64,000 bases of DNA, taken from an uncultured Oscillospiraceae bacterium. Its GTDB lineage: Bacteria; Bacillota; Clostridia; Oscillospirales; Oscillospiraceae. Where the stretch lies: assembly GCA_947627735.1 (NCBI GenBank), contig CANQXG010000001.1:16406-80405 (forward strand). The letters run 5' to 3'. Shown here piece by piece: positions 1 through 64,000 of this stretch. Each line of letters starts with the position of its first letter. Within the stretch, counting starts at the first letter, position 1. The notes beneath the pieces are model-generated. The model searched no databases and had not been told where the DNA came from. It was given only the letters and a program-made list of their open reading frames with translations. The position numbers were made by a program, and so were the translations under genes.

Positions 1-794
1 ATGGCCGTTGTGAGCGCGCCCACCACGCAGTACAGCAGAAGGTCCACGAGCTGCTGGGCACGGGCGTCATGCTTTTGCGGGTCATACTTCTTCCCCGCCA
101 GAATGCGCAGGAGGAAGGAGTACACCAGCATCCGCCCGAAGCAGACGATAAATTTCATCAGCGACCGCTTGGACTGGCCCATGATGCGCTTTTTGAATGA
201 GATGGGCACCTCTCTGATGGTGATGGCGCCGCCCTTCATGAGCTTCAGCTTCAGGATGAGTTCTTCCGAGATATCAAAGTTCTCGCTGGTGAGATGGAGC
301 TGCCGCAGGTCCGCTGTCCGGCACAGGCGCAGACTGTCGGAAAAGTCATGGACGTTGACGCCGATGCCGATCCGGAAGCAGAAGTTGAGGACCCTGGACA
401 TGATCTGGGAGCTTTTGGCGTCATCCGTGGACCCGCCCGGTATGTACCGCGAGCCGATGACCACGTCCGTGTCGGGCGTCATCGCCTCATACATCTTCGG
501 TATCTGGGTATAGTCCTGGGACCCGTCCGCGTCCAGGATCAGGAACAGCTCCTCGCCGGCATAACGGATGGCGGTCCTGTAGGCGCCGCCGTATCCCGGC
601 TCCTCCTGGTTCACATACTTAGCGCCGAACGCCCGGCACACCTCCGGCGTGTCATCCGTAGGCTCCGCGGAGTCCACGATCAGATATTCCACCCGGTCGA
701 TGACCAGCGGGTCGATGACCTCTTTCAGATCCGGCAGCAGCCATTTCAGGTTTTCCGCCTCGTGATAGGCCAGGATCGTAACAGTCAGTCCCAC
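1..794 (-). CDS. Glycosyltransferase family 2 (DPM1-like), C-terminus off window
   Basis: Reverse strand reads VGLTVTILAYHEAENLKWLLPDLKEVIDPL...LILDADGSQDYTQIPKMYEAM...VIGSRYIPGG, a typical GT2 DxD/GSRY pattern; GTG start just after the upstream gene stop; truncated at the window edge. Confidence 0.85.
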   Translation of the reverse strand, partial: MGLTVTILAYHEAENLKWLLPDLKEVIDPLVIDRVEYLIVDSAEPTDDTPEVCRAFGAKYVNQEEPGYGGAYRTAIRYAGEELFLILDADGSQDYTQIPKMYEAMTPDTDVVIGSRYIPGGSTDDAKSSQIMSRVLNFCFRIGIGVNVHDFSDSLRLCRTADLRQLHLTSENFDISEELILKLKLMKGGAITIREVPISFKKRIMGQSKRSLMKFIVCFGRMLVYSFLLRILAGKKYDPQKHDARAQQLVDLLLYCVVGALTTA

Positions 795-795
795 G

Positions 796-3549
796 TCAGC
801 ACGCCTCCATCTGTCCCCTTTTTTTCTTTCTGTCCCGCACCAGCATCCAGATCACGATCCCGGCGCTGCACACCGTCATCACGGCGCCCAGCCTGATGCC
901 CGGCGAACAGTAGTGGAACTCGATGTCGTGGTGGCCCGCCGTCAGGGGCAGGCACATGAACATGTAGTTGCCTTTCAGTATCTCCGCTTTCTCCCCGTCC
1001 ACCGTGGCGGTCCAGCCCTTGCTGTAGGGCACGCTGACGCACAGGATCTTGTCCTTGGACAGGTCCACCGTACCGGTCAGGCTGTTGGCGCCCCAGTGGA
1101 TGTTCTCCAGCGGCTCCGCCCGCAGGGCCTCCACCTGCTCGGGATAGCTGTCCATGGGCAGGGCATACAGTTCGATGTCATCCAGCTGGGAAGTCCCTCT
1201 GTTGGCGAGTGTGATCGTCAGCGACGTGCGCTCCTGGTCGCTGTAGCCCAGATTTATCAGGTAATCCTCCTGGCCCTCGTAATAGGCGCTGTTAGAAGTA
1301 CAGAGCGTAAAAGTACGGGAAACGCCTCCACACAGCACGCTCACAGAAGCCAATGAATCCGTGACAAGTCCTTTCAGCCGCACATATCCCTCCACACCGC
1401 CAGGCATCGAGAACGAGAGCACGAGCCTGCTGTTGTCCCTATCGGCCCGCAGCTGTCCGTCCTCCCATGCGCAGCCGTCGTAAGTGATCTCAAAGGGGAC
1501 AGGCTTTTCGTCAAACGCCACGCTGCCCGCTCTCAGGTCCGTCGGCTCCTCCAGGGCCACTGTCTGGAGCATGGCCTCCCGTTTCTGAAGGCCGTTCATG
1601 GCGTTCAGCTCTTCATAGGATATCGTGGAATCATAGGTATATCCCCAGGGGAGAGCATAATCATTCTCGTAAATGCAATTTCCGTTGTCCGTTGTTTCTA
1701 TCAAGCTATATCCATAGGGGACATAGGCTGTATTATTCTCTTTTTCAAAATGATACTTTTCCGATAGCAATGTCCCAACGCTGGTCGATTGGCCTGTATT
1801 GAGTATCTTAAAATATACTCCACAGCTCCACTGCTCCAGACCAGTCCAGAAATCGGCGACCGCTGACGGCAGCAGCGAACTATAATCCAGCATCGTGGGG
1901 ATCTGCCATACGCCGGCTGTAAGCGGAACATAAGAAGTGCTGTCTGTCCTTCCCTGCGGCTCGTCCAGCAAATAGGGTTCCAGCTCTCTCTCCGCTACGT
2001 TCTGCAAATAGGCATTTTCATAACCGGCATCAAAGGTAAAGGTGGCCCACCCGACCATGTTCGGTAAAAACTTATAAAGTCCGATCGTGGCCATATTTGC
2101 CGCGATCAGCAATACGATGACGGCCACGCGGATATCGGCGTACATCCTCTCCCGTTTCGCATAGAGCCTGTTTTTTGACCGCTTAGTACCGGGCATGTTG
2201 AGTTCCGGACCGCTCACGATCGCCAGCGCGGCCAGCGTCGCGGCCAAAAAGATCGCTCCCACATATATGTAAGCCGGCGGTTTTGCTTTCTTCAAATAGA
2301 ACAGATTTATGAACAGCAGCGCGGCCATGTAGCATCCGGTGACCGCGATACACATCGTCCGCTGCCGCCCGGAAAACTTCATCAACTGGGGAAGCATCTC
2401 CACCGTGATATATGCGATCAGCAATATCAGGCCAAATGTCCATCGGGATGACGGGTATTGAAAGCCGTTCATCATCATGCTTCCGGCGGGCAGGATATAG
2501 AACAGCAGCCCCACGATCAGCAGCAGCTTCAGCGCTCTCTTTCCCTTGGACAGCATCAATCCGACCAGCGCGAACAGGCAGACTGCCGCAACTGAGAGCA
2601 TGGTGTCACTTGCCGCCGGCACGATCAGTTGGATGATCCTGTTCCAATAAATACTGGCCGCATACAGCCACTGAAATCCCGCGACATGACCATATCTCCC
2701 GGCGTCCAGAAATACCGCCGCCGCGGGGACAAACACGACAGCCGCCAGCCCGAGGCCAAGGGCATAGCCCCCGACGGCACGGAGGACCGTTTTAACAAGT
2801 CCGCGTCCGCCGCTCTCCCGGAACATGCAGTACGCTCTGACCAGCCCATAAACGCCGATCATGATCGTTATCTCGTACAGGAAGTAGTAGCTGCACAGCC
2901 CGCCATAAAATGTGGCAAATATGAGCGTATACGGCCTCTCCTTCCGCAGGACCTTTTCCACGCCCACGACCATCAGCGGCAGGACGATCATCGGACTGAC
3001 AAAATACGGATGCGTGGAAACGGCATACAGTGCGATCCCGCTGAAGCAGTAGATCATACTGCCCGCAAGACTGACCCCCCCCCGCTTGTTAAAATAGTCA
3101 CAAAGATATAGGAAGCTCAATCCGGCAAGGTACAGTCTGAAAAAATCAATGAAAGTGTAGGCGAACTCCCCGTATTTCGTCAGGACCAGCGCGGCGAGAA
3201 GGGAGATCGGGTCCGTATCTCCGTGCGGGTTCAGCGTCCCGATCACATCACTTCCCATGCCCATGCTCAGATCGAACATCGGCACCCCGAACTTCCCGTG
3301 CAGCGCATTGAGGATCACCCGCCGCACTGCCCTGGCGGTATAGATCAGGAATCTGTAATGCTGGTCCCGCGCGTCACCGGCTTTCATAATCGTTCGCGCC
3401 TCGGCCCAAAAGGGACTGAATATGCATACCGAGAGCAGCAGGAAAAGCACGGTGTACATCCCGTACCATATCCATGTCCGCCTGCGGCGCGAACTTAAAT
3501 CCCAGCGTTCCGTCAGCCGGTCATAGGTATTAAAACAGCGATCCGTCAT
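796..3549 (-). CDS. YfhO-family multi-TM membrane protein (copy 1)
   Basis: Long ORF with many TM segments, N-terminal SRRRRTW and C-terminal GWTATVDGEKAEIL...DIEFHYCSPG typical of YfhO family; start taken at MTDRCF. Confidence 0.85.
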   Translation of the reverse strand: MTDRCFNTYDRLTERWDLSSRRRRTWIWYGMYTVLFLLLSVCIFSPFWAEARTIMKAGDARDQHYRFLIYTARAVRRVILNALHGKFGVPMFDLSMGMGSDVIGTLNPHGDTDPISLLAALVLTKYGEFAYTFIDFFRLYLAGLSFLYLCDYFNKRGGVSLAGSMIYCFSGIALYAVSTHPYFVSPMIVLPLMVVGVEKVLRKERPYTLIFATFYGGLCSYYFLYEITIMIGVYGLVRAYCMFRESGGRGLVKTVLRAVGGYALGLGLAAVVFVPAAAVFLDAGRYGHVAGFQWLYAASIYWNRIIQLIVPAASDTMLSVAAVCLFALVGLMLSKGKRALKLLLIVGLLFYILPAGSMMMNGFQYPSSRWTFGLILLIAYITVEMLPQLMKFSGRQRTMCIAVTGCYMAALLFINLFYLKKAKPPAYIYVGAIFLAATLAALAIVSGPELNMPGTKRSKNRLYAKRERMYADIRVAVIVLLIAANMATIGLYKFLPNMVGWATFTFDAGYENAYLQNVAERELEPYLLDEPQGRTDSTSYVPLTAGVWQIPTMLDYSSLLPSAVADFWTGLEQWSCGVYFKILNTGQSTSVGTLLSEKYHFEKENNTAYVPYGYSLIETTDNGNCIYENDYALPWGYTYDSTISYEELNAMNGLQKREAMLQTVALEEPTDLRAGSVAFDEKPVPFEITYDGCAWEDGQLRADRDNSRLVLSFSMPGGVEGYVRLKGLVTDSLASVSVLCGGVSRTFTLCTSNSAYYEGQEDYLINLGYSDQERTSLTITLANRGTSQLDDIELYALPMDSYPEQVEALRAEPLENIHWGANSLTGTVDLSKDKILCVSVPYSKGWTATVDGEKAEILKGNYMFMCLPLTAGHHDIEFHYCSPGIRLGAVMTVCSAGIVIWMLVRDRKKKRGQMEAC

Positions 3550-3550
3550 C

Positions 3551-6292
3551 TTATTTCTCCTCCGAACTACCATTCACGGCGGCCCTTCGTTTTTTTCTGT
3601 CCCAGAGCAGCATGTAAGCCACGATCCCGGTACAGCACACCGTCATCACGGCGCCCAGCCTGATGCCCGGCGAACAGTAGTGGAACTCGATGTCATGGTG
3701 GCCCGCCGTCAGGGGCAGGCACATGAACATGTAGTTGCCTTTCAGTATCTCCGCTTTCTCTCCGTCCACCGTGGCGGTCCAGCCCTTGCTGTAGGGCACG
3801 CTGACGCACAGGATCTTGTCCTTGGACAGGTCCACCGTGCCGGTCAGGCTGTCGGTCCCCCAGTGGATATTCTCCATAGGCTCCGCCCGCAGGGCCTCCA
3901 CCTGCTCCGGGTAATCATCCATCGGCAGGGCATACAGTTCGATGTCCTCCAACCGAAACGTGCCTTTATCGGGGAAGGTGATCGACAAAGAGTCGCGTTT
4001 CTGGTCGCTGTAGCTCAGATTAAAGAGGTAATCTTCCCGTCCGATATAGTGAGAACTAGATTTCATGGTCGCCTTCAGCGTCCTGGATATGGGGCCGCAA
4101 TCCATTTGTATAGTGATCTCTTTGTTTACTGTGTCATAACCGATCAGACGGACATAACCCTCCACGCTTTCGGGCATATCAAAATGCAGAATGATCTTGG
4201 AGCCTGCACCGTCAACCTTGAGCTGACCGTCCTCCCATGAACAACCTTCACACTCCACCTCGTAAGGCAGTTCCGTTTCCGCAAACTCGATCTCGCACCC
4301 ATCCTCCCAGGACGCTCCCTCCTCCAGCGCGATCGCCTGGAGCATGGCCTGCTGCTTTTGGATCCCATTCAGACCGTCCAGCTGTTCATACGAGATGGCG
4401 TTGTCATAGGTATATCCCCAGGGAAGGGCGTACTCGTTCTCAAAGATGAGGTTGCCCTTTGCCGTTTCCTCGATCAGCCTGTATCCATAGGCCGCATAGG
4501 CGGCCCTGTTTGCGGGTTCCACCTGATACTTTTCCGACAGAAGGGTCCCGGCGATGGTCTGCTGGCTCGTGTCTGAAATGCTGAAATAGAAGGGACACCA
4601 CTCGGTATGCTCTATCGCCTGCCAGAAATCCGACACATCGCCCAGCATCAGAGAGTTGTACTCCAGCATTCCCGGGATCATCCATACAGAGGACGCATTT
4701 CTGAAAAATATCGAACCATCTCCCCTGCCGCTCGGATCGTCCAGCAAATACGGCTCCAGCTCCCGCTCAAGCTGCCGGGTCTCCCCCGTAACACGGGATA
4801 TCTCCGTGCCGGACACCGCATGATTCTTGGTATAGTTCCCCTGATCCGCCGCGAGATAATAGATCCCGTTCGCAGCAACATTGGCAACGACGAGCACGGT
4901 GCACACAGCGATCCGCAGCGTCTGCCCGGTCCGCTTCCCGGCCTGCCGCCCGGCAGGCCGGGGCGCCACATCCCCGATCAGGACAAGAAGCGTCATCACG
5001 AGAAACGCGACGGCGGACAGGATATAGGGAAGCGTCCGGATCTGCTTCACAAAGAGCACCGCCGCCATATAAATGCATGCCAGGCATACACATATGGTCC
5101 TTTGCTTAACGGACATGTCCATGAGTTCCGGCAGCTCGTATACCACGACAAAGGAGAGCAGCAGGGCCAGACCAAAGACCCAGCGCTCACTGGGATACTG
5201 AAAGCCGTTCATAAAGGTGTTCCCGATCGGCGTCAGGAACACGGCGAACAAAACGACGGTCAGGGCCTTCAGCGTCCTTTTCCGCCGGGAGCACAGAAGG
5301 AGCACTACAGCGAACAAACTGATCGCGGCAAGCCCCAAGACGACCGGCGCCGCCATCTGTACTCTGATCATGTTGAATATCCGATTCAATATTTCTCGGG
5401 CACTGTACAGTATCGGTATCCGATTGCGCTCGCCGGACCTCGCCGACTGCAGGAAATTCGTGGCAGCCGGCAGAAACACGACCGCCGCCATGCCAAGGCC
5501 AATACCGTATCCCCACGCGGCACGCCAGGCGGCAAGAACGAGTTCTTTCAGCTTTTTCGTTCTATAGATGTCGAAAAGCCGGATGAGTGCGTATATCCCC
5601 ACCAGGATCGTCATCATGTAAAAATGGTAAAAGCTGCACAGCCCGGCGTAGAAGGTCGCGAAGATGAGCACGTACGGTCTCTCCCGCCGCAGGACCTTTT
5701 CCATGCCCACGACCAGGAGCGGGAGCGTTATCATGGGCGTGACGAAATAGGGATGAAACGTGCTCGAATACATCGCGTATCCGCAAAAGCAGTAGATCAC
5801 GCTGCCGATCAGGGCCGCCCAATCCTTGCACCTGAACGTATGGCAGAGGTAGAGAAAGCTCAGTCCGGCGAGGTACAGCCGCAGGAAAATGAGGAACGTA
5901 TAGGTATATTCACCGTATCTGGTGGGGACCAGCGCCGCGATGAGCATGAGCGGATCGGTATAGCCATGGGGATTCAGAACACCGATCACGTCATTCCCCA
6001 AACCGAGGCTCAGTCCGAAAAGAGGAAAAGAAAAGTCCCCTTTCAGCAGGCTCAGGACAACACGCCGCACACTCCTCCCCAGATACAGCATGAAGGGAAA
6101 ATGCTGCGATCTTCCGTCGCCCGTTTCTATAAACGATTTATGCCCGACTATAAGCGGACTGTATGCCAGCGCGGCCGCCACTATAAACAGCGCCGCATAC
6201 GCCGCGATCAGCAGCCATATCCTCCTGCGGCGGGAGCTGCGGTCATACCGATCCGCCAGACGCCCGCAGGTATTTTCCAGCCTCTCTATCAT
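3551..6292 (-). CDS. YfhO-family multi-TM membrane protein (copy 2, tandem paralogue)
   Basis: Same architecture as 796-3549; C-terminal ~100 aa nearly identical. Confidence 0.85.
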   Translation of the reverse strand: MIERLENTCGRLADRYDRSSRRRRIWLLIAAYAALFIVAAALAYSPLIVGHKSFIETGDGRSQHFPFMLYLGRSVRRVVLSLLKGDFSFPLFGLSLGLGNDVIGVLNPHGYTDPLMLIAALVPTRYGEYTYTFLIFLRLYLAGLSFLYLCHTFRCKDWAALIGSVIYCFCGYAMYSSTFHPYFVTPMITLPLLVVGMEKVLRRERPYVLIFATFYAGLCSFYHFYMMTILVGIYALIRLFDIYRTKKLKELVLAAWRAAWGYGIGLGMAAVVFLPAATNFLQSARSGERNRIPILYSAREILNRIFNMIRVQMAAPVVLGLAAISLFAVVLLLCSRRKRTLKALTVVLFAVFLTPIGNTFMNGFQYPSERWVFGLALLLSFVVVYELPELMDMSVKQRTICVCLACIYMAAVLFVKQIRTLPYILSAVAFLVMTLLVLIGDVAPRPAGRQAGKRTGQTLRIAVCTVLVVANVAANGIYYLAADQGNYTKNHAVSGTEISRVTGETRQLERELEPYLLDDPSGRGDGSIFFRNASSVWMIPGMLEYNSLMLGDVSDFWQAIEHTEWCPFYFSISDTSQQTIAGTLLSEKYQVEPANRAAYAAYGYRLIEETAKGNLIFENEYALPWGYTYDNAISYEQLDGLNGIQKQQAMLQAIALEEGASWEDGCEIEFAETELPYEVECEGCSWEDGQLKVDGAGSKIILHFDMPESVEGYVRLIGYDTVNKEITIQMDCGPISRTLKATMKSSSHYIGREDYLFNLSYSDQKRDSLSITFPDKGTFRLEDIELYALPMDDYPEQVEALRAEPMENIHWGTDSLTGTVDLSKDKILCVSVPYSKGWTATVDGEKAEILKGNYMFMCLPLTAGHHDIEFHYCSPGIRLGAVMTVCCTGIVAYMLLWDRKKRRAAVNGSSEEK

Positions 6293-6360
6293 TTTTCTCC
6301 CCCTGTTTCACTTGATCCCGCGACGCTGCCACCGGGACATCCGGCCATAACATACCGTAA

Positions 6361-9111
6361 TCATTTCAAATCGATAGAGTCAAAATCCACCCGCGGGAAC
6401 ACCTCAAGCGCTCCGCCCCTTGTGGCGTTAAAGATCTTGACCCCGTTCTCTCCGGCGACTTTCGCCATATATTCGTAGCCATTCTGCATAAGACGGGTGC
6501 TGTGATCCTGAAGTCTCTGTCGTCCGGGCGTATGCCGCTGCATCTCGTCGATATCAGTTTCAACAACATGGATCTTTCCGTTTGAACCGGAATAGTCACA
6601 ATCGACGCCCAAAAGGTATATCTCTGTGAATCCCATATACATAGCTATCTCGATCGCCGCATTTGTGACAGTAAACAGGTCATATAATGCGATCGATATA
6701 TCGCCGCATCTCTTCATATGCTTCGTCAGCATTCGATTCCGTGTGTGATTGCCAAAATGGATATGCAGGAATCTCTCTTTGCCCGTTAATTTACTGAGTT
6801 TAAGTCTGGACGAGAGATAGGCTTCTCTTTGCGGGATCTCCCCTTCTGAAACGACCCCCTGCTTCATACTGTTGATGAATCGCTCATGCCCCTTTGCGTC
6901 GATACACGTATAGTACGTCGGCCTCCAATCTGTCTTGTCAAATAACAGAAAAACGCTGTTGGAGGCAAATGTATACTCATTTTTTAGCCGCTCCAGGTCC
7001 TCGACCCTCAAACTCGGCCCCAGTCCGATCACAAAGCATCGCTCGCCGGCATGTCTGCCGCGTGCCTGCCGGATCGCCGTCATTCTGGGGTCCAATCCGC
7101 TCAGATGCAGCCAGCTCAGGACTCTGCATGCGGCGATCTTCAGATGTGTGTCCCATGACGCCCGGAACGAGAAAGGGGGCGGATTGAAAATTTTATATGT
7201 GCGGCTCCATATCCTGGGGAAATGTTTTTTTAACCACTGCGCTTTGGGGGGCGGCGGCGCGACCGACAGCTTGCCCTTTGGGGCGACGAGAGCGGCACTT
7301 CCCGCTGGCAGCGGCTCCAGATGGAGATACCCGCGCCAATAATCTTCTGTTATCAATTCCGTGTACCGGGACCTGTATTCGGCGCTCACTTCACCAAGAC
7401 GCTTGTAGATGAGCCTGCGGACCCTGAAGTAGTGATCGATGGTACGGAACAGTTCAATGTAGCTTTTCTCCGTCACGATCCCGGTGTCATTGGTTTGGTT
7501 ATACTGGATCGCCTGTTTTACCTTATAAAAGTTGATCGGTCTGCAGGACAGCAGCGAAACTGTGACAATACGCCTGGACTTGGTCAGCCACCCGTTTAGG
7601 GTGATCTTCCTCCGTATTTTCCTCCACTTGCTTTCGTTGAATTTGAAACTTGCAAGGAATTGCGGGTAGTTGATCTGTTGGGGCAGCTCGTCAACCTTGA
7701 CCGGTCGATATCCCAGCCCGGACACCTCTTTGTGCAGCTCGATCGGGTCCTGTTCCTTCAGCCAATCCACACCCCGGCAAAAATCTTCAACGCCCCGCAG
7801 CATTTGTTCCACCTCGCCATAGCGGAAGCGGAGCACCGACTGGACAGCTCTGTTCCGGATATACCGGATAAGGCGCTTTTCTCCTATCTCGCTGCCGGTA
7901 TAGTGGATGGCATTGGCGATCAGGGCGTTGCGCATGTCATAGTAGTGATAGGCACCTGGATAGGAGGCGCCAAATGAGTGCCAGACACCTACGCCGTGGA
8001 TAAAAATGACCGGCGCGCCACTTCTCAGGCCATACTCGACGTCGTCCCGGTGGATAAAGATAGGAAGCGGTAAACCAATTCTCCGGACGACCGAAAGCGG
8101 AACACAGCAAAACGTCCATGGGGAATACTGGACCCTCTCCTCGATCTCGTTGCTCAGCAGGTCGTTCAAGCGCGTCAGATCATATTTGTCCTTAACATGG
8201 GTCTGTTTCCCGAAGCCGCCGTTCCAGCAATCCCCTCGTGTGTGCTGTATCTTCATATCTTCCAGGCGCATCGTCGCCCCGCCCACGGAACAATGTCTGT
8301 ATTTGGACTTCAGGCAGCATAGAAATGCGTACGTCCGGGAGAAAATGTCCGGCTCAAAGACGATATCATCATCTGTAAACAGAACGTGGGTGAATTTCGT
8401 CGGTCCATAGTGCAGGATCTCGATCAGCGACCTGGTAAAGCCGCCTGTGCCCCCGACGTTCATATTCTTAAATATGTGAACATGCTCGTTCGACAGTTCA
8501 GATGCGTCCAGCGTGCAGCCGTTGTCGGAAACGAAAACATCCATATTCCCGCATGTCGGAGCACCCGGGTCGTCTATCACTTCCCTGTTGAGAGAATCCA
8601 GGTTTTTCTTAAGGTATTTTTCCCTTTTATATGTGCAGATCGCAATGCCTATCCTGACATCATTCTGTTTGGCCTCAGCCAAAGTCGTATAATAGTTTCC
8701 GCCATATATAAACGTTTCCTTCTTCTTTGCCTGTACCGCAAAATAATACAAGCCGGCGGAACAGTCCATCGGGAAAGAAAGCGATATGTTCTCCCGTTCG
8801 CGCAGATGAAATGATCTTGCTTGGAGCATCTTCGTGCGGACCGTATTATTGATCTTTTCAGCGTGCATCAGTGTTACCGTAAAATCACCGCATGCATCCA
8901 ATTCAACACTCAGATCATCAATACATGTATATTTTTTCCACTTTCCAATAGAAAACGAGCCAAAAAGCGTGTCAAATGTTACCGCGTCGCCTTCGTTCAA
9001 TGTCAGGCGCTGCTCGGTAATATCGTAAGCGTTCTTATTTGAACAGCGAAAGTACAAGTCATTGATCGTGCATGTTTCTATGCGCGGCAATAAAATTTTC
9101 TGCAATATCAT
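6361..9111 (-). CDS. Fusion: GlfT2-like galactofuranosyltransferase/GT2 plus C-terminal DUF115/MptE-like domain
   Basis: N-terminal half has RIGIAICTYKREKYLKKNLDSL...VFVSDNG...NVGGTGGFTRSLIE...FTDDDI; C-terminal part has GERCFVIGLGPSLRVEDLERLKNEYTFASNSVFLLFDKTDWRPTYYTCID typical of DUF115. Confidence 0.8.
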   Translation of the reverse strand: MILQKILLPRIETCTINDLYFRCSNKNAYDITEQRLTLNEGDAVTFDTLFGSFSIGKWKKYTCIDDLSVELDACGDFTVTLMHAEKINNTVRTKMLQARSFHLRERENISLSFPMDCSAGLYYFAVQAKKKETFIYGGNYYTTLAEAKQNDVRIGIAICTYKREKYLKKNLDSLNREVIDDPGAPTCGNMDVFVSDNGCTLDASELSNEHVHIFKNMNVGGTGGFTRSLIEILHYGPTKFTHVLFTDDDIVFEPDIFSRTYAFLCCLKSKYRHCSVGGATMRLEDMKIQHTRGDCWNGGFGKQTHVKDKYDLTRLNDLLSNEIEERVQYSPWTFCCVPLSVVRRIGLPLPIFIHRDDVEYGLRSGAPVIFIHGVGVWHSFGASYPGAYHYYDMRNALIANAIHYTGSEIGEKRLIRYIRNRAVQSVLRFRYGEVEQMLRGVEDFCRGVDWLKEQDPIELHKEVSGLGYRPVKVDELPQQINYPQFLASFKFNESKWRKIRRKITLNGWLTKSRRIVTVSLLSCRPINFYKVKQAIQYNQTNDTGIVTEKSYIELFRTIDHYFRVRRLIYKRLGEVSAEYRSRYTELITEDYWRGYLHLEPLPAGSAALVAPKGKLSVAPPPPKAQWLKKHFPRIWSRTYKIFNPPPFSFRASWDTHLKIAACRVLSWLHLSGLDPRMTAIRQARGRHAGERCFVIGLGPSLRVEDLERLKNEYTFASNSVFLLFDKTDWRPTYYTCIDAKGHERFINSMKQGVVSEGEIPQREAYLSSRLKLSKLTGKERFLHIHFGNHTRNRMLTKHMKRCGDISIALYDLFTVTNAAIEIAMYMGFTEIYLLGVDCDYSGSNGKIHVVETDIDEMQRHTPGRQRLQDHSTRLMQNGYEYMAKVAGENGVKIFNATRGGALEVFPRVDFDSIDLK

Positions 9112-9139
9112 GTTCCGGTGTTTGCTCCTTCTGTCTTTG

Positions 9140-10234
9140 TTATATTCTTCTGCTCAACGCGAGCGCCGATGCTATGACCTCATGCATATCGTAATATCTG
9201 TACTCGCCCAGCCTGCCGCCAAAAAAGATATTGGGCTGATCCATCGCCAAGGCTTTATAGCGTTCATATTTCTGCTGGTTCTTATCATCGTTGATCGGAT
9301 AATACGGCTCACTGCCCGGCGTCCACGTCATTGGATACTCGTGGGAGATGACCGTCCGCGGCTGCGTGCCAAATTCAAAGTGCTTATGCTCGATGATCCG
9401 TGTGAACGGCGTTTCTCTGTCGGTGTAATTCATCACGGCCACGCCCTGATAATTGTCTGTATCCCTTACCTCCGTTTCAAAGCGGAGAGTGCGGTATTCA
9501 AGCGGACCATAGCAATAGTCGAAATAGGAGTCGATCGTGCCGGTGTAGACGGTCGTTTCAGCGATGTTTTCAAACTCCGAACGGTTCTCGTTGTAGTCCG
9601 CGCCAAGGATGACCTCACTGCCGGACAGGAGCTTTTCAAATATCTGCGTATATCCACCGACCGGAATGCCCTGATAGGGGTCATTGAAGTAGTTGTTGTC
9701 ATATGTAAAACGCACCGGCAGCCGGCGGATGATAAATTCCGGCAGCTCGCTGCACGGCCTGCCCCACTGTTTCTCCGTGTAGCCTTTCACCAGCTTTTCA
9801 TATATATCTCTGCCGACCAGCTGTATCGCATGTTCCTCCAAATTCCGGGGCGGCGCCTTCAACTCCTGCCGCTGCGCTTCAATGATCGCCTTCGCCTGCT
9901 GCGGCGTACTGATGTTCCACATCCGGCTGAAGGTGTTCATGTTGAACGGTATGTTGTATAGCTCCCCGTGGTAATTCGCTATCGGAGAGTTGATGAAGTG
10001 GTTGAACTGCGCGAACTGCCGGATATAGTCCCATACCTCTTTATTTGACGTATGGAAAATATGGGCCCCATAGGTGTGGACCTGTATCCCTTCGATCTGT
10101 TCCGTATAGCAGTTGCCGCCGATATGGCTCCGCCGGTCGATGACCAGACAGCGCTTTCCGCGTATTGTGGCCTCATGGGCAAACACGGCGCCGAACAGGC
10201 CCGCTCCCACGATCAAATAATCATATTTTTCCAT
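9140..10234 (-). CDS. glf: UDP-galactopyranose mutase
   Basis: MEKYDYLIVGAGLFGAVFAHEA...GGNCYTEQIEGIQVHTYGAHIFHTSNKEVWDY...YTEKQWG; classic Glf. Start set at MEKYDY to avoid overlap with the upstream gene. Confidence 0.95.
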   Translation of the reverse strand: MEKYDYLIVGAGLFGAVFAHEATIRGKRCLVIDRRSHIGGNCYTEQIEGIQVHTYGAHIFHTSNKEVWDYIRQFAQFNHFINSPIANYHGELYNIPFNMNTFSRMWNISTPQQAKAIIEAQRQELKAPPRNLEEHAIQLVGRDIYEKLVKGYTEKQWGRPCSELPEFIIRRLPVRFTYDNNYFNDPYQGIPVGGYTQIFEKLLSGSEVILGADYNENRSEFENIAETTVYTGTIDSYFDYCYGPLEYRTLRFETEVRDTDNYQGVAVMNYTDRETPFTRIIEHKHFEFGTQPRTVISHEYPMTWTPGSEPYYPINDDKNQQKYERYKALAMDQPNIFFGGRLGEYRYYDMHEVIASALALSRRI

Positions 10235-10250
10235 CGCCCATGTCCACCTA

Positions 10251-11513
10251 TCACTCACTGCAGTTCCGGCAGGACGGATAGTCCTGCAGCTGGTTTGTTC
10301 GCAGATGCCGGATAAAATCAAGATATGTCTTGCTTGTATATATTTCTTCCAAACTCTGTTCTCTCAGGTTGCCCAGTACGATCTCGTTATTGAAGACCAT
10401 GGGGCACGGGATCACATTCAGATCCCAGGTGACATATAGCTTGTTCTCCCGCATGGGGTATGGGTCGATAAAGCACTTTTTGACGCCCTCATTCGGCGCG
10501 GCAAAGTGAAACGCCTGCCCTCGGTTGTGGAGCGTCCTCCGGATCACTCGCACCGAGGGATGATCTTTCAGCCCGCCCTCGAATCGTTCTCTTAATTCCG
10601 TCTGCCTCGCGTAGTCCAGCCCGCGCTGTTCAAAAAACGCCTGCCCAAAGTCCTCGACACCTACCACTATCTCTATCGGTCCGCCCAATGCCTCATTTTT
10701 CTCGATCAGCGTATCGAGGTTTTTGCGCACGAGCTGCAGGCGGTCGGCGCCATGCAGCAATTTATACGTTTCGTCGTCGTACCCGTAGATGCTCACCTGT
10801 ATGCGTTTTATGCCCACGCGAAGGAACTCATCCCAGAAGGCGTCATCCTTTTCATATCCCAGCGTTGAAACCACTATCGGCATGCAGTTCGGCATACACT
10901 GTCTGATCTGGCGAATCTTGTCAAAGAAATCGTCCAGCAGCAGCACCTCGCCCATCCCATCTGTCCACACGACCATTTTTTTGCTCGCCTGAACGCCCAG
11001 CCGGGAGGCCACGAGCCGGATATCTTCCTCGCTCATAACGCCCTTCGGCCTGGTCATCTGCTCCCGGGGACAGAACACGCAGTTATATCCGCAATAGTTC
11101 GTCAGCTCCAGCCCTACTTCAATATAATTTGGCACCTGGCCAAATACCGACTGCTCGATGAAACGCTTGTCCTGCAGGAGCCTGTTTTCTCTATACGCAA
11201 GCTTCTGCAGTTTCCTTTTATTATCTGCCGCTTCCCGGTCGATTTTCGCGACGCAGTCCTTTTGGATTCGTTCAATCCGCTGTAGATCGCCCCTCAAATC
11301 ATCAACAGACTTTTTGATCTTTGCCTGTTCCTGCCTTAAAAGGGCTATATCGTCATGTATGCTTCCCGCCTTGTTTGCAATGGCGCGATCTATCTCTGAC
11401 AACCTGCTGTTGAGCATGTCGATCTCGCGCATAAAGCTCTTTGTCGGCGGCGGGAATACATGCTTTAACAGATCCTTTATCTTGCTGATGAAACTATCGG
11501 GCAATTCCGTCAC
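10251..11513 (-). CDS. Radical SAM/SPASM-type protein with N-terminal coiled coil
   Basis: CGYNCVFCPREQMT (CxxxCxxC), C-terminal cysteines CPMVFNNEIVLGNLREQSLEEIY...CRNCSE; N-terminal ~110 aa heptad-rich. Confidence 0.85.
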   Translation of the reverse strand: MTELPDSFISKIKDLLKHVFPPPTKSFMREIDMLNSRLSEIDRAIANKAGSIHDDIALLRQEQAKIKKSVDDLRGDLQRIERIQKDCVAKIDREAADNKRKLQKLAYRENRLLQDKRFIEQSVFGQVPNYIEVGLELTNYCGYNCVFCPREQMTRPKGVMSEEDIRLVASRLGVQASKKMVVWTDGMGEVLLLDDFFDKIRQIRQCMPNCMPIVVSTLGYEKDDAFWDEFLRVGIKRIQVSIYGYDDETYKLLHGADRLQLVRKNLDTLIEKNEALGGPIEIVVGVEDFGQAFFEQRGLDYARQTELRERFEGGLKDHPSVRVIRRTLHNRGQAFHFAAPNEGVKKCFIDPYPMRENKLYVTWDLNVIPCPMVFNNEIVLGNLREQSLEEIYTSKTYLDFIRHLRTNQLQDYPSCRNCSE

Positions 11514-12256
11514 CCCCTGCCATACTTGTCCGCATACCGCTTCACGTCGTCCTCGCCGAAATACTCACCCAGCTGGACCTCCGTGAAAATCAGCATATCT
11601 GTTTCCGAGATATTGGTGAGCCGGTGCCTGCAGCCTCGGGGGATAAAAATGCTCTGCCCAGGCGCGACCGTATGTACGGACTCGTCCAGCTGTACCCAGC
11701 CTGTCCCGTTGACGATGATCCAGTACTCCTCCCGCCGCTCATGGCTCTGCAGGCTCAGTGCCTGGCCCGGCATGATGTACACCACCTTCGACTGGAACAA
11801 GTCGTTCAGGACCGTGGTCTTGTACCATCCCCAGGGCCGGGCAAATATCTCGTGCTCCAGCTCGGCTTCATCGATGCTGTCGAAATCATAGCCGATCTGG
11901 AACCGCTGGTTTTTCAGCAGCAGCACGTTCAGCCCCCGGCGGGTGATGATATTGCGGAGCCTGCCAGCCTCGTCCAGGACCGGCAGAAACTCGATCCGAG
12001 GCGACTGGAACCGGTCCAATATCCCGGACAGGTCCTCCCCGTCCCGCACATAGGTGAAATCCCTGCATATCACCGACTCGATGGGTTCGTCCATGCCCAC
12101 GCCACGCAGCACGGCCCGCCGGATGTCCCCGTCCGTCAATGTTCCCGCCACGGTCCCGTCCCCGGCCAGTGCCACCAGGAACTTGACGTGGTTTTCATTC
12201 ATATGGTCCAGCGACTGGAACAGGCTCCTATCCGCGCTGATGACGTGTTTTTTCAT
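11510..12256 (-). CDS. CBS-domain pair plus mannose-6-phosphate isomerase-type cupin
   Basis: N-terminal CBS-like repeats (VAGTLTDGDIRRAVLRG; EFLPVLDEAGRLRNIITRRGL) followed by RPWGWYKTTVL...MPGQALSLQSHERREEYWIIVNGTGWVQLD cupin. No nucleotidyltransferase domain. Confidence 0.8.
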   Translation of the reverse strand: MKKHVISADRSLFQSLDHMNENHVKFLVALAGDGTVAGTLTDGDIRRAVLRGVGMDEPIESVICRDFTYVRDGEDLSGILDRFQSPRIEFLPVLDEAGRLRNIITRRGLNVLLLKNQRFQIGYDFDSIDEAELEHEIFARPWGWYKTTVLNDLFQSKVVYIMPGQALSLQSHERREEYWIIVNGTGWVQLDESVHTVAPGQSIFIPRGCRHRLTNISETDMLIFTEVQLGEYFGEDDVKRYADKYGRG

Positions 12257-12275
12257 GTGTTGTTTTGTCCTTTGC

Positions 12276-13167
12276 TTACCAAATCGTTCTTCCGCCGTCC
12301 AGCACCACCGTCGCGCCGGTCATGTAGGAGCTGGCGTCGGAGAGCATATACAGCACCGTCCCCACATACTCGTCCGGTCGGGACATCCGCCCCATGGGGA
12401 TGAGCTGTGATATCTTCTGCACGAACGCCGGGTCCTGGCCGTTCTCCAGGCTGGCCGGGCACAGGGTGTTGACCCGAACGCCCTTCTTCGCCCAGTAGAC
12501 CGCCAGATACTTCGTCAGCCCCATGATGCCGTGTTTCACCACGGAATAGGACACCGGCTTGACGATCTGCTGGTCCTCCGGGACCCCCTCCTTGCGGTAG
12601 ATGCTCTGGTTGGGCGCGATGATACCGTAATCGGAGGAGATGTTGATGATGACGCCCTTTCCCTGCTCCGCCATCACCTGGCCGAACACCTGGGCGCACA
12701 GGAGCGAACCCGTCAGGCCCACGGCGATGTCCTCGTTCCACATCTCCACGGGGAAGTTGTGGAACTGGATAGCCCCCAGGTTCTTGGACCCGCCCTCCAC
12801 CTTTGGGTTGTTGGCGGCGTTGTTGATGAGGCCGTCGATGTGCCCGTACTTTGAAAGCAGCGCGTCCCGGACCTGACACAGGGCGTCCCGGCTGGTGATA
12901 TCCGTCACGAACGTTTCTATGCGCGCGCCGGGATATGCCTTTTCCAGGTCGGCCTTCGTCCGCTCCATGCCGCCCGGGAATATGTCAAGCAGCACGGCCA
13001 CGCCGTCGCCGGACAGGATCGCCTCGGCGTGCTTCTTCCCCAGCAGTCCTCCGCCGCCGGTGACTATAAAGACCTTATCTCTGATCGAAAACAGCCGCTC
13101 CGCCGCGCCGCGGCCGGCTCTCTCTCTCTCTCTCTCTCTCTCTCGTATGGGTCGGATCGTCTTTCAT
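12276..13167 (-). CDS. SDR-family oxidoreductase; 5' end carries a 13-unit GA tract that puts the ATG at 13167 out of frame (predicted phase-OFF)
   Basis: Frame with Rossmann motif DKVFIVTGGGGLLGKKHAEAIL...TSRDALCQVRDALLSKYGHIDGLINNAANNP...YSVVKHG...; open back through the GA tract to a TGA at 13166-13164 with no usual start codon. The ATG at 13167 (RBS-like AGAGGTG) enters the tract in another frame and stops at 13077-13075. Confidence 0.8.
13118..13144. repeat. (CT)13C simple sequence repeat (GA on coding strand), 27 bp
   Basis: Read directly from sequence; lies between start codon and Rossmann fold of the SDR gene. Confidence 0.97.
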
Positions 13168-13257
13168 TTCTGCACCTCTGTTGTATTTCGGCAGCCGGAC
13201 CGGCAGGGCCTTCGGCTGACCTTTATGCTTGTTCGAGGCGCAGAAACGATTCAGCGG

Positions 13258-14352
<1,095 letters not shown>

Positions 14353-14407
14353 TGTTTTTTCTCCTTTTGATCTCAAATGTAATCTTTTGCAGACGTTTTC
14401 TTTTTGC

Positions 14408-15445
14408 CTAAAACGGAAGGTCCACCGATCTGTGTTCCTCCGACGCTTTTTTGGCGGCGCAGGCCATGCGCAGGCTCACGGCGCCCTCCTCCAATGTCAG
14501 CATATCCTGCCGGCGGCTCTTCACCGCCGCGAGGAACGCCTTCATCTCGTCCACGAACATCTGGTTGCGCTGGAAATCCGAAAACTCCTCCCGCGTTACC
14601 TGATCGCCCCGGGCCACCGTCACGCTCGCCCCCAGCAGGTCCGCCTCCGCCCAGCCGTTCTCCCATATCACCCGGCAGCACCGCCGGGGCGGATATTGGA
14701 AGAAGTCCGCGTGAGCGCTCACCGGGAAGGCCCCCAGGGGTCCGTCCATCCAATAGATGGCCTCGCAGTAGTCCTCCACGCTGAGCGCAAGGCAGCTGTT
14801 GGTCCCGCAGAAGGCCGTGACCGCCTTCGGCGCGCCAAATATCCACTGCAGGTAGTCCAGCTCGTGGATCTGCTGGTTCATGATAACGCCGCCGCCCTGG
14901 TCCTTCCGGGCCATGTATGTGTCGGCGTAGTTCTCATAGGTGTGCATGGTGGTCAGCCGCTCGCCGATCTCCGAGCGCACGGATATGATGGGACCAAATT
15001 CCCGGGACCGCACCAGCTCCCGCAGCCGCCGCAGGCAGGGGTGGAACCGGTTCTGGAACCCCACGAACACGATGCGGCCGCCGTCCTTCGCCGCCTGGAT
15101 CAGCTCGTCCACGCCCGCCATGTCATAGGATATGGGCTTTTCCAGGAACACGTCGCAGCCCGCCCGGACGGCCTTCAGGGCACAGGGGATGTGCTGGCTG
15201 GTGATGTTCGTCACATAGGCGACGTCCGGCCTCTGGGCCAGGGCCTCGTCCAGGTCGGAGAAGCTGCGGATGGCAAATGCGTCCTCCAGCCGGACCCCCT
15301 CCCGGATCTGCATCGTGTCGGAGAACGTCCGCTGCAGGCCCCGGACGCGGTAGGCCAGAAACTCCGCCTCATCGCCCAGATACGCCCGCAGATTGCGCAG
15401 ATGCCGCTGGCCGATGCTCCCCAGGCCGATCATCAGTATTTTCAT
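14408..15445 (-). CDS. Gfo/Idh/MocA-family oxidoreductase
   Basis: MKILMIGLGSIGQRHLRNLR...EKPISYDMAGVDELIQAAK. Confidence 0.9.
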   Translation of the reverse strand: MKILMIGLGSIGQRHLRNLRAYLGDEAEFLAYRVRGLQRTFSDTMQIREGVRLEDAFAIRSFSDLDEALAQRPDVAYVTNITSQHIPCALKAVRAGCDVFLEKPISYDMAGVDELIQAAKDGGRIVFVGFQNRFHPCLRRLRELVRSREFGPIISVRSEIGERLTTMHTYENYADTYMARKDQGGGVIMNQQIHELDYLQWIFGAPKAVTAFCGTNSCLALSVEDYCEAIYWMDGPLGAFPVSAHADFFQYPPRRCCRVIWENGWAEADLLGASVTVARGDQVTREEFSDFQRNQMFVDEMKAFLAAVKSRRQDMLTLEEGAVSLRMACAAKKASEEHRSVDLPF

Positions 15446-16206
15446 GGCTGCTCCTTCTCCGCCTCGCACCGGCGCAGATACGCCATGATCTCGTTATCGA
15501 ACAGCGACACCGCCTCCGTCGTTTCCTCAAACTCCCGGATGCTGTCTATGTCGACGGTCTCCGGGACCTCGAATCCGATCATCCTCTCCCCGTGCAGCAG
15601 ATGGTGCTCAACGATGTATTCCGTTCGCAGCACATCCACATACCCGTCCGGGATATACATGGCCGGGAACCCCTGTCGCGGGCCGTTGGCCCGGTCCAGG
15701 GAGATGCCGTTGAACGCCTGATAATAGCCGTCCTCCGAGCGCCAGAACCACTTGAACGGGCACAGGTCCGTTCTGTGGGCCGAGCGCAGGGAATCCGCCG
15801 TGCTGTCGGCGGTCATCTGCCCGATGGCGCTGCGGATCACCGATATCTCCCGCAGCGGCGTGGTGGGCCGCAGATGGACCCAATACTCCGGCAGCACATC
15901 CTCGTGCTCGTCCAGCCAGTGGATGGCGTGGAGCATGAACTCCACATCCGTCGCCATGTTCCCCGCTATCTCCGCCGGGCGCAGGAAGGGCACGTCCGCC
16001 CCGTAGGACCTGGCGATCTGGGCGTACTGCTCCGAGTCGGTGGACACGATGACCCGCCGCACCTCCGGCGTCAGCTTGCCTGCCGCGATGCTGTACGCCA
16101 TGAGCGGGTGTCCCGCCAGGGGCTTGATATTCTTGTTCTTCACGCCCGTGGACCCGGACCGGGCCGGCACGATGGCATAGATCAGGCCCTTTTGGATAGG
16201 CTTCAT
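15442..16206 (-). CDS. Acylneuraminate cytidylyltransferase (NeuA/LegF-like)
   Basis: YAIVPARSGSTGVKNKNIKPLAGHPLMAYSI...VIVSTDSEQYAQIA...PFLRPAEIA. Confidence 0.92.
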   Translation of the reverse strand: MKPIQKGLIYAIVPARSGSTGVKNKNIKPLAGHPLMAYSIAAGKLTPEVRRVIVSTDSEQYAQIARSYGADVPFLRPAEIAGNMATDVEFMLHAIHWLDEHEDVLPEYWVHLRPTTPLREISVIRSAIGQMTADSTADSLRSAHRTDLCPFKWFWRSEDGYYQAFNGISLDRANGPRQGFPAMYIPDGYVDVLRTEYIVEHHLLHGERMIGFEVPETVDIDSIREFEETTEAVSLFDNEIMAYLRRCEAEKEQP

Positions 16207-16694
16207 TTCCCGCTGTCCTCCCGACTGTTCAGAATTTCCCGGCACAGCTGGCGGATCACACCGCAGCCGCCGTCTTTCTCGGATACCCAGCCGCTTATGG
16301 CCAGCACCTCCGGCTCCGCGTCCCGCGGGCAGCCGCAGGCGCCCACCGCCTGCATCGCCGCCAGATCGTTGACGTCGTTGCCGATGAACATCGCCTCCTG
16401 GGGCGAGAAGCCGTTTTCCCCGCAGTAATCCAGGACGGCCTGCCGTTTATCCTCCACGGCGTGGAGAACGCCGATCTTCAGCTTCCGCGCCCGCTGCTCC
16501 ACGATGGGATTGACCTCCGTGGAGATGATAACCTGGCGGATGCCGGCCTCCCGGAGCAGCCGCACGCCCGTGCCGTCACCGCGATGGAAGACGGCCGACT
16601 CCTCGCCCGTCTCCGACACGATGACCCGGTTGTCCGTGAGCACCCCATCACAGTCGTAGATGAGGAGCCTGACCCTGGAAAAGTCCATGCTCAC
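16203..16694 (-). CDS. HAD-family phosphatase, KdsC-like
   Basis: LLIYDCDGVLTDNRVIVSETGEESAVFHRGDGTGVRLLREAGI...MFIGNDVNDLAAM; adjacent to NeuA/NeuB-like genes. Confidence 0.88.
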   Translation of the reverse strand: MSMDFSRVRLLIYDCDGVLTDNRVIVSETGEESAVFHRGDGTGVRLLREAGIRQVIISTEVNPIVEQRARKLKIGVLHAVEDKRQAVLDYCGENGFSPQEAMFIGNDVNDLAAMQAVGACGCPRDAEPEVLAISGWVSEKDGGCGVIRQLCREILNSREDSGK

Positions 16695-17569
16695 CGGCCC
16701 CGATATTTTAGCTTGTCCCGCTGCACCTGCTCGATGGGCAGGATCTCGCTGTCCTTATAGGTCAGCGCCTGCTGCACGTCGTGCAGGTCTTTTACCAGCT
16801 TTCTGAACTCGTCCGGCTCCAGGGAGGCTGCGTGGTCCGTCCCCTTCCAGGTCTTGTCCAGCGTATAGTGGCGCTCTATGACCTCCGCCCCCAGCGTATA
16901 GGCGGCGATATCCACCGCCGTGCCCAGATGGTGGCCGGAGAATCCGATCTTCTTCACCGTGCTGCCGAAGGTCTTTTTAAGCCTCGTCAGCTCCAGCAGG
17001 CACACGTCCCCGTAAGGCACCGGGTACCCGGAGGTGCAGTCGAAGATCACCAGGTCCTTGTTCCGCCCGCTTTTGACGAATAGGTCCACGATCTTCTCCT
17101 CCTCCTCGTGGGTGGTCATACCGAAGGAGAGCTGGACCTCGCCGCCGTAGTTGTCGCACAGCCACTGGAGCATGGCGAAGTTGTTGTTGCTGGCGGAGGG
17201 GATCTTGATGAACTGCGGCTCGATGGCGGCGATCTCCTTGGCGGAGGTCATGTCCCACACAGAGGTGGAATAGACGATACCGAACTGCTCGCACCAGGCC
17301 TTCAGCTGCCGGTGCTGCTCCGCCGTGAACTCCAGGAATTCCCGGTGCTCCCCGTAGGTCTTTCCGTAGGAATTGGCGGGATTGGGATGGGGCGCGTTAT
17401 ACTGCTCCGGGGTCAGCAGCTCCCGGTTGCAGCGCTTCTGAAACTTGATGGCGTCCGCCTTGCAATACAGCGCCGCCGTGGCGATCAGGTCCCGGGCGAT
17501 GGACATCTCGCCCTTGTGATTGCACCCCGCCTCGGCGATGATGAACGGTTTAGTGTAGGTCGTTTTCAT
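16691..17569 (-). CDS. NeuB-family nonulosonate (N-acetylneuraminate-type) synthase lacking the C-terminal SAF domain
   Basis: KPFIIAEAGCNHKGEMSIARDLI...DAIKFQKR...YSTSVWDMTSAKEIA...IKIPSASNNNFAML...GFSGHHLGTAVDIAAYTLGAEVIERHYTLD; ends ~20 aa after the TIM barrel. Confidence 0.9.
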   Translation of the reverse strand: MKTTYTKPFIIAEAGCNHKGEMSIARDLIATAALYCKADAIKFQKRCNRELLTPEQYNAPHPNPANSYGKTYGEHREFLEFTAEQHRQLKAWCEQFGIVYSTSVWDMTSAKEIAAIEPQFIKIPSASNNNFAMLQWLCDNYGGEVQLSFGMTTHEEEEKIVDLFVKSGRNKDLVIFDCTSGYPVPYGDVCLLELTRLKKTFGSTVKKIGFSGHHLGTAVDIAAYTLGAEVIERHYTLDKTWKGTDHAASLEPDEFRKLVKDLHDVQQALTYKDSEILPIEQVQRDKLKYRGR

Positions 17570-17602
17570 TTGATCTATCTTCCTCCGGTCTTATATAACT
17601 TG

Positions 17603-18592
17603 TCATAGGGCATTCTGTTGCGCCCTTCTCATCTCTCCGTCCTGCCATCGGAACCATTCCCGGGCCGGCACGTCAAACAGGGCCGTGGACGCGATCGCCG
17701 TGACACAGTCAAAGCTGACCCCGGCCAGACGGAACATCTCCGCCGGGATAGTCCGGTCAAGGACGACTACCCCCATGCCGGAATAGTCCGCCGCGTCCCG
17801 GGGATGGGGCTTGAGCATCACCGCATATCCCCGCGCTCTCAGCGCCCTCACGATATCCCGGTAGACGGCCAGCTGCTCCTCCTCGGTGTCCATCAGCCCG
17901 TCTTCCACGAATGGCTGTGTCAGCACCAGCGCCGTCTTTCCCTGGACCGGCGGCACCTCCGGCCTGCCGAACACATCCAAAAGGAGCTGTTTGTCCTCCG
18001 GCCTCAACGCGTCGAACAGGGGCTTTCGCGGCACCTCCACCAGCCGCTCCCGGGGCAGCTCCACGCCGTCCAGGTCGTTGACCTCGATCTCCCGGACCAG
18101 CCCGTCCTCCCCGAAGTACAGATACCCGATGTGGAACAGCCGCTTTATCAGCGCCTTCAGGCCCTTCTGAGGCAGCATATGGGCAAAGGGTCCGGTGGTG
18201 AGGATCTTGTAGCTGTCCAGCCCGTCCTCCACGATCCGGTAGGGCAGCCGCCGGTCCTTCATGTAATGGGCCATCCAGGTCCCGTCGTGGAAGATGTTCA
18301 CCTCGTCGTAGTCCTCAAACCGGAATCCCGCCGGGAAGCTTTTCTCGATGGCCGCCGCGCTTTTCCGGTGGTAGAACAGGGCGTGGTCTATCGCATTGGA
18401 AAAGACATACTCCTCCACGCCGCCTATGTACACCGTCCGGCGAAACAGCCCGCTTTCCTCGATCCTGCGGGCCAGCGCCGCCCCCTCCGGGATGTACCCA
18501 GTGATGAGGATATCCGCCTCCTGCCGGTCCACCAGCTGCTTCACGCAGGCGATCAGGGCGTGGTAATAGGTGGAGCATACGTAGAGCTTCAT
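17603..18592 (-). CDS. GT52/sialyltransferase-like glycosyltransferase
   Basis: MKLYVCSTYYHALIACVKQLVDRQEADILITGYIP...VLTQPFVEDGLM...VMLKPHPRDAADYS; adjacent to CMP-nonulosonate genes. Confidence 0.7.
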   Translation of the reverse strand: MKLYVCSTYYHALIACVKQLVDRQEADILITGYIPEGAALARRIEESGLFRRTVYIGGVEEYVFSNAIDHALFYHRKSAAAIEKSFPAGFRFEDYDEVNIFHDGTWMAHYMKDRRLPYRIVEDGLDSYKILTTGPFAHMLPQKGLKALIKRLFHIGYLYFGEDGLVREIEVNDLDGVELPRERLVEVPRKPLFDALRPEDKQLLLDVFGRPEVPPVQGKTALVLTQPFVEDGLMDTEEEQLAVYRDIVRALRARGYAVMLKPHPRDAADYSGMGVVVLDRTIPAEMFRLAGVSFDCVTAIASTALFDVPAREWFRWQDGEMRRAQQNAL

Positions 18593-20121
18593 ATCCCCAG
18601 ATACCTCTCCCAGAACTCCAAACTCGTCAGCTCTCCCAGCTGGGCCTGATACGCCGCCCGCACCTTTTTATAGCCCCGGACGAACGCCCCCATCACCGGC
18701 AGCAGCCGGATCGGGTCCGTCAGGATGCTGGCCAGGCGGCTCTTGCCCGGCTTTTTCATCTCCGCCAGAAGCGCCTCATTCAGCGCCTCGCCGTCTGTTT
18801 CCAGGAAGAGATCCGGCCCACGCAGAAAGTCCCGGTACGCCCGCAGCAAAAAACCTATCGCCCGTGTGTCCCCCAGCAGCACCGCTTTCCCCGCCCCCCG
18901 GATCAGCTTCATCAAACCGGGCCATACGCCCGCGCCGCTGCCGTGGAGTGCACTAGTCACCAGCTCGTTGCGCTTGATGTAATACTCCAGATGGACGCTG
19001 TACTTCTCGTCGAACCGCCGATGCCACACGCCGATGCCGTTCATCAGCAAAAAGGCAGCATCCATCCGCAGGCCGTACTCCACATCGTCTATTTTGATGA
19101 ACAGCGGCAGCGGCAGCCCGATCATATCGACCGCTCCCAGAGGGATACAGCAATACCACCAAGCGTTATACTGCACGCGGCGCTCTCTCTCATTCGCCAA
19201 AAGAGCTGCCGGACCCGTCAGTTCCAGGCCCTGTCCCATCGGCCTTAAGCGGCCCTTTTGAAACAGCGCTCCCGCCTCATACTGCACCGTGGGCGCATCC
19301 TCCAGGAGCATCTGCCCGCCGACGCACAGGGGCCTGTCCGACGGCTTGGCATACCGCAGCAGCTGCACCGTCTTTACCAGCGCCTCCGTTTCAAAGGAGA
19401 TGTCGTCGTCCATGAACAGGACGTGGGTGTATGTGTCCCGCCGGCGATATGCCTCCATGAGGCCCCGGGTAAAACCCCCGCTGCCGCCGCAGTTCCGGTT
19501 GGGGAACAGCTTCACATGGTCATCCTCCGCCAGCGTCAGCGTCCGGCCGTTGTCCACCACGAACAGGTCCAGCGCCTCCCGGATGGGGCAGTTTTCATCC
19601 CCCCACACCGTCTGGCGCAGCTGGGCCAGGTTCCGGGCCACATAGTCCTCCCGGCGGTAGGTGCACATCACTGCCGCCACCTTCACACCATTCACAGGCG
19701 GCAGGTCAGACTCCCATTGGCCCCGGAGAAACCGGACAGTCCCGTCCGCCGCCTGCACCGTCAGGTACAGCATCCCCTCCGCCGGCAGCGGCGCCAGGTC
19801 TATGGCGGGCAGATGAACCTCGCCGGACACGCGCTTTTCAAGCAGCGTCCTCTCCCCGTCCTGCGTGAACAGACGCACCGAGAGCAGGACTTCGCCCTCT
19901 ACCTCCGCCCGGAGGGATACGCCGGTCACATGGGTGTACCGCAGGTACTTGGGATAGAAAAAGCCGTTGAAGTAGCTGTCGAAGGTCACGACGCCTCCCG
20001 CGGGGATTGTCATTCCATCCCGGTCACAGGTGGCTGCGTCGTCTGCGTGGTAGTAGAGCGCGGACCGGTCCGTCCTGTCCGGGCCGGGAAGGATGATGCG
20101 CGACAATACCGTTCCCATCAT
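18589..20121 (-). CDS. GlfT2-like glycosyltransferase
   Basis: KVAAVMCTYRREDYVARNLAQLRQ...LFVVDNG...NCGGSGGFTRGLMEAYRR...FMDDDI; same N-terminal module as 6361-9111. Confidence 0.85.
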   Translation of the reverse strand: MMGTVLSRIILPGPDRTDRSALYYHADDAATCDRDGMTIPAGGVVTFDSYFNGFFYPKYLRYTHVTGVSLRAEVEGEVLLSVRLFTQDGERTLLEKRVSGEVHLPAIDLAPLPAEGMLYLTVQAADGTVRFLRGQWESDLPPVNGVKVAAVMCTYRREDYVARNLAQLRQTVWGDENCPIREALDLFVVDNGRTLTLAEDDHVKLFPNRNCGGSGGFTRGLMEAYRRRDTYTHVLFMDDDISFETEALVKTVQLLRYAKPSDRPLCVGGQMLLEDAPTVQYEAGALFQKGRLRPMGQGLELTGPAALLANERERRVQYNAWWYCCIPLGAVDMIGLPLPLFIKIDDVEYGLRMDAAFLLMNGIGVWHRRFDEKYSVHLEYYIKRNELVTSALHGSGAGVWPGLMKLIRGAGKAVLLGDTRAIGFLLRAYRDFLRGPDLFLETDGEALNEALLAEMKKPGKSRLASILTDPIRLLPVMGAFVRGYKKVRAAYQAQLGELTSLEFWERYLGI

Positions 20122-20930
20122 GTCCTCCCGATAACGCCCTTTACTGCTGCCCGGCGCTTCGTCCCCGGGGGCAGTAGCACGTTCAGCGCCCGGCGCTTGT
20201 AATACGCCCCGCCGGCATAGAAATGCGCCCGGGGCAGCTCCAGTGTCCGCAGCTCATGCCGCCGGTATGTGGCGTACACCCCCAGCAGCCGCTCCGCCAG
20301 GTACCCATCCACCCGGGGTCCCGGGTCCGATACCTCGCCGTCAAAGGCCGCCAGCAGCGGGAACAGCCAGGCGCAGTAGTCCTGAAACACGTCCCGGCCC
20401 ATGATGAAGATGTTGCCGAAGAACTGCACCGTGCCGCCCAGATATGTGTCCAGGGCCGCCGCCATCTCCGGATGCGTCTGGCGGACCAGTTCCTCCGCCA
20501 GGGCCAGGTCTGCGGCCCGATGATGCCGGGCGTAATGGTCCCGCACGGGCACACGCATATCCTCCCCCATGGGTAGGATCATGTCGTATCGCCCGATCAG
20601 CGCCGCAAAGCGGTCATAGCCCAGCGCCTCCAGATCCGGATCCCGCCGGATGATGTAGGGCCGCTTGGCGTCCGTGTCCGGGTAAAGATACCGCCGGTAG
20701 TGGAAAAAGCCGTACCGGTCCGCCCGGACGTTCTTCCAAGCCCAGTATTGGCCGGTGAGTTCGCAGTAGGAGCGGTTTTTATCGGAGATGTTCTCCCCCT
20801 CGTCGTCATGGGCAAAGCCGGGGAACCGCTCTCCCGCCAGCGCCGCGCCCACCTGCAGGGGCCGCAGCAGCGGGTGCGCCGGCACCGCCTGCCGCTCATG
20901 GCAGCAGATGAACAGCTTTATGTCGGACAA
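20118..20930 (-). CDS. DUF4422-domain protein (capsular/EPS glycosyltransferase-like)
   Basis: IKLFICCHERQ...DNISDKNRSYCELTGQYWAWKN...YGFFHYRRYL pattern typical of DUF4422. Confidence 0.85.
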   Translation of the reverse strand: MSDIKLFICCHERQAVPAHPLLRPLQVGAALAGERFPGFAHDDEGENISDKNRSYCELTGQYWAWKNVRADRYGFFHYRRYLYPDTDAKRPYIIRRDPDLEALGYDRFAALIGRYDMILPMGEDMRVPVRDHYARHHRAADLALAEELVRQTHPEMAAALDTYLGGTVQFFGNIFIMGRDVFQDYCAWLFPLLAAFDGEVSDPGPRVDGYLAERLLGVYATYRRHELRTLELPRAHFYAGGAYYKRRALNVLLPPGTKRRAAVKGVIGRT

Positions 20931-20933
20931 TGC

Positions 20934-21749
20934 TCAGCTCTCCCACCCATGCTCCGTCTGCTCCTGCTCTGCTCGTTCTATCATCAGCCGCTCCACAGTC
21001 TGCGCTGTTATCTCAACCCGGGTCTGCTCGTACAGCTTCCTTAGCGTGCGGACACAGGCCTTGCCGGCCCCGAACCCTGTCGCCTTGCTCACCGCCTTGA
21101 TGTGCAGCCGCACGGTCTCCGCCCGCAGCGGCTCCCCGCCCCTGCCCACGAATATCCGCCCGCCGCGGACGCCATTGTGCAGGGCATAGTCCAAAAGCTC
21201 CTCCCGCAGGCTGTCCGGCAGGCGGACAGCGGTGGTCCCGTCCCGCACCGCCTCCACCGTCAGGGCCAGGAAGTCCGCCATCTCCATGTCCGTGCAGGCG
21301 AAGGCCCGCATGGCCAGATAGGCCAGGGGCTTTCCCATCGCCCGCGCCGTCGTCAGCAGGTGCAGGTATTCCTCCCGGGTGAGCGCCGCCGGGGACGGCT
21401 CCTGTTTCCCGATATAGCTGGTGAGCTGATAGCTCTCGTAGCCCCTGTAGCGCAAAAAGGCGTTGCAAGCACTGGTGAGCATGTTCACATGGGCGGCGGA
21501 ATAGGTGTCTGTCAGGCTCTCCACCCAGTTGGCCAGCGTATCCTCCCGGACCCGCTTGTCCGCCGGCAGGGCGTCGTAAAAGGCCAGCAGCGCCCTGCGG
21601 TAGCGGGCGACCGTACTGGGGCTGAGGTCCGCCTTCAGCCGCCCGACAAAGTCCTCGATATCCGACCGCCCCATCTGAAAGCCGGCCTCCGCCGCCGCAC
21701 CGGCGCGGCCCCGCGCCGCACGCTCCCGGACGGGAAATATCTCCCGCAT
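20934..21749 (-). CDS. Catalytically degenerate tyrosine-recombinase-like protein (dead copy 1)
   Basis: N-terminal SAM-like core-binding domain (LSPSTVARYRRALLAFYDAL) and C-terminal recombinase-like fold, but Arg-I region is CTDMEMADF, HxxRH region is VRTLRKLYEQT, and no C-terminal Tyr nucleophile. RBS GGAGGTG upstream of the ATG. Confidence 0.75.
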   Translation of the reverse strand: MREIFPVRERAARGRAGAAAEAGFQMGRSDIEDFVGRLKADLSPSTVARYRRALLAFYDALPADKRVREDTLANWVESLTDTYSAAHVNMLTSACNAFLRYRGYESYQLTSYIGKQEPSPAALTREEYLHLLTTARAMGKPLAYLAMRAFACTDMEMADFLALTVEAVRDGTTAVRLPDSLREELLDYALHNGVRGGRIFVGRGGEPLRAETVRLHIKAVSKATGFGAGKACVRTLRKLYEQTRVEITAQTVERLMIERAEQEQTEHGWES

Positions 21750-21754
21750 CCTTT

Positions 21755-22213
21755 TTACACCTCCCGGTCCGCCAGTTCGTTCATGAGCTGCTCCGCCTCG
21801 CCGGCGGCCATGGCCTCGGCCTCCGCCCGCGCCGCCAGATACAGCCGCTGCAGGGCCTTGGGCCGGCACATGCCCTCGCCCAGGCCCGCCGCCGCGCCCA
21901 GGCCGCGCAGGATCGCGGACACCCGCTGCACGTCCAGAGGCCGGCCGCTGCGGGTGGCAAATACCGGCCCGGACAGGATGTTCTTCCGGGCGGCATAGGC
22001 CAGCAGCTCACTTTTAAGGCCCTCGGGCAGCGGAACATCTCTTACTCGGCCCGCCCGGACGGCCTCCACCGTCAGCACCGGCAGTTCGGACACGGAGATG
22101 CCCGTCAGGGCAAACACCTTCACCAGCAGGTAAGCCGGCTCCCGGCCCAAAACCCTGGCCGTGTCCAGCAGATGGAGATACTCCGCCCGGGTAAGCTCTT
22201 CCGTCCCCGCCAT
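21755..22213 (-). CDS. Catalytically degenerate tyrosine-recombinase-like protein, catalytic-domain-only (dead copy 2)
   Basis: EELTRAEYLHLLDTARVLGREPAYLLVKVFALTGISVSELPVLTVEAV...PKALQRLYLAA; lacks the N-terminal core-binding domain and the catalytic R/H/R/H/Y. Confidence 0.7.
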   Translation of the reverse strand: MAGTEELTRAEYLHLLDTARVLGREPAYLLVKVFALTGISVSELPVLTVEAVRAGRVRDVPLPEGLKSELLAYAARKNILSGPVFATRSGRPLDVQRVSAILRGLGAAAGLGEGMCRPKALQRLYLAARAEAEAMAAGEAEQLMNELADREV

Positions 22214-22217
22214 GGCG

Positions 22218-23033
22218 TCACACGTCCCAGCCGCAGAGGGCCTGTTCCCGTTCAAGCAGCGCGTCCATGGCCTCCTCGTCCCGCAGCTCCGCCAGCGTGT
22301 TTTGATATAGCTTCTGCAGGCTCCGGGGCGTACCCTTGCCGCCCGTCAGACCCGCCGCCAGGCTCACTTCCCGCAGGCACTTGGCAACGCCCGCTTCCTG
22401 GGGCGCCGTGCCGGCCCGGGTGCCAAAGATCATCCCCGTCCGGCCGTGGAAGGCGGCATAGCTCAGCAGTTCCCGGCACAGGCACGGCGGCAGACGGACC
22501 GCCCTGGTCCAGCATATGACCTCCCCCGCGCGCACCGAATCCACGGTGAGAAGGCCCAGGTCCCGCACCGGGATGCCCGTCACGGCGAACAGCTTGATGA
22601 GCAGATAGGACCGCTCCTTCCGCAGCGCTTTCGCCGCGGCCAGCAGGCGGTGATACTCCTCCCGGGTCACGGCGGGCAGGCTCGTCTTGCCCGGCGCATA
22701 CCGCCCGCTCCGCCGGTACTGCTCCGCGCCCATATACTGCAGCCAGCGGTCGCATACGGCGCCGAAGTAGTTCAGCGTGTTGGGGGAATACCCCTCGCCC
22801 GCCAGCTCTTCCAGCCACAGGTCCACGGTCCCCCGGCGGATGCGCTTGTCCTCCGGAAGCCACTCATGGAGCATCCGCAGTGTCCGGTCATACCGCATCG
22901 CGGTGCCCGGCTGGCTCCGCTCGCCCAGCGCGGCGATGAAGCGTCCGATGTCCTCTTCCCCCATCCGGACGCCCTCGTCCTGGACGGGCCGCGCCGCCCG
23001 GCGCGGGGAGGGCTGCCGCGCAAGCTCCTGCAT
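22218..23033 (-). CDS. Catalytically degenerate tyrosine-recombinase-like protein (dead copy 3), first gene after invertible promoter
   Basis: TAMRYDRTLRMLHEWLPEDKRIRRGTVDLWLEELAGEGYSPNTLNYFGAVCDRWLQY...AVTGIPVRDLGLLTVDSV...PRSLQKLYQNT; start MQELARQ with AAAGGAG RBS. Confidence 0.75.
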   Translation of the reverse strand: MQELARQPSPRRAARPVQDEGVRMGEEDIGRFIAALGERSQPGTAMRYDRTLRMLHEWLPEDKRIRRGTVDLWLEELAGEGYSPNTLNYFGAVCDRWLQYMGAEQYRRSGRYAPGKTSLPAVTREEYHRLLAAAKALRKERSYLLIKLFAVTGIPVRDLGLLTVDSVRAGEVICWTRAVRLPPCLCRELLSYAAFHGRTGMIFGTRAGTAPQEAGVAKCLREVSLAAGLTGGKGTPRSLQKLYQNTLAELRDEEAMDALLEREQALCGWDV

Positions 23034-23066
23034 GGGCCGAACTCCTTTCTCCGCAGGCGGAATAGT

Positions 23067-23084
23067 CAAAATAAAGCGTCTGTC
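23067..23084 (+). repeat. Left arm of perfect 18-bp inverted repeat (CAAAATAAAGCGTCTGTC)
   Basis: Exact reverse complement found at 23329-23346. Confidence 0.95.
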
Positions 23085-23110
23085 CAAAAATACTGTACAC
23101 AACATTAGAA

Positions 23111-23139
23111 ATAATAACACATTTCTATATCATTGACAA
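23111..23139 (-). promoter_or_regulatory. Sigma-A promoter reading toward the glycan operon
   Basis: Minus strand TTGTCA-N17-TATTAT with extended -10 TG (TGTTATTAT), inside the IR-bounded segment. Confidence 0.8.
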
Positions 23140-23261
23140 GTGGAAAACAGCGCAATAACAGCGCCTGATTGTCTGATTTGGAAAATACGGGCATGAACAC
23201 AGGGCCGTTGACAAAATCGCTTTCAACGGCCCGCTTCAGTGCGCTCTTAAGGCCCGATCTG

Positions 23262-23295
23262 CCGCCCCGCAAGAAGTCTTGCGGGGCGGTTTTTT
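23262..23295 (+). terminator. Rho-independent terminator inside invertible element, opposite to the promoter
   Basis: CCGCCCCGCAAG-AAGT-CTTGCGGGGCGG-TTTTTT. Confidence 0.9.
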
Positions 23296-23328
23296 GCTCT
23301 GATCTCCATGAGATATCTGCTCATGATA

Positions 23329-23346
23329 GACAGACGCTTTATTTTG
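23329..23346 (-). repeat. Right arm of perfect 18-bp inverted repeat (GACAGACGCTTTATTTTG)
   Basis: Exact reverse complement of 23067-23084. Confidence 0.95.
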
Positions 23347-23355
23347 TTTGCATCG

Positions 23356-24198
23356 CTAACTGACCAGCCCCAGCCGGTCCAGGGTCCGGGCGTGCTCCAT
23401 GCCGGTGGTGATGAGGTATATCCGCGTCGTGTTTATGCTGGAGTGGCCCAGCACGTCCGCCAGCTTCACGATGTCCCGGCAGGCCCGGTAGAACACCGTG
23501 GCGAACAGGTGCCGCAGGTTGTGGGGAAACACCTTCCCCGTTTCCACCCCCGCCAGTGTACATACCGCCTTCATCTCCGCCCATATCTGCCGCCGGCTCA
23601 GGCTCTTTCCGCTTCTGGTGAGAAAGATCTCGCCGGAGGCGATTTTGTTTTTCCTGGCGTATTTCAAAAGCTTCCGGCACAGCTTCCCCGGCAGCATGAT
23701 GGTCCGTATTTTCCCCTTCAGGGCGATCTCCGCCCTGCCCATTTGGGCTGCTTCCACCGTTATGTACCGCACTTCCGACACCCGGATGCCGGTGCCGCAG
23801 ATGGTCTCCATGAGCAGGGCCAGACGCGATTTTCCGCCGTCCTTCGCGGCGGCCACCAGCTTTTCATACTCCGCCTTGGTCAGCTCCCGGCCCGGGTCCC
23901 GGAAGGCCCGGCGCTGGAGCCGCAGGGCCTTGACGCGGCAGTCCTCCCAGCCACAGAACTTGAAAAACGCATTCACCGCCGCCAGCTTGGCGTTCACCGT
24001 CGCCGGGGCATATCCCCGGGCCATAAGCTGTTCCTTCCATGCCACCGCCAGGTCCTTAGTGACCTCCCGCCCGTCCAGCCATGCGGCGAACCCGCGGACG
24101 CTCCGCAGATACGCCTCGACGGTGCCCTCCGCCCGCTCGTCACCGCGAAGGTACGTAGCAAATGCCTCAACGCTCCGGATATCCATCTCTCTACTCAT
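23356..24198 (-). CDS. Tyrosine recombinase, catalytically intact (candidate invertase)
   Basis: TGIRVSEVRYITVEA, LKGKIRTIMLP, FPHNLRHLFATVFY, LADVLGHSSINTTRIYL: R, K, HxxR, H and Y present. Start MSREMDIRS preceded by GGAGGG. Confidence 0.92.
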   Translation of the reverse strand: MSREMDIRSVEAFATYLRGDERAEGTVEAYLRSVRGFAAWLDGREVTKDLAVAWKEQLMARGYAPATVNAKLAAVNAFFKFCGWEDCRVKALRLQRRAFRDPGRELTKAEYEKLVAAAKDGGKSRLALLMETICGTGIRVSEVRYITVEAAQMGRAEIALKGKIRTIMLPGKLCRKLLKYARKNKIASGEIFLTRSGKSLSRRQIWAEMKAVCTLAGVETGKVFPHNLRHLFATVFYRACRDIVKLADVLGHSSINTTRIYLITTGMEHARTLDRLGLVS

Positions 24199-24287
24199 GC
24201 ATGTCGCCCTCCTCATGAAAGAATGGATATATTTTATATTCATAGAGGCTCCATGGACACACAGGAAATACACACAGAGGATACAAA

Positions 24288-24322
24288 ACGGGACCGGCGG
24301 TGATCCGTCGGTCCCGTTCATG
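24288..24322 (-). terminator. Intrinsic terminator after the CHAP gene
   Basis: Minus strand AACGGGACCGACGG-ATCA-CCGCCGGTCCCGTT-TTG. Confidence 0.65.
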
Positions 24323-24352
24323 CAGATAATCGGTATCCGCGTAAGAGCATTT

Positions 24353-25162
24353 TTATTCCGCCTGCAGCAGCGCCGACCAGGTGCGGCGGCCCACCTGGCC
24401 GTCCCACTGGTCCGGCTCATCGGGAAACAGCGCCTTTTGGGCCTGGAGCACCGCCCTGGCGGTAGCGGGGCCAAAGACGCCGTCCGCCTCCAGGCGCTGC
24501 CCCTCCCCGCCGGTGAAGCCCGCCCCGGCCAGCAGCCGCTGCAGCGTGCGCACCTGGGGTCCGCTGTGGCCCTGAAAGAGCAGATTCGCCTGCACGCTCA
24601 CCGCCGGACCCACCTGGGCGGCGGGAAACCCGCCGGCGGCAGCGCTGCCCGCCTCCCCGTCGAACAACGGATGGCCGAAGCCCGCCACATAGGGATCGTC
24701 CAGCCGGTGGGTGCGCTTCTCCACCCGGTCGCCGGCGTTGCCCTCCACGGTGACCACGGCGTCCGCCAGCACCTGCGTGACGATGCCGGTGTGGACCAGC
24801 GCACCATTTTCCTGGAAGAAAACCTGGTCCCCCGCCCTCGGGCTGCGGTCATACCGCCCCTGGGCCTGATAGTACCCCGCGGAGAAGGGCACCGCCGCCC
24901 CCAAAGGGCCGCTCTGGCACTGGATGCGCTGGGCATCCGGGCCGAAGGCGCGGTAAAAGCACCAGTCCGCGAACACGTCGCACCACTCGAAGCCGTTTTT
25001 GTTGCCGTTATAATACCCCGCCGCGGCCAGGTCCCGGGCGTATTTCGTCCAGTTGGCGCTGCCGGCGTTGGCCGCCGGGTCATCCAGGGAGGCGTTGGAG
25101 GCCTTCTCCCGGTACCCCACCTCCACCAGGGCTATGTCGATCAGTTTTTCTGCGTCGCGCAA
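24353..25162 (-). CDS. CHAP-like amidase domain plus peptidoglycan-binding domain protein
   Basis: FEWCDVFADWCF...PRAGDQVFFQENGALVHTGIV... and C-terminal VRTLQRLLAGAGF...LEADGVFGPATARAVLQAQ. Confidence 0.8.
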   Translation of the reverse strand: MRDAEKLIDIALVEVGYREKASNASLDDPAANAGSANWTKYARDLAAAGYYNGNKNGFEWCDVFADWCFYRAFGPDAQRIQCQSGPLGAAVPFSAGYYQAQGRYDRSPRAGDQVFFQENGALVHTGIVTQVLADAVVTVEGNAGDRVEKRTHRLDDPYVAGFGHPLFDGEAGSAAAGGFPAAQVGPAVSVQANLLFQGHSGPQVRTLQRLLAGAGFTGGEGQRLEADGVFGPATARAVLQAQKALFPDEPDQWDGQVGRRTWSALLQAE

Positions 25163-25207
25163 AGATCATCACCCGACTCATCCTATGCCGGGCGGCGGGC
25201 ACAGGTG

Positions 25208-25236
25208 AAGGCCGCCGGGATCGCCGGCGGCCTTTT
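25208..25236. terminator. Bidirectional hairpin downstream of tmk
   Basis: AAGGCCGCCGG-GAT-CGCCGGCGGCCTTTT. Confidence 0.5.
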
Positions 25237-25251
25237 CCGTTTATTTGTCAT

Positions 25252-25911
25252 TCAAAGCAGCCCCATGATCTCGGCATGGATGTCCTCCACCGGACGCATG
25301 GCCCCCTGGCGCAGGCACTCCACCGCCGTCCAGCCCAAATGCCGGGCGCAGTACTCCGCCGCCGTCCGGCTGCGGGCCATATAGGCCGCGTCCGCCTCGT
25401 GGATATCCTCCCGGCTTACGTCCCCGCCGTAGCGCTTCAGCAGCAGGTCGTGGGTGGTCTCGGCGCTGGTGCGCAGATAGATCACCCTGTCCGGCGCGGG
25501 GATGGCCAGCAGATCGTATTCAAAGTGGAAAAGCCACCGCAAAAACCTGTCCCACTGCTCCTCCGGCAGCTTGGAGCACTGGTGTACCGCGTTGGAGGTG
25601 GTGTACCTGTCGGCCACGACGGTGCCCCCGGCGCGGTAGAAGTCCTCCCAGTCCCGCTTGAAGCTGGCGTAGCGGTCCACAGCGTAAAAGGCGGAGGCCG
25701 CGTAGGCGTTCACATCCCCCGGCTCGGCCCCGAAATCCCCCCGCAGGTACATCTTCACCAGCGCGGAGGAGTCGCTGGCATAGTCTGGGAAGGACACCGC
25801 CCGCACCATCTCGCCCCGGTCAGCCAATGCCTGGTAGAGCGCCTTCGCCTGGGTGGCCTTGCCGCTGCCGTCCAGCCCCTCGATGACGATCAGTTTTCCC
25901 TTTTTCTCCAT
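25252..25911 (-). CDS. tmk: Thymidylate kinase
   Basis: KLIVIEGLDGSGKATQAKALYQAL...VVADRYTTSNAVHQCSK. Confidence 0.88.
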   Translation of the reverse strand: MEKKGKLIVIEGLDGSGKATQAKALYQALADRGEMVRAVSFPDYASDSSALVKMYLRGDFGAEPGDVNAYAASAFYAVDRYASFKRDWEDFYRAGGTVVADRYTTSNAVHQCSKLPEEQWDRFLRWLFHFEYDLLAIPAPDRVIYLRTSAETTHDLLLKRYGGDVSREDIHEADAAYMARSRTAAEYCARHLGWTAVECLRQGAMRPVEDIHAEIMGLL

Positions 25912-25959
25912 TTCGCCACACCTCTCCAAGCGAGTATATCATAACGCCGCCCCGGTTGC

Positions 25960-25990
25960 AAGAAAGCCTCCCGTCCGGGAGGCTTTCTTT
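25960..25990. terminator. Intrinsic terminator at the end of the purine/fhs operon
   Basis: AAGAAAGCCTCCC-GTCC-GGGAGGCTTTCTTT. Confidence 0.8.
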
Positions 25991-26003
25991 GGGAAGCTGT
26001 ATC

Positions 26004-27671
26004 TCAGAACAGGCCGGAGATGACGCCCTTGTCGTCCACGTCGATCTTCTCGGCCGCCGGCACCTTCGGCAGGCCCGGCATGGTCATGATGTCGCCGGTG
26101 AGCACCACGGCAAAGCCCGCGCCGGCGGAGACCTTGACCTCCTTCACCGTGACGGTGAAGCCCTCCGGCGCGCCCAGCAGGGCCGGATCGTCGGAGAAGC
26201 TGTACTGGGTCTTGGCGATGCACACGGGCAGGCCGCCGAAGCCCAGGTCGGTGAGCCGGGCGACCTGCTTCTGGGCCGCCGGCAGGATGTTGACGGCCTT
26301 GCCGCCGTAGACCTTCTGCACCACCGCCTCGATCTTCTTGTCCAGGGGCATGTCCAGCTCATAGCTGAAGCGGAAGTCCGGCTTTTCCTCGCCACACACC
26401 CGGACCACCTCGGCGGCCAGGTCCATGGCGCCGGCGCCGCCCTTGGCCCAGAACTCGCCCAGCACCGCCTTCACACCCAGCTTGGCACAGCTGGCGATGA
26501 CCTGCTCTACCTCCGCGTCCGTGTCCGTGGGGAAGCGGTTCACCGCCACCACGCAGGGCAGGCCGTAGACGTTTTTGATATTGCCGACGTGCCGCAGAAG
26601 GTTCGGCATGCCCTTTTCCAGGGCCGCCAGGTCCTCGTGGCCCAGCTCGGTCTTGGCAAGGCCGCCGTGCATCTTCAGCGCCCGGATGGTGGCCACCACC
26701 ACCACCGCCGACGGGGTCAGCCCGGCGTAGCGGCACTTGATGTCCAGGAATTTCTCCGCCCCCAGGTCCGCGCCGAAGCCGGCCTCGGTGACGGCGTAAT
26801 CCCCCAGGCGCATGGCCATGCGGGTGGCCAGAACGCTGTTGCACCCGTGGGCGATGTTGGCGAAGGGTCCGCCGTGGACGAAGGCGGGGGTGCCCTCCAG
26901 GGTCTGGACCAGGTTGGGCTTGAGCGCGTCCTTCAAAAGGGCCGCCATGGCCCCCACGGCCTTCAGGTCCCTGGCCGTCACCGGCGCGCCGTCGTAGGTA
27001 TAGGCCACCACGATGCGGCCCAGCCGCTCCTTCAGGTCATGGATGGAACTGGCCAGGCAGAACACCGCCATGATCTCCGTGGCCACGGTGATGTCGTAGC
27101 CGTCCTCCCGGGGCACGCCGTTGACCCGGCCGCCGATGCCGTCGATGACGTGGCGCAGCTGCCGGTCGTTCATATCCACGCAGCGCTTCCAGGTGACGGT
27201 CTTGGGGTCGATGTGCAGGGCGTTGCCCTGATAGATGTGGTTGTCCAGCATGGCGGCCAGCAGGTTATTGGCCGCGCCGATGGCGTGGAAGTCCCCGGTG
27301 AAGTGGAGGTTGATGTCCTCCATGGGCACCACCTGGGCGTATCCGCCGCCGGCGGCGCCGCCCTTGATGCCGAACACGGGACCCAGGGACGGCTCCCGCA
27401 GGGCCAGGACCGCGTTTTTGCCGATCCGGCGCAGGCCGTCGGCCAGGCCGATGCTGGTGGTGGTCTTGCCCTCCCCCGCGGGGGTGGGGGTGATGGCGGT
27501 GACCAGGATCAGCTTCCCGTCCGGGCGGGAATCATCGTCCAGCAGGGCGTAATCCACTTTTGCCTTGTACTTGCCGTAAGGCTCCAGATATTTTTCGTCC
27601 ACGCCGGCCTTGTCGGCGATGGCGGCGATGGGCTGCATCTGACAGGCCTGGGCGATCTCGATATCGGTCAT
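26004..27671 (-). CDS. fhs: Formate--tetrahydrofolate ligase
   Basis: [28 protein letters not shown]...[40 protein letters not shown]. Confidence 0.97.
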
Positions 27672-27684
27672 AGAGGTGTCCTCC

Positions 27685-29187
27685 TCACTTGATAGAGCTG
27701 GTGGTGCGCAGCGTCACGTCGTGATAGCCGCCCTCCACGATGCTGGTGGCGCTCACCAGGGTGAGCTTGGCGTCCCGCTGCAGCTCGGGGATGGTGGTCA
27801 CGCCGCAGTTGCACATGGTGGACTTGACCTTGTAAAGGGTCTTCTGGACGTTCTCATGCAGGCCGCCGGCGTAGGTGACGTAGCTGTCCACGCCCTCCTC
27901 GAAGCTGAGGCCCTCCGCCCCGCCCAGGTCATAGCGCTGCCAGTTCCTGGCCCGGTTGGAACCCTCGCCCCAGTATTCCTTGACGATGGTGCCGTTGATG
28001 TTCAGCTTGGGGGTGGGGCTTTCGTCGAAGCGGGCGAAGTACCGGCCCAGCATGACGAAGTCCGCGCCCATGGCCAGCGCCAGGGTGATGTGGTGGTCGT
28101 ATACGATGCCGCCGTCGGAGCAGATGGGCACGTAGATGCCCGTCTCGGCGTAATACTCGTCCCGGGCCTTGGCCACCTCGATCAGCGCCGTGGCCTGGCC
28201 CCTGCCGATGCCCTTGGTCTCCCGGGTGATGCAGATGGAGCCGCCGCCGATGCCCACCTTCACAAAGTCGGCCCCCGCCGCCGCCAAAAAGCGGAACCCG
28301 GCCTCGTCCACCACGTTGCCCGCGCCCACCTTGACGCTGTCGCCGTAGTGCTCCCGGATCCAGGCGATGGTCCGCTTCTGCCACACGGAGTGGCCCTCGG
28401 ACGAGTCGATGCACAGCGCGTCCGCGCCGGCCTCGATCAGCGCCGGCACCCGCTGGGCATAGTCCCGGGAGTTGATGCCCGCGCCCACCATCAGCCGCTT
28501 TCCGGCGTCCAGCAGCTCGTCGGGGTTCTCCTTGTGGCTGTCGTAGTCCTTGCGGAACACGAAATACTGCAGCCGCCCGTCATCGGACAAGATGGGCAGG
28601 GCGTTGAGCTTGTGGTCCCAGATGATGTCGTTGGCCTCCTTCAGGCTGGTGCCCTCGGGGGCGGTGACCAGCTTCTCCCGGGGGGTCATGAAGTCCCGGA
28701 CGATCTCCGTGGTCTCCATGCGGCTGACCCGGTAGTCCCGGCTGGTGACGATGCCCAGCAGCTTTCCGTTGGCGGTGCCGTCGTCGGTGACGGCCACGGT
28801 GGAGAAGCCGTTTTTCGCCTTCAGCCGCAGGATGTCCCCCAGCGTGGCGTCGGGGGTGACGTTGGAGGCGCTGACCACGAAGCCGGACTTGTAGTTCTTC
28901 ACCCGGGCGACCATGGCCGCCTCATCCTCGATAGACTGGGAGCCGTAGATAAAGCTCAGGCCCCCCTCCCGGGCCAGGGCGATGGCCAGGGTATCGTTGG
29001 ACACCGACTGCATGATGGCCGACACCATGGGGATGCTCAGGCTGATGGCCGGCTTCTCCCCCCGGCGGTAGCGCACCAGGGGCGTTTTCAGGCTGATGTT
29101 GTCCGGCACGCAGCTCTCCGAGGTGTAGCCGGGGATCAGCAGGTACTCGCTGAAGGTATGGGACGGCTCATTGTAGTAGTACGCCAT
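27685..29187 (-). CDS. guaB: IMP dehydrogenase
   Basis: CBS-containing [33 protein letters not shown]...[32 protein letters not shown]. Confidence 0.93.
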
Positions 29188-29199
29188 ATGCTTCTCCTT

Positions 29200-32100
29200 T
29201 CAATTCGCGCGGAAATACTCCACCGCGGAGCGGAACAGACCCATGTCGTACGCTCCGGGAACGTTCTTGTAAAGGTGCTGGCCCACCCGCTCGGAGTGGC
29301 CCATCTTCCCCAGCACTCGCCCATCGGGACTGGTGATGCCCTCGATGGCATAGACGGAGCCGTTGGGGTTGTGGGCAGTGTCCATGGAGGGCACGCCGGC
29401 CAGATCCACGTACTGGGTGGCGATCTGTCCGTTTTCTGCCAGGGCGCGCACCGTTTCCTCCGAGGCCAAAAACCGGCCCTCGCCGTGGGAGATGGGCACG
29501 CAGTACACCTGCCCCGGCTCCGTGGCGGCCAGCCAGGGGGACTTGTTGGAGGCCACCCGGGTGCGCACGATCCTGGACTGGTGGCGGCCGATGGTGTTGT
29601 AGCTCAATGTGGGGCAGTTTTCGTCGGTGTCCATGATCTTTCCGAAAGGCACCAGGCCCAGCTTGATAAGCGCCTGGAAGCCGTTGCAGATGCCCAGCAT
29701 CAGCCCGTCCCGCTGCTCCAAAAGCCTCGTCACCTGCTCCCGCACCGGGCCGCCCCGGAAGAAGGCGGCGATGAACTTGGCGCTGCCCTCCGGCTCGTCG
29801 CCGCCGGAGAAGCCGCCGGGGAGCACGATCATCTGGGCGCGGGCGATGGCCCCGGCGGCCTGCTCGATGCTCCGGGCGGTGTCCGCCGCGGTCAGGTTGC
29901 GCACCACCAGGATCTCCGCCTCGCCGCCGGCCTCGGTCACGGCCCTGGCGGTGTCATACTCGCAGTTGGTGCCCGGGAACACGGGGATCAGGACCCGGGG
30001 CCTGGCGTGCCTCACCGCCGGCGCGGTGCGCTCCTTGGCGGCATAGGAAAACGCCTCCACGGCGCCGGTCTCACCGGTACGGGTGGGATATACGTCCTCC
30101 AGCACGGCCTCGTTCAGGGCCAGCAGCTCGTCGATGGGCGCGGCGTCGCCACCCAGGGCGATGACCGGCTCGGCACTGGTAACGCCGATCTTCATGGCGC
30201 AGCCGCAGTCCACTTCTTCCGACAGCTCCGCCACGATGGCATGGGGCCAGGGGGCATACCAGTCAAACTCTGCGTTCCCGTCCATGGCAAAGCCCACGCG
30301 GTTGCCGAAGCTCATCTTCATCACGGCCTCGGCCACGCCGTTCTCCACCGCCCACGCGGCCTTGACCTTGCCGGCCCGGCACAGGCCGTGGAAGGTCTCC
30401 CAGGCGGCTTTCCGGCTCTCCGCAGTGGGATTGCCCGCGAACAGGTACACCGGATGTCCGGCTTCCTTGAACTCGGGGGACAGCACCTCCCCCGCTTTTA
30501 CGGGGGCGATGGCGAAGGAGATCAGCGTGGGGGGAACGTCCTTGTCCATGAACGAGCCGGACATGGAGTCCTTGCCGCCGATGGCGGCGGCCCCCAGCTC
30601 CAGCTGGGCGTCCAGTGCCCCCAGCAGAGCCTGGAAGGGCTTGCCCCAGCGCTCCGGATCGTCCCGCAGCTTCTCGAAAAACTCCTGGAAGGTCAGGTAC
30701 GCGTCTTTATAGTCCGCGCCGGCGGCCACGATCTTGGCCACCGAGGTGACCACCGCGTGGCAGGCCCCCTCGTAGGGGTCGGCGCTCATCCAGTCCGGGT
30801 CGCAGCCCCAGGCCATGACGCTGGCCTGATCCGTGTGCTGCCCCGGCAGCACCGGCAGCAGCGCCGCCATGGCCTGGGCCGGAGTGGTCTGGGTCCGGCC
30901 GCCGAAGGGCATGAGCACGCTGCCCGCGCCGATGGAGCCGTCGAACCGCTCGGTCAAGCCCCGCCGGGAGCCGCATTTCAGACTGCCGGCCATATCCCGC
31001 AGGGAGCTGAACCGGGCCTGGCCCAGCGCGGCCCGGTCGGTCGCGGGCACACGCACCGCGGCGTGCTTCACCGCGCCGTTGGTGTTGAGGAATGCCCGGC
31101 TCAGGTCGGCGATGGTCCTCCCCTTCCAGGTCATCACCATCCGGGGGCTTTCCGTGACCACGGCCACCTGATAGGCCTCCAGGTTCTCCGCCTGGGCGGC
31201 GGCGATGAACGCCTCCGCGTCGGAGCGGGCCACCACCACGGCCATGCGCTCCTGGCTCTCGGATATGGCCAGCTCCGTGCCGTCCAGGCCCTCGTATTTC
31301 TTGCGCACCGCGTCCAGATCGATGGCCAGGCCGTCCGCCAGCTCGCCGATGGCCACGCTGACGCCGCCGGCGCCGAAGTCGTTGCAGCGCTTTATCATCC
31401 TGGTGACGTCCCCGTCCCGGAAGAGCCGCTGGATCTTCCGCTCCTCGGGGGCGTTGCCCTTTTGCACCTCGGAGGCCATGGTCTGCAGGGATTTGGTGTT
31501 GTGGCTCTTGGACGAGCCGGTGGCGCCGCCGATGCCGTCCCGGCCGGTGCGGCCGCCCAGCAGGATCACCACGTCCCCGGGCACAGGCTCCTCCCGGCGC
31601 ACGTTCTCCGCCGGGGCCGCCGCCACCACCACGCCGCACTCCAGCCGCTTGGCCACATACCCCTCGTGGTACATCTCCGCCACATGGCCGGTGGCCAGGC
31701 CGATCTGGTTGCCGTAGGAGGAATAGCCCGCCGCGGCGGTCTGGGCCAACTTCCTCTGGGGCAGCTTTCCGGGCAGGGTCCTATCCAGCGCCGCCCGGGG
31801 GTCGCCGCCGCCGGTGACCCGCATGGCCTGGTGCACGTAGGCCCGGCCCGACAGGGGGTCCCGGATGCAGCCGCCGATGCAGGTGGCCGCGCCGCCGAAG
31901 GGTTCGATCTCCGTGGGGTGGTTGTGGGTCTCGTTTTTGAACATCAAAAGCCAGTCCTGCGTCTGGCCGTCCACCTGGGCGGGCACATGGATGGAGCAGG
32001 CGTTGATCTCCTCGCTCTCGTCCAGCTCGGGAAGCAGGCCCCGCTTTTTCAGCACCTTGGTGCCCAAGGTGGCGATGTCCATCAGGGTCTGCGGCCGCGC

Positions 32101-32898
32101 GGCGGCCTTCTCGGGCCCGTAGACTTCCTCCCGGGCCGCCAGATACCGCTCATAGGACGATCGCACCGCACAGTCGGCGATGTCCACGTCGTCGATGTGG
32201 GTGGAGAAGGTGGTGTGGCGGCAGTGGTCGGACCAGTAGGTGTCCACCACCCGCACCTCGGTGATGGTGGGGTCCCGGTGCTCCTCGCCCTTAAAATAAT
32301 CCTGCAGGAACTTCAGGTCGTCCAGGTCCATGGCCAGGCCCAGCTCGTCCAGCAGGGCCGCCAGGGCCGGCTCGTCCATGGCGGTGAAGCCCTCCACCGT
32401 CCGGACGTGGTCCGGCACGGCGTAGGTCCGCTCCAGGGTCCGGGGCTTGTCCATGGAGGCCCGGCGGCTCTCCACCGGGTTGATGACGTAGCCGGCGATG
32501 CGCTCCACATCCTCAGCCGTCAGCGCGCCCCGCAGCAGATACACCTTGGCGTAGGACACCAGCGGCCTCTCCGCCCCGGCCATGAGCTGGATGCACTGGG
32601 CGGCGGAGTCGGCCCGCTGGTCGAACTGCCCCGGCAGGGCCTCCACGGCCAGCACCGTCCACTGCCCCTCCGGGGCGGGGAACATCTCGTCGTAGGTCCG
32701 GTCCACCTGAGGCTCGGAAAACACCACGCTTTTTGCCCGCTCAAAGACCTCCCGGTCGATGTGGTCCACATCGTACCGGTTCAGAATGCGCACTTCCTCC
32801 AGGGCCTTCACCCCCAGGAAGTCCCGCAGATCGGCCAGCAGGCCGGCGCTCTCCGGGGACACGCCCGGCTTTTTTTCTACATATATCCGATAGACCAT
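29200..32898 (-). CDS. purL: Phosphoribosylformylglycinamidine synthase (single-chain PurL/PurQ fusion)
   Basis: 1232 aa; FKNETHNHPTEIEPFGGAATCIGG...VLIPVFPGTNCEYDTARAVTEAGG...GICNGFQALIKLGL. Confidence 0.96.
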   Translation of the reverse strand: MVYRIYVEKKPGVSPESAGLLADLRDFLGVKALEEVRILNRYDVDHIDREVFERAKSVVFSEPQVDRTYDEMFPAPEGQWTVLAVEALPGQFDQRADSAAQCIQLMAGAERPLVSYAKVYLLRGALTAEDVERIAGYVINPVESRRASMDKPRTLERTYAVPDHVRTVEGFTAMDEPALAALLDELGLAMDLDDLKFLQDYFKGEEHRDPTITEVRVVDTYWSDHCRHTTFSTHIDDVDIADCAVRSSYERYLAAREEVYGPEKAAARPQTLMDIATLGTKVLKKRGLLPELDESEEINACSIHVPAQVDGQTQDWLLMFKNETHNHPTEIEPFGGAATCIGGCIRDPLSGRAYVHQAMRVTGGGDPRAALDRTLPGKLPQRKLAQTAAAGYSSYGNQIGLATGHVAEMYHEGYVAKRLECGVVVAAAPAENVRREEPVPGDVVILLGGRTGRDGIGGATGSSKSHNTKSLQTMASEVQKGNAPEERKIQRLFRDGDVTRMIKRCNDFGAGGVSVAIGELADGLAIDLDAVRKKYEGLDGTELAISESQERMAVVVARSDAEAFIAAAQAENLEAYQVAVVTESPRMVMTWKGRTIADLSRAFLNTNGAVKHAAVRVPATDRAALGQARFSSLRDMAGSLKCGSRRGLTERFDGSIGAGSVLMPFGGRTQTTPAQAMAALLPVLPGQHTDQASVMAWGCDPDWMSADPYEGACHAVVTSVAKIVAAGADYKDAYLTFQEFFEKLRDDPERWGKPFQALLGALDAQLELGAAAIGGKDSMSGSFMDKDVPPTLISFAIAPVKAGEVLSPEFKEAGHPVYLFAGNPTAESRKAAWETFHGLCRAGKVKAAWAVENGVAEAVMKMSFGNRVGFAMDGNAEFDWYAPWPHAIVAELSEEVDCGCAMKIGVTSAEPVIALGGDAAPIDELLALNEAVLEDVYPTRTGETGAVEAFSYAAKERTAPAVRHARPRVLIPVFPGTNCEYDTARAVTEAGGEAEILVVRNLTAADTARSIEQAAGAIARAQMIVLPGGFSGGDEPEGSAKFIAAFFRGGPVREQVTRLLEQRDGLMLGICNGFQALIKLGLVPFGKIMDTDENCPTLSYNTIGRHQSRIVRTRVASNKSPWLAATEPGQVYCVPISHGEGRFLASEETVRALAENGQIATQYVDLAGVPSMDTAHNPNGSVYAIEGITSPDGRVLGKMGHSERVGQHLYKNVPGAYDMGLFRSAVEYFRAN

Positions 32899-32908
32899 AT
32901 ATCCTCTC

Positions 32909-34177
32909 TCAGTCCGCCAGCGCCTTCATGGCCCTGGCTCCGATGTCACGGCGATAATAGGCGTTGCCGAAGTGGACCTTCTCCGCGTCGGCATAGGCCG
33001 CGGCGATGGCCGCGGGCAGGCTCTCCGCCACGGCGGTGACGCCCAGCACCCGACCGCCGCTGGTCAGCAGCTTTCCGTCCGTCAGCTTCGCCCCGGCCAC
33101 GTACACCTGGGCGGTCAGCCCCGCGTCATAGGTGATCTCATAGCCCTTTTCATAGTGCTCCGGGTATCCGTCGCTGGCCAGGATGACGCAGCAGGCGTGC
33201 TTTTCGGAAAAGCGCACCTCGGTCTTATCCAGCGTCCCGTTGCGGCAGGCCATCATCACGGTCAGCAGGTCCGACTCCATCAGCGGCAGCACCACCTGGG
33301 TTTCCGGGTCGCCGAAGCGGCAGTTGTACTCGATCACCTTCGGCCCGTCGGGGGTGAGCATCAGCCCAAAGTAGAGGCAGCCTTTGAAGGGCCGGCCCTC
33401 CGCCGCCATGGCGGCGATGGTGGGCTGGAAGATGGTCTGCATGCACACGTCTGCGATCTCGTCGGTGTAATAGGGGTTGGGGGCCACGGTGCCCATGCCG
33501 CCGGTGTTGAGGCCCTCGTCGCCGTCGTGTGCCCGCTTGTGGTCCATGGAGGACACCATGGGTTTGACCGTTTTCCCGTCGGTGAAGGCCAGCACGGACA
33601 CCTCCGGGCCGGTCAAAAACTCCTCCACCACGATCCGGTCGCCGCTGGCGCCGAATTTTTTGTCCTCCATGATGGACTTCACGGCCTCCTCGGCCTCGGC
33701 GTGGGTCTGGGCGATCAGCACGCCCTTTCCCAGGGCCAGGCCGTCGGCCTTCACCACCGTGGGCAGCGGGGCGGTCCGCACATATCCAAGCGCCGCCGCC
33801 GCGTCGTCGAACACCTCGTAGCGGGCGGTGGGGATGGCGTACTTTTTCATCAGCTCCTTGGCGAACACCTTGCTGCCCTCGATGACGGCGGCCTTCTTAT
33901 CCGGCCCGAAGCATGGCACCCCCGCCGCCTCCAGGGCGTCCACCATCCCCAGGGCCAGGGGGTCGTCCGGGGTGACCACGGCGAAGTCGATGGCGTTTTC
34001 CTTTGCAAAGCGCACCGCGCCGTCAATGTCCTTCGCGCCCACGTCCACGCACACCGCGTCCGCGGCGATGCCCCCGTTGCCGGGCAGGGCGTAGACCGTC
34101 TCCACGGCGGGGTTTTCTTTCAGCTTGCGGATGACGGCGTGTTCCCGGCCGCCGCTGCCGATGACCATGAGTTTCAT
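32909..34177 (-). CDS. purD: Phosphoribosylamine--glycine ligase
   Basis: MKLMVIGSGGREHAVIRKLKENPAVETVYALPGNGG. Confidence 0.96.
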   Translation of the reverse strand: MKLMVIGSGGREHAVIRKLKENPAVETVYALPGNGGIAADAVCVDVGAKDIDGAVRFAKENAIDFAVVTPDDPLALGMVDALEAAGVPCFGPDKKAAVIEGSKVFAKELMKKYAIPTARYEVFDDAAAALGYVRTAPLPTVVKADGLALGKGVLIAQTHAEAEEAVKSIMEDKKFGASGDRIVVEEFLTGPEVSVLAFTDGKTVKPMVSSMDHKRAHDGDEGLNTGGMGTVAPNPYYTDEIADVCMQTIFQPTIAAMAAEGRPFKGCLYFGLMLTPDGPKVIEYNCRFGDPETQVVLPLMESDLLTVMMACRNGTLDKTEVRFSEKHACCVILASDGYPEHYEKGYEITYDAGLTAQVYVAGAKLTDGKLLTSGGRVLGVTAVAESLPAAIAAAYADAEKVHFGNAYYRRDIGARAMKALAD

Positions 34178-34202
34178 AGGTTTCTTCTCCTGCCTCCAAA
34201 TC

Positions 34203-35786
34203 TTATTCCCACGCGCCTGTTTCCAGATATTTCTTCGCCCGGCGCTCCGCCTTGGCCACGAGCGCGGCGTCAAAGCCCATCAGCCCCAACAGCCGGATGG
34301 CGTTCCGGGACCGGGCCGGTCCCTCCCGGAGCCGGTAGTCGAACTGCATCGAATCCTCGCCCACCGTCTCCGCAAAGTGGCACATCCGGCACTTCCCCGC
34401 CAGCAGGGCGCACAACTCCAGATCGTGGGTGGCCGCCAGGCACAGGACCCCCGCGTCAAAGAGCGTCTCCAAAATGGCGCTTGACGCCGCGATGCGCTCG
34501 GCGGTGTTGGTGCCCCGCAGGACCTCGTCCACCACGCATAGGACGGGCCGTTCCCTCTCCGCCGCCGTCAGGATGCGGCGGATGGACTTGATCTCCGTGA
34601 CGTAATAACTCTCCCCCGCCAGCAGATCGTCCTCCAGGGCCATGGACGAATAGAGGGTAAACACGCCGCCTTGGTAACTCTCCGCCGCCGCCGTACACAG
34701 GCTCTGGGCCAGCAGGACGTTCAAAAGCGCGGTACGCAGATAGGTGCTTTTGCCGGAGGCATTGGAGCCGGTGAGCAGCATGGGGCCGCCCAGGTCCAGA
34801 TCGTTGGGCACAGCGGCGTCCAGCAGCGGGTGGACCATGCCCCGGATGTGCAGCTGGGCCGAGCCGTCAAAGGCGATGTCCGGCACGGCGTACACCTCCA
34901 TGCTCTTGCGCCAGGAGGCCGCCGCGATGGCCGTATCCAGCCGTCCCAGGCCCTCGATGACGGCCATCAGGTCCTTTTGGTTGGCCCACAGCTTGTTCTT
35001 CAGATATTCATAGGTGATAAGGTCCAGCAAGAGCAGCGAGGCCAGCAGGTCCCCCACGTTGCCGGTATCCATGCCAGAAATGCCGCCGGTACGCAGCACG
35101 AACCGCAGCTTTTTCAACGCCTCGTAGGCCCCCGCCAGTTCCCGGTCCAGGTCCGGCGCGCCCAGCTTTTGGACCCGCCGCAGGGCGAACACCTCCGCCA
35201 CCGAGTAGTTGAGGGTGTCAAACTCCCGACGCACCCGCCGCAGCATGAACTCCCGGAGCGCCATATTGAAGGACATGAGCAATATCGCCGCCATGATCGG
35301 AACGACGCCCAGCACTCCCAGCACAAGGCTGGCCACGAACGCTACCGACAGGGTCACATAGAGGCCAAACAGGCTCCGTCCCCCGGCATCCGGCGCGAAC
35401 GCCGTGCAGAGGTCCGACCGCCGGGTCCGGCCCAGTTTGTCCAAAATGGCCTGGACCTCCAGCCGCTTTTCCGGCCGGGCCTCCATGAACGCGATGAGCC
35501 TGGCCCGGCGGCCGTATTCCTCCCCGGTCAGGGCGGGGTGGCGCAGGGTGTCGTAAAGCACCTGCTCCCCCGGCGTGGACAGGCCCGGATCGATGCGCCG
35601 GAACACCCGGTCCATATCCAGGTCGTGCCAGGTGACATCATCCACGCTGTAACCGTCCTCCCGCTCCCGGCGGTAGTCCGACCAGGCCCGGATGCGCTCC
35701 ATGTCCCCGCCGGTAAAGTACACGTCCGGCCTCTTTCCGAAGGCCGCCTCCAGCCGGCGCCGACGCTTTTTCTCCTGCCCGAACAC
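34203..35786 (-). CDS. MutS-like ATPase domain protein with predicted TM segments, no mismatch-recognition domain
   Basis: LTGSNASGKSTYLRTALLNVLLAQSLCTAAAE...CVVDEVLRGTNTAERIAAS; hydrophobic LFGLYVTLSVAFVASLVLGVLGVVPIMAAILL. The long ORF to 36074 overlaps purH; start taken as GTG at 35786. Confidence 0.78.
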   Translation of the reverse strand: MFGQEKKRRRRLEAAFGKRPDVYFTGGDMERIRAWSDYRREREDGYSVDDVTWHDLDMDRVFRRIDPGLSTPGEQVLYDTLRHPALTGEEYGRRARLIAFMEARPEKRLEVQAILDKLGRTRRSDLCTAFAPDAGGRSLFGLYVTLSVAFVASLVLGVLGVVPIMAAILLMSFNMALREFMLRRVRREFDTLNYSVAEVFALRRVQKLGAPDLDRELAGAYEALKKLRFVLRTGGISGMDTGNVGDLLASLLLLDLITYEYLKNKLWANQKDLMAVIEGLGRLDTAIAAASWRKSMEVYAVPDIAFDGSAQLHIRGMVHPLLDAAVPNDLDLGGPMLLTGSNASGKSTYLRTALLNVLLAQSLCTAAAESYQGGVFTLYSSMALEDDLLAGESYYVTEIKSIRRILTAAERERPVLCVVDEVLRGTNTAERIAASSAILETLFDAGVLCLAATHDLELCALLAGKCRMCHFAETVGEDSMQFDYRLREGPARSRNAIRLLGLMGFDAALVAKAERRAKKYLETGAWE

Positions 35787-35788
35787 GG

Positions 35789-36967
35789 TCAGTGGTGGAA
35801 CAGCCGCATGCCTGTGAAGGCCATGACGATGCCGTACTTGTCCGCGGTCTCGATCACGTTGTCGTCCCGGATGCTGCCGCCCGGCTCGGCGATATAGGCC
35901 ACGCCGGACTTGCGGGCGCGCTCCACGTTGTCCCCGAAGGGGAAGAAGGCGTCGCTGCCCACGGTGACGCCGGACTGGGTGGCCAGCCACGCCTTTTTTT
36001 CCGCGGCGGTCAGCGGCTCGGGCCGGCTGGTGAACACGTTCTGCCACGCCCCGTCGGCAAGCACATCCTCCCACTCGTCGGAGATGTACACGTCGATGGC
36101 GTTGTCCCGGTCCGGCCGGCGGATATCCGCCCTGAAGGGCAGGGAGAGCACCTTTTCGTGCTGGCGCAGGTACCAGTTGTCCGCCTTGTTGCCGGCCAGG
36201 CGTGTGCAGTGGATACGGCTCTGCTGGCCGGCGCCCACGCCGATGGCCTGTCCGTCCTTCACATAGCAGACGGAGTTGGACTGGGTGTACTTCAAAGTGA
36301 TGAGGGCCACGGTCATGTCGATGACCGCCTCGGGGGGCAGGGTCTTGTTCTTGGTCACGATGTTGGAAAACACGTCCGCCGTGACCTTGTAGTCGTTCCG
36401 CCCCTGCTGGAAGGTGACGCCGAACACGTCCTTGCGCTCTACCGGGGCGGGGACGTAGGCGGGGTCGATCCTGACCACGTTATAATTGCCCTTTTTCTTC
36501 GTCTTGAGGATGGCCAATGCCCCGTCGGTGTAGCCCGGGGCGATGACGCCGTCGGACACCTCCGCCTTCAGGTACCGGGCCGTGGCCTCGTCGCATACCT
36601 CGGACAGCGCCGCCCAGTCGCCGTAGGAACTCATCCGGTCCGCGCCCCTGGCCCGGATATAGGCGCAGGCGATGGGACTCAGCTCCGCGTCGGGGTCCAC
36701 GAAATAGATCTTCCTGTCCGTTTCGGACAGGGGCTTTCCCACGGCGGCTCCCGCTGGGGAGACGTGCTTGAAGCTGGCGGCGGCGGGCAGGCCCGTGGCC
36801 TCGGAGAGTTCCTTCACCAGCTGCCAGGAGTTGAACGCGTCCAGCAGGTTGATGTAGCCCGGCTTGCCGTTGAGCACCTCTATGGGCAGGTCGCTGCCGT
36901 CGGACATAAAGATGCAGGAGGGCTTCTGGTTAGGGTTGCAGCCGTATTTCAGTTCCAGTTGGTTCAT
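35789..36967 (-). CDS. AICAR transformylase (PurH-type formyltransferase domain as a separate protein)
   Basis: LELKYGCNPNQKPSCIFM...VLNGKPGYINLLDAFNSWQLVKEL...AGQQSRIHCTRLAGNKAD...SDAFFPFGDNVERA. Confidence 0.92.
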   Translation of the reverse strand: MNQLELKYGCNPNQKPSCIFMSDGSDLPIEVLNGKPGYINLLDAFNSWQLVKELSEATGLPAAASFKHVSPAGAAVGKPLSETDRKIYFVDPDAELSPIACAYIRARGADRMSSYGDWAALSEVCDEATARYLKAEVSDGVIAPGYTDGALAILKTKKKGNYNVVRIDPAYVPAPVERKDVFGVTFQQGRNDYKVTADVFSNIVTKNKTLPPEAVIDMTVALITLKYTQSNSVCYVKDGQAIGVGAGQQSRIHCTRLAGNKADNWYLRQHEKVLSLPFRADIRRPDRDNAIDVYISDEWEDVLADGAWQNVFTSRPEPLTAAEKKAWLATQSGVTVGSDAFFPFGDNVERARKSGVAYIAEPGGSIRDDNVIETADKYGIVMAFTGMRLFHH

Positions 36968-36979
36968 ACTCTCTCCCTC

Positions 36980-37687
36980 TCAGTCAGTGTGCTTGTTGAC
37001 GATCACCGTGTCCCGCTCCCCCGTCGCCAGGTCGATATAGGACACGTACAGGGACACCTTGTTGTCCTCGTTCAGCCCCGCCCAGACCTGGTCCGCCAGG
37101 GTCCTGGCGTCGGGGGCGTCAAAGGTCACGGGCGCCGGCTCCCCCACGTAGGAGGGCAGCGGCTCGCCGTCCGCGGCATAGGTGTGGATGATGTGGGCCA
37201 GGCCCGCCTGAGGCTTGTCGTACTCGTAAAAATACCGGCAGCAGCAGGCCGGGTCTCCGTCCAGGCTTTTGAGGATGGACAGCTTATAGCTGCCGTCCGG
37301 AGCCGCCAGCCCGGAGATGCGGGGGGTCCAGTTGGGTCCGTCCGGCTCAAAGGTGCGGGTGCGCAGGGCGGCGGCAAAGGTCTGCCCTGCCAGCAGCGCG
37401 TCCCGGATAGTGTCGGTCTGGTCGCCGTTGGTGACCACGGTGTCCCTCCCCACCACCCGCACCGGGTGATAGATGATCAGGCTGGGGTCGGACATCTTGG
37501 CCGGGTCGTGGGCCTGGGTGCGGATGCCGTCGTCGGTGGCGACGAACACCCGGTTGCGGCTGTTGACGCTGCGGCCCATGATGAAATAGACGATCACCGC
37601 CTTTTTATCATCGGCGCTCCGGCCCAGGGCGATGCCCCGGCCGGGATAGGTCCTCTCGCTCAAATAGGCTTTCAGATCAGTCGGCAT
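36980..37687 (-). CDS. IMP cyclohydrolase, PurO-like stand-alone
   Basis: LSERTYPGRGIALGRSADDKKAVIVYFIMGRSVNSRNRVFV...; separate from the transformylase. Confidence 0.85.
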   Translation of the reverse strand: MPTDLKAYLSERTYPGRGIALGRSADDKKAVIVYFIMGRSVNSRNRVFVATDDGIRTQAHDPAKMSDPSLIIYHPVRVVGRDTVVTNGDQTDTIRDALLAGQTFAAALRTRTFEPDGPNWTPRISGLAAPDGSYKLSILKSLDGDPACCCRYFYEYDKPQAGLAHIIHTYAADGEPLPSYVGEPAPVTFDAPDARTLADQVWAGLNEDNKVSLYVSYIDLATGERDTVIVNKHTD

Positions 37688-38297
37688 GTTCTTTCCTTTC
37701 TGCGATCTGGGCGGCGACCATCTCTGCCGCCTGGGGCAGGATGATCCACTCCGCCTGTTCCATGACCCGCCGCTGCAGTGTCTGCGGCGTGTCTCCGTCG
37801 GCCACCAGCACGGGTTTCTGGGCGATGATCCGCCCCCCGTCGGGGATCTCGTTGACAAAATGCACCGTGGCGCCGGTGACCTTCACGCCCCGCTTCAGGG
37901 CCTCCTCGTGGACCTTCAGGCCGTAATAGCCCTTGCCGCAGAAGGACGGGACCAGCGCCGGGTGGACGTTCAAAATGCGCTCCGGGAACCGGTCGGTGAA
38001 GTCCTTGCTCAGGATGCTCATAAACCCCGCCAGCACGATCATCTCCGCGCCGGCCCGGTCGAGCGCCTCCAGGATGGCCGCCTCGAAAGCCGCCTGGCCG
38101 CCCAGCTCCTTCTTGGAGCAGACCACCGACGGCACGCCGGCCTTTTCCGCCCGGGTCAGGGCGTAGGCGTCCGGCTGGCTGGACACCACCAGCACGATCT
38201 GGCCATGGGGCAGCTTTCCCGCCGCCTGGGCGTCCAGCAGGGCCTGCAGATTGGTGCCGCCGCCGGAGACGAACACGGCGATGCGCGTTCTCGTCAT
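37677..38297 (-). CDS. purN: Phosphoribosylglycinamide formyltransferase
   Basis: RIAVFVSGGGTNLQALLDAQ...ILNVHPALVPSFCGKGYYG...GATVHFVNEIPDGGRII. Confidence 0.95.
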   Translation of the reverse strand: MTRTRIAVFVSGGGTNLQALLDAQAAGKLPHGQIVLVVSSQPDAYALTRAEKAGVPSVVCSKKELGGQAAFEAAILEALDRAGAEMIVLAGFMSILSKDFTDRFPERILNVHPALVPSFCGKGYYGLKVHEEALKRGVKVTGATVHFVNEIPDGGRIIAQKPVLVADGDTPQTLQRRVMEQAEWIILPQAAEMVAAQIAERKEHAD

Positions 38298-39346
38298 AGA
38301 AGCTGCACCCTCTCTCCGTCCTCGCCGGCCACGATCCGGCCCAGCTCATAGGCCTCCTCCCCGCCGGCCCGCAGCACCGCCAGGGCCTTCTCCCCGTCTT
38401 CGGCGGCCACGGTAACGGTCATGCCCACGCCCATGTTGAAGGTGTTGAACATGTCCCGCTCCGGGATGTTCCCCTCCTTTTGGATGAGGCCGAATATGGC
38501 GGGCGTGCGCACCGCCTTCTTCTCGATGGCGGCGGCCAGCCCCTCCGGGATGCTCCGGGGGATGTTCTCATAAAACCCGCCGCCGGTGATGTGGCTGACG
38601 CCCTTCACGGTCACGGCCTCCATCAGGGCCAGCACGGGCTTGACATAGATGCGCGTGGGCGCCAGCAGGGCCTCGCCCAGGGTCATGCCCAGCTCCTCCC
38701 GGTACTCTCCCAGGACCCGGGGCCGCTCGTCCAGGCCGAACACCTTCCGCACCAGGGAGAAGCCGTTGGAGTGCACCCCGCTGGAGGGCAGGGCCAGCAG
38801 CACGTCCCCGGGCTGGGTGGCAGCGTTGTCCAGGATCTTGCTCTTGTCCACCACGCCCACGGTGAAGCCCGCCAGGTCGTAGTCGTCCGAGTCCATGACA
38901 CCGGGGTGCTCGGCGGTCTCCCCGCCCACCAGGGCGCATCCGGCCCGGACGCAGCCCTCCGCCACCCCCGCCACGATGGCGGCGATGCGCTCGGGCACGT
39001 TTTTTCCGCAGGCGATATAGTCCAGGAAGATCAGCGGCTTTGCCCCGGCGCAGACCACGTCGTTGACGCACATGGCCACGCAGTCGATGCCCACGGTGTC
39101 GTGCTTGTCCATATACTGGGCCAGCTTCAGCTTCGTGCCCACGCCGTCGGTGCCGGAGATGAGCACCGGGTGCTCCATGCCCCCCAGGTCCGGCTCAAAC
39201 AGCCCGCCGAACCCGCCGATGTCCCCCAGCACCCCGGGGATGCGGGTGCGGGCGATGTGCTTTTTCATCCGCTCCACGGACTCGTACCCGGCGGTGATGT
39301 CCACGCCGGCGGCGGCGTAGCTGGCGGAATAGCTGTCCTTATTCAT
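38294..39346 (-). CDS. purM: Phosphoribosylformylglycinamidine cyclo-ligase
   Basis: SYAAAGVDITAGYESVERMK...LISGTDGVGTKLKLAQ...HITGGGFYENIPR. Confidence 0.96.
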   Translation of the reverse strand: MNKDSYSASYAAAGVDITAGYESVERMKKHIARTRIPGVLGDIGGFGGLFEPDLGGMEHPVLISGTDGVGTKLKLAQYMDKHDTVGIDCVAMCVNDVVCAGAKPLIFLDYIACGKNVPERIAAIVAGVAEGCVRAGCALVGGETAEHPGVMDSDDYDLAGFTVGVVDKSKILDNAATQPGDVLLALPSSGVHSNGFSLVRKVFGLDERPRVLGEYREELGMTLGEALLAPTRIYVKPVLALMEAVTVKGVSHITGGGFYENIPRSIPEGLAAAIEKKAVRTPAIFGLIQKEGNIPERDMFNTFNMGVGMTVTVAAEDGEKALAVLRAGGEEAYELGRIVAGEDGERVQLL

Positions 39347-40781
39347 CCCGGCCTCTCCCCTCGCTGATCTTGTACTCGAACCGGCTCTTGGACGACACCG
39401 ACGGGATGGCGGTGGGATAGTTGTTGGTGAAGCAGGCGTCGCAGTAGCCCGTGCACGCCTCCCCGCCCAGCAGCCAGGGCAGGTCCTCCGCCGGCAGGTA
39501 TCCCAGGGTGTCCGCGCCGATGATGGCGCATGTCTCCTCCACCGTGTGGCGGCAGGCGATCAGGTTCTCCCGCGAGTCGATGTCCGTGCCGTAATAGCAG
39601 GGGTTCAAAAACGGCGGCGCGGAGATGCGCATGTGGACCTCCGCCGCGCCCGCCTCCCGCAGCAGACGCACGAACCGGGCGCTGGTGGTGCCCCGGACGA
39701 TGGAGTCGTCCACCACCACCACCCGCTTGCCCCGGACCACGCTGGCCACGGGGTTGAGCTTGATGCGCACCAGGTCCTCCCGGGTGCTCTGCCCCGGGGC
39801 GATGAAAGTCCGGCCTATATACTTGTTCTTGATAAAGCCCACCCCATAGGGGATGCCGGAGCGGCGGGCATAGCCCAGGGCCGCGTCCAACCCCGAGTCG
39901 GGCACGCCCACCACCACGTCCGCCTCCACCGGATGGCGGATGGCCAGCCGCTCGCCGGCCCGGACGCGGGCCTCGTGGACGCTGACACCGTCGATGACGG
40001 AGTCGGGCCGGGCGAAGTAGATGTGCTCGAAGATGCACAGTTTCTTCTCCGCCTTGCCGCAGTGGTCCCGGATGCTCTGCACCCCGTCCTTGGAGAACAC
40101 CACGATCTCCCCGGGTTCCAGATCCCGGATGAAGCGGGCGTTCACCGCCTCCAGGGCGCATGTCTCCGACGCCACCACATAGGCCCCGTCCTCCCTCTGG
40201 CCGTAGCACAGGGGACGGAAGCCGTTCTCATCCCGGACCGCCAGCAGCTTGGACGGACTCATCACCACCATGGAGTAGGCGCCCTTGATCAGGAACATGG
40301 CCTGGTTGACCGCCTGCTCGATGGAAGGGGCGGTGAGCCGCTCCTTGGTGATGACGTAGGAGATGACCTCGGTGTCGCTGGAGGTGTGGAAGATGGACCC
40401 CTGCAGCTCCAGGGCCTTGCGCAGCTCCGCGGAGTTGACCAGGTTGCCGTTGTGGGCCAGGGCCATACGGCCCTTGATGTGGTTGACCACCATGGGCTGG
40501 CAGTTCTCCCGGCCATTGCAGCCGGTGGTGCCGTAGCGGACGTGGCCCACGGCCATGTTCCCCTCCGGCAGGTGCTCCAGCACCGGTCCGGAGAACACTT
40601 CGCTCACCAGGCCCAGGTCCTTATAGAAGCTGAACAGGCCGTCGTCGTTGATGACGATGCCGCAGCTCTCCTGGCCCCGGTGCTGCAGGGCATACAGGCC
40701 GTAATAGGCCATGGGCGCCAGGGGCGTGCGCTCAGGGGCAAATATGCCGAACACGCCGCATTCTTCGTGAATCTTTCCCAT
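39339..40781 (-). CDS. purF: Amidophosphoribosyltransferase
   Basis: HEECGVFGIFAPERTPLAPMAYYGLYALQHRGQESCGI...VVVVDDSIVRGTTSARFVRLLREAGA. Confidence 0.96.
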   Translation of the reverse strand: MGKIHEECGVFGIFAPERTPLAPMAYYGLYALQHRGQESCGIVINDDGLFSFYKDLGLVSEVFSGPVLEHLPEGNMAVGHVRYGTTGCNGRENCQPMVVNHIKGRMALAHNGNLVNSAELRKALELQGSIFHTSSDTEVISYVITKERLTAPSIEQAVNQAMFLIKGAYSMVVMSPSKLLAVRDENGFRPLCYGQREDGAYVVASETCALEAVNARFIRDLEPGEIVVFSKDGVQSIRDHCGKAEKKLCIFEHIYFARPDSVIDGVSVHEARVRAGERLAIRHPVEADVVVGVPDSGLDAALGYARRSGIPYGVGFIKNKYIGRTFIAPGQSTREDLVRIKLNPVASVVRGKRVVVVDDSIVRGTTSARFVRLLREAGAAEVHMRISAPPFLNPCYYGTDIDSRENLIACRHTVEETCAIIGADTLGYLPAEDLPWLLGGEACTGYCDACFTNNYPTAIPSVSSKSRFEYKISEGRGRDE

Positions 40782-40790
40782 TGAGTTCCC

Positions 40791-41498
40791 TTATCCCAAA
40801 ATGCGCTTCATCATCTCGGCGTAGGCGTCCTCCACCCCGCCCAGGTCCCGGCGGAAGCGGTCCTTGTCCAGCTTCTCGTGGGTGGTGCTGTCCCAGAACC
40901 GGCAGGTGTCGGGGCTGATCTCGTCGGCCAGGACCAGCCTGCCGTCGGAGGTCTTGCCGAACTCCAGCTTGAAGTCCACCAGGTCCACGTTCACCGCCTT
41001 GAAAAAGGCCTTCAGCACATCGTTGACCTTGAAGGCCATGGCCTTGATGGTGTCCAGCTCCTCTTTGGTGCACAGGCCCAGGGCCAGGGCGTGATAGTCG
41101 TTGATGAGCGGGTCGCCCAGCGCGTCGTTTTTATAGGAGGTCTCGAAGGTGGGCGCGGCGAACACGATGCCCTCCTCCACGCCGTAGCGCTTGGCAAAGC
41201 TGCCGGCGGAGATGTTGCGGATGATGACCTCCAGGGGCACGATGGAAACCTTTCTCACCACCGTTTCCCGGTCGTTCAGCTCCTCCACGAAGTGGGTGGG
41301 CACGCCCTCTTTCTCCAGCAGGCCCATCAGGTAGTTGGTGACCCGGTTGTTGATGGCGCCCTTGCCGGCGATCTGGCCCTTTTTCAGGCCGTTGAAGGCG
41401 GTGGCGTCGTCCTTGTAGGAGACGATGACCAGGTCCGGATCGTCGGTGGCGTAGACCTTCTTGGCCTTGCCCTCATAAAGCTGCTCTTTCTTCTGCAT
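40791..41498 (-). CDS. purC: SAICAR synthase
   Basis: [37 protein letters not shown]...[20 protein letters not shown]. Confidence 0.96.
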
Positions 41499-41526
41499 GG
41501 TATTACCTCCCATAAAGATGGTTGTT

Positions 41527-42024
41527 TCAGTGTTTGTTGAACCGGGCCTCCACGGCCGCGTTCTTCGCCAGGACGCTCTCCCGACCGGCGGCGCGGGCCG
41601 CGTCCAGCTTCTCCGCCAGGACCTCGTCCGACAGGGCCAGGATCTGCACGGAAAGCAGCGCGGCGTTGACGGCCCCGTCGATGCCCACGGCGGCGACAGG
41701 GATGCCCGAGGGCATCTGCACCGTGGACAGAAGGGCGTCAACGCCGTCCAGCGCTTTGGATTTGAGGGGGATGCCGATCACCGGCAGGGTGGTGTTCGCC
41801 GCCAGGGTGCCGGCCAGGTGTGCCGCCATGCCGGCGGCGGCTATGAGCACGCCGAAGCCGGCCTCCCGTGCGCCCAGGGCGAACTGCCGGGCCTCGTCCG
41901 GCGTCCGGTGGGCGGACAGCACGTGCACCTCGTAGGGCACGGCGAACTCCTCCAGCTTCGCGGCGGCCTTCTCCACAACGGGCAGGTCGCTGTCGCTGCC
42001 CATGATGATGGCTACTTTCTTCAT
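41527..42024 (-). CDS. purE: N5-CAIR mutase
   Basis: [41 protein letters not shown]. Confidence 0.96.
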
Positions 42025-42070
42025 TTGAGCACTCCCTTAAAGTAATGTGGACAGTCCTATTTTCCCAGAA

Positions 42071-42187
42071 ATAGAACTGCCCAGACGGTCGGCCGCGGCG
42101 GCAGAGATCGGCTCCGCCCCGCGCAGGAACAATGAAATTGGCTCCCCCGCGTGCCTCGCGTTCCGTCAGTTGCCAACTCACTTCATC
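42071..42187 (-). ncRNA. ZTP/ZMP (pfl) riboswitch
   Basis: Minus strand GAAGTGAGTTGGCAACTGACGGAACGCGAGGCACGCGGGGGAGCCAATTTCATT...GCCGACCGTCTGGGCAG: P1 pairing GTGAGTTGGC/GCCAATTTCAT and the conserved 3' CCG(A)CCGnCTGGGCA block; directly upstream of purE. Confidence 0.85.
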
Positions 42188-42214
42188 GATTGTCCGCACT
42201 CAGGATATGTCCAC

Positions 42215-42244
42215 ATTATAGCAAAGGGGCAAAAGGAAAGTCAA
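42215..42244 (-). promoter_or_regulatory. Promoter of the purine operon
   Basis: Minus strand TTGACT-N18-TATAAT just upstream of the riboswitch. Confidence 0.75.
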
Positions 42245-42383
42245 TTCTTCCCGTCTTTGTGGGAAAGACATTTTTCTGCCATAAAAATGGTAATTTTTAT
42301 CTATTATGACCAGTGTGTACGCACCCCCGCCGGGAATTGATACGGAATTTTAACTTGTATGCCGTCCAGTTGTGATATAAGAT

Positions 42384-42399
42384 AAACTTAGGTAAGTTT
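42384..42399. promoter_or_regulatory. 16-bp palindrome (AAACTTA-GG-TAAGTTT) upstream of the Na/Pi cotransporter
   Basis: Perfect inverted repeat just downstream of a TATAAG -10-like element. Confidence 0.5.
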
Positions 42400-42435
42400 G
42401 GGCCTTATTTCACATCGTTCGCAGGGGAGAAACTC

Positions 42436-44253
42436 ATGGAGGTTTTTTATAAGATCATCGCCATGCTGGGCGGGCTGAGCATGTTCCTGTACGGCATGCG
42501 GGTGATGGGCGACGGGCTGAAGAGCAGCTCCGGCGGGGCCATGAAGGCAGCCCTGTCCAAGGTGACGGGCAAGCCGGCCCTGGGCTTTCTGCTGGGCATG
42601 CTGGTCACCTGCATGATCCAAAGCTCCACCGCCACCATCGTGCTGACGGTGGGCCTGGTGGGCGCGGGGTTCCTCACCTTCCGCCAGTCCATCGGCATCG
42701 TGCTGGGCGCCAATGTGGGCACCGCCATCACCGCCCAGATCATCCGCCTCATGGACGTGAAGGCGGGCGCCACCAGCATCCTGTACCTCTTCAACGCGGA
42801 GAACCTGGCGCCCATCGCCCTTATCATCGGCATCGTGCTGCTGATGTTCGTGCACAAGGGCGCCGCCGAGAACACGGGCACCATCGCCATGGGCTTCGGC
42901 GTGCTGTTCATGGGCCTGATCGCCATGTCCGACGCGGTCAGCTCCTTCGGCCAGGGGCTGAGCGACCTGCTCACCGCCTTCGAGGGCAACTACCTGCTGG
43001 GCTTTTTGTCCGGCGTGCTGGTCACCGGCATCATCCAAAGCTCCTCGGCGGTCGTGGGCATCCTCCAGTCGCTGGCCAGCTCCGTGGGCGTGCGCTTCTG
43101 CGGGGTGTTCGCCGTCATCATCGGCGTGAACATCGGCGACTGCCTGACCACCTATCTGGTCTGCCGCATCGGCGCCAAGTCCGAGCAGATCCGCACCGTC
43201 ACCGTCCACGTGCTCTACAACATCTGCGCCGCGGCCCTCATCGCCTTGGTCATCACGGTGCTGCGGGCGGCGGGGGTGCTCACCGACGGGCTGTGGTACA
43301 CCTCCCTGGACTCCGGCGGCGTTGCCAACGTCCACGGCCTGTTCCGGCTGGTACCGGCGGTGCTGCTGCTGCCCATGAGCGGCGTGTTCGCCCGGATCGC
43401 GGAAAAGCTGATCCCCGACAAGCCTCTGGACGCGGAGGACGAGGACATCCTGACGAACCTGCGGGAGCTGGACAGCCACCTGGTCACCAACCCGGCCCTG
43501 GCTCTGGATCAGTCCGCCCACCTGATCGGCCACATGGCGGACGTGGCCCTGCACAACTACGACGCCGCGGTGCAGCAGCTTTTCGACTTCGACCCCAAGC
43601 GCTCCGACCGCATCGCCCAGCGGGAGGCCCTGCTGGACCGGATGGCTGACGCGGCCAACCAGTATATCGTGGGCCTGTCCCCCTACGTCACCCGCTCCGT
43701 GGACAACCAGGTTCAGAGCTTCCAGATCAAGGCCCTGACCTGCTTCGAGCGCATCGGTGACCTGGCCCAGAACATCCTCCACGACCAGCAGCGGCTCAAG
43801 GACTCTGACAAGGACCTCTCCCCCGCCGCCCGGGAGGACCTGCAGGGCACCCTGGACGCGGTGCGGGACATCCTGGTGCTGACGGTGGACGTGTTCAAAT
43901 CCGACGACCTGGCCCGGGCCAGGACCATAGAGCCGCTGGAGGAGGTCATCGACGACATCGTGGAGGTGATGAAGACCCGCCACGTGGACCGGATGACCCG
44001 GGGCGTGTGCGACGTGTACATCGGCATCCAGTACGAGAACATCCTCCTGAACCTGGAGCGGGTGTCCGACCAGTGCTCGGACCTGGCGGTGTACATGCTG
44101 GGCCGGGACGACCAGTCCATCTCCGGCCACGAGCACCTGTACCTGCACCAGCTGCACCACTCCGGCGACCGGGCCTACGGCCAGGCCTTCCGGGACAACT
44201 GCCGCAAGTACGCCGCCCTCCTCCAGATGGAAGCGCAGAAGCCCGAAAAATAA
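42436..44253 (+). CDS. Na/Pi cotransporter family protein with C-terminal PhoU-like domain
   Basis: MFLYGMRVMGDGLKSSSGGAMKAALSKVTGKPALGFLLGMLVTCMIQSSTATIV...IIQSSSAVVGILQSLAS; helical PhoU-like C-term. Confidence 0.92.
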   Translation: MEVFYKIIAMLGGLSMFLYGMRVMGDGLKSSSGGAMKAALSKVTGKPALGFLLGMLVTCMIQSSTATIVLTVGLVGAGFLTFRQSIGIVLGANVGTAITAQIIRLMDVKAGATSILYLFNAENLAPIALIIGIVLLMFVHKGAAENTGTIAMGFGVLFMGLIAMSDAVSSFGQGLSDLLTAFEGNYLLGFLSGVLVTGIIQSSSAVVGILQSLASSVGVRFCGVFAVIIGVNIGDCLTTYLVCRIGAKSEQIRTVTVHVLYNICAAALIALVITVLRAAGVLTDGLWYTSLDSGGVANVHGLFRLVPAVLLLPMSGVFARIAEKLIPDKPLDAEDEDILTNLRELDSHLVTNPALALDQSAHLIGHMADVALHNYDAAVQQLFDFDPKRSDRIAQREALLDRMADAANQYIVGLSPYVTRSVDNQVQSFQIKALTCFERIGDLAQNILHDQQRLKDSDKDLSPAAREDLQGTLDAVRDILVLTVDVFKSDDLARARTIEPLEEVIDDIVEVMKTRHVDRMTRGVCDVYIGIQYENILLNLERVSDQCSDLAVYMLGRDDQSISGHEHLYLHQLHHSGDRAYGQAFRDNCRKYAALLQMEAQKPEK

Positions 44254-44260
44254 ATATTTC

Positions 44261-44289
44261 TTGACAAATCCAGAAGACGCGCTTATAAT
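44261..44289 (+). promoter_or_regulatory. Promoter upstream of asnB-like gene
   Basis: TTGACA-N17-TATAAT, consensus sigma-A. Confidence 0.85.
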
Positions 44290-44297
44290 CCTTCCCA

Positions 44298-44339
44298 GAG
44301 CAAAGACGTTCTGCACCGCAGAGCGTCTTTGCTCGTTTT
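44298..44339 (+). terminator. Terminator-like hairpin in the asnB leader (possible attenuator)
   Basis: GAGCAAAGACG...TCTGC-ACC-GCAGA...CGTCTTTGCTC-GTTTT, between promoter and start codon. Confidence 0.65.
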
Positions 44340-44364
44340 CATGCAAGGCAAGGAGAAAGAGCAA

Positions 44365-45945
44365 ATGTGCGCGATCATGGGATTCACCAAGAGGACACTC
44401 ACCAAGGAGCAGCTGCAGCCCTATTTTTCCCGGACCAAGTCCCGAGGGCCGGACATGAGCCGGATCGAACCGGCCGGGGACGGATGGCTGTGCTTCCACC
44501 GGCTGGCCATCATGGGCCTGCACCCGGAGGGGATGCAGCCGTTCCATCTGGACGGGGACATGGCGGTGTGCAACGGGGAGCTGTACCTGTTCCGGCCCCT
44601 GAAGGCGGAGCTGGCAAAGGAATACGCATTCATCAGTGATTCGGACTGCGAGATCATCCTGCCCCTGTACCGGAAATACGGTCTGGACATGTTCAAAATG
44701 CTGGACGCGGAGTTCGCCATGCTGATATACGACAGCAAGGCGGACCGGCTCATCGCCGCCCGGGACCCCATCGGGATACGGCCGCTGTACTACGGCCAGC
44801 TCGCCGACGGCAGCATGGTCTTCGCCAGCGAGGCGAAGAACCTGGTGGGTCTGTGCGAGAGGGTGTTCCCCTTCCCTCCCGGTCACTACTGGGCCGACGG
44901 GAAGTTCGTCCGCTACGCCGACCTGACCGGCGTGGATGAGTATCTGCCGGACGACGTGGAAACGGTGTGCAAAAACATCCGGGAGAAGCTGATATTGGCC
45001 GTGGACAAGCGCCTGGACGCGGACGCGCCTTTGGGCTTTCTCCTGTCCGGCGGGCTGGACTCCAGCCTGGTGTGTGCCATCTCCGCCCGGATACTGGGCA
45101 AACACATCCGCTCCTTCGCCATCGGCATGGACACGGACCCCATCGACCTGAAGTACGCCCGGCAGGCGGCGGACTACCTGGGAGCGGATCACACGGAGGT
45201 GACCATGACCCGGGAGGAGGTGCTCGCCAGCCTGGAGGATGTCATCGCCCTGCTGGGCACCTATGACATCACCACCATCCGGGCCAGCATGGGGATGTAT
45301 CTGTGCTGCAAGGCCATCCATGAGCGTACGGACGTGCGGGTGCTCATGACCGGCGAGATATCCGACGAGCTGTTCGGCTATAAATACACCGACTTCGCCC
45401 CCTCCCCGGAGGCATTCCAGGCAGAGGCGAAAAAGCGGGTGGACGAGCTTCACATGTACGACGTGCTCCGGGCGGACCGGTGCATCTCCGTCAACTCCCT
45501 GGAGGCCCGGGTGCCCTTCGGAGACCTGGAGTTCGTGCGGTATGTGATGCAGGTGGACCCGAAGCTGAAGGTGAACCGCTACGGCATGGGCAAGTATCTT
45601 TTGCGCCACGCCTTTGAAAAGGACCACCTGCTGCCCGACTCCATCCTGTGGCGGCAGAAGGCGGCCTTCTCCGACGCGGTGGGCCACTCCATGGTGGACG
45701 ACCTGAAGGAATACGCCGAGAGCCTGTACACCGACGCGGCCTTCGAGGCGGCGCGGCAGAAATATTCGTTCGCCCGGCCCTTCACCAAGGAGAGCCTGCT
45801 GTACCGGGAGATATTCGAGAAATACTACCCCGGCCAGGCGGAGATGGTGGCGGATTTCTGGATGCCCAACAAGAGCTGGGCCGGCTGCGACGTGAACGAC
45901 CCCAGCGCCCGGGTGCTGGCAAACTACGGCGCCTGCGGAAAATAA
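44365..45945 (+). CDS. asnB: Asparagine synthase (glutamine-hydrolysing), AsnB-like
   Basis: MCAIMGFTKRTL (Cys2 Ntn nucleophile)...GFLLSGGLDSSLVCAISARI...GEISDELFGYKYTDFAP. Confidence 0.93.
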   Translation: MCAIMGFTKRTLTKEQLQPYFSRTKSRGPDMSRIEPAGDGWLCFHRLAIMGLHPEGMQPFHLDGDMAVCNGELYLFRPLKAELAKEYAFISDSDCEIILPLYRKYGLDMFKMLDAEFAMLIYDSKADRLIAARDPIGIRPLYYGQLADGSMVFASEAKNLVGLCERVFPFPPGHYWADGKFVRYADLTGVDEYLPDDVETVCKNIREKLILAVDKRLDADAPLGFLLSGGLDSSLVCAISARILGKHIRSFAIGMDTDPIDLKYARQAADYLGADHTEVTMTREEVLASLEDVIALLGTYDITTIRASMGMYLCCKAIHERTDVRVLMTGEISDELFGYKYTDFAPSPEAFQAEAKKRVDELHMYDVLRADRCISVNSLEARVPFGDLEFVRYVMQVDPKLKVNRYGMGKYLLRHAFEKDHLLPDSILWRQKAAFSDAVGHSMVDDLKEYAESLYTDAAFEAARQKYSFARPFTKESLLYREIFEKYYPGQAEMVADFWMPNKSWAGCDVNDPSARVLANYGACGK

Positions 45946-45956
45946 AATAGAGAAGC

Positions 45957-45987
45957 GGAGCGGGTCCCCTGCCGGGACCCGCTCCGT
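45957..45987. terminator. Hairpin between convergent asnB and thioesterase genes
   Basis: GGAGCGGGTCCC-CTGCC-GGGACCCGCTCC. Confidence 0.55.
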
Positions 45988-45991
45988 CCGT

Positions 45992-46723
45992 TCATCTCAT
46001 CCGCAAAGCCATCTGCACGGCGGTGGTGCCGTCGGGCTTGCACACCAGCAGATGCCAGCCCTCCTCGTCCCGCCGGCGGTAGACGCTCAGCTCCTCCCCC
46101 TCCCGGCAGGCGGCGCTGTAGGCGATCTCCGCCTCGGCCACGTCCATGGCCTCCAGCTCCGCAACAGAGAAGGTCCCCATGAGCATGCGCACATAGGCCA
46201 CGTTGTTCATGTGCCGGCCCGTGTCGATGTCCCGGGACCCCACGGTATAGCGGGCGCAGAGAGCGCCCTGCTCCGGCTTTTCCCGGAACCGGGTGAAGGG
46301 GCCGTCGCACACCCGCTCCGGCAGGGGCCGCAGGTCCGTGGGATAGCCGAACTCCCCGGGGCGCATCAGCCGGCCGGTGTCCACGTTCTGGGCCGCCCAC
46401 TCGGTGCGTCCCTCCGCCAGGACCTCCCCGTCCCGCTTCAGGGTGTAGAACCGGTCGAACTTCACGTTCCCCGCCGTCCCCGGCCAGGTCCGCACCGTGA
46501 CCGCGTCGCCGTAGCCGGGATTTTCGTATATCCGCACCCGGGTCCGGATGGCCAGCCAGAAGGCCCTGTGGGCCATCATGTCGTCGTAGCCCACGCCCAT
46601 GCGCTCGGCCTGCTCCGCCGCCAGGTCCATAAAAAGGTCGAACAGCCCCGCCAGCTTCAGCCGCCCGGCGTAGTCCAGCTTGCTCGTGTATAACGTTTCT
46701 TCCTTGTCCAGATAGTTCTCCAT
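45992..46723 (-). CDS. Acyl-ACP thioesterase
   Basis: MGVGYDDMMAHRAFWLAIRTRVRIYENPGYGDAVTVRTWP...SRDIDTGRHMNNVAYVRML. Confidence 0.88.
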   Translation of the reverse strand: MENYLDKEETLYTSKLDYAGRLKLAGLFDLFMDLAAEQAERMGVGYDDMMAHRAFWLAIRTRVRIYENPGYGDAVTVRTWPGTAGNVKFDRFYTLKRDGEVLAEGRTEWAAQNVDTGRLMRPGEFGYPTDLRPLPERVCDGPFTRFREKPEQGALCARYTVGSRDIDTGRHMNNVAYVRMLMGTFSVAELEAMDVAEAEIAYSAACREGEELSVYRRRDEEGWHLLVCKPDGTTAVQMALRMR

Positions 46724-46763
46724 CGGTCCTCCTGTTATGTGCTGTGATAAGACCGGCCTCCCG

Positions 46764-47306
46764 TCATCGGGAAGCCGGTCCGGTGTGATCGTCCCACAGG
46801 ACGACGCGGTCCGCGCCGCGGGTGGCGTTCATGTCGATCAGCCGCTGGTTGGTGGAACCCCGGAACCGCAGGCCCACCTGGTGCAGCCGCTCCACGAAGG
46901 GTCCATCCACCAGCACGTCGACCATGGCCAGCATCTCGTCCGTGGCCTCGCAGCGGGGGTGGCTCCCCTCCCGCAGCAGGTCCTCGTACACAAAGCCGGT
47001 GAAGGCCCACACGGTCTTGTCCGGATAGGCCGCCCGTACCCGCCGCAGGAACGGCACCAGCGAGCGCTGGTTCTCCGGCTCGAAAGGGTCGCCTCCCAGC
47101 AGGGTCAGGCCGTTGATATAGGACGGGGCCAGCATCTGCAGAAGCTGCTCCTCCGTTTCGGCGGTGAAGGGCTGGCCGTAGTCGAACGCCCACGTCTCCG
47201 GCTGGAAACAGCCGGGGCACCGGTTGGTGCAGCCGGACACGAACAGTGTCACCCGCACGCCGATGCCGTTGGCTATGTCGCAGTTTTTTATCTCGCCGTA
47301 ATACAT
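46764..47306 (-). CDS. nrdG: Anaerobic ribonucleoside-triphosphate reductase activating protein
   Basis: GIGVRVTLFVSGCTNRCPGCFQPETW (CxxxCxxC). Confidence 0.94.
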   Translation of the reverse strand: MYYGEIKNCDIANGIGVRVTLFVSGCTNRCPGCFQPETWAFDYGQPFTAETEEQLLQMLAPSYINGLTLLGGDPFEPENQRSLVPFLRRVRAAYPDKTVWAFTGFVYEDLLREGSHPRCEATDEMLAMVDVLVDGPFVERLHQVGLRFRGSTNQRLIDMNATRGADRVVLWDDHTGPASR

Positions 47307-47318
47307 CCGTTAAGACTC

Positions 47319-49517
47319 TTACAGGTGCAGGACCCGATCCTTGATCTCCTGGGTGCGGCCCTGGTTCCAGAACTGGGTGCCGATGTAGCCGCAGGTCCGC
47401 CGGGCCACGTTCATCTTGCTCTGGTCGGTGTTGCCGCACCGGGGGCAGCGCCAGATCAGCTTGCCGTCGTCCTCGGCGATCTCGATCTCCCCGTCCCAGC
47501 CGCACACCTGGCAGTAGTCGCTCTTGGTGTTCAGCTCGGCATAGATGATGTTGTCATAGATGAACCGCATCACCTGCAGCACGGCCTCCAGGTTGTTCTG
47601 CATGTCCGGCACCTCCACGTAGCTGATGGCGCCGCCGGGGGACAGGTGCTGGAACTGGGCCTCGAACTTCAGCTTGGTGAACGCGTCAATCTGCTCGGTG
47701 ACGTGCACGTGGTAGGAGTTGGTGATATAGCCCTTGTCGGTGATGCCCTCGATGACGCCGAAGCGCTTCTGCAGGCACTTGGCGAACTTGTAGGTGGTGC
47801 TCTCCAGGGGCGTGCCGTACAGGGAGTAGTCGATGTTCTCGGCGGTCTTCCACTCCTTGCACTTGTCGTTCATCTTCTGCATGATCGCCAGGGCGAAGGG
47901 GGTGGCGGAGGGGTCGGTGTGGCTCTTGCCGGTCATGTACTTGACGCACTCATACAGCCCCGCGTAGCCCAGGGAGATGGTGGAGTACCCGCCGTAGAGC
48001 AGCTTGTCGATGGGTTCGCCCTTCTTCAGCCGGGCCAGGGCGCCGTACTGCCACAGGATGGGGGCCGCGTCGGACAGCGTGCCCTTCAGCCGCTCGTGGC
48101 GGCACCGCAGCGCCCGGTGGCACAGCTCCAGCCGCTCGTCGAAGATCTTCCAGAACTTCTCCTCGCTCCCGCCGGAGGACAGGGCCACGTCCGGCAGGTT
48201 GATGGTGACCACGCCCTGGTTGAACCGGCCGTAATACTTGTGCTTGCCCGGCTCGTAGTTGCCGGCGTTGGCGATGTTGCCCACGCCCGCGTCGGTGAAC
48301 CGGTCGGGGGTCAGGAAGCTGCGGCAGCCCATGCAGGTGTACACGTCGCCCTTCAGCTCCAGCATCTTCTTCTCGGAGATGTAGTCGGGCACCATCCGCT
48401 TGGCGGTGCACTTGGCCGCCAGCTGGGTCAGGTACCAGTAGGGGGTCCCCTCCTCCACGTTGTCCTCCTCCAGCACGTAGATCAGCTTGGGGAAGGCGGG
48501 GGTGACCCAGATGCCCTGCTCGTTCTTCACGCCCTCATAGCGCTGCAGGAGCACCTCCTCGATGATGACCGCCAGGTCCTTCTTCTCCTGCTCGTTCTTG
48601 GCCTCGTTCAGGTACATGAACACGGTGACGAAGGGGGCCTGTCCGTTGGTGGTCAGAAGGGTCACCACCTGGTACTGGATGGTCTGCACGCCCCGGCGGA
48701 TCTCGTCCCGCAGGCGCTTTTCCACGATCTCGTCCACCTGCTCCTTGGTGGGGATGACGCCCAGAGTGCTGATCTCGTCCCGGACGATGGCGCGGATCTT
48801 GTCCCGGCTGACCTGCACGAAGGGGGCCAGGTGGGCCAGGGAGATGGACTGGCCGCCGTACTGGTTGGAGGCCACCTGGGCCACGATCTGGGTGGCGATG
48901 TTGCAGGCGGTGGCGAAGGAGTGGGGCCGCTCGATGAGGGTGTCGGTGATGACGGTGCCGTTCTGGAGCATGTCCTCCAGGTTCACCAGGTCGCAGTTGT
49001 GCATGTGCTGGGCATAGTAGTCGCTGTCGTGGAAGTGGATGATGCCCTCCTCATGGGCCTCGACGATGTCCTGGGGCAGCAGCAGGCGGTTGGTGATGTC
49101 CCGGCTGACCTCGCCGGCCATGTAATCCCGCTGGGTGGAGTTGACCACAGGGTTTTTGTTGGAGTTCTCCTGCTTGGCCTCCTCGTTGTTGCACTCGATG
49201 AGGGCCAGGATGCGGTCGTCGGTGGTGTTGGCCTGCCGGACCAGGCTGCGGGTGTAGCGGTAGGTGATGTACCGCTTGGCCACCTCGTAGGCCCCGTGGG
49301 CCATGATCTGCTCCTCCACCATGTCCTGGATCTCCTCCACGGAGGGGGAGCGCCCCAGCTCGACACAGCCCTTCTCCACCGAGTCCGCGATGCGGTGGAT
49401 CTGGGTGTTGGTCATGCGCAGATCTTCGTCCACCACGTTGTTGGCCTTGGTGATGGCGTTGATGATCTTGGTGATGTCGAAGGTGACCTCCGAACCGTTC
49501 CTCTTGATGATCTTCAT
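47319..49517 (-). CDS. nrdD: Anaerobic ribonucleoside-triphosphate reductase
   Basis: MKIIKRNGSEVTFDITKIINAITKAN ATP-cone; YYGRFNQGVVTINLPDVAL; C-terminal CQVCGWDGEIEI...RCPRCGNTDQSKMNVARRTCGYIG. Confidence 0.96.
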   Translation of the reverse strand: MKIIKRNGSEVTFDITKIINAITKANNVVDEDLRMTNTQIHRIADSVEKGCVELGRSPSVEEIQDMVEEQIMAHGAYEVAKRYITYRYTRSLVRQANTTDDRILALIECNNEEAKQENSNKNPVVNSTQRDYMAGEVSRDITNRLLLPQDIVEAHEEGIIHFHDSDYYAQHMHNCDLVNLEDMLQNGTVITDTLIERPHSFATACNIATQIVAQVASNQYGGQSISLAHLAPFVQVSRDKIRAIVRDEISTLGVIPTKEQVDEIVEKRLRDEIRRGVQTIQYQVVTLLTTNGQAPFVTVFMYLNEAKNEQEKKDLAVIIEEVLLQRYEGVKNEQGIWVTPAFPKLIYVLEEDNVEEGTPYWYLTQLAAKCTAKRMVPDYISEKKMLELKGDVYTCMGCRSFLTPDRFTDAGVGNIANAGNYEPGKHKYYGRFNQGVVTINLPDVALSSGGSEEKFWKIFDERLELCHRALRCRHERLKGTLSDAAPILWQYGALARLKKGEPIDKLLYGGYSTISLGYAGLYECVKYMTGKSHTDPSATPFALAIMQKMNDKCKEWKTAENIDYSLYGTPLESTTYKFAKCLQKRFGVIEGITDKGYITNSYHVHVTEQIDAFTKLKFEAQFQHLSPGGAISYVEVPDMQNNLEAVLQVMRFIYDNIIYAELNTKSDYCQVCGWDGEIEIAEDDGKLIWRCPRCGNTDQSKMNVARRTCGYIGTQFWNQGRTQEIKDRVLHL

Positions 49518-49591
49518 GGCTGCTTTCTCCTCTCGCGCTCTATATCCCACACGCCCGTTCGACGGGCGGTTACATAACGCTGCTGGATGCT

Positions 49592-49620
49592 ATACTAGCA
49601 CAACATCTTGTGCCTGTCAA
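49592..49620 (-). promoter_or_regulatory. nrdD promoter with NrdR box in the spacer
   Basis: Minus strand TTGACA-N17-TAGTAT; spacer contains GCACAAGATGTTGTGC. Confidence 0.78.
49598..49613. promoter_or_regulatory. NrdR box 1
   Basis: GCACAACATCTTGTGC matches NrdR consensus acaCwAtATaTwGtgt. Confidence 0.78.
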
Positions 49621-49629
49621 TAGCTTCCG

Positions 49630-49645
49630 CGTCAACATTTTGATT
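49630..49645. promoter_or_regulatory. NrdR box 2 (weaker)
   Basis: CGTCAACATTTTGATT, 32 bp from box 1 (about three helical turns, standard NrdR spacing). Confidence 0.6.
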
Positions 49646-49778
49646 TTCTCGGAACAGCCCGCAACCCCTTGAAAATCCCGGGTCTGCGGCTTTTTCCCTC
49701 GTTTTTAATGAGTATAGAGGCCCGGCGGAGGAGAAAAAATTTTTTTGAAGCGCCCCTCCCCCGCCCCGGACAGCAGCG

Positions 49779-49809
49779 CCGGCCGCACCACAAGATGTGG
49801 TGCGGCCGG
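49779..49809. terminator. Strong hairpin downstream of the DAACS transporter
   Basis: CCGGCCGCACCAC-AAGAT-GTGGTGCGGCCGG; weak T tract. Confidence 0.5.
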
Positions 49810-49832
49810 TCAAGATCAGACGGTATATGTGC

Positions 49833-51098
49833 TCAGGCGGCCTTGCCGGAGGCGAACTGCTTCTGCAGCCAGTCCTTGCCGTCCACGAAACGGCTGACGA
49901 TGTAGCTGACCACGTAGTCGCCGGCGGCGTTGATCATGGTCGCCGGGGGGTCCACCAGGTTGCCGATGGCCACCAGGATGGGGAAGGCCATGCTCATCTG
50001 CTCCGGGAAGAAGATGGAGCAGATGATGTACTCGCCGATGTACCCGCCGCCGGGCACGCCGCTCATGCCCACGGAGGACAGCACGGCCACCAGCACCACG
50101 GGGATCAGCATCTTGAAGCCCAGGTCCTGGCCGAACACGCCCAGCACGAAGGCGATCTTCAGCACGCAGGAGAAGCAGGAGCCGTCCATGTGCATGGTGG
50201 CGCCCAGAGGCAGCACCATGTCGGACACGTCCTTGGAGATGCCGGTGTCCGCCGCCTCCTCCATGTTGGTGGGGATGGTGGCTACGCTGGAGCAGGTGCC
50301 CAGGGACACCACCGCGGGCTTGGTGATATGGCGGAACATGGTCTTCACCGCGCCCTTGCCGCCGCCGAACCAAGCGAACAGGGGCCAGGCCGTGAAGATG
50401 TAGATGAAGCACAGGGGGTAATACAGGATCAGCGCCCGGCCATAGCTGGCGGTGATCTGGGGGCCGTAAGAGGCCACCAGGTCCGCGAAGATGGCGAAGA
50501 AGGCGATGGGGGCGTAATAGGTGACGATCTTGACGAACTTCAGCATCACGTTGGTCAGATCCTCCAGAAACTTGCCCACGACGCTGTCCTTGCCGCCGTT
50601 GAGGTTCACGGCAAAGCCGAACAGGATGGAGAACACGATCAGCGGCAGCATGGCCCGGCGGCTGAGCAGGCCCACGAAGTCCTCCGCCGTGAAGAAGTTG
50701 ACGATCATGGTGGAGAAGCTGGCGTACTCGCCCATCTCCTCCTCAGGGATCTCCGCCCAGGGCTGCAGCACCGGCGGGAACACCTTCACCAGCAGGAACA
50801 TGATCACCGCGGCGATGGCGCCGGTCACCACAAAGGTGCCCACGGTCACGCCCATGATCTTCCCCGCCCGCTTGCGGCTGCGCATATTGGCCACCGCGCC
50901 GGCGATGGACGCGAACACCAGCGGCACCACGATGCAGAACATCATGTTGATGAACACCGTGCCAAGGGGCTTGAGCACCGTAGCGCCGCCGGAGGCGTCC
51001 GTCACCGGCCAGACCCAGCCCACGATGGCGCCCGCGATCATGGCGCCCAGCATCAGGCCCATGAACCGGTAATTCTTTACGATCGCTTTCTTGTCCAT
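49833..51098 (-). CDS. Dicarboxylate/amino acid:cation symporter (DAACS family)
   Basis: MDKKAIVKNYRFMGLMLGAMIAGAIVGWVWP...PLGTVFINMMFCIVVPLVFASIAGAVANM...LPLGATMHMDGSCF...GVPGGGYIGEY. Confidence 0.93.
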   Translation of the reverse strand: MDKKAIVKNYRFMGLMLGAMIAGAIVGWVWPVTDASGGATVLKPLGTVFINMMFCIVVPLVFASIAGAVANMRSRKRAGKIMGVTVGTFVVTGAIAAVIMFLLVKVFPPVLQPWAEIPEEEMGEYASFSTMIVNFFTAEDFVGLLSRRAMLPLIVFSILFGFAVNLNGGKDSVVGKFLEDLTNVMLKFVKIVTYYAPIAFFAIFADLVASYGPQITASYGRALILYYPLCFIYIFTAWPLFAWFGGGKGAVKTMFRHITKPAVVSLGTCSSVATIPTNMEEAADTGISKDVSDMVLPLGATMHMDGSCFSCVLKIAFVLGVFGQDLGFKMLIPVVLVAVLSSVGMSGVPGGGYIGEYIICSIFFPEQMSMAFPILVAIGNLVDPPATMINAAGDYVVSYIVSRFVDGKDWLQKQFASGKAA

Positions 51099-51260
51099 TT
51101 GCAAACCTCCAGAAAAAAGATCTCCTTGCCCGGGACAGCCGTCCCGGCCCGCCGGCCACGCCTGCCCTCCCGGAACTCCCCTTCCGGGCCGCCGGCCACT
51201 GCCGCTCAAGTCTTTCACATTATAGTGGCCCTTATTTGCAAATACTATTGCAGAGGATGC

Positions 51261-51289
51261 TTGAAAGTTTGAAAAAAATGCTGTATTAT
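51261..51289 (+). promoter_or_regulatory. Promoter of AraC-family gene
   Basis: TTGAAA-N17-TATTAT. Confidence 0.7.
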
Positions 51290-51318
51290 GTTACCATCTC
51301 GGAAAAAGGAGGCGCATT

Positions 51319-52152
51319 ATGGCCGCCAGCTACAGCCAGGAAGGATATCTGAAGGAGGATTACCGGCTGTTCCATCTGCGGGACACCGCCGGACAGGAGC
51401 GGGATTTCCACTTCCACACCTTCGACAAGATGGTGATCCTCCTGGACGGGCGCGTGGACTATCTGGTGGAGCGGCGGACCTACTCCCTGGCGCCCTGGGA
51501 CATCCTGCTGGTGAGCCACCACATCATCCACAAGGCCCTCATAGACATCTCCAAGCCCTATGAGCGGGTGATCCTGTACCTGGACCGGCAGTTCGCCGAG
51601 CGTGCCATGCCCGGCGCCGGGCTGATGGAGTGCTTCGACGCGGCGGACAAACAGGGCCAGTACCTGCTCAAGCCCGGCCCGGAGCAGATCGAGGGGCTGC
51701 GCCGGCTCCTCGCCGGCCTGGAGGACGCCATGGCCGACGGGCGCTTCGGGGCCAAGGCCCTGCGGGACACATTGGTGGTGCAGCTGCTCATCGCGGTGAA
51801 CCGGCTGTCCCCCGCCGTGACCCAGGAGGACGCCGGCCCCTCCCCCTACGACGGAAAGATCGCGTCAACGCTGTCGTATATAAACGAAAATCTGTCAGGG
51901 CCTCTCACGGTGGAGGCCCTGGCAGAGCGGGTGTATCTGAGCAAGTATCACTTCATGCGCCTGTTCAAGGCCCAGACCGGCACCACCGTCCACGCCTATG
52001 TGCGCCAGAGGCGGCTGCTGTACGCCGCCCACCTGATCCGCAACGGGGTGAGCGTGAACAAGGCCGCCTCGGACAGCGGCTTCGAGGAATACTCCACCTT
52101 TTTCCGGGCGTTCAAGGAGTGCTTCGGCGTCAGTCCCGGCCAGCTGAAGTAA
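51319..52152 (+). CDS. AraC-family transcriptional regulator
   Basis: Cupin-like N-term; C-term LTVEALAERVYLSKYHFMRLFKAQTGTTVHAYVRQRRLLYAAHLIRNGVSVNKAASDSGFEEYSTFFRAFKECFGVSPGQ. Confidence 0.94.
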   Translation: MAASYSQEGYLKEDYRLFHLRDTAGQERDFHFHTFDKMVILLDGRVDYLVERRTYSLAPWDILLVSHHIIHKALIDISKPYERVILYLDRQFAERAMPGAGLMECFDAADKQGQYLLKPGPEQIEGLRRLLAGLEDAMADGRFGAKALRDTLVVQLLIAVNRLSPAVTQEDAGPSPYDGKIASTLSYINENLSGPLTVEALAERVYLSKYHFMRLFKAQTGTTVHAYVRQRRLLYAAHLIRNGVSVNKAASDSGFEEYSTFFRAFKECFGVSPGQLK

Positions 52153-52194
52153 GTTATACCGTATATTTCCCTTTTGAAAAGCGGTTCGTCCCGG

Positions 52195-52851
52195 TTATTC
52201 ATCCACGGTTTTTCCGGTGTTGAACAGGCTGAATGGATAAATATCCGGCGGCAGTTGTATGAAGGTCATCTCCTCACCTGACTCCGGGTGGATAAAGCGC
52301 AGTTTATGCGACCACAATGCAATATCGTATCCATCCCCCGGCAGGCCGTATTTCCCGTCCCCGAACAACGGCATGCCCCGGTCGGCGAACTGACAGCGTA
52401 TCTGATGGGTCCGGCCTGTGAGCAGCTCGATCCGCACCAGACTCAGCTCCCCGGCGGCGGAGAGCATTTCATAGTTGAGCGCCGCCGGCCTCGCGTCCGG
52501 CCCCGGCCCCGCCGCGATCACGGTTCGGTGGCTCCGGCTGTCCCGGACCAGGTAGTCCTCCATCCTCCCCCGCTCCGGCTCGGGCCGGCCATGGACGACC
52601 GCCAGATATTCCTTATGGAACTGCCCCTGCCGGATCTGCCGGCTCAGCTCCGAGGCCGCCCGCCGGGACCGGGCCAGCACCATCAGCCCGCCCACGGGCC
52701 GGTCCAGCCGGTGGACCGTGCGCACGCACCCCTCCGGCTCCCCCAGGGCAAGGCGCACCAGCCCCGGCATTCCCCCCGGCTCGTCGGTGGACAGCACCCC
52801 CGCCGGCTTGACGCACACGGCGATGCGCCTGTCCAGATAGACAAATTCCAT
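52195..52851 (-). CDS. RluA-family pseudouridine synthase
   Basis: RRIAVCVKPAGVLSTDEPGG...TVHRLDRPVGGLMVLARSRRAASELSRQIRQG...LLTGRTHQIRCQFAD. Confidence 0.92.
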   Translation of the reverse strand: MEFVYLDRRIAVCVKPAGVLSTDEPGGMPGLVRLALGEPEGCVRTVHRLDRPVGGLMVLARSRRAASELSRQIRQGQFHKEYLAVVHGRPEPERGRMEDYLVRDSRSHRTVIAAGPGPDARPAALNYEMLSAAGELSLVRIELLTGRTHQIRCQFADRGMPLFGDGKYGLPGDGYDIALWSHKLRFIHPESGEEMTFIQLPPDIYPFSLFNTGKTVDE

Positions 52852-52934
52852 GGGTCCCTCCCGCTTATACATATATAATTATACCGCACACGCGCCCTGC
52901 CGGGCCTTTCCGGGCAAAAAAAGCGAAAAAGTCC

Positions 52935-52963
52935 TTGATTTCCCCGGACAGGTATGGTATATT
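52935..52963 (+). promoter_or_regulatory. secG promoter
   Basis: TTGATT-N17-TATATT. Confidence 0.65.
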
Positions 52964-52997
52964 AATTGAGCGAATTTTGAAAAAAGGTGAAATTGTC

Positions 52998-53225
52998 ATG
53001 ACTATTGCCATTTCTATACTGCATCTGCTCGCCTGCCTGTTCCTGATCGTTGTGATCCTGTTCCAGAGCGGAAAGCGCTCCGGTCTGTCCGGCGCCATCG
53101 CCGGCGGCGCGGATACCTTTATGACCAAGTCCAAGGCCAAGACCTGGGACGCCAAGCTGGCGAAGATGACCAAGTGGGTCGCGCTGGTGTTCGTGCTGCT
53201 GACCCTGGTGCTGAACTTTATCTGA
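52998..53225 (+). CDS. secG: Preprotein translocase subunit SecG
   Basis: ILHLLACLFLIVVILFQSGKRSGLSGAIAGGADTFMTKSKAKTWDAKLAKMTKWVALVFVLLTLVLNF. Confidence 0.93.
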   Translation: MTIAISILHLLACLFLIVVILFQSGKRSGLSGAIAGGADTFMTKSKAKTWDAKLAKMTKWVALVFVLLTLVLNFI

Positions 53226-53239
53226 TCCCGACTTCTCCC

Positions 53240-53273
53240 CGCCGCCGCGTTTTTCGCGGCGGCGCTTTTTTTG
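53240..53273 (+). terminator. secG terminator
   Basis: GCCGCCGCG-TTTTT-CGCGGCGGC-GCTTTTTTT. Confidence 0.85.
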
Positions 53274-53309
53274 TACATCTCCCGGCGGCACAGGCCGCCG
53301 GGAGAATTT

Positions 53310-54308
53310 TTATTTGTCCCAGTCGAACTCGCTGCGCCGGTCCCGGGTCATCAGCGCGGCCACGGTCTTTTCCGGGTCGCTGTTTTCGTAGAGGATGCCG
53401 TACACGCTCCGGCAGATAGGCAGCTCCACCTTAAGCTTCTCGGCCATGTCCTTCACGCTGGCGGCGGCGTAATAGCCCTCCACCACGGCGCCCACCTCCC
53501 GCAGGGCCTGCTCCACCGGGGCGCCCCGGCCTATGAGCAGGCCGGCGTGCCGGTTCCGGGAGTGGTCGGACAGGCACGTGACGATCATGTCCCCCATGCC
53601 CGCCAGGCCCGAGCAGGTGCTCCGCTGGCCGCCGGCCCGCTGGCACAGCACCGCCAGCTCCGCCATGGCCCGGGTCATATACAGCGCCTTGGCATTGTCC
53701 CCCAGGCTCAGGCCGTCCACCACGCCGCAGCCGATGGCGATGACGTTCTTCACCGCCCCGCACAGCTCCACGCCCACCACGTCCCGGTTGACGTACACCC
53801 GGAACATGTCGTTCATGAATACCTCCTGCACCAGCTCCGCCACCGCCTGGTCCTGGCTGGCGGCCACGCAGCCGGTGGCCATGTGCCGGGAGACCTCCTC
53901 GGCGTGGGAGGGGCCGGACAGCACCGCCACCGGGCAGCGGCTGTCCAGGCTCTGGGCCAGGATCTGGCTCATGCGCATGCCCGTGCCCGCCTCGATGCCC
54001 TTGGTGGCGGACACCGCCACCGTGCCCGGGCGGACGTGGTCCGCCGCGATGGCCGCCGTGCGGCGCAGGATGCTGGACGGGGAGGCGAACAGCACAAGCT
54101 CCGCCCCCTCCGCCCCGGCGGGGTCGCCGGTCACGGCGATCTCCTCGGGCAGGGGCACCCCCGCCAGGGCGGGGTTTTTCCGGGTCCGGGCCATGGCCGC
54201 CGCCTTCTCCGGATCGTGGGTCCACAGCGTCACCCTGTGGCCGTTGCCCGCCAGCAGGATGGCCAGCGCGGTGCCCCAGGCGCCGCTTCCGTATACAAAG
54301 ATCTCCAT
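53310..54308 (-). CDS. gpsA: NAD(P)H-dependent glycerol-3-phosphate dehydrogenase
   Basis: MEIFVYGSGAWGTALAILLAGNGHRVTLWTHD...GVELCGAVKNVIAIGCGVVDGLSLGDNAKA. Confidence 0.95.
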   Translation of the reverse strand: MEIFVYGSGAWGTALAILLAGNGHRVTLWTHDPEKAAAMARTRKNPALAGVPLPEEIAVTGDPAGAEGAELVLFASPSSILRRTAAIAADHVRPGTVAVSATKGIEAGTGMRMSQILAQSLDSRCPVAVLSGPSHAEEVSRHMATGCVAASQDQAVAELVQEVFMNDMFRVYVNRDVVGVELCGAVKNVIAIGCGVVDGLSLGDNAKALYMTRAMAELAVLCQRAGGQRSTCSGLAGMGDMIVTCLSDHSRNRHAGLLIGRGAPVEQALREVGAVVEGYYAAASVKDMAEKLKVELPICRSVYGILYENSDPEKTVAALMTRDRRSEFDWDK

Positions 54309-54631
54309 TATGTACTCTCCCAGCCCTTCCACACGTCCGGGCAGTAGCCCACCGTGGCCTGGCGGCCGTTGCGCACCAGAGGGGTCTTCAGCAGCTCAGG
54401 CCGTTGGAACAGCTCCTCCAGCTTATCCCCGTCGTAGGCGAGGTAGGCCACCTCCGGCGCGTCGCTCATGGCGGCGATGCCCACCGCGTTTTTCACCGCG
54501 GTCAGCTCCCCCCGGCTCATGCCGTAGCGGTCCACGTCCACGTACTGGAACTTCACCCGCCGCTCCTTGAAATACCGCTGGGCCTTCTTAGTGTCGAAGC
54601 ACTTGTTCCGGCCGAATATCTGGATGTTCAT
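54308..54631 (-). CDS. ArsC/Spx-family protein
   Basis: MNIQIFGRNKCFDTKKAQRYFKERRVKFQYVDVDRYGMSRGEL; single Cys thioredoxin-like. Confidence 0.85.
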   Translation of the reverse strand: MNIQIFGRNKCFDTKKAQRYFKERRVKFQYVDVDRYGMSRGELTAVKNAVGIAAMSDAPEVAYLAYDGDKLEELFQRPELLKTPLVRNGRQATVGYCPDVWKGWEST

Positions 54632-54634
54632 CCG

Positions 54635-56296
54635 TCACACCTCCATTATCACCGGCAGGATCATGGGGCTGCGGCGGGTGACCTTGTACAGGTACCCGCT
54701 CAGATTGGTCTTTACCCGGCCCTTGATGTCGGCCCAGTCGGTGATCCTGGCCCGCTCGCAGGACTCGATGGATTCGTACACCACCCGGCGCATCTCCTCC
54801 ATGAGCTGGGGGTTGTCCTTGACGTACACGAATCCACGGGTGATGATCTCCGGCTCGGAGATCATGGACCCGTCCTGGCCGGACATGGTCATCACCACCA
54901 CCAGCATGCCGTCCTGGGCCAGATGCTGCCGGTCCCGCAGGACGATGTTCTCCACACCCGCGTCGTTGGTGCCGTCCACCAGCACCCTGCCGGAGGGGAC
55001 AGTGCCCGCCTTGTGGATGCGCTTGGCGGTGATCTCCACCACCTCGCCCACCCCGGCGATGAGCACGTTGGAGGGCTTGACGCCCATCTCCTTGGCCAGA
55101 TCCCCGTGGCGGCAGAGCATCCGGTGCTCCCCGTGGACGGGGATGAAATACTGGGGCTTGGTCAGGGCCAGCATGGTCTTCTGCTCCTGCTGGCAGGCGT
55201 GACCGGACACGTGGATGTCGATGGACCGGTCGTAGATCACCTCCGCGCCCTTGAAAAACAGCTCGTCGATGACCTTGGTGATGGTCCGCTCGTTGCCGGG
55301 GATGGCGGAGGCGGAGATGATCACCCGGTCCCCCGGGCCGATGCGCACCTGCCGGTGCTCGGAGAAGGCCATGCGGTACAGCGCGGACATGCTCTCCCCC
55401 TGGCTGCCGGTGGTGATGATGACCACCCGGGAGGCGGGCAGGGAGCTGATGTGGCTCATGTCCACCAGCACGTCCTTGGGCACGGTGAGATAGCCCTCCT
55501 CCGTGGCCAGGCGGATCACGTTCTCCATGCTCCGTCCGGTGACGCCCACCTTGCGCTTATAGCGGGCGGCGCAGTCGATGATCTGCTGGATGCGGTGGAC
55601 GTTGGAGGCGAAGGTGGTGACGATGATGCGCTTGTCGCAGCCCCGAAACAGGTTCTCCATGCTCTCGCCCACGTGGCGCTCCGACTCGGAGTAGCCGGGC
55701 CGCTCCACGTTGGTGGAATCCGACAGCAGGGCCAGCACCCCCTCCTTGCCCAGCTCCGCGAACCGGTGGAAGTCGAACACGCCCCCCTCGATGGGGGTCA
55801 GGTCGATCTTGAAGTCGCCGGTGTGGACCACCGTGCCCGCCGGGGTATGGATGGCCACGGCCACGCTGTCGGCGATGGAGTGGTTGACGTGGATCAGCTC
55901 GCACTCGAAGCTGCTGCCCACCTTGAACCGGTCGCCGGCGGACTTGGTGATCAGCTCCACCCTCTCCGCCAGGCCGTGCTCCTCCAGCTTCAGCCGCACC
56001 AGGCCCGCGGTCAGGCGGGTGGCGTACACCGGGCAGTCGATCCGGCTGAGCACATAGGGCACCGCCCCGATGTGGTCCTCATGGCCGTGGGTCAGCACGA
56101 TGCCCCGGACCCGGTCCTTGTTCTGCACCAGGTAGGAGATGTCCGGGATGACCACGTCGATGCCGTACATGTCCTCGTCGGGGAAGCCCATGCCGCAGTC
56201 CACCACCAGGATGTCCCGGCCATACTCGTAAACGTACAGGTTCTTGCCGATCTCGTCCAGACCGCCAAGAGCCACGATCTTCAGTTTTTGTGCCAT
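54635..56296 (-). CDS. rnj: Ribonuclease J
   Basis: KIVALGGLDEIGKNLYVYEYGRDILVVDCGMGFPDEDMYGIDVVIPDISYL...VLTHGHEDHIGAVPYVL. Confidence 0.94.
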   Translation of the reverse strand: MAQKLKIVALGGLDEIGKNLYVYEYGRDILVVDCGMGFPDEDMYGIDVVIPDISYLVQNKDRVRGIVLTHGHEDHIGAVPYVLSRIDCPVYATRLTAGLVRLKLEEHGLAERVELITKSAGDRFKVGSSFECELIHVNHSIADSVAVAIHTPAGTVVHTGDFKIDLTPIEGGVFDFHRFAELGKEGVLALLSDSTNVERPGYSESERHVGESMENLFRGCDKRIIVTTFASNVHRIQQIIDCAARYKRKVGVTGRSMENVIRLATEEGYLTVPKDVLVDMSHISSLPASRVVIITTGSQGESMSALYRMAFSEHRQVRIGPGDRVIISASAIPGNERTITKVIDELFFKGAEVIYDRSIDIHVSGHACQQEQKTMLALTKPQYFIPVHGEHRMLCRHGDLAKEMGVKPSNVLIAGVGEVVEITAKRIHKAGTVPSGRVLVDGTNDAGVENIVLRDRQHLAQDGMLVVVMTMSGQDGSMISEPEIITRGFVYVKDNPQLMEEMRRVVYESIESCERARITDWADIKGRVKTNLSGYLYKVTRRSPMILPVIMEV

Positions 56297-56393
56297 TGAA
56301 AGTTCCTGACTCCTTAAAATATGTATCGCTGTCCGGGCCTCTGCCCGGTCATATCATAACCGCTGGGAGGAAAAATATTCCGCTCCGCCGCCG

Positions 56394-56993
56394 TCACATG
56401 TCCCGGCGCCCCTCCAGGGCCCGGACCAGGGTGGCGTCGTCGGTAAATTCCAGGTTGGAACCCACGGGGATGCCGTAGGCCAGGCGGGTCACCCGCACGT
56501 CGAAGGACTTCAGCAGCCGGGCGATGTACATGGCCGTGGCGTCCCCCTCCGTGTCCGGGTTGGTGGCCATGATGACCTCCTTCACGTCCCCATCGGCCAC
56601 CCGCTTCACCAGCTCCGAGATGCGGATGTCGTCCGGGCCGATGTGGCTCATGGGGCTGAGGACCCCGTGGAGCACGTGGTACACCCCGTTATACTCCCGG
56701 CTCCGCTCCAGACTGGCCACGTCCCGGGCCTCTGCCACCACGCATATGACGGACTTATCCCGCCTGTCGTCGGCGCACACCGCGCATATCTCCCCGTCGG
56801 TCAGGTTCTGGCACACCGGGCAGGTGTGCACGGTCCGGCGGGCGCGGAGGATGGTCTCGGCGAAGGCCTCCGCCTCCCCCTCCGGCAGGGCCAGCACGTG
56901 AAAGGCCAGGCGCTGGGCGCTCTTGCGCCCGATGCCCGGCAGGGCCGCGAAGCGGTCGATCAATTCCTCAAAGGACGCGGGAAAAAAGGCCAT
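56394..56993 (-). CDS. recR: Recombination protein RecR
   Basis: FEELIDRFAALPGIGRKSAQRLAFHVL...CPVCQNLTDGEICAVCADDRRDKSVICVVAEARDV. Confidence 0.97.
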   Translation of the reverse strand: MAFFPASFEELIDRFAALPGIGRKSAQRLAFHVLALPEGEAEAFAETILRARRTVHTCPVCQNLTDGEICAVCADDRRDKSVICVVAEARDVASLERSREYNGVYHVLHGVLSPMSHIGPDDIRISELVKRVADGDVKEVIMATNPDTEGDATAMYIARLLKSFDVRVTRLAYGIPVGSNLEFTDDATLVRALEGRRDM

Positions 56994-57190
56994 ACTCTCC
57001 TCACCTTACCATTGGCCGGCCGTTGTCAATCAACGCCGCCGGCGCATAATATGTCACAGCCGCGCCGCGCGCGACAGGGCTTTTATATAGGGGGCGCACC
57101 GGTCTGTCCGGACGCCCCCGGTGTTTTTCCGGAAGGCTCTTACACACCAGTATAAGTATACCAGCCCGGAGCAAAACTGGCAAGTAGACC

Positions 57191-57219
57191 TTGACGTTAT
57201 TGTCAGTTTATCATAAAAT
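57191..57219 (+). promoter_or_regulatory. Promoter of the XpaC-TelA cluster
   Basis: TTGACG-N17-TAAAAT. Confidence 0.6.
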
Positions 57220-57250
57220 ATATGTATCCATTCCGAAGGGGGCTTGGTCT

Positions 57251-57958
57251 ATGCGTCAGGTGAAGCGCAGGTCCGCTCTGCCTGTGTATATCGCAGCCGG
57301 AGCGTTCGCTCTGTACGCCCTGGCGGCGCCGCTGTACGCGCCGGTGCACTTCCTCATCGCCGCGGCGGTGACGGCGGCGGTATGGCTGGCGGCGGACAGG
57401 CTCATCAAGCCGAAGATCGAATATGTCCCAGAGCCGGAAAAGCCCGCGGAGCCTGAAAAACCCCTCACCCCCGCCCAGCAGATCATGGCCCAGGCCGACC
57501 TTGCCAAAGGGGAGATGGCCCGCCTGGCCGGCTCCATCGCCGACGGGGCCGTGAAGGAGAAGATCGACCGGCTCATCCGCCTGAGCGACGCCATCGCCCG
57601 GGACGCCGAGAATGACGAATCCGACATCCCCCAGATCCGGAAATTCCAGAGCTACTTCCTCCCCTCCACCATCCGCCTGCTCAACGCCTACGACCGGATG
57701 GACAGCCTGCAGGTGGACGGGGAGAACATCACCGCCTCCAAGCAGCGCATCCTCCAGATGCTGGACACGGAGGCGGAGGCCTTCCAAAAGCAGCTGGACG
57801 CGCTGTACCAGAACGACGCCATGGACCTGGACGCGGACATCCAGGTGATGGAAAAGCTGCTGGCCCGGGAGGGTCTGGTGGACGACGGGCCAGGCGCCCT
57901 GCTGCGCCAGGCTGCCCGGGAGGGCATGAAACACACCGAAAACACACCGCAGAAATAA
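57251..57958 (+). CDS. XpaC-family (5-bromo-4-chloroindolyl phosphate hydrolysis) membrane protein
   Basis: Two N-terminal TMs, then helical domain with IRKFQSYFLPSTIRLLNAYDRM; precedes TelA. Confidence 0.75.
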   Translation: MRQVKRRSALPVYIAAGAFALYALAAPLYAPVHFLIAAAVTAAVWLAADRLIKPKIEYVPEPEKPAEPEKPLTPAQQIMAQADLAKGEMARLAGSIADGAVKEKIDRLIRLSDAIARDAENDESDIPQIRKFQSYFLPSTIRLLNAYDRMDSLQVDGENITASKQRILQMLDTEAEAFQKQLDALYQNDAMDLDADIQVMEKLLAREGLVDDGPGALLRQAAREGMKHTENTPQK

Positions 57959-57979
57959 TATAGGGAAAGGATACGCATC

Positions 57980-59152
57980 ATGGCAGACGAAAAGAAGTAC
58001 GAGATCAACCTCACCCTGGACCCCACCCCCGCCGCTCCCGCGGCGCCTGGCGCTCCTGCCGCCGCTGCCGCTGCCGCCCAGGCGCCCGCCCAGCAGCCGG
58101 AGGCCCCGGTGGAGAAGCTGGACATCAGCGTCCTGGCCCCGGCGGAACAGGCCGCCGTGCGGGAATTTGCCAAGAAGATCGACGTGACCGACTCCGCCCA
58201 GGTGCTCAGCTACGGCTCCGCCGCCCAGAAGAACATCGCCGACTTCTCCTCCCAGGCCCTGGAGAAGGTCCGCACCAAGGACCTGGGCGAGGCCGGGGAC
58301 ATGCTGGCCGACCTGGTGGCCCAGCTCAACGGCCTGAACGACGCCACCGAGCAGCCCAAGGGGCTGAAGGGCCTGTTCCACAAGGCCTCCCGCAGCATCG
58401 CGGACCTGAAGACCAAGTATGACAAGGCCGAGGTGAACGTGGACAAGATCTCCTCCGCCCTGGATCAGCACTGGATCACCCTGAACAAGGACATCGTCAC
58501 CATGGACAACATGTATGACATGAACCAGGCATATTTCAAGGAGCTGACCATGTACATCCTGGCCGGCAAGCTGAAGCTGGAGGAGCTGCAGAGCAAGGAC
58601 CTGCCCGAGCTGCTGAAGAAGGCGGAGCAGTCCGGCCTGCCCGAGGACGCCCAGGCGGCCAACGATTTCGCCAACATGATCGGCCGGTTCGAAAAGAAGA
58701 TCCACGACCTGGAGCTGACCAGGATGATCTCCATCCAGATGGGTCCCCAGATCCGCATGATCCAGAACAACGACGCCCTCATGGCCGAGAAGATCCAGAC
58801 CGCCATCGTCAACACCATCCCCCTGTGGAAGAGCCAGATGGTCCTGGCCATGAGCATGTACCACTCCCAGCAGGCCATGGAGGCCACCCACAGCGTCAGC
58901 GAGGTGACCAATGAGCTGCTGAAGAAAAACGCCGCCGCCCTGCACACCGGCTCCGTGGGCGTGGCCCAGGAGGCCGAGCGGGGCATCGTGGACCTGGAGA
59001 CCCTGCAGCAGACCAACCAGGAGCTGATCGCCACCCTGGAGGACGTGCGGAAGATCCAGGTGGATGGCCGCGCCCGCCGCGCCCAAGCCGAGGTGGAGCT
59101 GGGCCGCATCGAGGGCGAGCTGAAACAGAAGCTGCTGCAGCTCAACGGCTGA
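57980..59152 (+). CDS. TelA-family toxic anion resistance protein
   Basis: VLSYGSAAQKNIADFSSQALEKVRTKDLGEAGDMLADLVAQLNGL...MDNMYDMNQAYFKELTMYILAGKLKLEEL. Confidence 0.93.
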   Translation: MADEKKYEINLTLDPTPAAPAAPGAPAAAAAAAQAPAQQPEAPVEKLDISVLAPAEQAAVREFAKKIDVTDSAQVLSYGSAAQKNIADFSSQALEKVRTKDLGEAGDMLADLVAQLNGLNDATEQPKGLKGLFHKASRSIADLKTKYDKAEVNVDKISSALDQHWITLNKDIVTMDNMYDMNQAYFKELTMYILAGKLKLEELQSKDLPELLKKAEQSGLPEDAQAANDFANMIGRFEKKIHDLELTRMISIQMGPQIRMIQNNDALMAEKIQTAIVNTIPLWKSQMVLAMSMYHSQQAMEATHSVSEVTNELLKKNAAALHTGSVGVAQEAERGIVDLETLQQTNQELIATLEDVRKIQVDGRARRAQAEVELGRIEGELKQKLLQLNG

Positions 59153-59182
59153 TAACGCTGCCGGAAAGGAGGGGCACGCCCC

Positions 59183-59752
59183 TTGGAACTGTTCAAAAAG
59201 CGCTCCACCGCCATCGCGGTGTTCGTGCTGGTGGTGGCGGTGTTCACCCTCATCGGCAGCCACCTGAGCCTGAACCGCGCCTGCCGCAAGGCGGAGGCCG
59301 CCTTCTTCGACGCGTCGCTGCTGGACGCGGAGGGGTACTATACCTGCCCCGGCGACCAGGTGCAGTACAGTCTGGATTACGCCACCCGCCTGCTCACCGT
59401 CATCGGCTCCGACGGGGCCTGGGCCGACGCCTATCAGGCCCTGCGCCAGGCCCGGCTGGCCCTGACGGACGCCTTTGAGGCCCAGGACATCCCCGCCATC
59501 GGCACGGCTGACCAGGCCCTGGCGGAGGCGGTGGAGGCGGTGAAGGCCGTCAAGGCCTCCGGCGCTGCCCTGCCGGACAGCTACGACGACTACGACGCCA
59601 TCATCGCCGGCTTCGACGGCGCCCAGGCGACGCTGGCCGACCCGGCCTACAACGAGCACATCCTCGCCTTCCGGGAGGACGTGCTGGGCGGCTTTCCCGC
59701 CAACATCCTCCGGCGCCTGACCGGCGTGCAGGCCCCGGAGACCTTCCCATGA
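59183..59752 (+). CDS. LemA-like membrane-anchored protein
   Basis: One TM and C-terminal AYNEHILAFREDVLGGFPANILRRLTGVQAPETF; next to TPM-domain gene. Confidence 0.65.
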   Translation: MELFKKRSTAIAVFVLVVAVFTLIGSHLSLNRACRKAEAAFFDASLLDAEGYYTCPGDQVQYSLDYATRLLTVIGSDGAWADAYQALRQARLALTDAFEAQDIPAIGTADQALAEAVEAVKAVKASGAALPDSYDDYDAIIAGFDGAQATLADPAYNEHILAFREDVLGGFPANILRRLTGVQAPETFP

Positions 59753-59762
59753 GGTGAAGCCA

Positions 59763-60773
59763 ATGAAACTGATCCGTTCGGCGCTGGCCCTTCTGCTGGC
59801 CGCGGCGCTGCTCACCGTCCCTGCCTGGGCCATCGACCTGGAGCCGGGCACCGGCGCGGAGTTCTATGTCCGGGACACGGCGGACGTGCTGTCCGCCGAT
59901 ACGGAGAGCACCGTGGCGGCGTATAACGCCGTGCTGGAAAACGCCTGTGACGGCGCCCAGCTGGTGGTGGTCACGGTCCCCTATCTGGACGAGGACGCGG
60001 ACATCGCCGCCACGAAGCTGATGAACGACTGGGGCGTGGGCAGTTCCAGCCAGTCCAACGGCATGCTCCTGCTGCTGGTGACCAACGAGCGCCGGGGGTG
60101 GCTTGCCCTGGGCGCGGGCATCGACGACGATTTCACCCAGGACATGGCCGAGGAATATCTGGAGGACTACTTCTGGCCCGACGTGGACCGGGACCGGTTC
60201 GACGACGCGGTGCAGAGCCTGACGTCCCACCTCTATGACGCCTACCTGGAGCTGTACGGCGTCCAGGACTACCAGGACTATGAGGACTATCAGGACTACC
60301 AGAGCGGCTATTACCCGGCCCCGGGACCTCAGCCCGCCCCCAGCCGCGGCTCGGGCTTCGCCCTGGCGATACTGGTGGTCATCGTGCTCATCGTCCTGTG
60401 GCTCGGCATGTCGGTCGGACGCTACAGCCGGATGCGCACCGGCGGCTACCGGGGCAGCTTCTTCCCTCTGCTCTGGTTCGGCGGCAGCAGCCTCTATCGG
60501 AACTGGCGGCGGCAGCGGCAGCCCCCTCCCCCGCCTCCTCCCGGACCCGGCGGTCCCGCCGGCTTCGGCGGCCCCGGCGGCTTTATGGGTGGCGGCTTCC
60601 CCTCTACCCGGCAAGGTCCCTCCTTCTCCCGGCCATCCCGGCCCCGGGGCAGCGGCTTCGGCGGCAGACCCGGCGGCGGCGCGGGACGACCCTCCGGCGG
60701 TTTCCGCGGCGGCGGATTTCGCGGCAGCGGCGGCGGAGGCCACGCCGGTGGCCGGGGCGCCGGCAGGCGGTAA
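59763..60773 (+). CDS. TPM-domain (YgcG-like) protein with Gly-rich C-terminus
   Basis: Signal peptide, FYVRDTADVLSADTESTVAAYNAVLENACDGAQLVVVTVPYLD, TM, GGG-rich tail. Confidence 0.88.
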   Translation: MKLIRSALALLLAAALLTVPAWAIDLEPGTGAEFYVRDTADVLSADTESTVAAYNAVLENACDGAQLVVVTVPYLDEDADIAATKLMNDWGVGSSSQSNGMLLLLVTNERRGWLALGAGIDDDFTQDMAEEYLEDYFWPDVDRDRFDDAVQSLTSHLYDAYLELYGVQDYQDYEDYQDYQSGYYPAPGPQPAPSRGSGFALAILVVIVLIVLWLGMSVGRYSRMRTGGYRGSFFPLLWFGGSSLYRNWRRQRQPPPPPPPGPGGPAGFGGPGGFMGGGFPSTRQGPSFSRPSRPRGSGFGGRPGGGAGRPSGGFRGGGFRGSGGGGHAGGRGAGRR

Positions 60774-60783
60774 GAATACAAAA

Positions 60784-60817
60784 ACGCGGACAGTTTTCAC
60801 TGTCCGCTTCTTTTTTA
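60784..60817 (+). terminator. Terminator of XpaC-TelA-LemA-TPM cluster
   Basis: GCGGACAGT-TTTC-ACTGTCCGC-TTCTTTTTT. Confidence 0.85.
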
Positions 60818-60828
60818 TCTGTTGAACT

Positions 60829-61152
60829 TCAGCCGCCGAACAGCAGCCCCAGCACCAGCCGCACCAGGAAAAAGGTCACCACCGCCGCCAGCACCGCGGC
60901 CACATAAAGGGGCTTTGGCCGGGCGGGCGCGGCCTCAGGGGCGGGTCCCGGCTCGGCATCCCGCTCCCGGCCCCGGCGGCGCATGGCCTTGATGTCCCCA
61001 TAGGCCCGGTTCAGCCGGCCCATCCGCTCCGCGGCGGATGCGTCCTCCGGGTGCAGATCCGGGTGGCACCTCTTCGCCAGGCGCTTATAGGCCCGGGACA
61101 CCTCCTGGTCCGTGGCCCGGGGGGATACCCCCAGCTCTCGGTAGGGGTTCAT
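60829..61152 (-). CDS. DnaJ-domain protein with C-terminal TM
   Basis: NPYRELGVSPRATDQEVSRAYKRLAKRCHPDLHPED (HPD). Confidence 0.88.
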   Translation of the reverse strand: MNPYRELGVSPRATDQEVSRAYKRLAKRCHPDLHPEDASAAERMGRLNRAYGDIKAMRRRGRERDAEPGPAPEAAPARPKPLYVAAVLAAVVTFFLVRLVLGLLFGG

Positions 61153-61565
61153 GAGCGCCGCTTGAAGCGGTTGCCGCACTTGCGGCAGGTCAGCTCCAGC
61201 ATGCCCCTACCCCGGGGCACCCGCAATAGCGCGTGACAGGAGGGGCAGCGGAAGAACTTATAGTCCCTGCGCTGCTGCCACCGGTCCCGCAGCGACCGGC
61301 ACCAGGTCCGGAAGGCCCGGGACTTTTCATAGTAAGCGGCGTTTTCCTGCTGCCGCTTGACGATATCCCGGGAGAAGGTGCGCCAGATGCAGCAGATCAG
61401 CGCCGCCCATTCCAGCGCCAGAAACAGGCCCGACAGCAGCGCCACCCGGGCGAACAGAGTGCTCAGCAGCATCAGTACCACCGCCAGCAGCAGCAGGAAC
61501 CTGCCGAAAGCGTCCATGCCGTTGCGGCCGTACATAAACTGGGCCAGCTTTTGTCTGAAGTTCAT
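61149..61565 (-). CDS. Membrane protein with C-terminal zinc ribbon
   Basis: Two hydrophobic segments then FFRCPSCHALLRVPRGRGMLELTCRKCGNRFKRRS. Confidence 0.8.
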   Translation of the reverse strand: MNFRQKLAQFMYGRNGMDAFGRFLLLLAVVLMLLSTLFARVALLSGLFLALEWAALICCIWRTFSRDIVKRQQENAAYYEKSRAFRTWCRSLRDRWQQRRDYKFFRCPSCHALLRVPRGRGMLELTCRKCGNRFKRRS

Positions 61566-61830
61566 ACGATCACCTTTCAGTGATGATTTTCTACCTGTAA
61601 GGATACTACGCTTGGGCGTCATTGTGTTTAACAAACTGTAAATATTCCGCCAAAGGTGGACAAAACCCGGGCCGGTTTCCATAAACTGATTACAAATAGT
61701 AATTCATCATCTGTTACAAAGATAAAAGGAATGCCCGTTTGTAATTGCATTGACCGGTGTTCTATTATAATATAATCTGTAATGCAGCGTTTGACCGCAC
61801 TGTTCATCCGCCGGAAAGGGGATCGCCGAT

Positions 61831-64000
61831 ATGAGAAAAGCCGTGAAAATACTGTCCATGATCGTGGTGCTGAGCATGCTCCTGTCCATGAGCGCCTATG
61901 CCGCGCCCGTGTCCGGGTCTGACCTGCCGGTCGCATCAGAGGACGCTTCCGAGGCGGAGCCTGTGCCCGCCGAGGCTGCGGAGGACGCCGGGGAGGCCGA
62001 GCCGGCGGAAGAGCCGGAGGCGGACGCCCCCGCCCTGCCCGCGCCCATCGACCTGCCCACCGGCGAGACCGTCCAGGCGGACAGCCTGCCCCCCTCCGCC
62101 TACGCCGCCCTCACCGGCTATACAGGCCGGGACGGCGCCGGGGCCATCTATGTGGGCCAGGACGTGACCGGCGAGGCCGACATCGCCCTGGATCAGACCG
62201 TGGTGGGCGAGGGCTGCACCGCCGTGTACGCCCACGGGCCGGAGGCCAACGTGAGCATTACCGGGACCCTGTCGGTATACGACAGCGCCGCCGGGGAGAA
62301 CGCCAGCGACCTCACCGGCCAGGGCGCAGCCCTGGTGGCCCACGACGGGGCCGTGATGACCGTTTCCGGCGGCATCATCGGCGCGGCGGGCCTGGGTCGG
62401 GCGGGCCTGGTGGTCAGCGACGGCGCCACCGTCACCCTGACCGACAGCCAGCTCACCGTGCTGGGCGGGGACGCGGCGGAGGACTATGAGAACACCGCCG
62501 ACATGGCCGCGCCCCCCTGGGGTCTTGGCATCGCCGGCGGGGCGAGGGCCGTGAGCATGGTGGGCCAGGGTCCTGCCCTGGACCTGGTGCGCACCGGCGT
62601 CACCGCCGGCGGCTGGGGCGGCATATCCACCGATGTTTCCGGCCACGCCTCCGTCACCACCGTGGACAGCGACATCCGCCTGCTCCCCTCCGCCCTGGGC
62701 GGCGCCCAGTCCGGCTGGGCCATGCTGGGCTGTGGCAGCGGCGCGTACGGCTCCGGCTATGGCACCGCCTATACCGGCATGTCCGACCAGTACCACTACG
62801 GCCTGACCGTCTCCGGCGCCACCTATGGCGCCCTGCTGAGCGGCGCGGGCACCGCCTATTACGGCGCCTCGGAGGGCACCCTGCCCCTGTATGACGCCGC
62901 CGGCGAGCTGACCGGCGCCGAGGAGGGCGCGGGCCGGCCCAGCTCCATCCACAGCGTATTCGGCTTCCTTATGGCCGGCGACGTGTCCGACGGCGTGTAC
63001 GTGGAGGGCGGCTCCCAGGTGGAAACGGCTGGTGCCACGGTGCTGTACAAGGACGGCAACGGCGGCTTCTTCTTCCGTAACGCTGTCCTCCGGCCCGCCG
63101 ACGGCGTGCTGGTACAGATGATTGACGACGACAACGATGGCCGCATCGGCGACAGCCGGACTTATTCCGATGAAAAGATCGGCGCGGCGCCCGGCTTCCC
63201 CGGCCTGTCCGCCCCCCTGGCCCCGGAAGGCCAGGTCCCCTCCGGGGAGGAAACCGCTCCCGGGGAGGACCAGCTCTCTGTGGATGAACCCATGCCCATC
63301 GAGGAGGCGCCCGAGGAGGAAGCCGCCCCCGAGGAGGAAGTCACTTCTGAGGACGAAGCCGCCCCTGAGGAGGGCCACTTCCCCGCGGATATGCCCGCCC
63401 CCGTCGAGGACGCCCCTGAGGAGGAGCCTGTCATCGATCTGGATGGCCTGATGGGCCACGGCCCGGCGGTGCCCGCCCCCGACGGCGGCGCCCACCGGCT
63501 GAGCGTGACCTTCACCAACGGCGCGTATAAGGGTGACCTGTACAACGGCACCGGCTACTATGGCCAGAGCGGCGACGTTCTGTGCCTGACCGTGGGTGCC
63601 GGCGCGCTTCTCAACGGCGACGCGGCCCTCACCTCCATCGTGAAGGCCATCCCCTATTCCGACAAGGCCATGGAGGCCATCGCCGCCTGCGGCGAGGACG
63701 TGCAGTACGTGCTGCTGAACGCCGCGGGCCAGCCCACCGACGGCAGCGAGGACGACGCCGCCTATATCCAGTTCACCGGCTACACCGCCGATCAGTATTA
63801 CCTGCAGGGCCACGTGCAGAACATGCTCTTCGCCAACGGCTCCGCCGCCATCGATGTGACCGTGGAGGCCGGCGGCGTGTGGGTGATCGGCGAGCAGAGC
63901 CTGATCTCCGGCCTGACCATGGCCGACGGCGGCACGGTGTACGGCGCCGTCACGGAGAACGCCGACGGCACCTTGACGCTGCTGCCCGCCGCCGAGCCTC
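61831..64000 (+). CDS. Large secreted/surface protein (signal peptide, Glu/Pro-rich low-complexity insert), C-terminus off window
   Basis: Plus-strand MRKAVKILSMIVVLSMLLSMSAYAAPVSGSDLPVASEDAS...; frame open to window end although absent from the ORF track as a closed ORF. Confidence 0.8.
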   Translation, partial: MRKAVKILSMIVVLSMLLSMSAYAAPVSGSDLPVASEDASEAEPVPAEAAEDAGEAEPAEEPEADAPALPAPIDLPTGETVQADSLPPSAYAALTGYTGRDGAGAIYVGQDVTGEADIALDQTVVGEGCTAVYAHGPEANVSITGTLSVYDSAAGENASDLTGQGAALVAHDGAVMTVSGGIIGAAGLGRAGLVVSDGATVTLTDSQLTVLGGDAAEDYENTADMAAPPWGLGIAGGARAVSMVGQGPALDLVRTGVTAGGWGGISTDVSGHASVTTVDSDIRLLPSALGGAQSGWAMLGCGSGAYGSGYGTAYTGMSDQYHYGLTVSGATYGALLSGAGTAYYGASEGTLPLYDAAGELTGAEEGAGRPSSIHSVFGFLMAGDVSDGVYVEGGSQVETAGATVLYKDGNGGFFFRNAVLRPADGVLVQMIDDDNDGRIGDSRTYSDEKIGAAPGFPGLSAPLAPEGQVPSGEETAPGEDQLSVDEPMPIEEAPEEEAAPEEEVTSEDEAAPEEGHFPADMPAPVEDAPEEEPVIDLDGLMGHGPAVPAPDGGAHRLSVTFTNGAYKGDLYNGTGYYGQSGDVLCLTVGAGALLNGDAALTSIVKAIPYSDKAMEAIAACGEDVQYVLLNAAGQPTDGSEDDAAYIQFTGYTADQYYLQGHVQNMLFANGSAAIDVTVEAGGVWVIGEQSLISGLTMADGGTVYGAVTENADGTLTLLPAAEP

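Follow-up and report, generated by a model that had tools for sequence, protein, structure and literature searches.

Inverton-linked tyrosine-recombinase homologues predicted to be catalytically dead in surface operons of gut Clostridia

Outside Bacteroides, little is settled about how phase-variable loci sense the state they are in and act in concert. In Bacteroides, UpxY and UpxZ are encoded at the head of capsule operons (PMC7315117). The question is raised again by the DNA analysed here, a stretch of 64,000 nucleotides from an uncultured Oscillospiraceae bacterium (hereafter the window), in which three consecutive genes related to tyrosine recombinases, A, B and C, stand between an invertible DNA segment (inverton) and a glycan operon. 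What proteins of this kind do at the head of such an operon is the subject of this study. An earlier note on this DNA had likened their position to that of UpxY/UpxZ, and the likeness holds, as the genes head a phase-variable polysaccharide operon. In both cases the genes open a polysaccharide operon that follows an invertible promoter, and there are several such loci per genome. However, UpxY belongs to the NusG-type antiterminators and is inhibited by UpxZ, whereas the present proteins are recombinase-derived.

The gene order on the minus strand is intact recombinase, inverton, C, B, A and glycan operon. The intact tyrosine recombinase, the probable invertase (23356..24198, minus strand; its open reading frame stays open up to 24474), carries Arg I in GTGIRVSE, the KGK hairpin, HNLRHLF and LGHSSINTTRIY. 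The first arm of a perfect 18-bp inverted repeat begins 9 bp past its stop codon (recombinase-proximal arm 23329..23346, plus strand), the distal arm (23067..23084, minus strand) lies within the 5' leader of the operon, and the two enclose a 244-bp inverton (23085..23328). A repeat of this length was reached in none of 200 shuffled sequences. A predicted promoter inside the inverton, TTGTCA-17-TATTAT with an extended TG (23111..23139, minus strand), has 10 of 12 consensus matches, where shuffles yield 0.3 promoter-like sites, and points at C, so that the window would show the ON orientation. An intrinsic terminator (23261..23290, plus strand), which currently faces the recombinase, was read directly from its 13-bp perfect stem and T run, the terminator scan alone being weak (shuffles yield 0.5). 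Judging from this anatomy, inversion would turn the terminator towards the operon and shield the latter from recombinase read-through. Gene C (22218..23033, minus strand) and gene A (20934..21749, minus strand) encode core-binding and CAT-like domains and gene B (21755..22213, minus strand) a CAT-like domain only; the likely starts are ATG 23033 (C), ATG 22213 (B, with TTG 22255 as an alternative) and ATG 21749 (A), and the intergenic gaps measure 4-5 bp. The downstream operon (796..20930, minus strand), probably a single transcription unit from strand and spacing, encodes DUF4422, GlfT2-like, GT52/polysialyltransferase-like, NeuB-family, cytidylyltransferase, UDP-galactopyranose mutase and YfhO proteins. 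At 15442-18592 (minus strand) the operon contains a NeuB-family synthase, a CMP-sugar-type cytidylyltransferase, an HAD phosphatase and the GT52/polysialyltransferase-like enzyme. The UDP-galactopyranose mutase and GlfT2-like genes adjoin the NeuB/cytidylyltransferase set, and the predicted product, under control of the invertible promoter, is a glycan containing galactofuranose and a nonulosonic (sialic-like) acid.

The earlier description of A, B and C as three tandem recombinase homologues without catalytic residues gave the right coordinates and motifs, and alignment to the intact neighbour agrees with it. Arg I of GTGIRVSE is replaced by E in A (CTDMEMAD), S in B (LTGISVSE) and P in C (VTGIPVRD), as the Arg I variants CTDMEM, GISVSE and GIPVRD had implied. 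The KGK hairpin carrying the active-site Lys and the LGHSSINTTRIY (LGH) box with the nucleophilic Tyr are absent from all three, and the claim that no C-terminal Tyr is recognisable is upheld both by the alignment and by the one-helix end of the AlphaFold model of A. His II is gone in every copy, whereas Arg II is kept as R in A and has become Q in B and C. The sequence L-[QR]-[KR]-L-Y had been taken for a new replacement motif; by alignment position it is instead the ancestral HNLRHLF (HxxR) box itself in derived form with its His lost, P-H-N-L-R-H-L-F having become V-R-T-L-R-K-L-Y in A, P-K-A-L-Q-R-L-Y in B and P-R-S-L-Q-K-L-Y in C. The proteins end 30-40 aa beyond this LY motif, and B is without the N-terminal core-binding domain. 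Pfam gave sub-threshold integrase matches only, and profile comparison with the intact neighbouring recombinase gave an hhalign probability of 99.9% (E 5e-36). A, B and C are thus tyrosine-recombinase homologues that are catalytically dead as judged by residue content.

In the AlphaFold model of A (pLDDT 89, pTM 0.61) the core-binding and CAT-like domains are kept, and one long helix (233-267) stands where the Tyr-bearing helices normally are. Its neighbours by Foldseek and VIA are XerA and lambda Int (top matches) and the integron integrase; the repressors MrpR/YopR (8a0a, Z 11.1) and SroF (9rd5, Z 11.7) are matched as well, with structural scores not above those of the active integrases. MrpR combines a recombinase fold with the loss of recombinase function and acts as a DNA-binding repressor, as shown experimentally (PMC10516654), and SroF of phage phi3T is a dead recombinase-fold DNA-binding repressor according to the titles of its structure entry (9rd5). 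The dead family has the tyrosine-recombinase fold in common with MrpR/YopR of phage SPbeta and with SroF (VIA Z 10-11.7), and with MrpR also the fold without catalysis, which for the dead family is judged from residues only. In contrast, sequence kinship was not found when MrpR alone was compared (hhalign probability 0.1%), and membership in the MrpR family was rejected on that basis. MrpR keeps Lys and Tyr, whereas the dead family lacks the entire Tyr-bearing C-terminus; MrpR and SroF are phage lysogeny repressors that do not lie beside invertons, whereas the dead family is inverton-linked and tandem or fused. Median net charge falls from +22 in the recombinases to +4 in the dead proteins. 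As MrpR binds DNA at a near-neutral net charge of -2, the lost positive charge does not exclude DNA binding.

The arrangement is repeated within the genome. A second module (C5) consists of a recombinase 92% identical to that of the window, a 733-aa chain of three fused dead units, a fourth unit 95% identical to A, and another glycan operon, while a third locus (C19) combines a recombinase and repeats with a large surface protein and a single dead gene. At locus L014 (7869-10070), a single 733-aa open reading frame comprises three fused dead recombinase units. Further dead genes were found in congeneric genomes (rabbit-gut MAGs, uncultured Oscillospiraceae) and in other genera, so that the clade occurs across the order, with 1 to 4 units per locus; in a search for spread beyond the order among 391 genomes of the class, the window's own genome aside, all matches stop before the dead-specific C-terminus and none was counted.

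In trees with partner recombinases as the only comparison, a sampling that leaves the root untouched, the dead proteins group as a single clade apart from all of these partners (support 100/100). Each of the position classes (A, B, C, X and surface-type) is a clade of its own, giving five conserved positional paralogues. The dN/dS values are about 0.05-0.4, within the range of the active partners, the C-terminus is family-specific and ends in E..x..GW, and the frames are open in nearly all copies. By these sequence measures the dead family is conserved, monophyletic and selected rather than decaying, in accordance with the selection proposed earlier, since the values stay below the relaxed one near 1 and the clade is single. 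That the genes are decaying, functionless recombinase duplicates is suggested by the loss of catalytic residues and by L090, where the recombinase itself is frameshifted; with the purifying dN/dS, the single clade, the conserved motifs and the open frames against it, this explanation is very improbable, and pseudogene decay was rejected on dN/dS, tree and conserved C-terminus. A second explanation starts from the three adjoining tyrosine-recombinase genes and regards them as a recombinase-in-trio (RIT) element, in which three adjacent, overlapping recombinase genes are considered mobile (PMC3414803). RIT elements are found mostly in alpha- and betaproteobacteria and are mobile, whereas the genes of the present family are dead, operonic and present in 1-4 copies; the chance of a RIT element is negligible, and the candidate was rejected as all copies are dead, copy number varies and no transposed unit was seen. 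The dead units appear to derive from the same recombinase family as the neighbouring invertase. The presumed transition from enzyme to regulator may have a living intermediate in a deep branch, L157/L158, which carries R at Arg I.

Linkage to invertons was assessed in loci fetched by the dead gene alone and counted only where the upstream side was uncut by a contig end (n=46). An invertase lies on the operon side in 40 of the 46, 38 being tyrosine recombinases (intact or recently broken) and 2 serine recombinases, and the co-occurrence with invertible promoters and glycan loci that had been set beforehand as a check was thereby observed. Inverted repeats directly follow the invertase stop in 30 of the 38 tyrosine loci and both serine loci. 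The dead gene heads or closes a glycan or surface-protein operon behind invertase and inverton, and these operons encode either glycan synthesis (rfbA-type nucleotidyltransferases, ABC exporters, glycosyltransferases) or large secreted proteins, SLH domains being present in some of the latter. The invertons of L086 and L087, in one genome, are 97% identical over 165 nt when one is inverted; those of L073/L078 and L074/L079 stand in opposite orientations with identities of 92% over 270 nt and 93% over 224 nt, respectively, and the promoter alignment displays ON and OFF examples directly. The homologous invertons are therefore working or recently working invertible promoters; the evidence for switching comes from these homologous loci, a single orientation having been read for the window inverton. 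The repeat alone is not significant in L071, L073 and L078 (9 bp) and has diverged in L079, L086 and L087, all of which were scored via inversion relative to relatives; at L199 and L204 inverted repeats were sought and none was found. Tyrosine invertases with invertible promoters, such as those of Clostridioides difficile and FimB/FimE, share with the present loci the intact recombinase, the repeats, the promoter segment and the switching of orientation, but those systems have active recombinases, and the papers found describe no dedicated dead clade. A literature search without most subscription papers turned up no account of dead recombinases beside invertons.

So tight a linkage would be compatible, too, with direct control of inversion, which is the main rival to a regulatory role. 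Once made from the ON promoter, the dead proteins would join the active neighbour at the repeats in a heteromeric or dominant-negative synapse, so that inversion is slowed, biased or locked. The adjoining invertase in 40 of 46 loci, the origin of the dead units in the same recombinase family and the correlation of invertase and dead-protein distances between loci (Mantel r 0.59, reached in 0 of 2000 permutations, partly reflecting shared species history) all agree with this. Against it, two loci (L149, 8287-10001, and L094, 2598-4385) use a serine invertase that has an inverted repeat of its own (CAAAAGGTACACCTTTTGACA type) and is followed by the dead gene and a surface protein, and a synapse of such an enzyme with a tyrosine-recombinase homologue is not expected. 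L092 and L093 have lost the invertase and both repeat arms, with the old promoter fixed ON, and retain the dead gene at a dN/dS of 0.30. In the model, moreover, the C-terminal part that normally joins protomers is replaced. Action in trans on other invertons is still conceivable; a search of the window's genome for the 18-bp repeat elsewhere as a trans target gave none at <=3 mismatches. In two genomes, dead homologues follow csrA in flagellar clusters (L155, 7352-8450, and L159, 5722-8736; FlgK in both, FliW in L155), where no invertase was found in the region read. Retention with a serine invertase or after invertase loss indicates that the dead protein is more than a subunit of the adjoining recombinase, and the loci without a local invertase (L092, L093, L155, L159), together with the serine loci L149 and L094, favour a regulator. 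Direct modulation of inversion is accordingly a serious contender that we nonetheless consider unlikely. The action on the adjacent invertible element envisaged in the earlier note survives as linkage in 40 of 46 loci, while a role confined to that element is weakened by the six exceptional loci just named. The outline of that interpretation was thus right, but it was wrong to centre on the adjacent element and to see a new motif, so that it is partly supported by the sequence comparisons.

A transcribed leader, GTAAAGYTGGGCTC, is conserved in surface-protein loci and survives repeat loss. The leader GTAAAGCTGGGC is retained in L092/L093 upstream of the surface gene, is found in every surface-type locus aligned from the genus and might serve as an operator or RNA element. 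A single operator motif shared by the glycan and the surface loci was sought and not found, GTAAAGYTGGGCTC being confined to the latter. A conserved transcribed leader, the lost positive charge and the operon position shared with UpxY/UpxZ would suit regulators that do not work through DNA, such as antiterminators or partners of the transcription machinery. Pfam, however, found no NusG-like domain in A, B or C, the fold is of recombinase type and the leader is missing from glycan-type loci, and we regard such a mode of action as improbable.

The reading that we favour, at about an even chance and by analogy with MrpR, is that the dead genes encode recombinase-fold regulators of phase-variable surface operons that are made in the ON state. 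As the genes sit in the operon driven by the inverton promoter, they would be expressed when that promoter is ON. The proteins, keeping a two-domain clamp fold and unable to cleave, would bind operator-like DNA at their own promoter or leader, at other invertons or at sister operons, where they would adjust transcription or bias switching. The ON state would thereby be self-regulating, and one surface locus could affect others; with units in tandem or fused (as many as three per 733-aa chain), one complex might hold several sites. The lost positive charge and the undetectable hhalign kinship to MrpR count against this regulatory reading. More tentatively, and at rather less than even probability, the family may be a dedicated class, recruited once and kept across the order, that reads and controls invertons of either invertase type and coordinates capsule, surface-protein and flagellar expression via cross-talk.

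The inverton-linked dead recombinases of gut Clostridia provide a defined protein set for testing such coordination. Annotation pipelines and inverton surveys that take each 'integrase' near an inverton for a candidate invertase will misinterpret these genes, and in one inverton survey invertases were picked by annotation words (PMC11892184). At L158 (8482-17772), a 3096-aa BspA-type leucine-rich-repeat protein with SLH domains is encoded between the invertase and the dead gene.

Follow-up and report, generated by a model that had tools for sequence, protein, structure and literature searches.

The 64-kb window examined here (the whole stretch of DNA analysed, from an uncultured Oscillospiraceae bacterium) contains a 280-bp element, composed of two 18-bp arms and a 244-bp spacer, between a tyrosine recombinase gene and a glycan operon whose first three genes are themselves recombinase-like. 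This locus raises the question of whether the element is a phase-variation switch for the operon, and what recombinase-like proteins are doing at the head of a glycan operon. Little is understood about surface glycans that vary by phase outside Bacteroidota, and it is an open question by what means clashing glycans are avoided in a cell equipped with several independent switches. The 280-bp element is very probably a phase-variation switch, a degree of confidence that covers the switch alone and not the role of the dead paralogs. The original prediction described an invertible cassette at this position; the three recombinase-like operon leaders were absent from it.

The element is bounded by a perfect inverted repeat with 18/18 complementary positions and 244 nt between its arms, exactly as first described. 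The left arm (CAAAATAAAGCGTCTGTC, 23067–23084) sits in the operon's 5′ leader and the right arm (GACAGACGCTTTATTTTG, 23329–23346) lies 9 bp beyond the recombinase stop codon, and both are putative recombination sites. The window contains no second perfect inverted repeat at arm lengths of 18 bp or more and gaps of 20–1500 bp, and Markov shuffles of the window gave just 0.9 inverted-repeat matches even at 14 bp. The arm sequence occurs twice in total in the 2.36-Mb assembly, with up to two mismatches tolerated. The cassette also exhibits a reduced GC content of 45%, compared with 63% for the window. The predicted invertible spacer (23085–23328) encodes a promoter on the minus strand (23111–23139) consisting of TTGTCA (23139–23134), a 17-nt gap and TATTAT (23116–23111) with a TG extension, and the transcription start is expected near 23104. 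This leftward extended -10 promoter, part of the original prediction, scored 14.7 with a promoter position weight matrix (PWM) versus 10.3 for the top site on the opposite strand. The cassette is thus a promoter flanked by inverted repeats, the arrangement of an inverton. The rightward intrinsic terminator that had been proposed was likewise recovered on the plus strand (23261–23296), with a 13-bp stem (23261–23290) containing 10 G-C pairs followed by TTTTTT. A second, conserved hairpin located around 23201–23232 (GGGCCGTTGA..TCAACGGCCC, also written GGCCGTTGA..TCAACGGCC) recurs in the related spacers of loci L048, L049 and L051. A structured-RNA search of the spacer identified no known family above threshold; a sub-threshold match to Spot 42 was set aside as probably merely the terminator.

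The gene adjoining the right arm encodes P0002 (23356–24198, minus strand), an intact tyrosine recombinase of 280 aa with a PF00589 domain (3.2e-25) and matches to the XerA, XerC and XerD models. Both features by which a tyrosine recombinase is recognised, the phage-integrase domain and the full catalytic R-K-HxxR-Y set, are present in this protein, the latter in the motifs GTGIRVSE, GKIR, HNLRH and TRIY. We infer that P0002 is the invertase of the 280-bp element. The idea that a tyrosine recombinase acts here is retained on the basis of this neighbouring gene, and the presumed enzyme is an adjacent cognate recombinase rather than a global enzyme of the Mpi or RecV type.

The same layout of recombinase stop codon, inverted repeat, one promoter, inverted repeat and operon is common to dozens of relatives. 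In these relatives, from the same genus and beyond, one arm is usually within about 5–80 bp of the recombinase stop, and the cassette contains a single strong promoter whose elements are 17 bp apart. A single PWM applied to these loci finds the promoter directed at the operon in about half of them and at the recombinase in the remainder. The window promoter points at its operon, which upholds the reading of the given orientation as ON. Both states are also found within its own genome, where the window locus (C1) is ON and a sister locus (C5) is OFF. The clearest natural inversion is between L049 (genome G005) and L164 (G048), whose spacers are identical at 244/245 positions in inverted orientation and whose recombinase-side flanks are identical at 125/130 positions in the same orientation. 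An SNP in the arm moved along with the spacer, and the exchange therefore took place within the site. This locus lacks dead paralogs, which indicates that they are not required for flipping. Further inverted spacer pairs are L049/L051 (220/245), L058/L066 (91%) and L046/L063 (86%), together with two pairs at loci led by dead recombinases, L048/L086 (187/208) and L156/L158 (199/215). A search of related genomes for the inverted form gave a divided answer: homologous spacers of relatives occur both ways round, but the window spacer exhibits no homology with any sequence among 35 genomes of the genus and so has no inverted counterpart there. Because this spacer has no homolog for comparison, we infer the flipping of the window cassette itself; the claim of an invertible promoter stands for the homologous cassettes, and the window's own cassette has been seen in one orientation.

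Several contigs end at or near an inverton, namely at the ends of L049, L055, L060 and L069 and at the start of L120. The L049 contig terminates precisely at the distal arm's outer edge, which is what mixed orientations in the sample would give. At L049 (7148–7509), L051 (4530–4891) and L164, and also at L052, L067 and L071, two sites are present on one side and one on the other, 40–80 bp apart. Two inversion sizes or a small deletion may be possible at such loci; the inner site is the one used in L049/L164.

The position of the terminator bears on the OFF state. It faces the operon solely in the OFF state at 11 of the 15 scored loci led by dead recombinases, and a terminator-like site in the promoter direction was found only at L112, where it is made by a palindromic inverted-repeat arm. 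This pattern supports the proposal that the OFF state is insulated. After inversion the window terminator would face the operon and shield it from read-through, and the promoter would be aimed at the 3′ end of P0002, antisense to the recombinase gene, whose expression this might dampen.

The operon begins on the minus strand 33 bp past the left arm, and the collinear glycan genes predicted to belong to it (796–20930, minus strand) were assigned by family. They encode a DUF4422 protein, a galactofuranosyltransferase-like protein, a GT52/polysialyltransferase-like protein, NeuB, a cytidylyltransferase and a GFO/IDH oxidoreductase, followed in the inventory by two radical SAM proteins, an SDR, a CBS/cupin protein, a UDP-galactopyranose mutase, a large glycosyltransferase and two YfhO proteins. 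This gene content suggests that the product is a nonulosonate/galactofuranose surface glycan.

Ahead of the glycan genes are the three recombinase-like ORFs, all on the minus strand. The first gene of the operon encodes P0001 (22218–23033, 271 aa), which is preceded by a ribosome-binding site (AGAAAGGAG). The next gene encodes P0003 (21755–22255, up to 166 aa), which consists of the C-terminal domain only, and the third encodes P0004 (20934–21749, 271 aa). A Pfam search returned no match for P0001, P0003 or P0004, and each exhibits weak similarity to XerA-type recombinases. Alignment with 41 active enzymes showed that all three lack the first Arg, the Lys, the HxxR and the Tyr, every R-K-HxxR-Y position being substituted or missing, and they are referred to here as catalytically dead. 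The AlphaFold2 model of P0001 (pLDDT 85.5, pTM 0.58) matches XerA, lambda integrase, XerH and Cre when compared with the PDB, and P0001 is accordingly modelled as keeping the recombinase fold. A tree built from 64 active and 47 dead sequences separates all the dead proteins from the active ones by one branch with an SH-aLRT support of 100%, by which the dead recombinases form one clade of apparently single origin; several rows are long-branched and the inner order is therefore unsure. The dN/dS values of the dead recombinases are 0.05–0.40 across pairs, which indicates that they are maintained by purifying selection. Their net charge is about +4 versus +22 for the active enzymes, making strong DNA binding doubtful. 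This low charge suggests contacts with proteins rather than strong DNA binding, and it could equally be compatible with a role away from DNA. A hidden dead recombinase was also sought as an N-terminal extension of the ABC-2 proteins of these operons; it was absent on inspection and the idea was rejected.

Dead recombinases were found at 39 loci in named species genomes, chiefly Oscillospiraceae MAGs from rabbit gut (‘Lapin’) and to a lesser extent Lachnospiraceae, and they recur behind the invertible promoters of glycan and surface-protein operons in both families. An active recombinase is encoded on the same strand 0.2–5.0 kb upstream of 45 of the 70 distinct dead genes, and many of the others are located at contig starts; for several, no recombinase lies within about 5 kb and no inverted repeat was recognised. 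Two layouts occur, in which the dead gene is either a glycan-operon leader, as in the window, or follows a large surface protein. The second is seen at L046, L056, L057, L061–L064 and others, where the dead gene is 3–4 kb past the inverton; those surface proteins that were tested carry choline-binding repeats or FIVAR repeats. In Lachnospiraceae C57_80, glycan operons are led by a dead protein that has the C-terminal domain alone. The inverton ahead of them is a different one, with 28-bp imperfect arms (GGAGTTTGGAAAGGTATACGTTTCCAAA) and a 91-bp spacer, and is located about 40–190 bp upstream of the first gene of three glycan operons (L117, L118, L119) in one genome. Within that genome L117 is ON and L118 is OFF, and of the three loci one is ON and two are OFF. 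No recombinase of the P0002 family was found in the L117–L119 neighbourhoods. From this layout it follows that the link between a dead recombinase and an invertible promoter recurs with another switch. One dead-recombinase match is labelled Mailhella, possibly through a binning error or transfer. An origin from mobile elements was considered and rejected: there was no match in IMG/VR or phage records, and just three weak plasmid matches (25–28% identity).

In the mechanism proposed for the window, P0002 would recombine the two 18-bp sites and invert the spacer. In the given orientation the promoter would drive the leftward operon, and the transcript would encode the three dead paralogs first and the nonulosonate/galactofuranose glycan enzymes afterwards. 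The dead paralogs would then bind the active recombinase as subunits through their retained interfaces and alter switching, either by locking the ON state or by restraining sister switches. That the dead paralogs modulate the recombinase in this way is a tentative reading, given slightly less than an even chance. With somewhat more reserve still, dead recombinases whose production is confined to the ON state may constitute a dedicated regulator family that exerts feedback on its own inversion or excludes sister loci. In Bacteroides, capsule operons open with genes for the regulators UpxY and UpxZ (PMC7315117). By analogy with their placement, the dead paralogs may be ON-state modulators of the recombinase.

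The position of the dead genes can be read differently. As transcription-level regulators that leave inversion untouched, they would act by UpxY-like antitermination or by UpxZ-like inhibition of other loci, and the first-gene position shared with upxY/upxZ, the loss of most of the positive charge, and the C-terminal-only leader of C57_80, which follows another inverton and has no recombinase in its vicinity, are all consistent with this. Such a role is less likely than modulation of the recombinase, since the modelled fold is recombinase-like rather than resembling NusG or some other known transcription factor, and the majority of dead genes adjoin an active homolog. Functionless, decaying duplication is far harder to reconcile with the data and is very improbable. 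The catalytic residues are gone, one form is cut down to its C-terminal domain, fusions occur and copy number varies, as decay would predict, but the dN/dS range largely refutes it, and the open frames, the C-terminal motif conserved in two bacterial families, the single clade and the retention of first place after the inverton all argue in the same direction.

Two further alternatives concern the recombination sites. The arms of the window are asymmetric, compared with palindromic sites elsewhere, and this could be explained if a dead paralog took one half-site in a heterotetrameric, XerC/XerD-like synapse; sites are mostly palindromic where dead genes are missing or distal and asymmetric at most loci led by dead genes. 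This site pattern is confounded with ancestry and comprises only three independent pairs, L049, L051 and L164 are also asymmetric yet have no dead gene, and the dead proteins are short of positive charge, so that the half-site explanation is improbable. The same asymmetry, together with the lack of an inverted copy of the window spacer, would also fit a fixed relic whose promoter is locked ON and which flips no more. This is quite improbable, given that the two arms are perfectly identical, the recombinase is intact, and asymmetric-site relatives with spacers 90–99.6% identical are found both ways round. Modulation of an active switch by its dead paralogs is the tentatively preferred reading.

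The switch is of a known kind, and its dead-recombinase leaders appear to be a new variation on it. The Mpi enzyme of Bacteroides is a global serine invertase that acts on many promoters. The RecV switches of C. difficile (cwpV, flg, cmr and pdcB) invert leader DNA by means of a tyrosine recombinase, and RecV works in trans on several sites. The window resembles the latter in its proposed tyrosine-recombinase inversion of leader DNA and in its host, which belongs to related Clostridia; to our knowledge, no dead paralogs lead an operon in the RecV switches. Like the capsule loci of B. fragilis and B. thetaiotaomicron, it has a predicted invertible promoter before a surface-glycan operon with putative regulatory genes first, and several loci per genome in differing states. 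It differs in having a dedicated tyrosine recombinase adjacent to each switch rather than Mpi, in an arm that occurs just twice in the genome, and in a first leader that has a recombinase fold whereas UpxY is a NusG-like antiterminator. Yeast Gcr1-type, Crypton-derived regulators also have tyrosine-recombinase ancestry and have lost catalysis; unlike the dead paralogs of the window, they are eukaryotic transcription factors with no link to invertible promoters. A close description is that of inverton group 139 of gut Clostridia, which is paired with a tyrosine recombinase (invertase group 35), includes Intestinimonas butyriciproducens and has had its flipping measured from reads (PMC11892184). 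Both have a clostridial tyrosine recombinase near a short-inverted-repeat invertible element of about 200–260 bp, a likeness of layout and host class by description, and the available text on group 139 mentions no inactive recombinases leading the operon (PMC11892184). A literature search of open-access papers, excluding bioRxiv preprints, identified no description of inactive recombinases leading invertible operons. The dead recombinases form a conserved family and, if produced in the ON state alone, are a specific candidate for a feedback component derived from the invertase; if true, this would convert separate random switching events into a coordinated selection among surface glycans.

The sister locus C5 permits a comparison within one genome. 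The recombinases of the two loci (window 23356–24198 and L045:2721–3560) are about 92% identical, and the inverted-repeat sequences differ despite this. The first dead gene is 57–59% identical between the loci, whereas the last, the counterpart of P0004, is 92–95% identical, and the middle of the module looks, from this comparison, to have been swapped. At C5 (L045:3869–6070) the three dead recombinase units are encoded in a single open frame of 733 aa, and comparable fusions are present at L048/L087, L086, L122, L155, L156 and L158. The rabbit-gut MAG G013 contains 27 recombinase matches in one genome, which suggests a very large set of putative switches.
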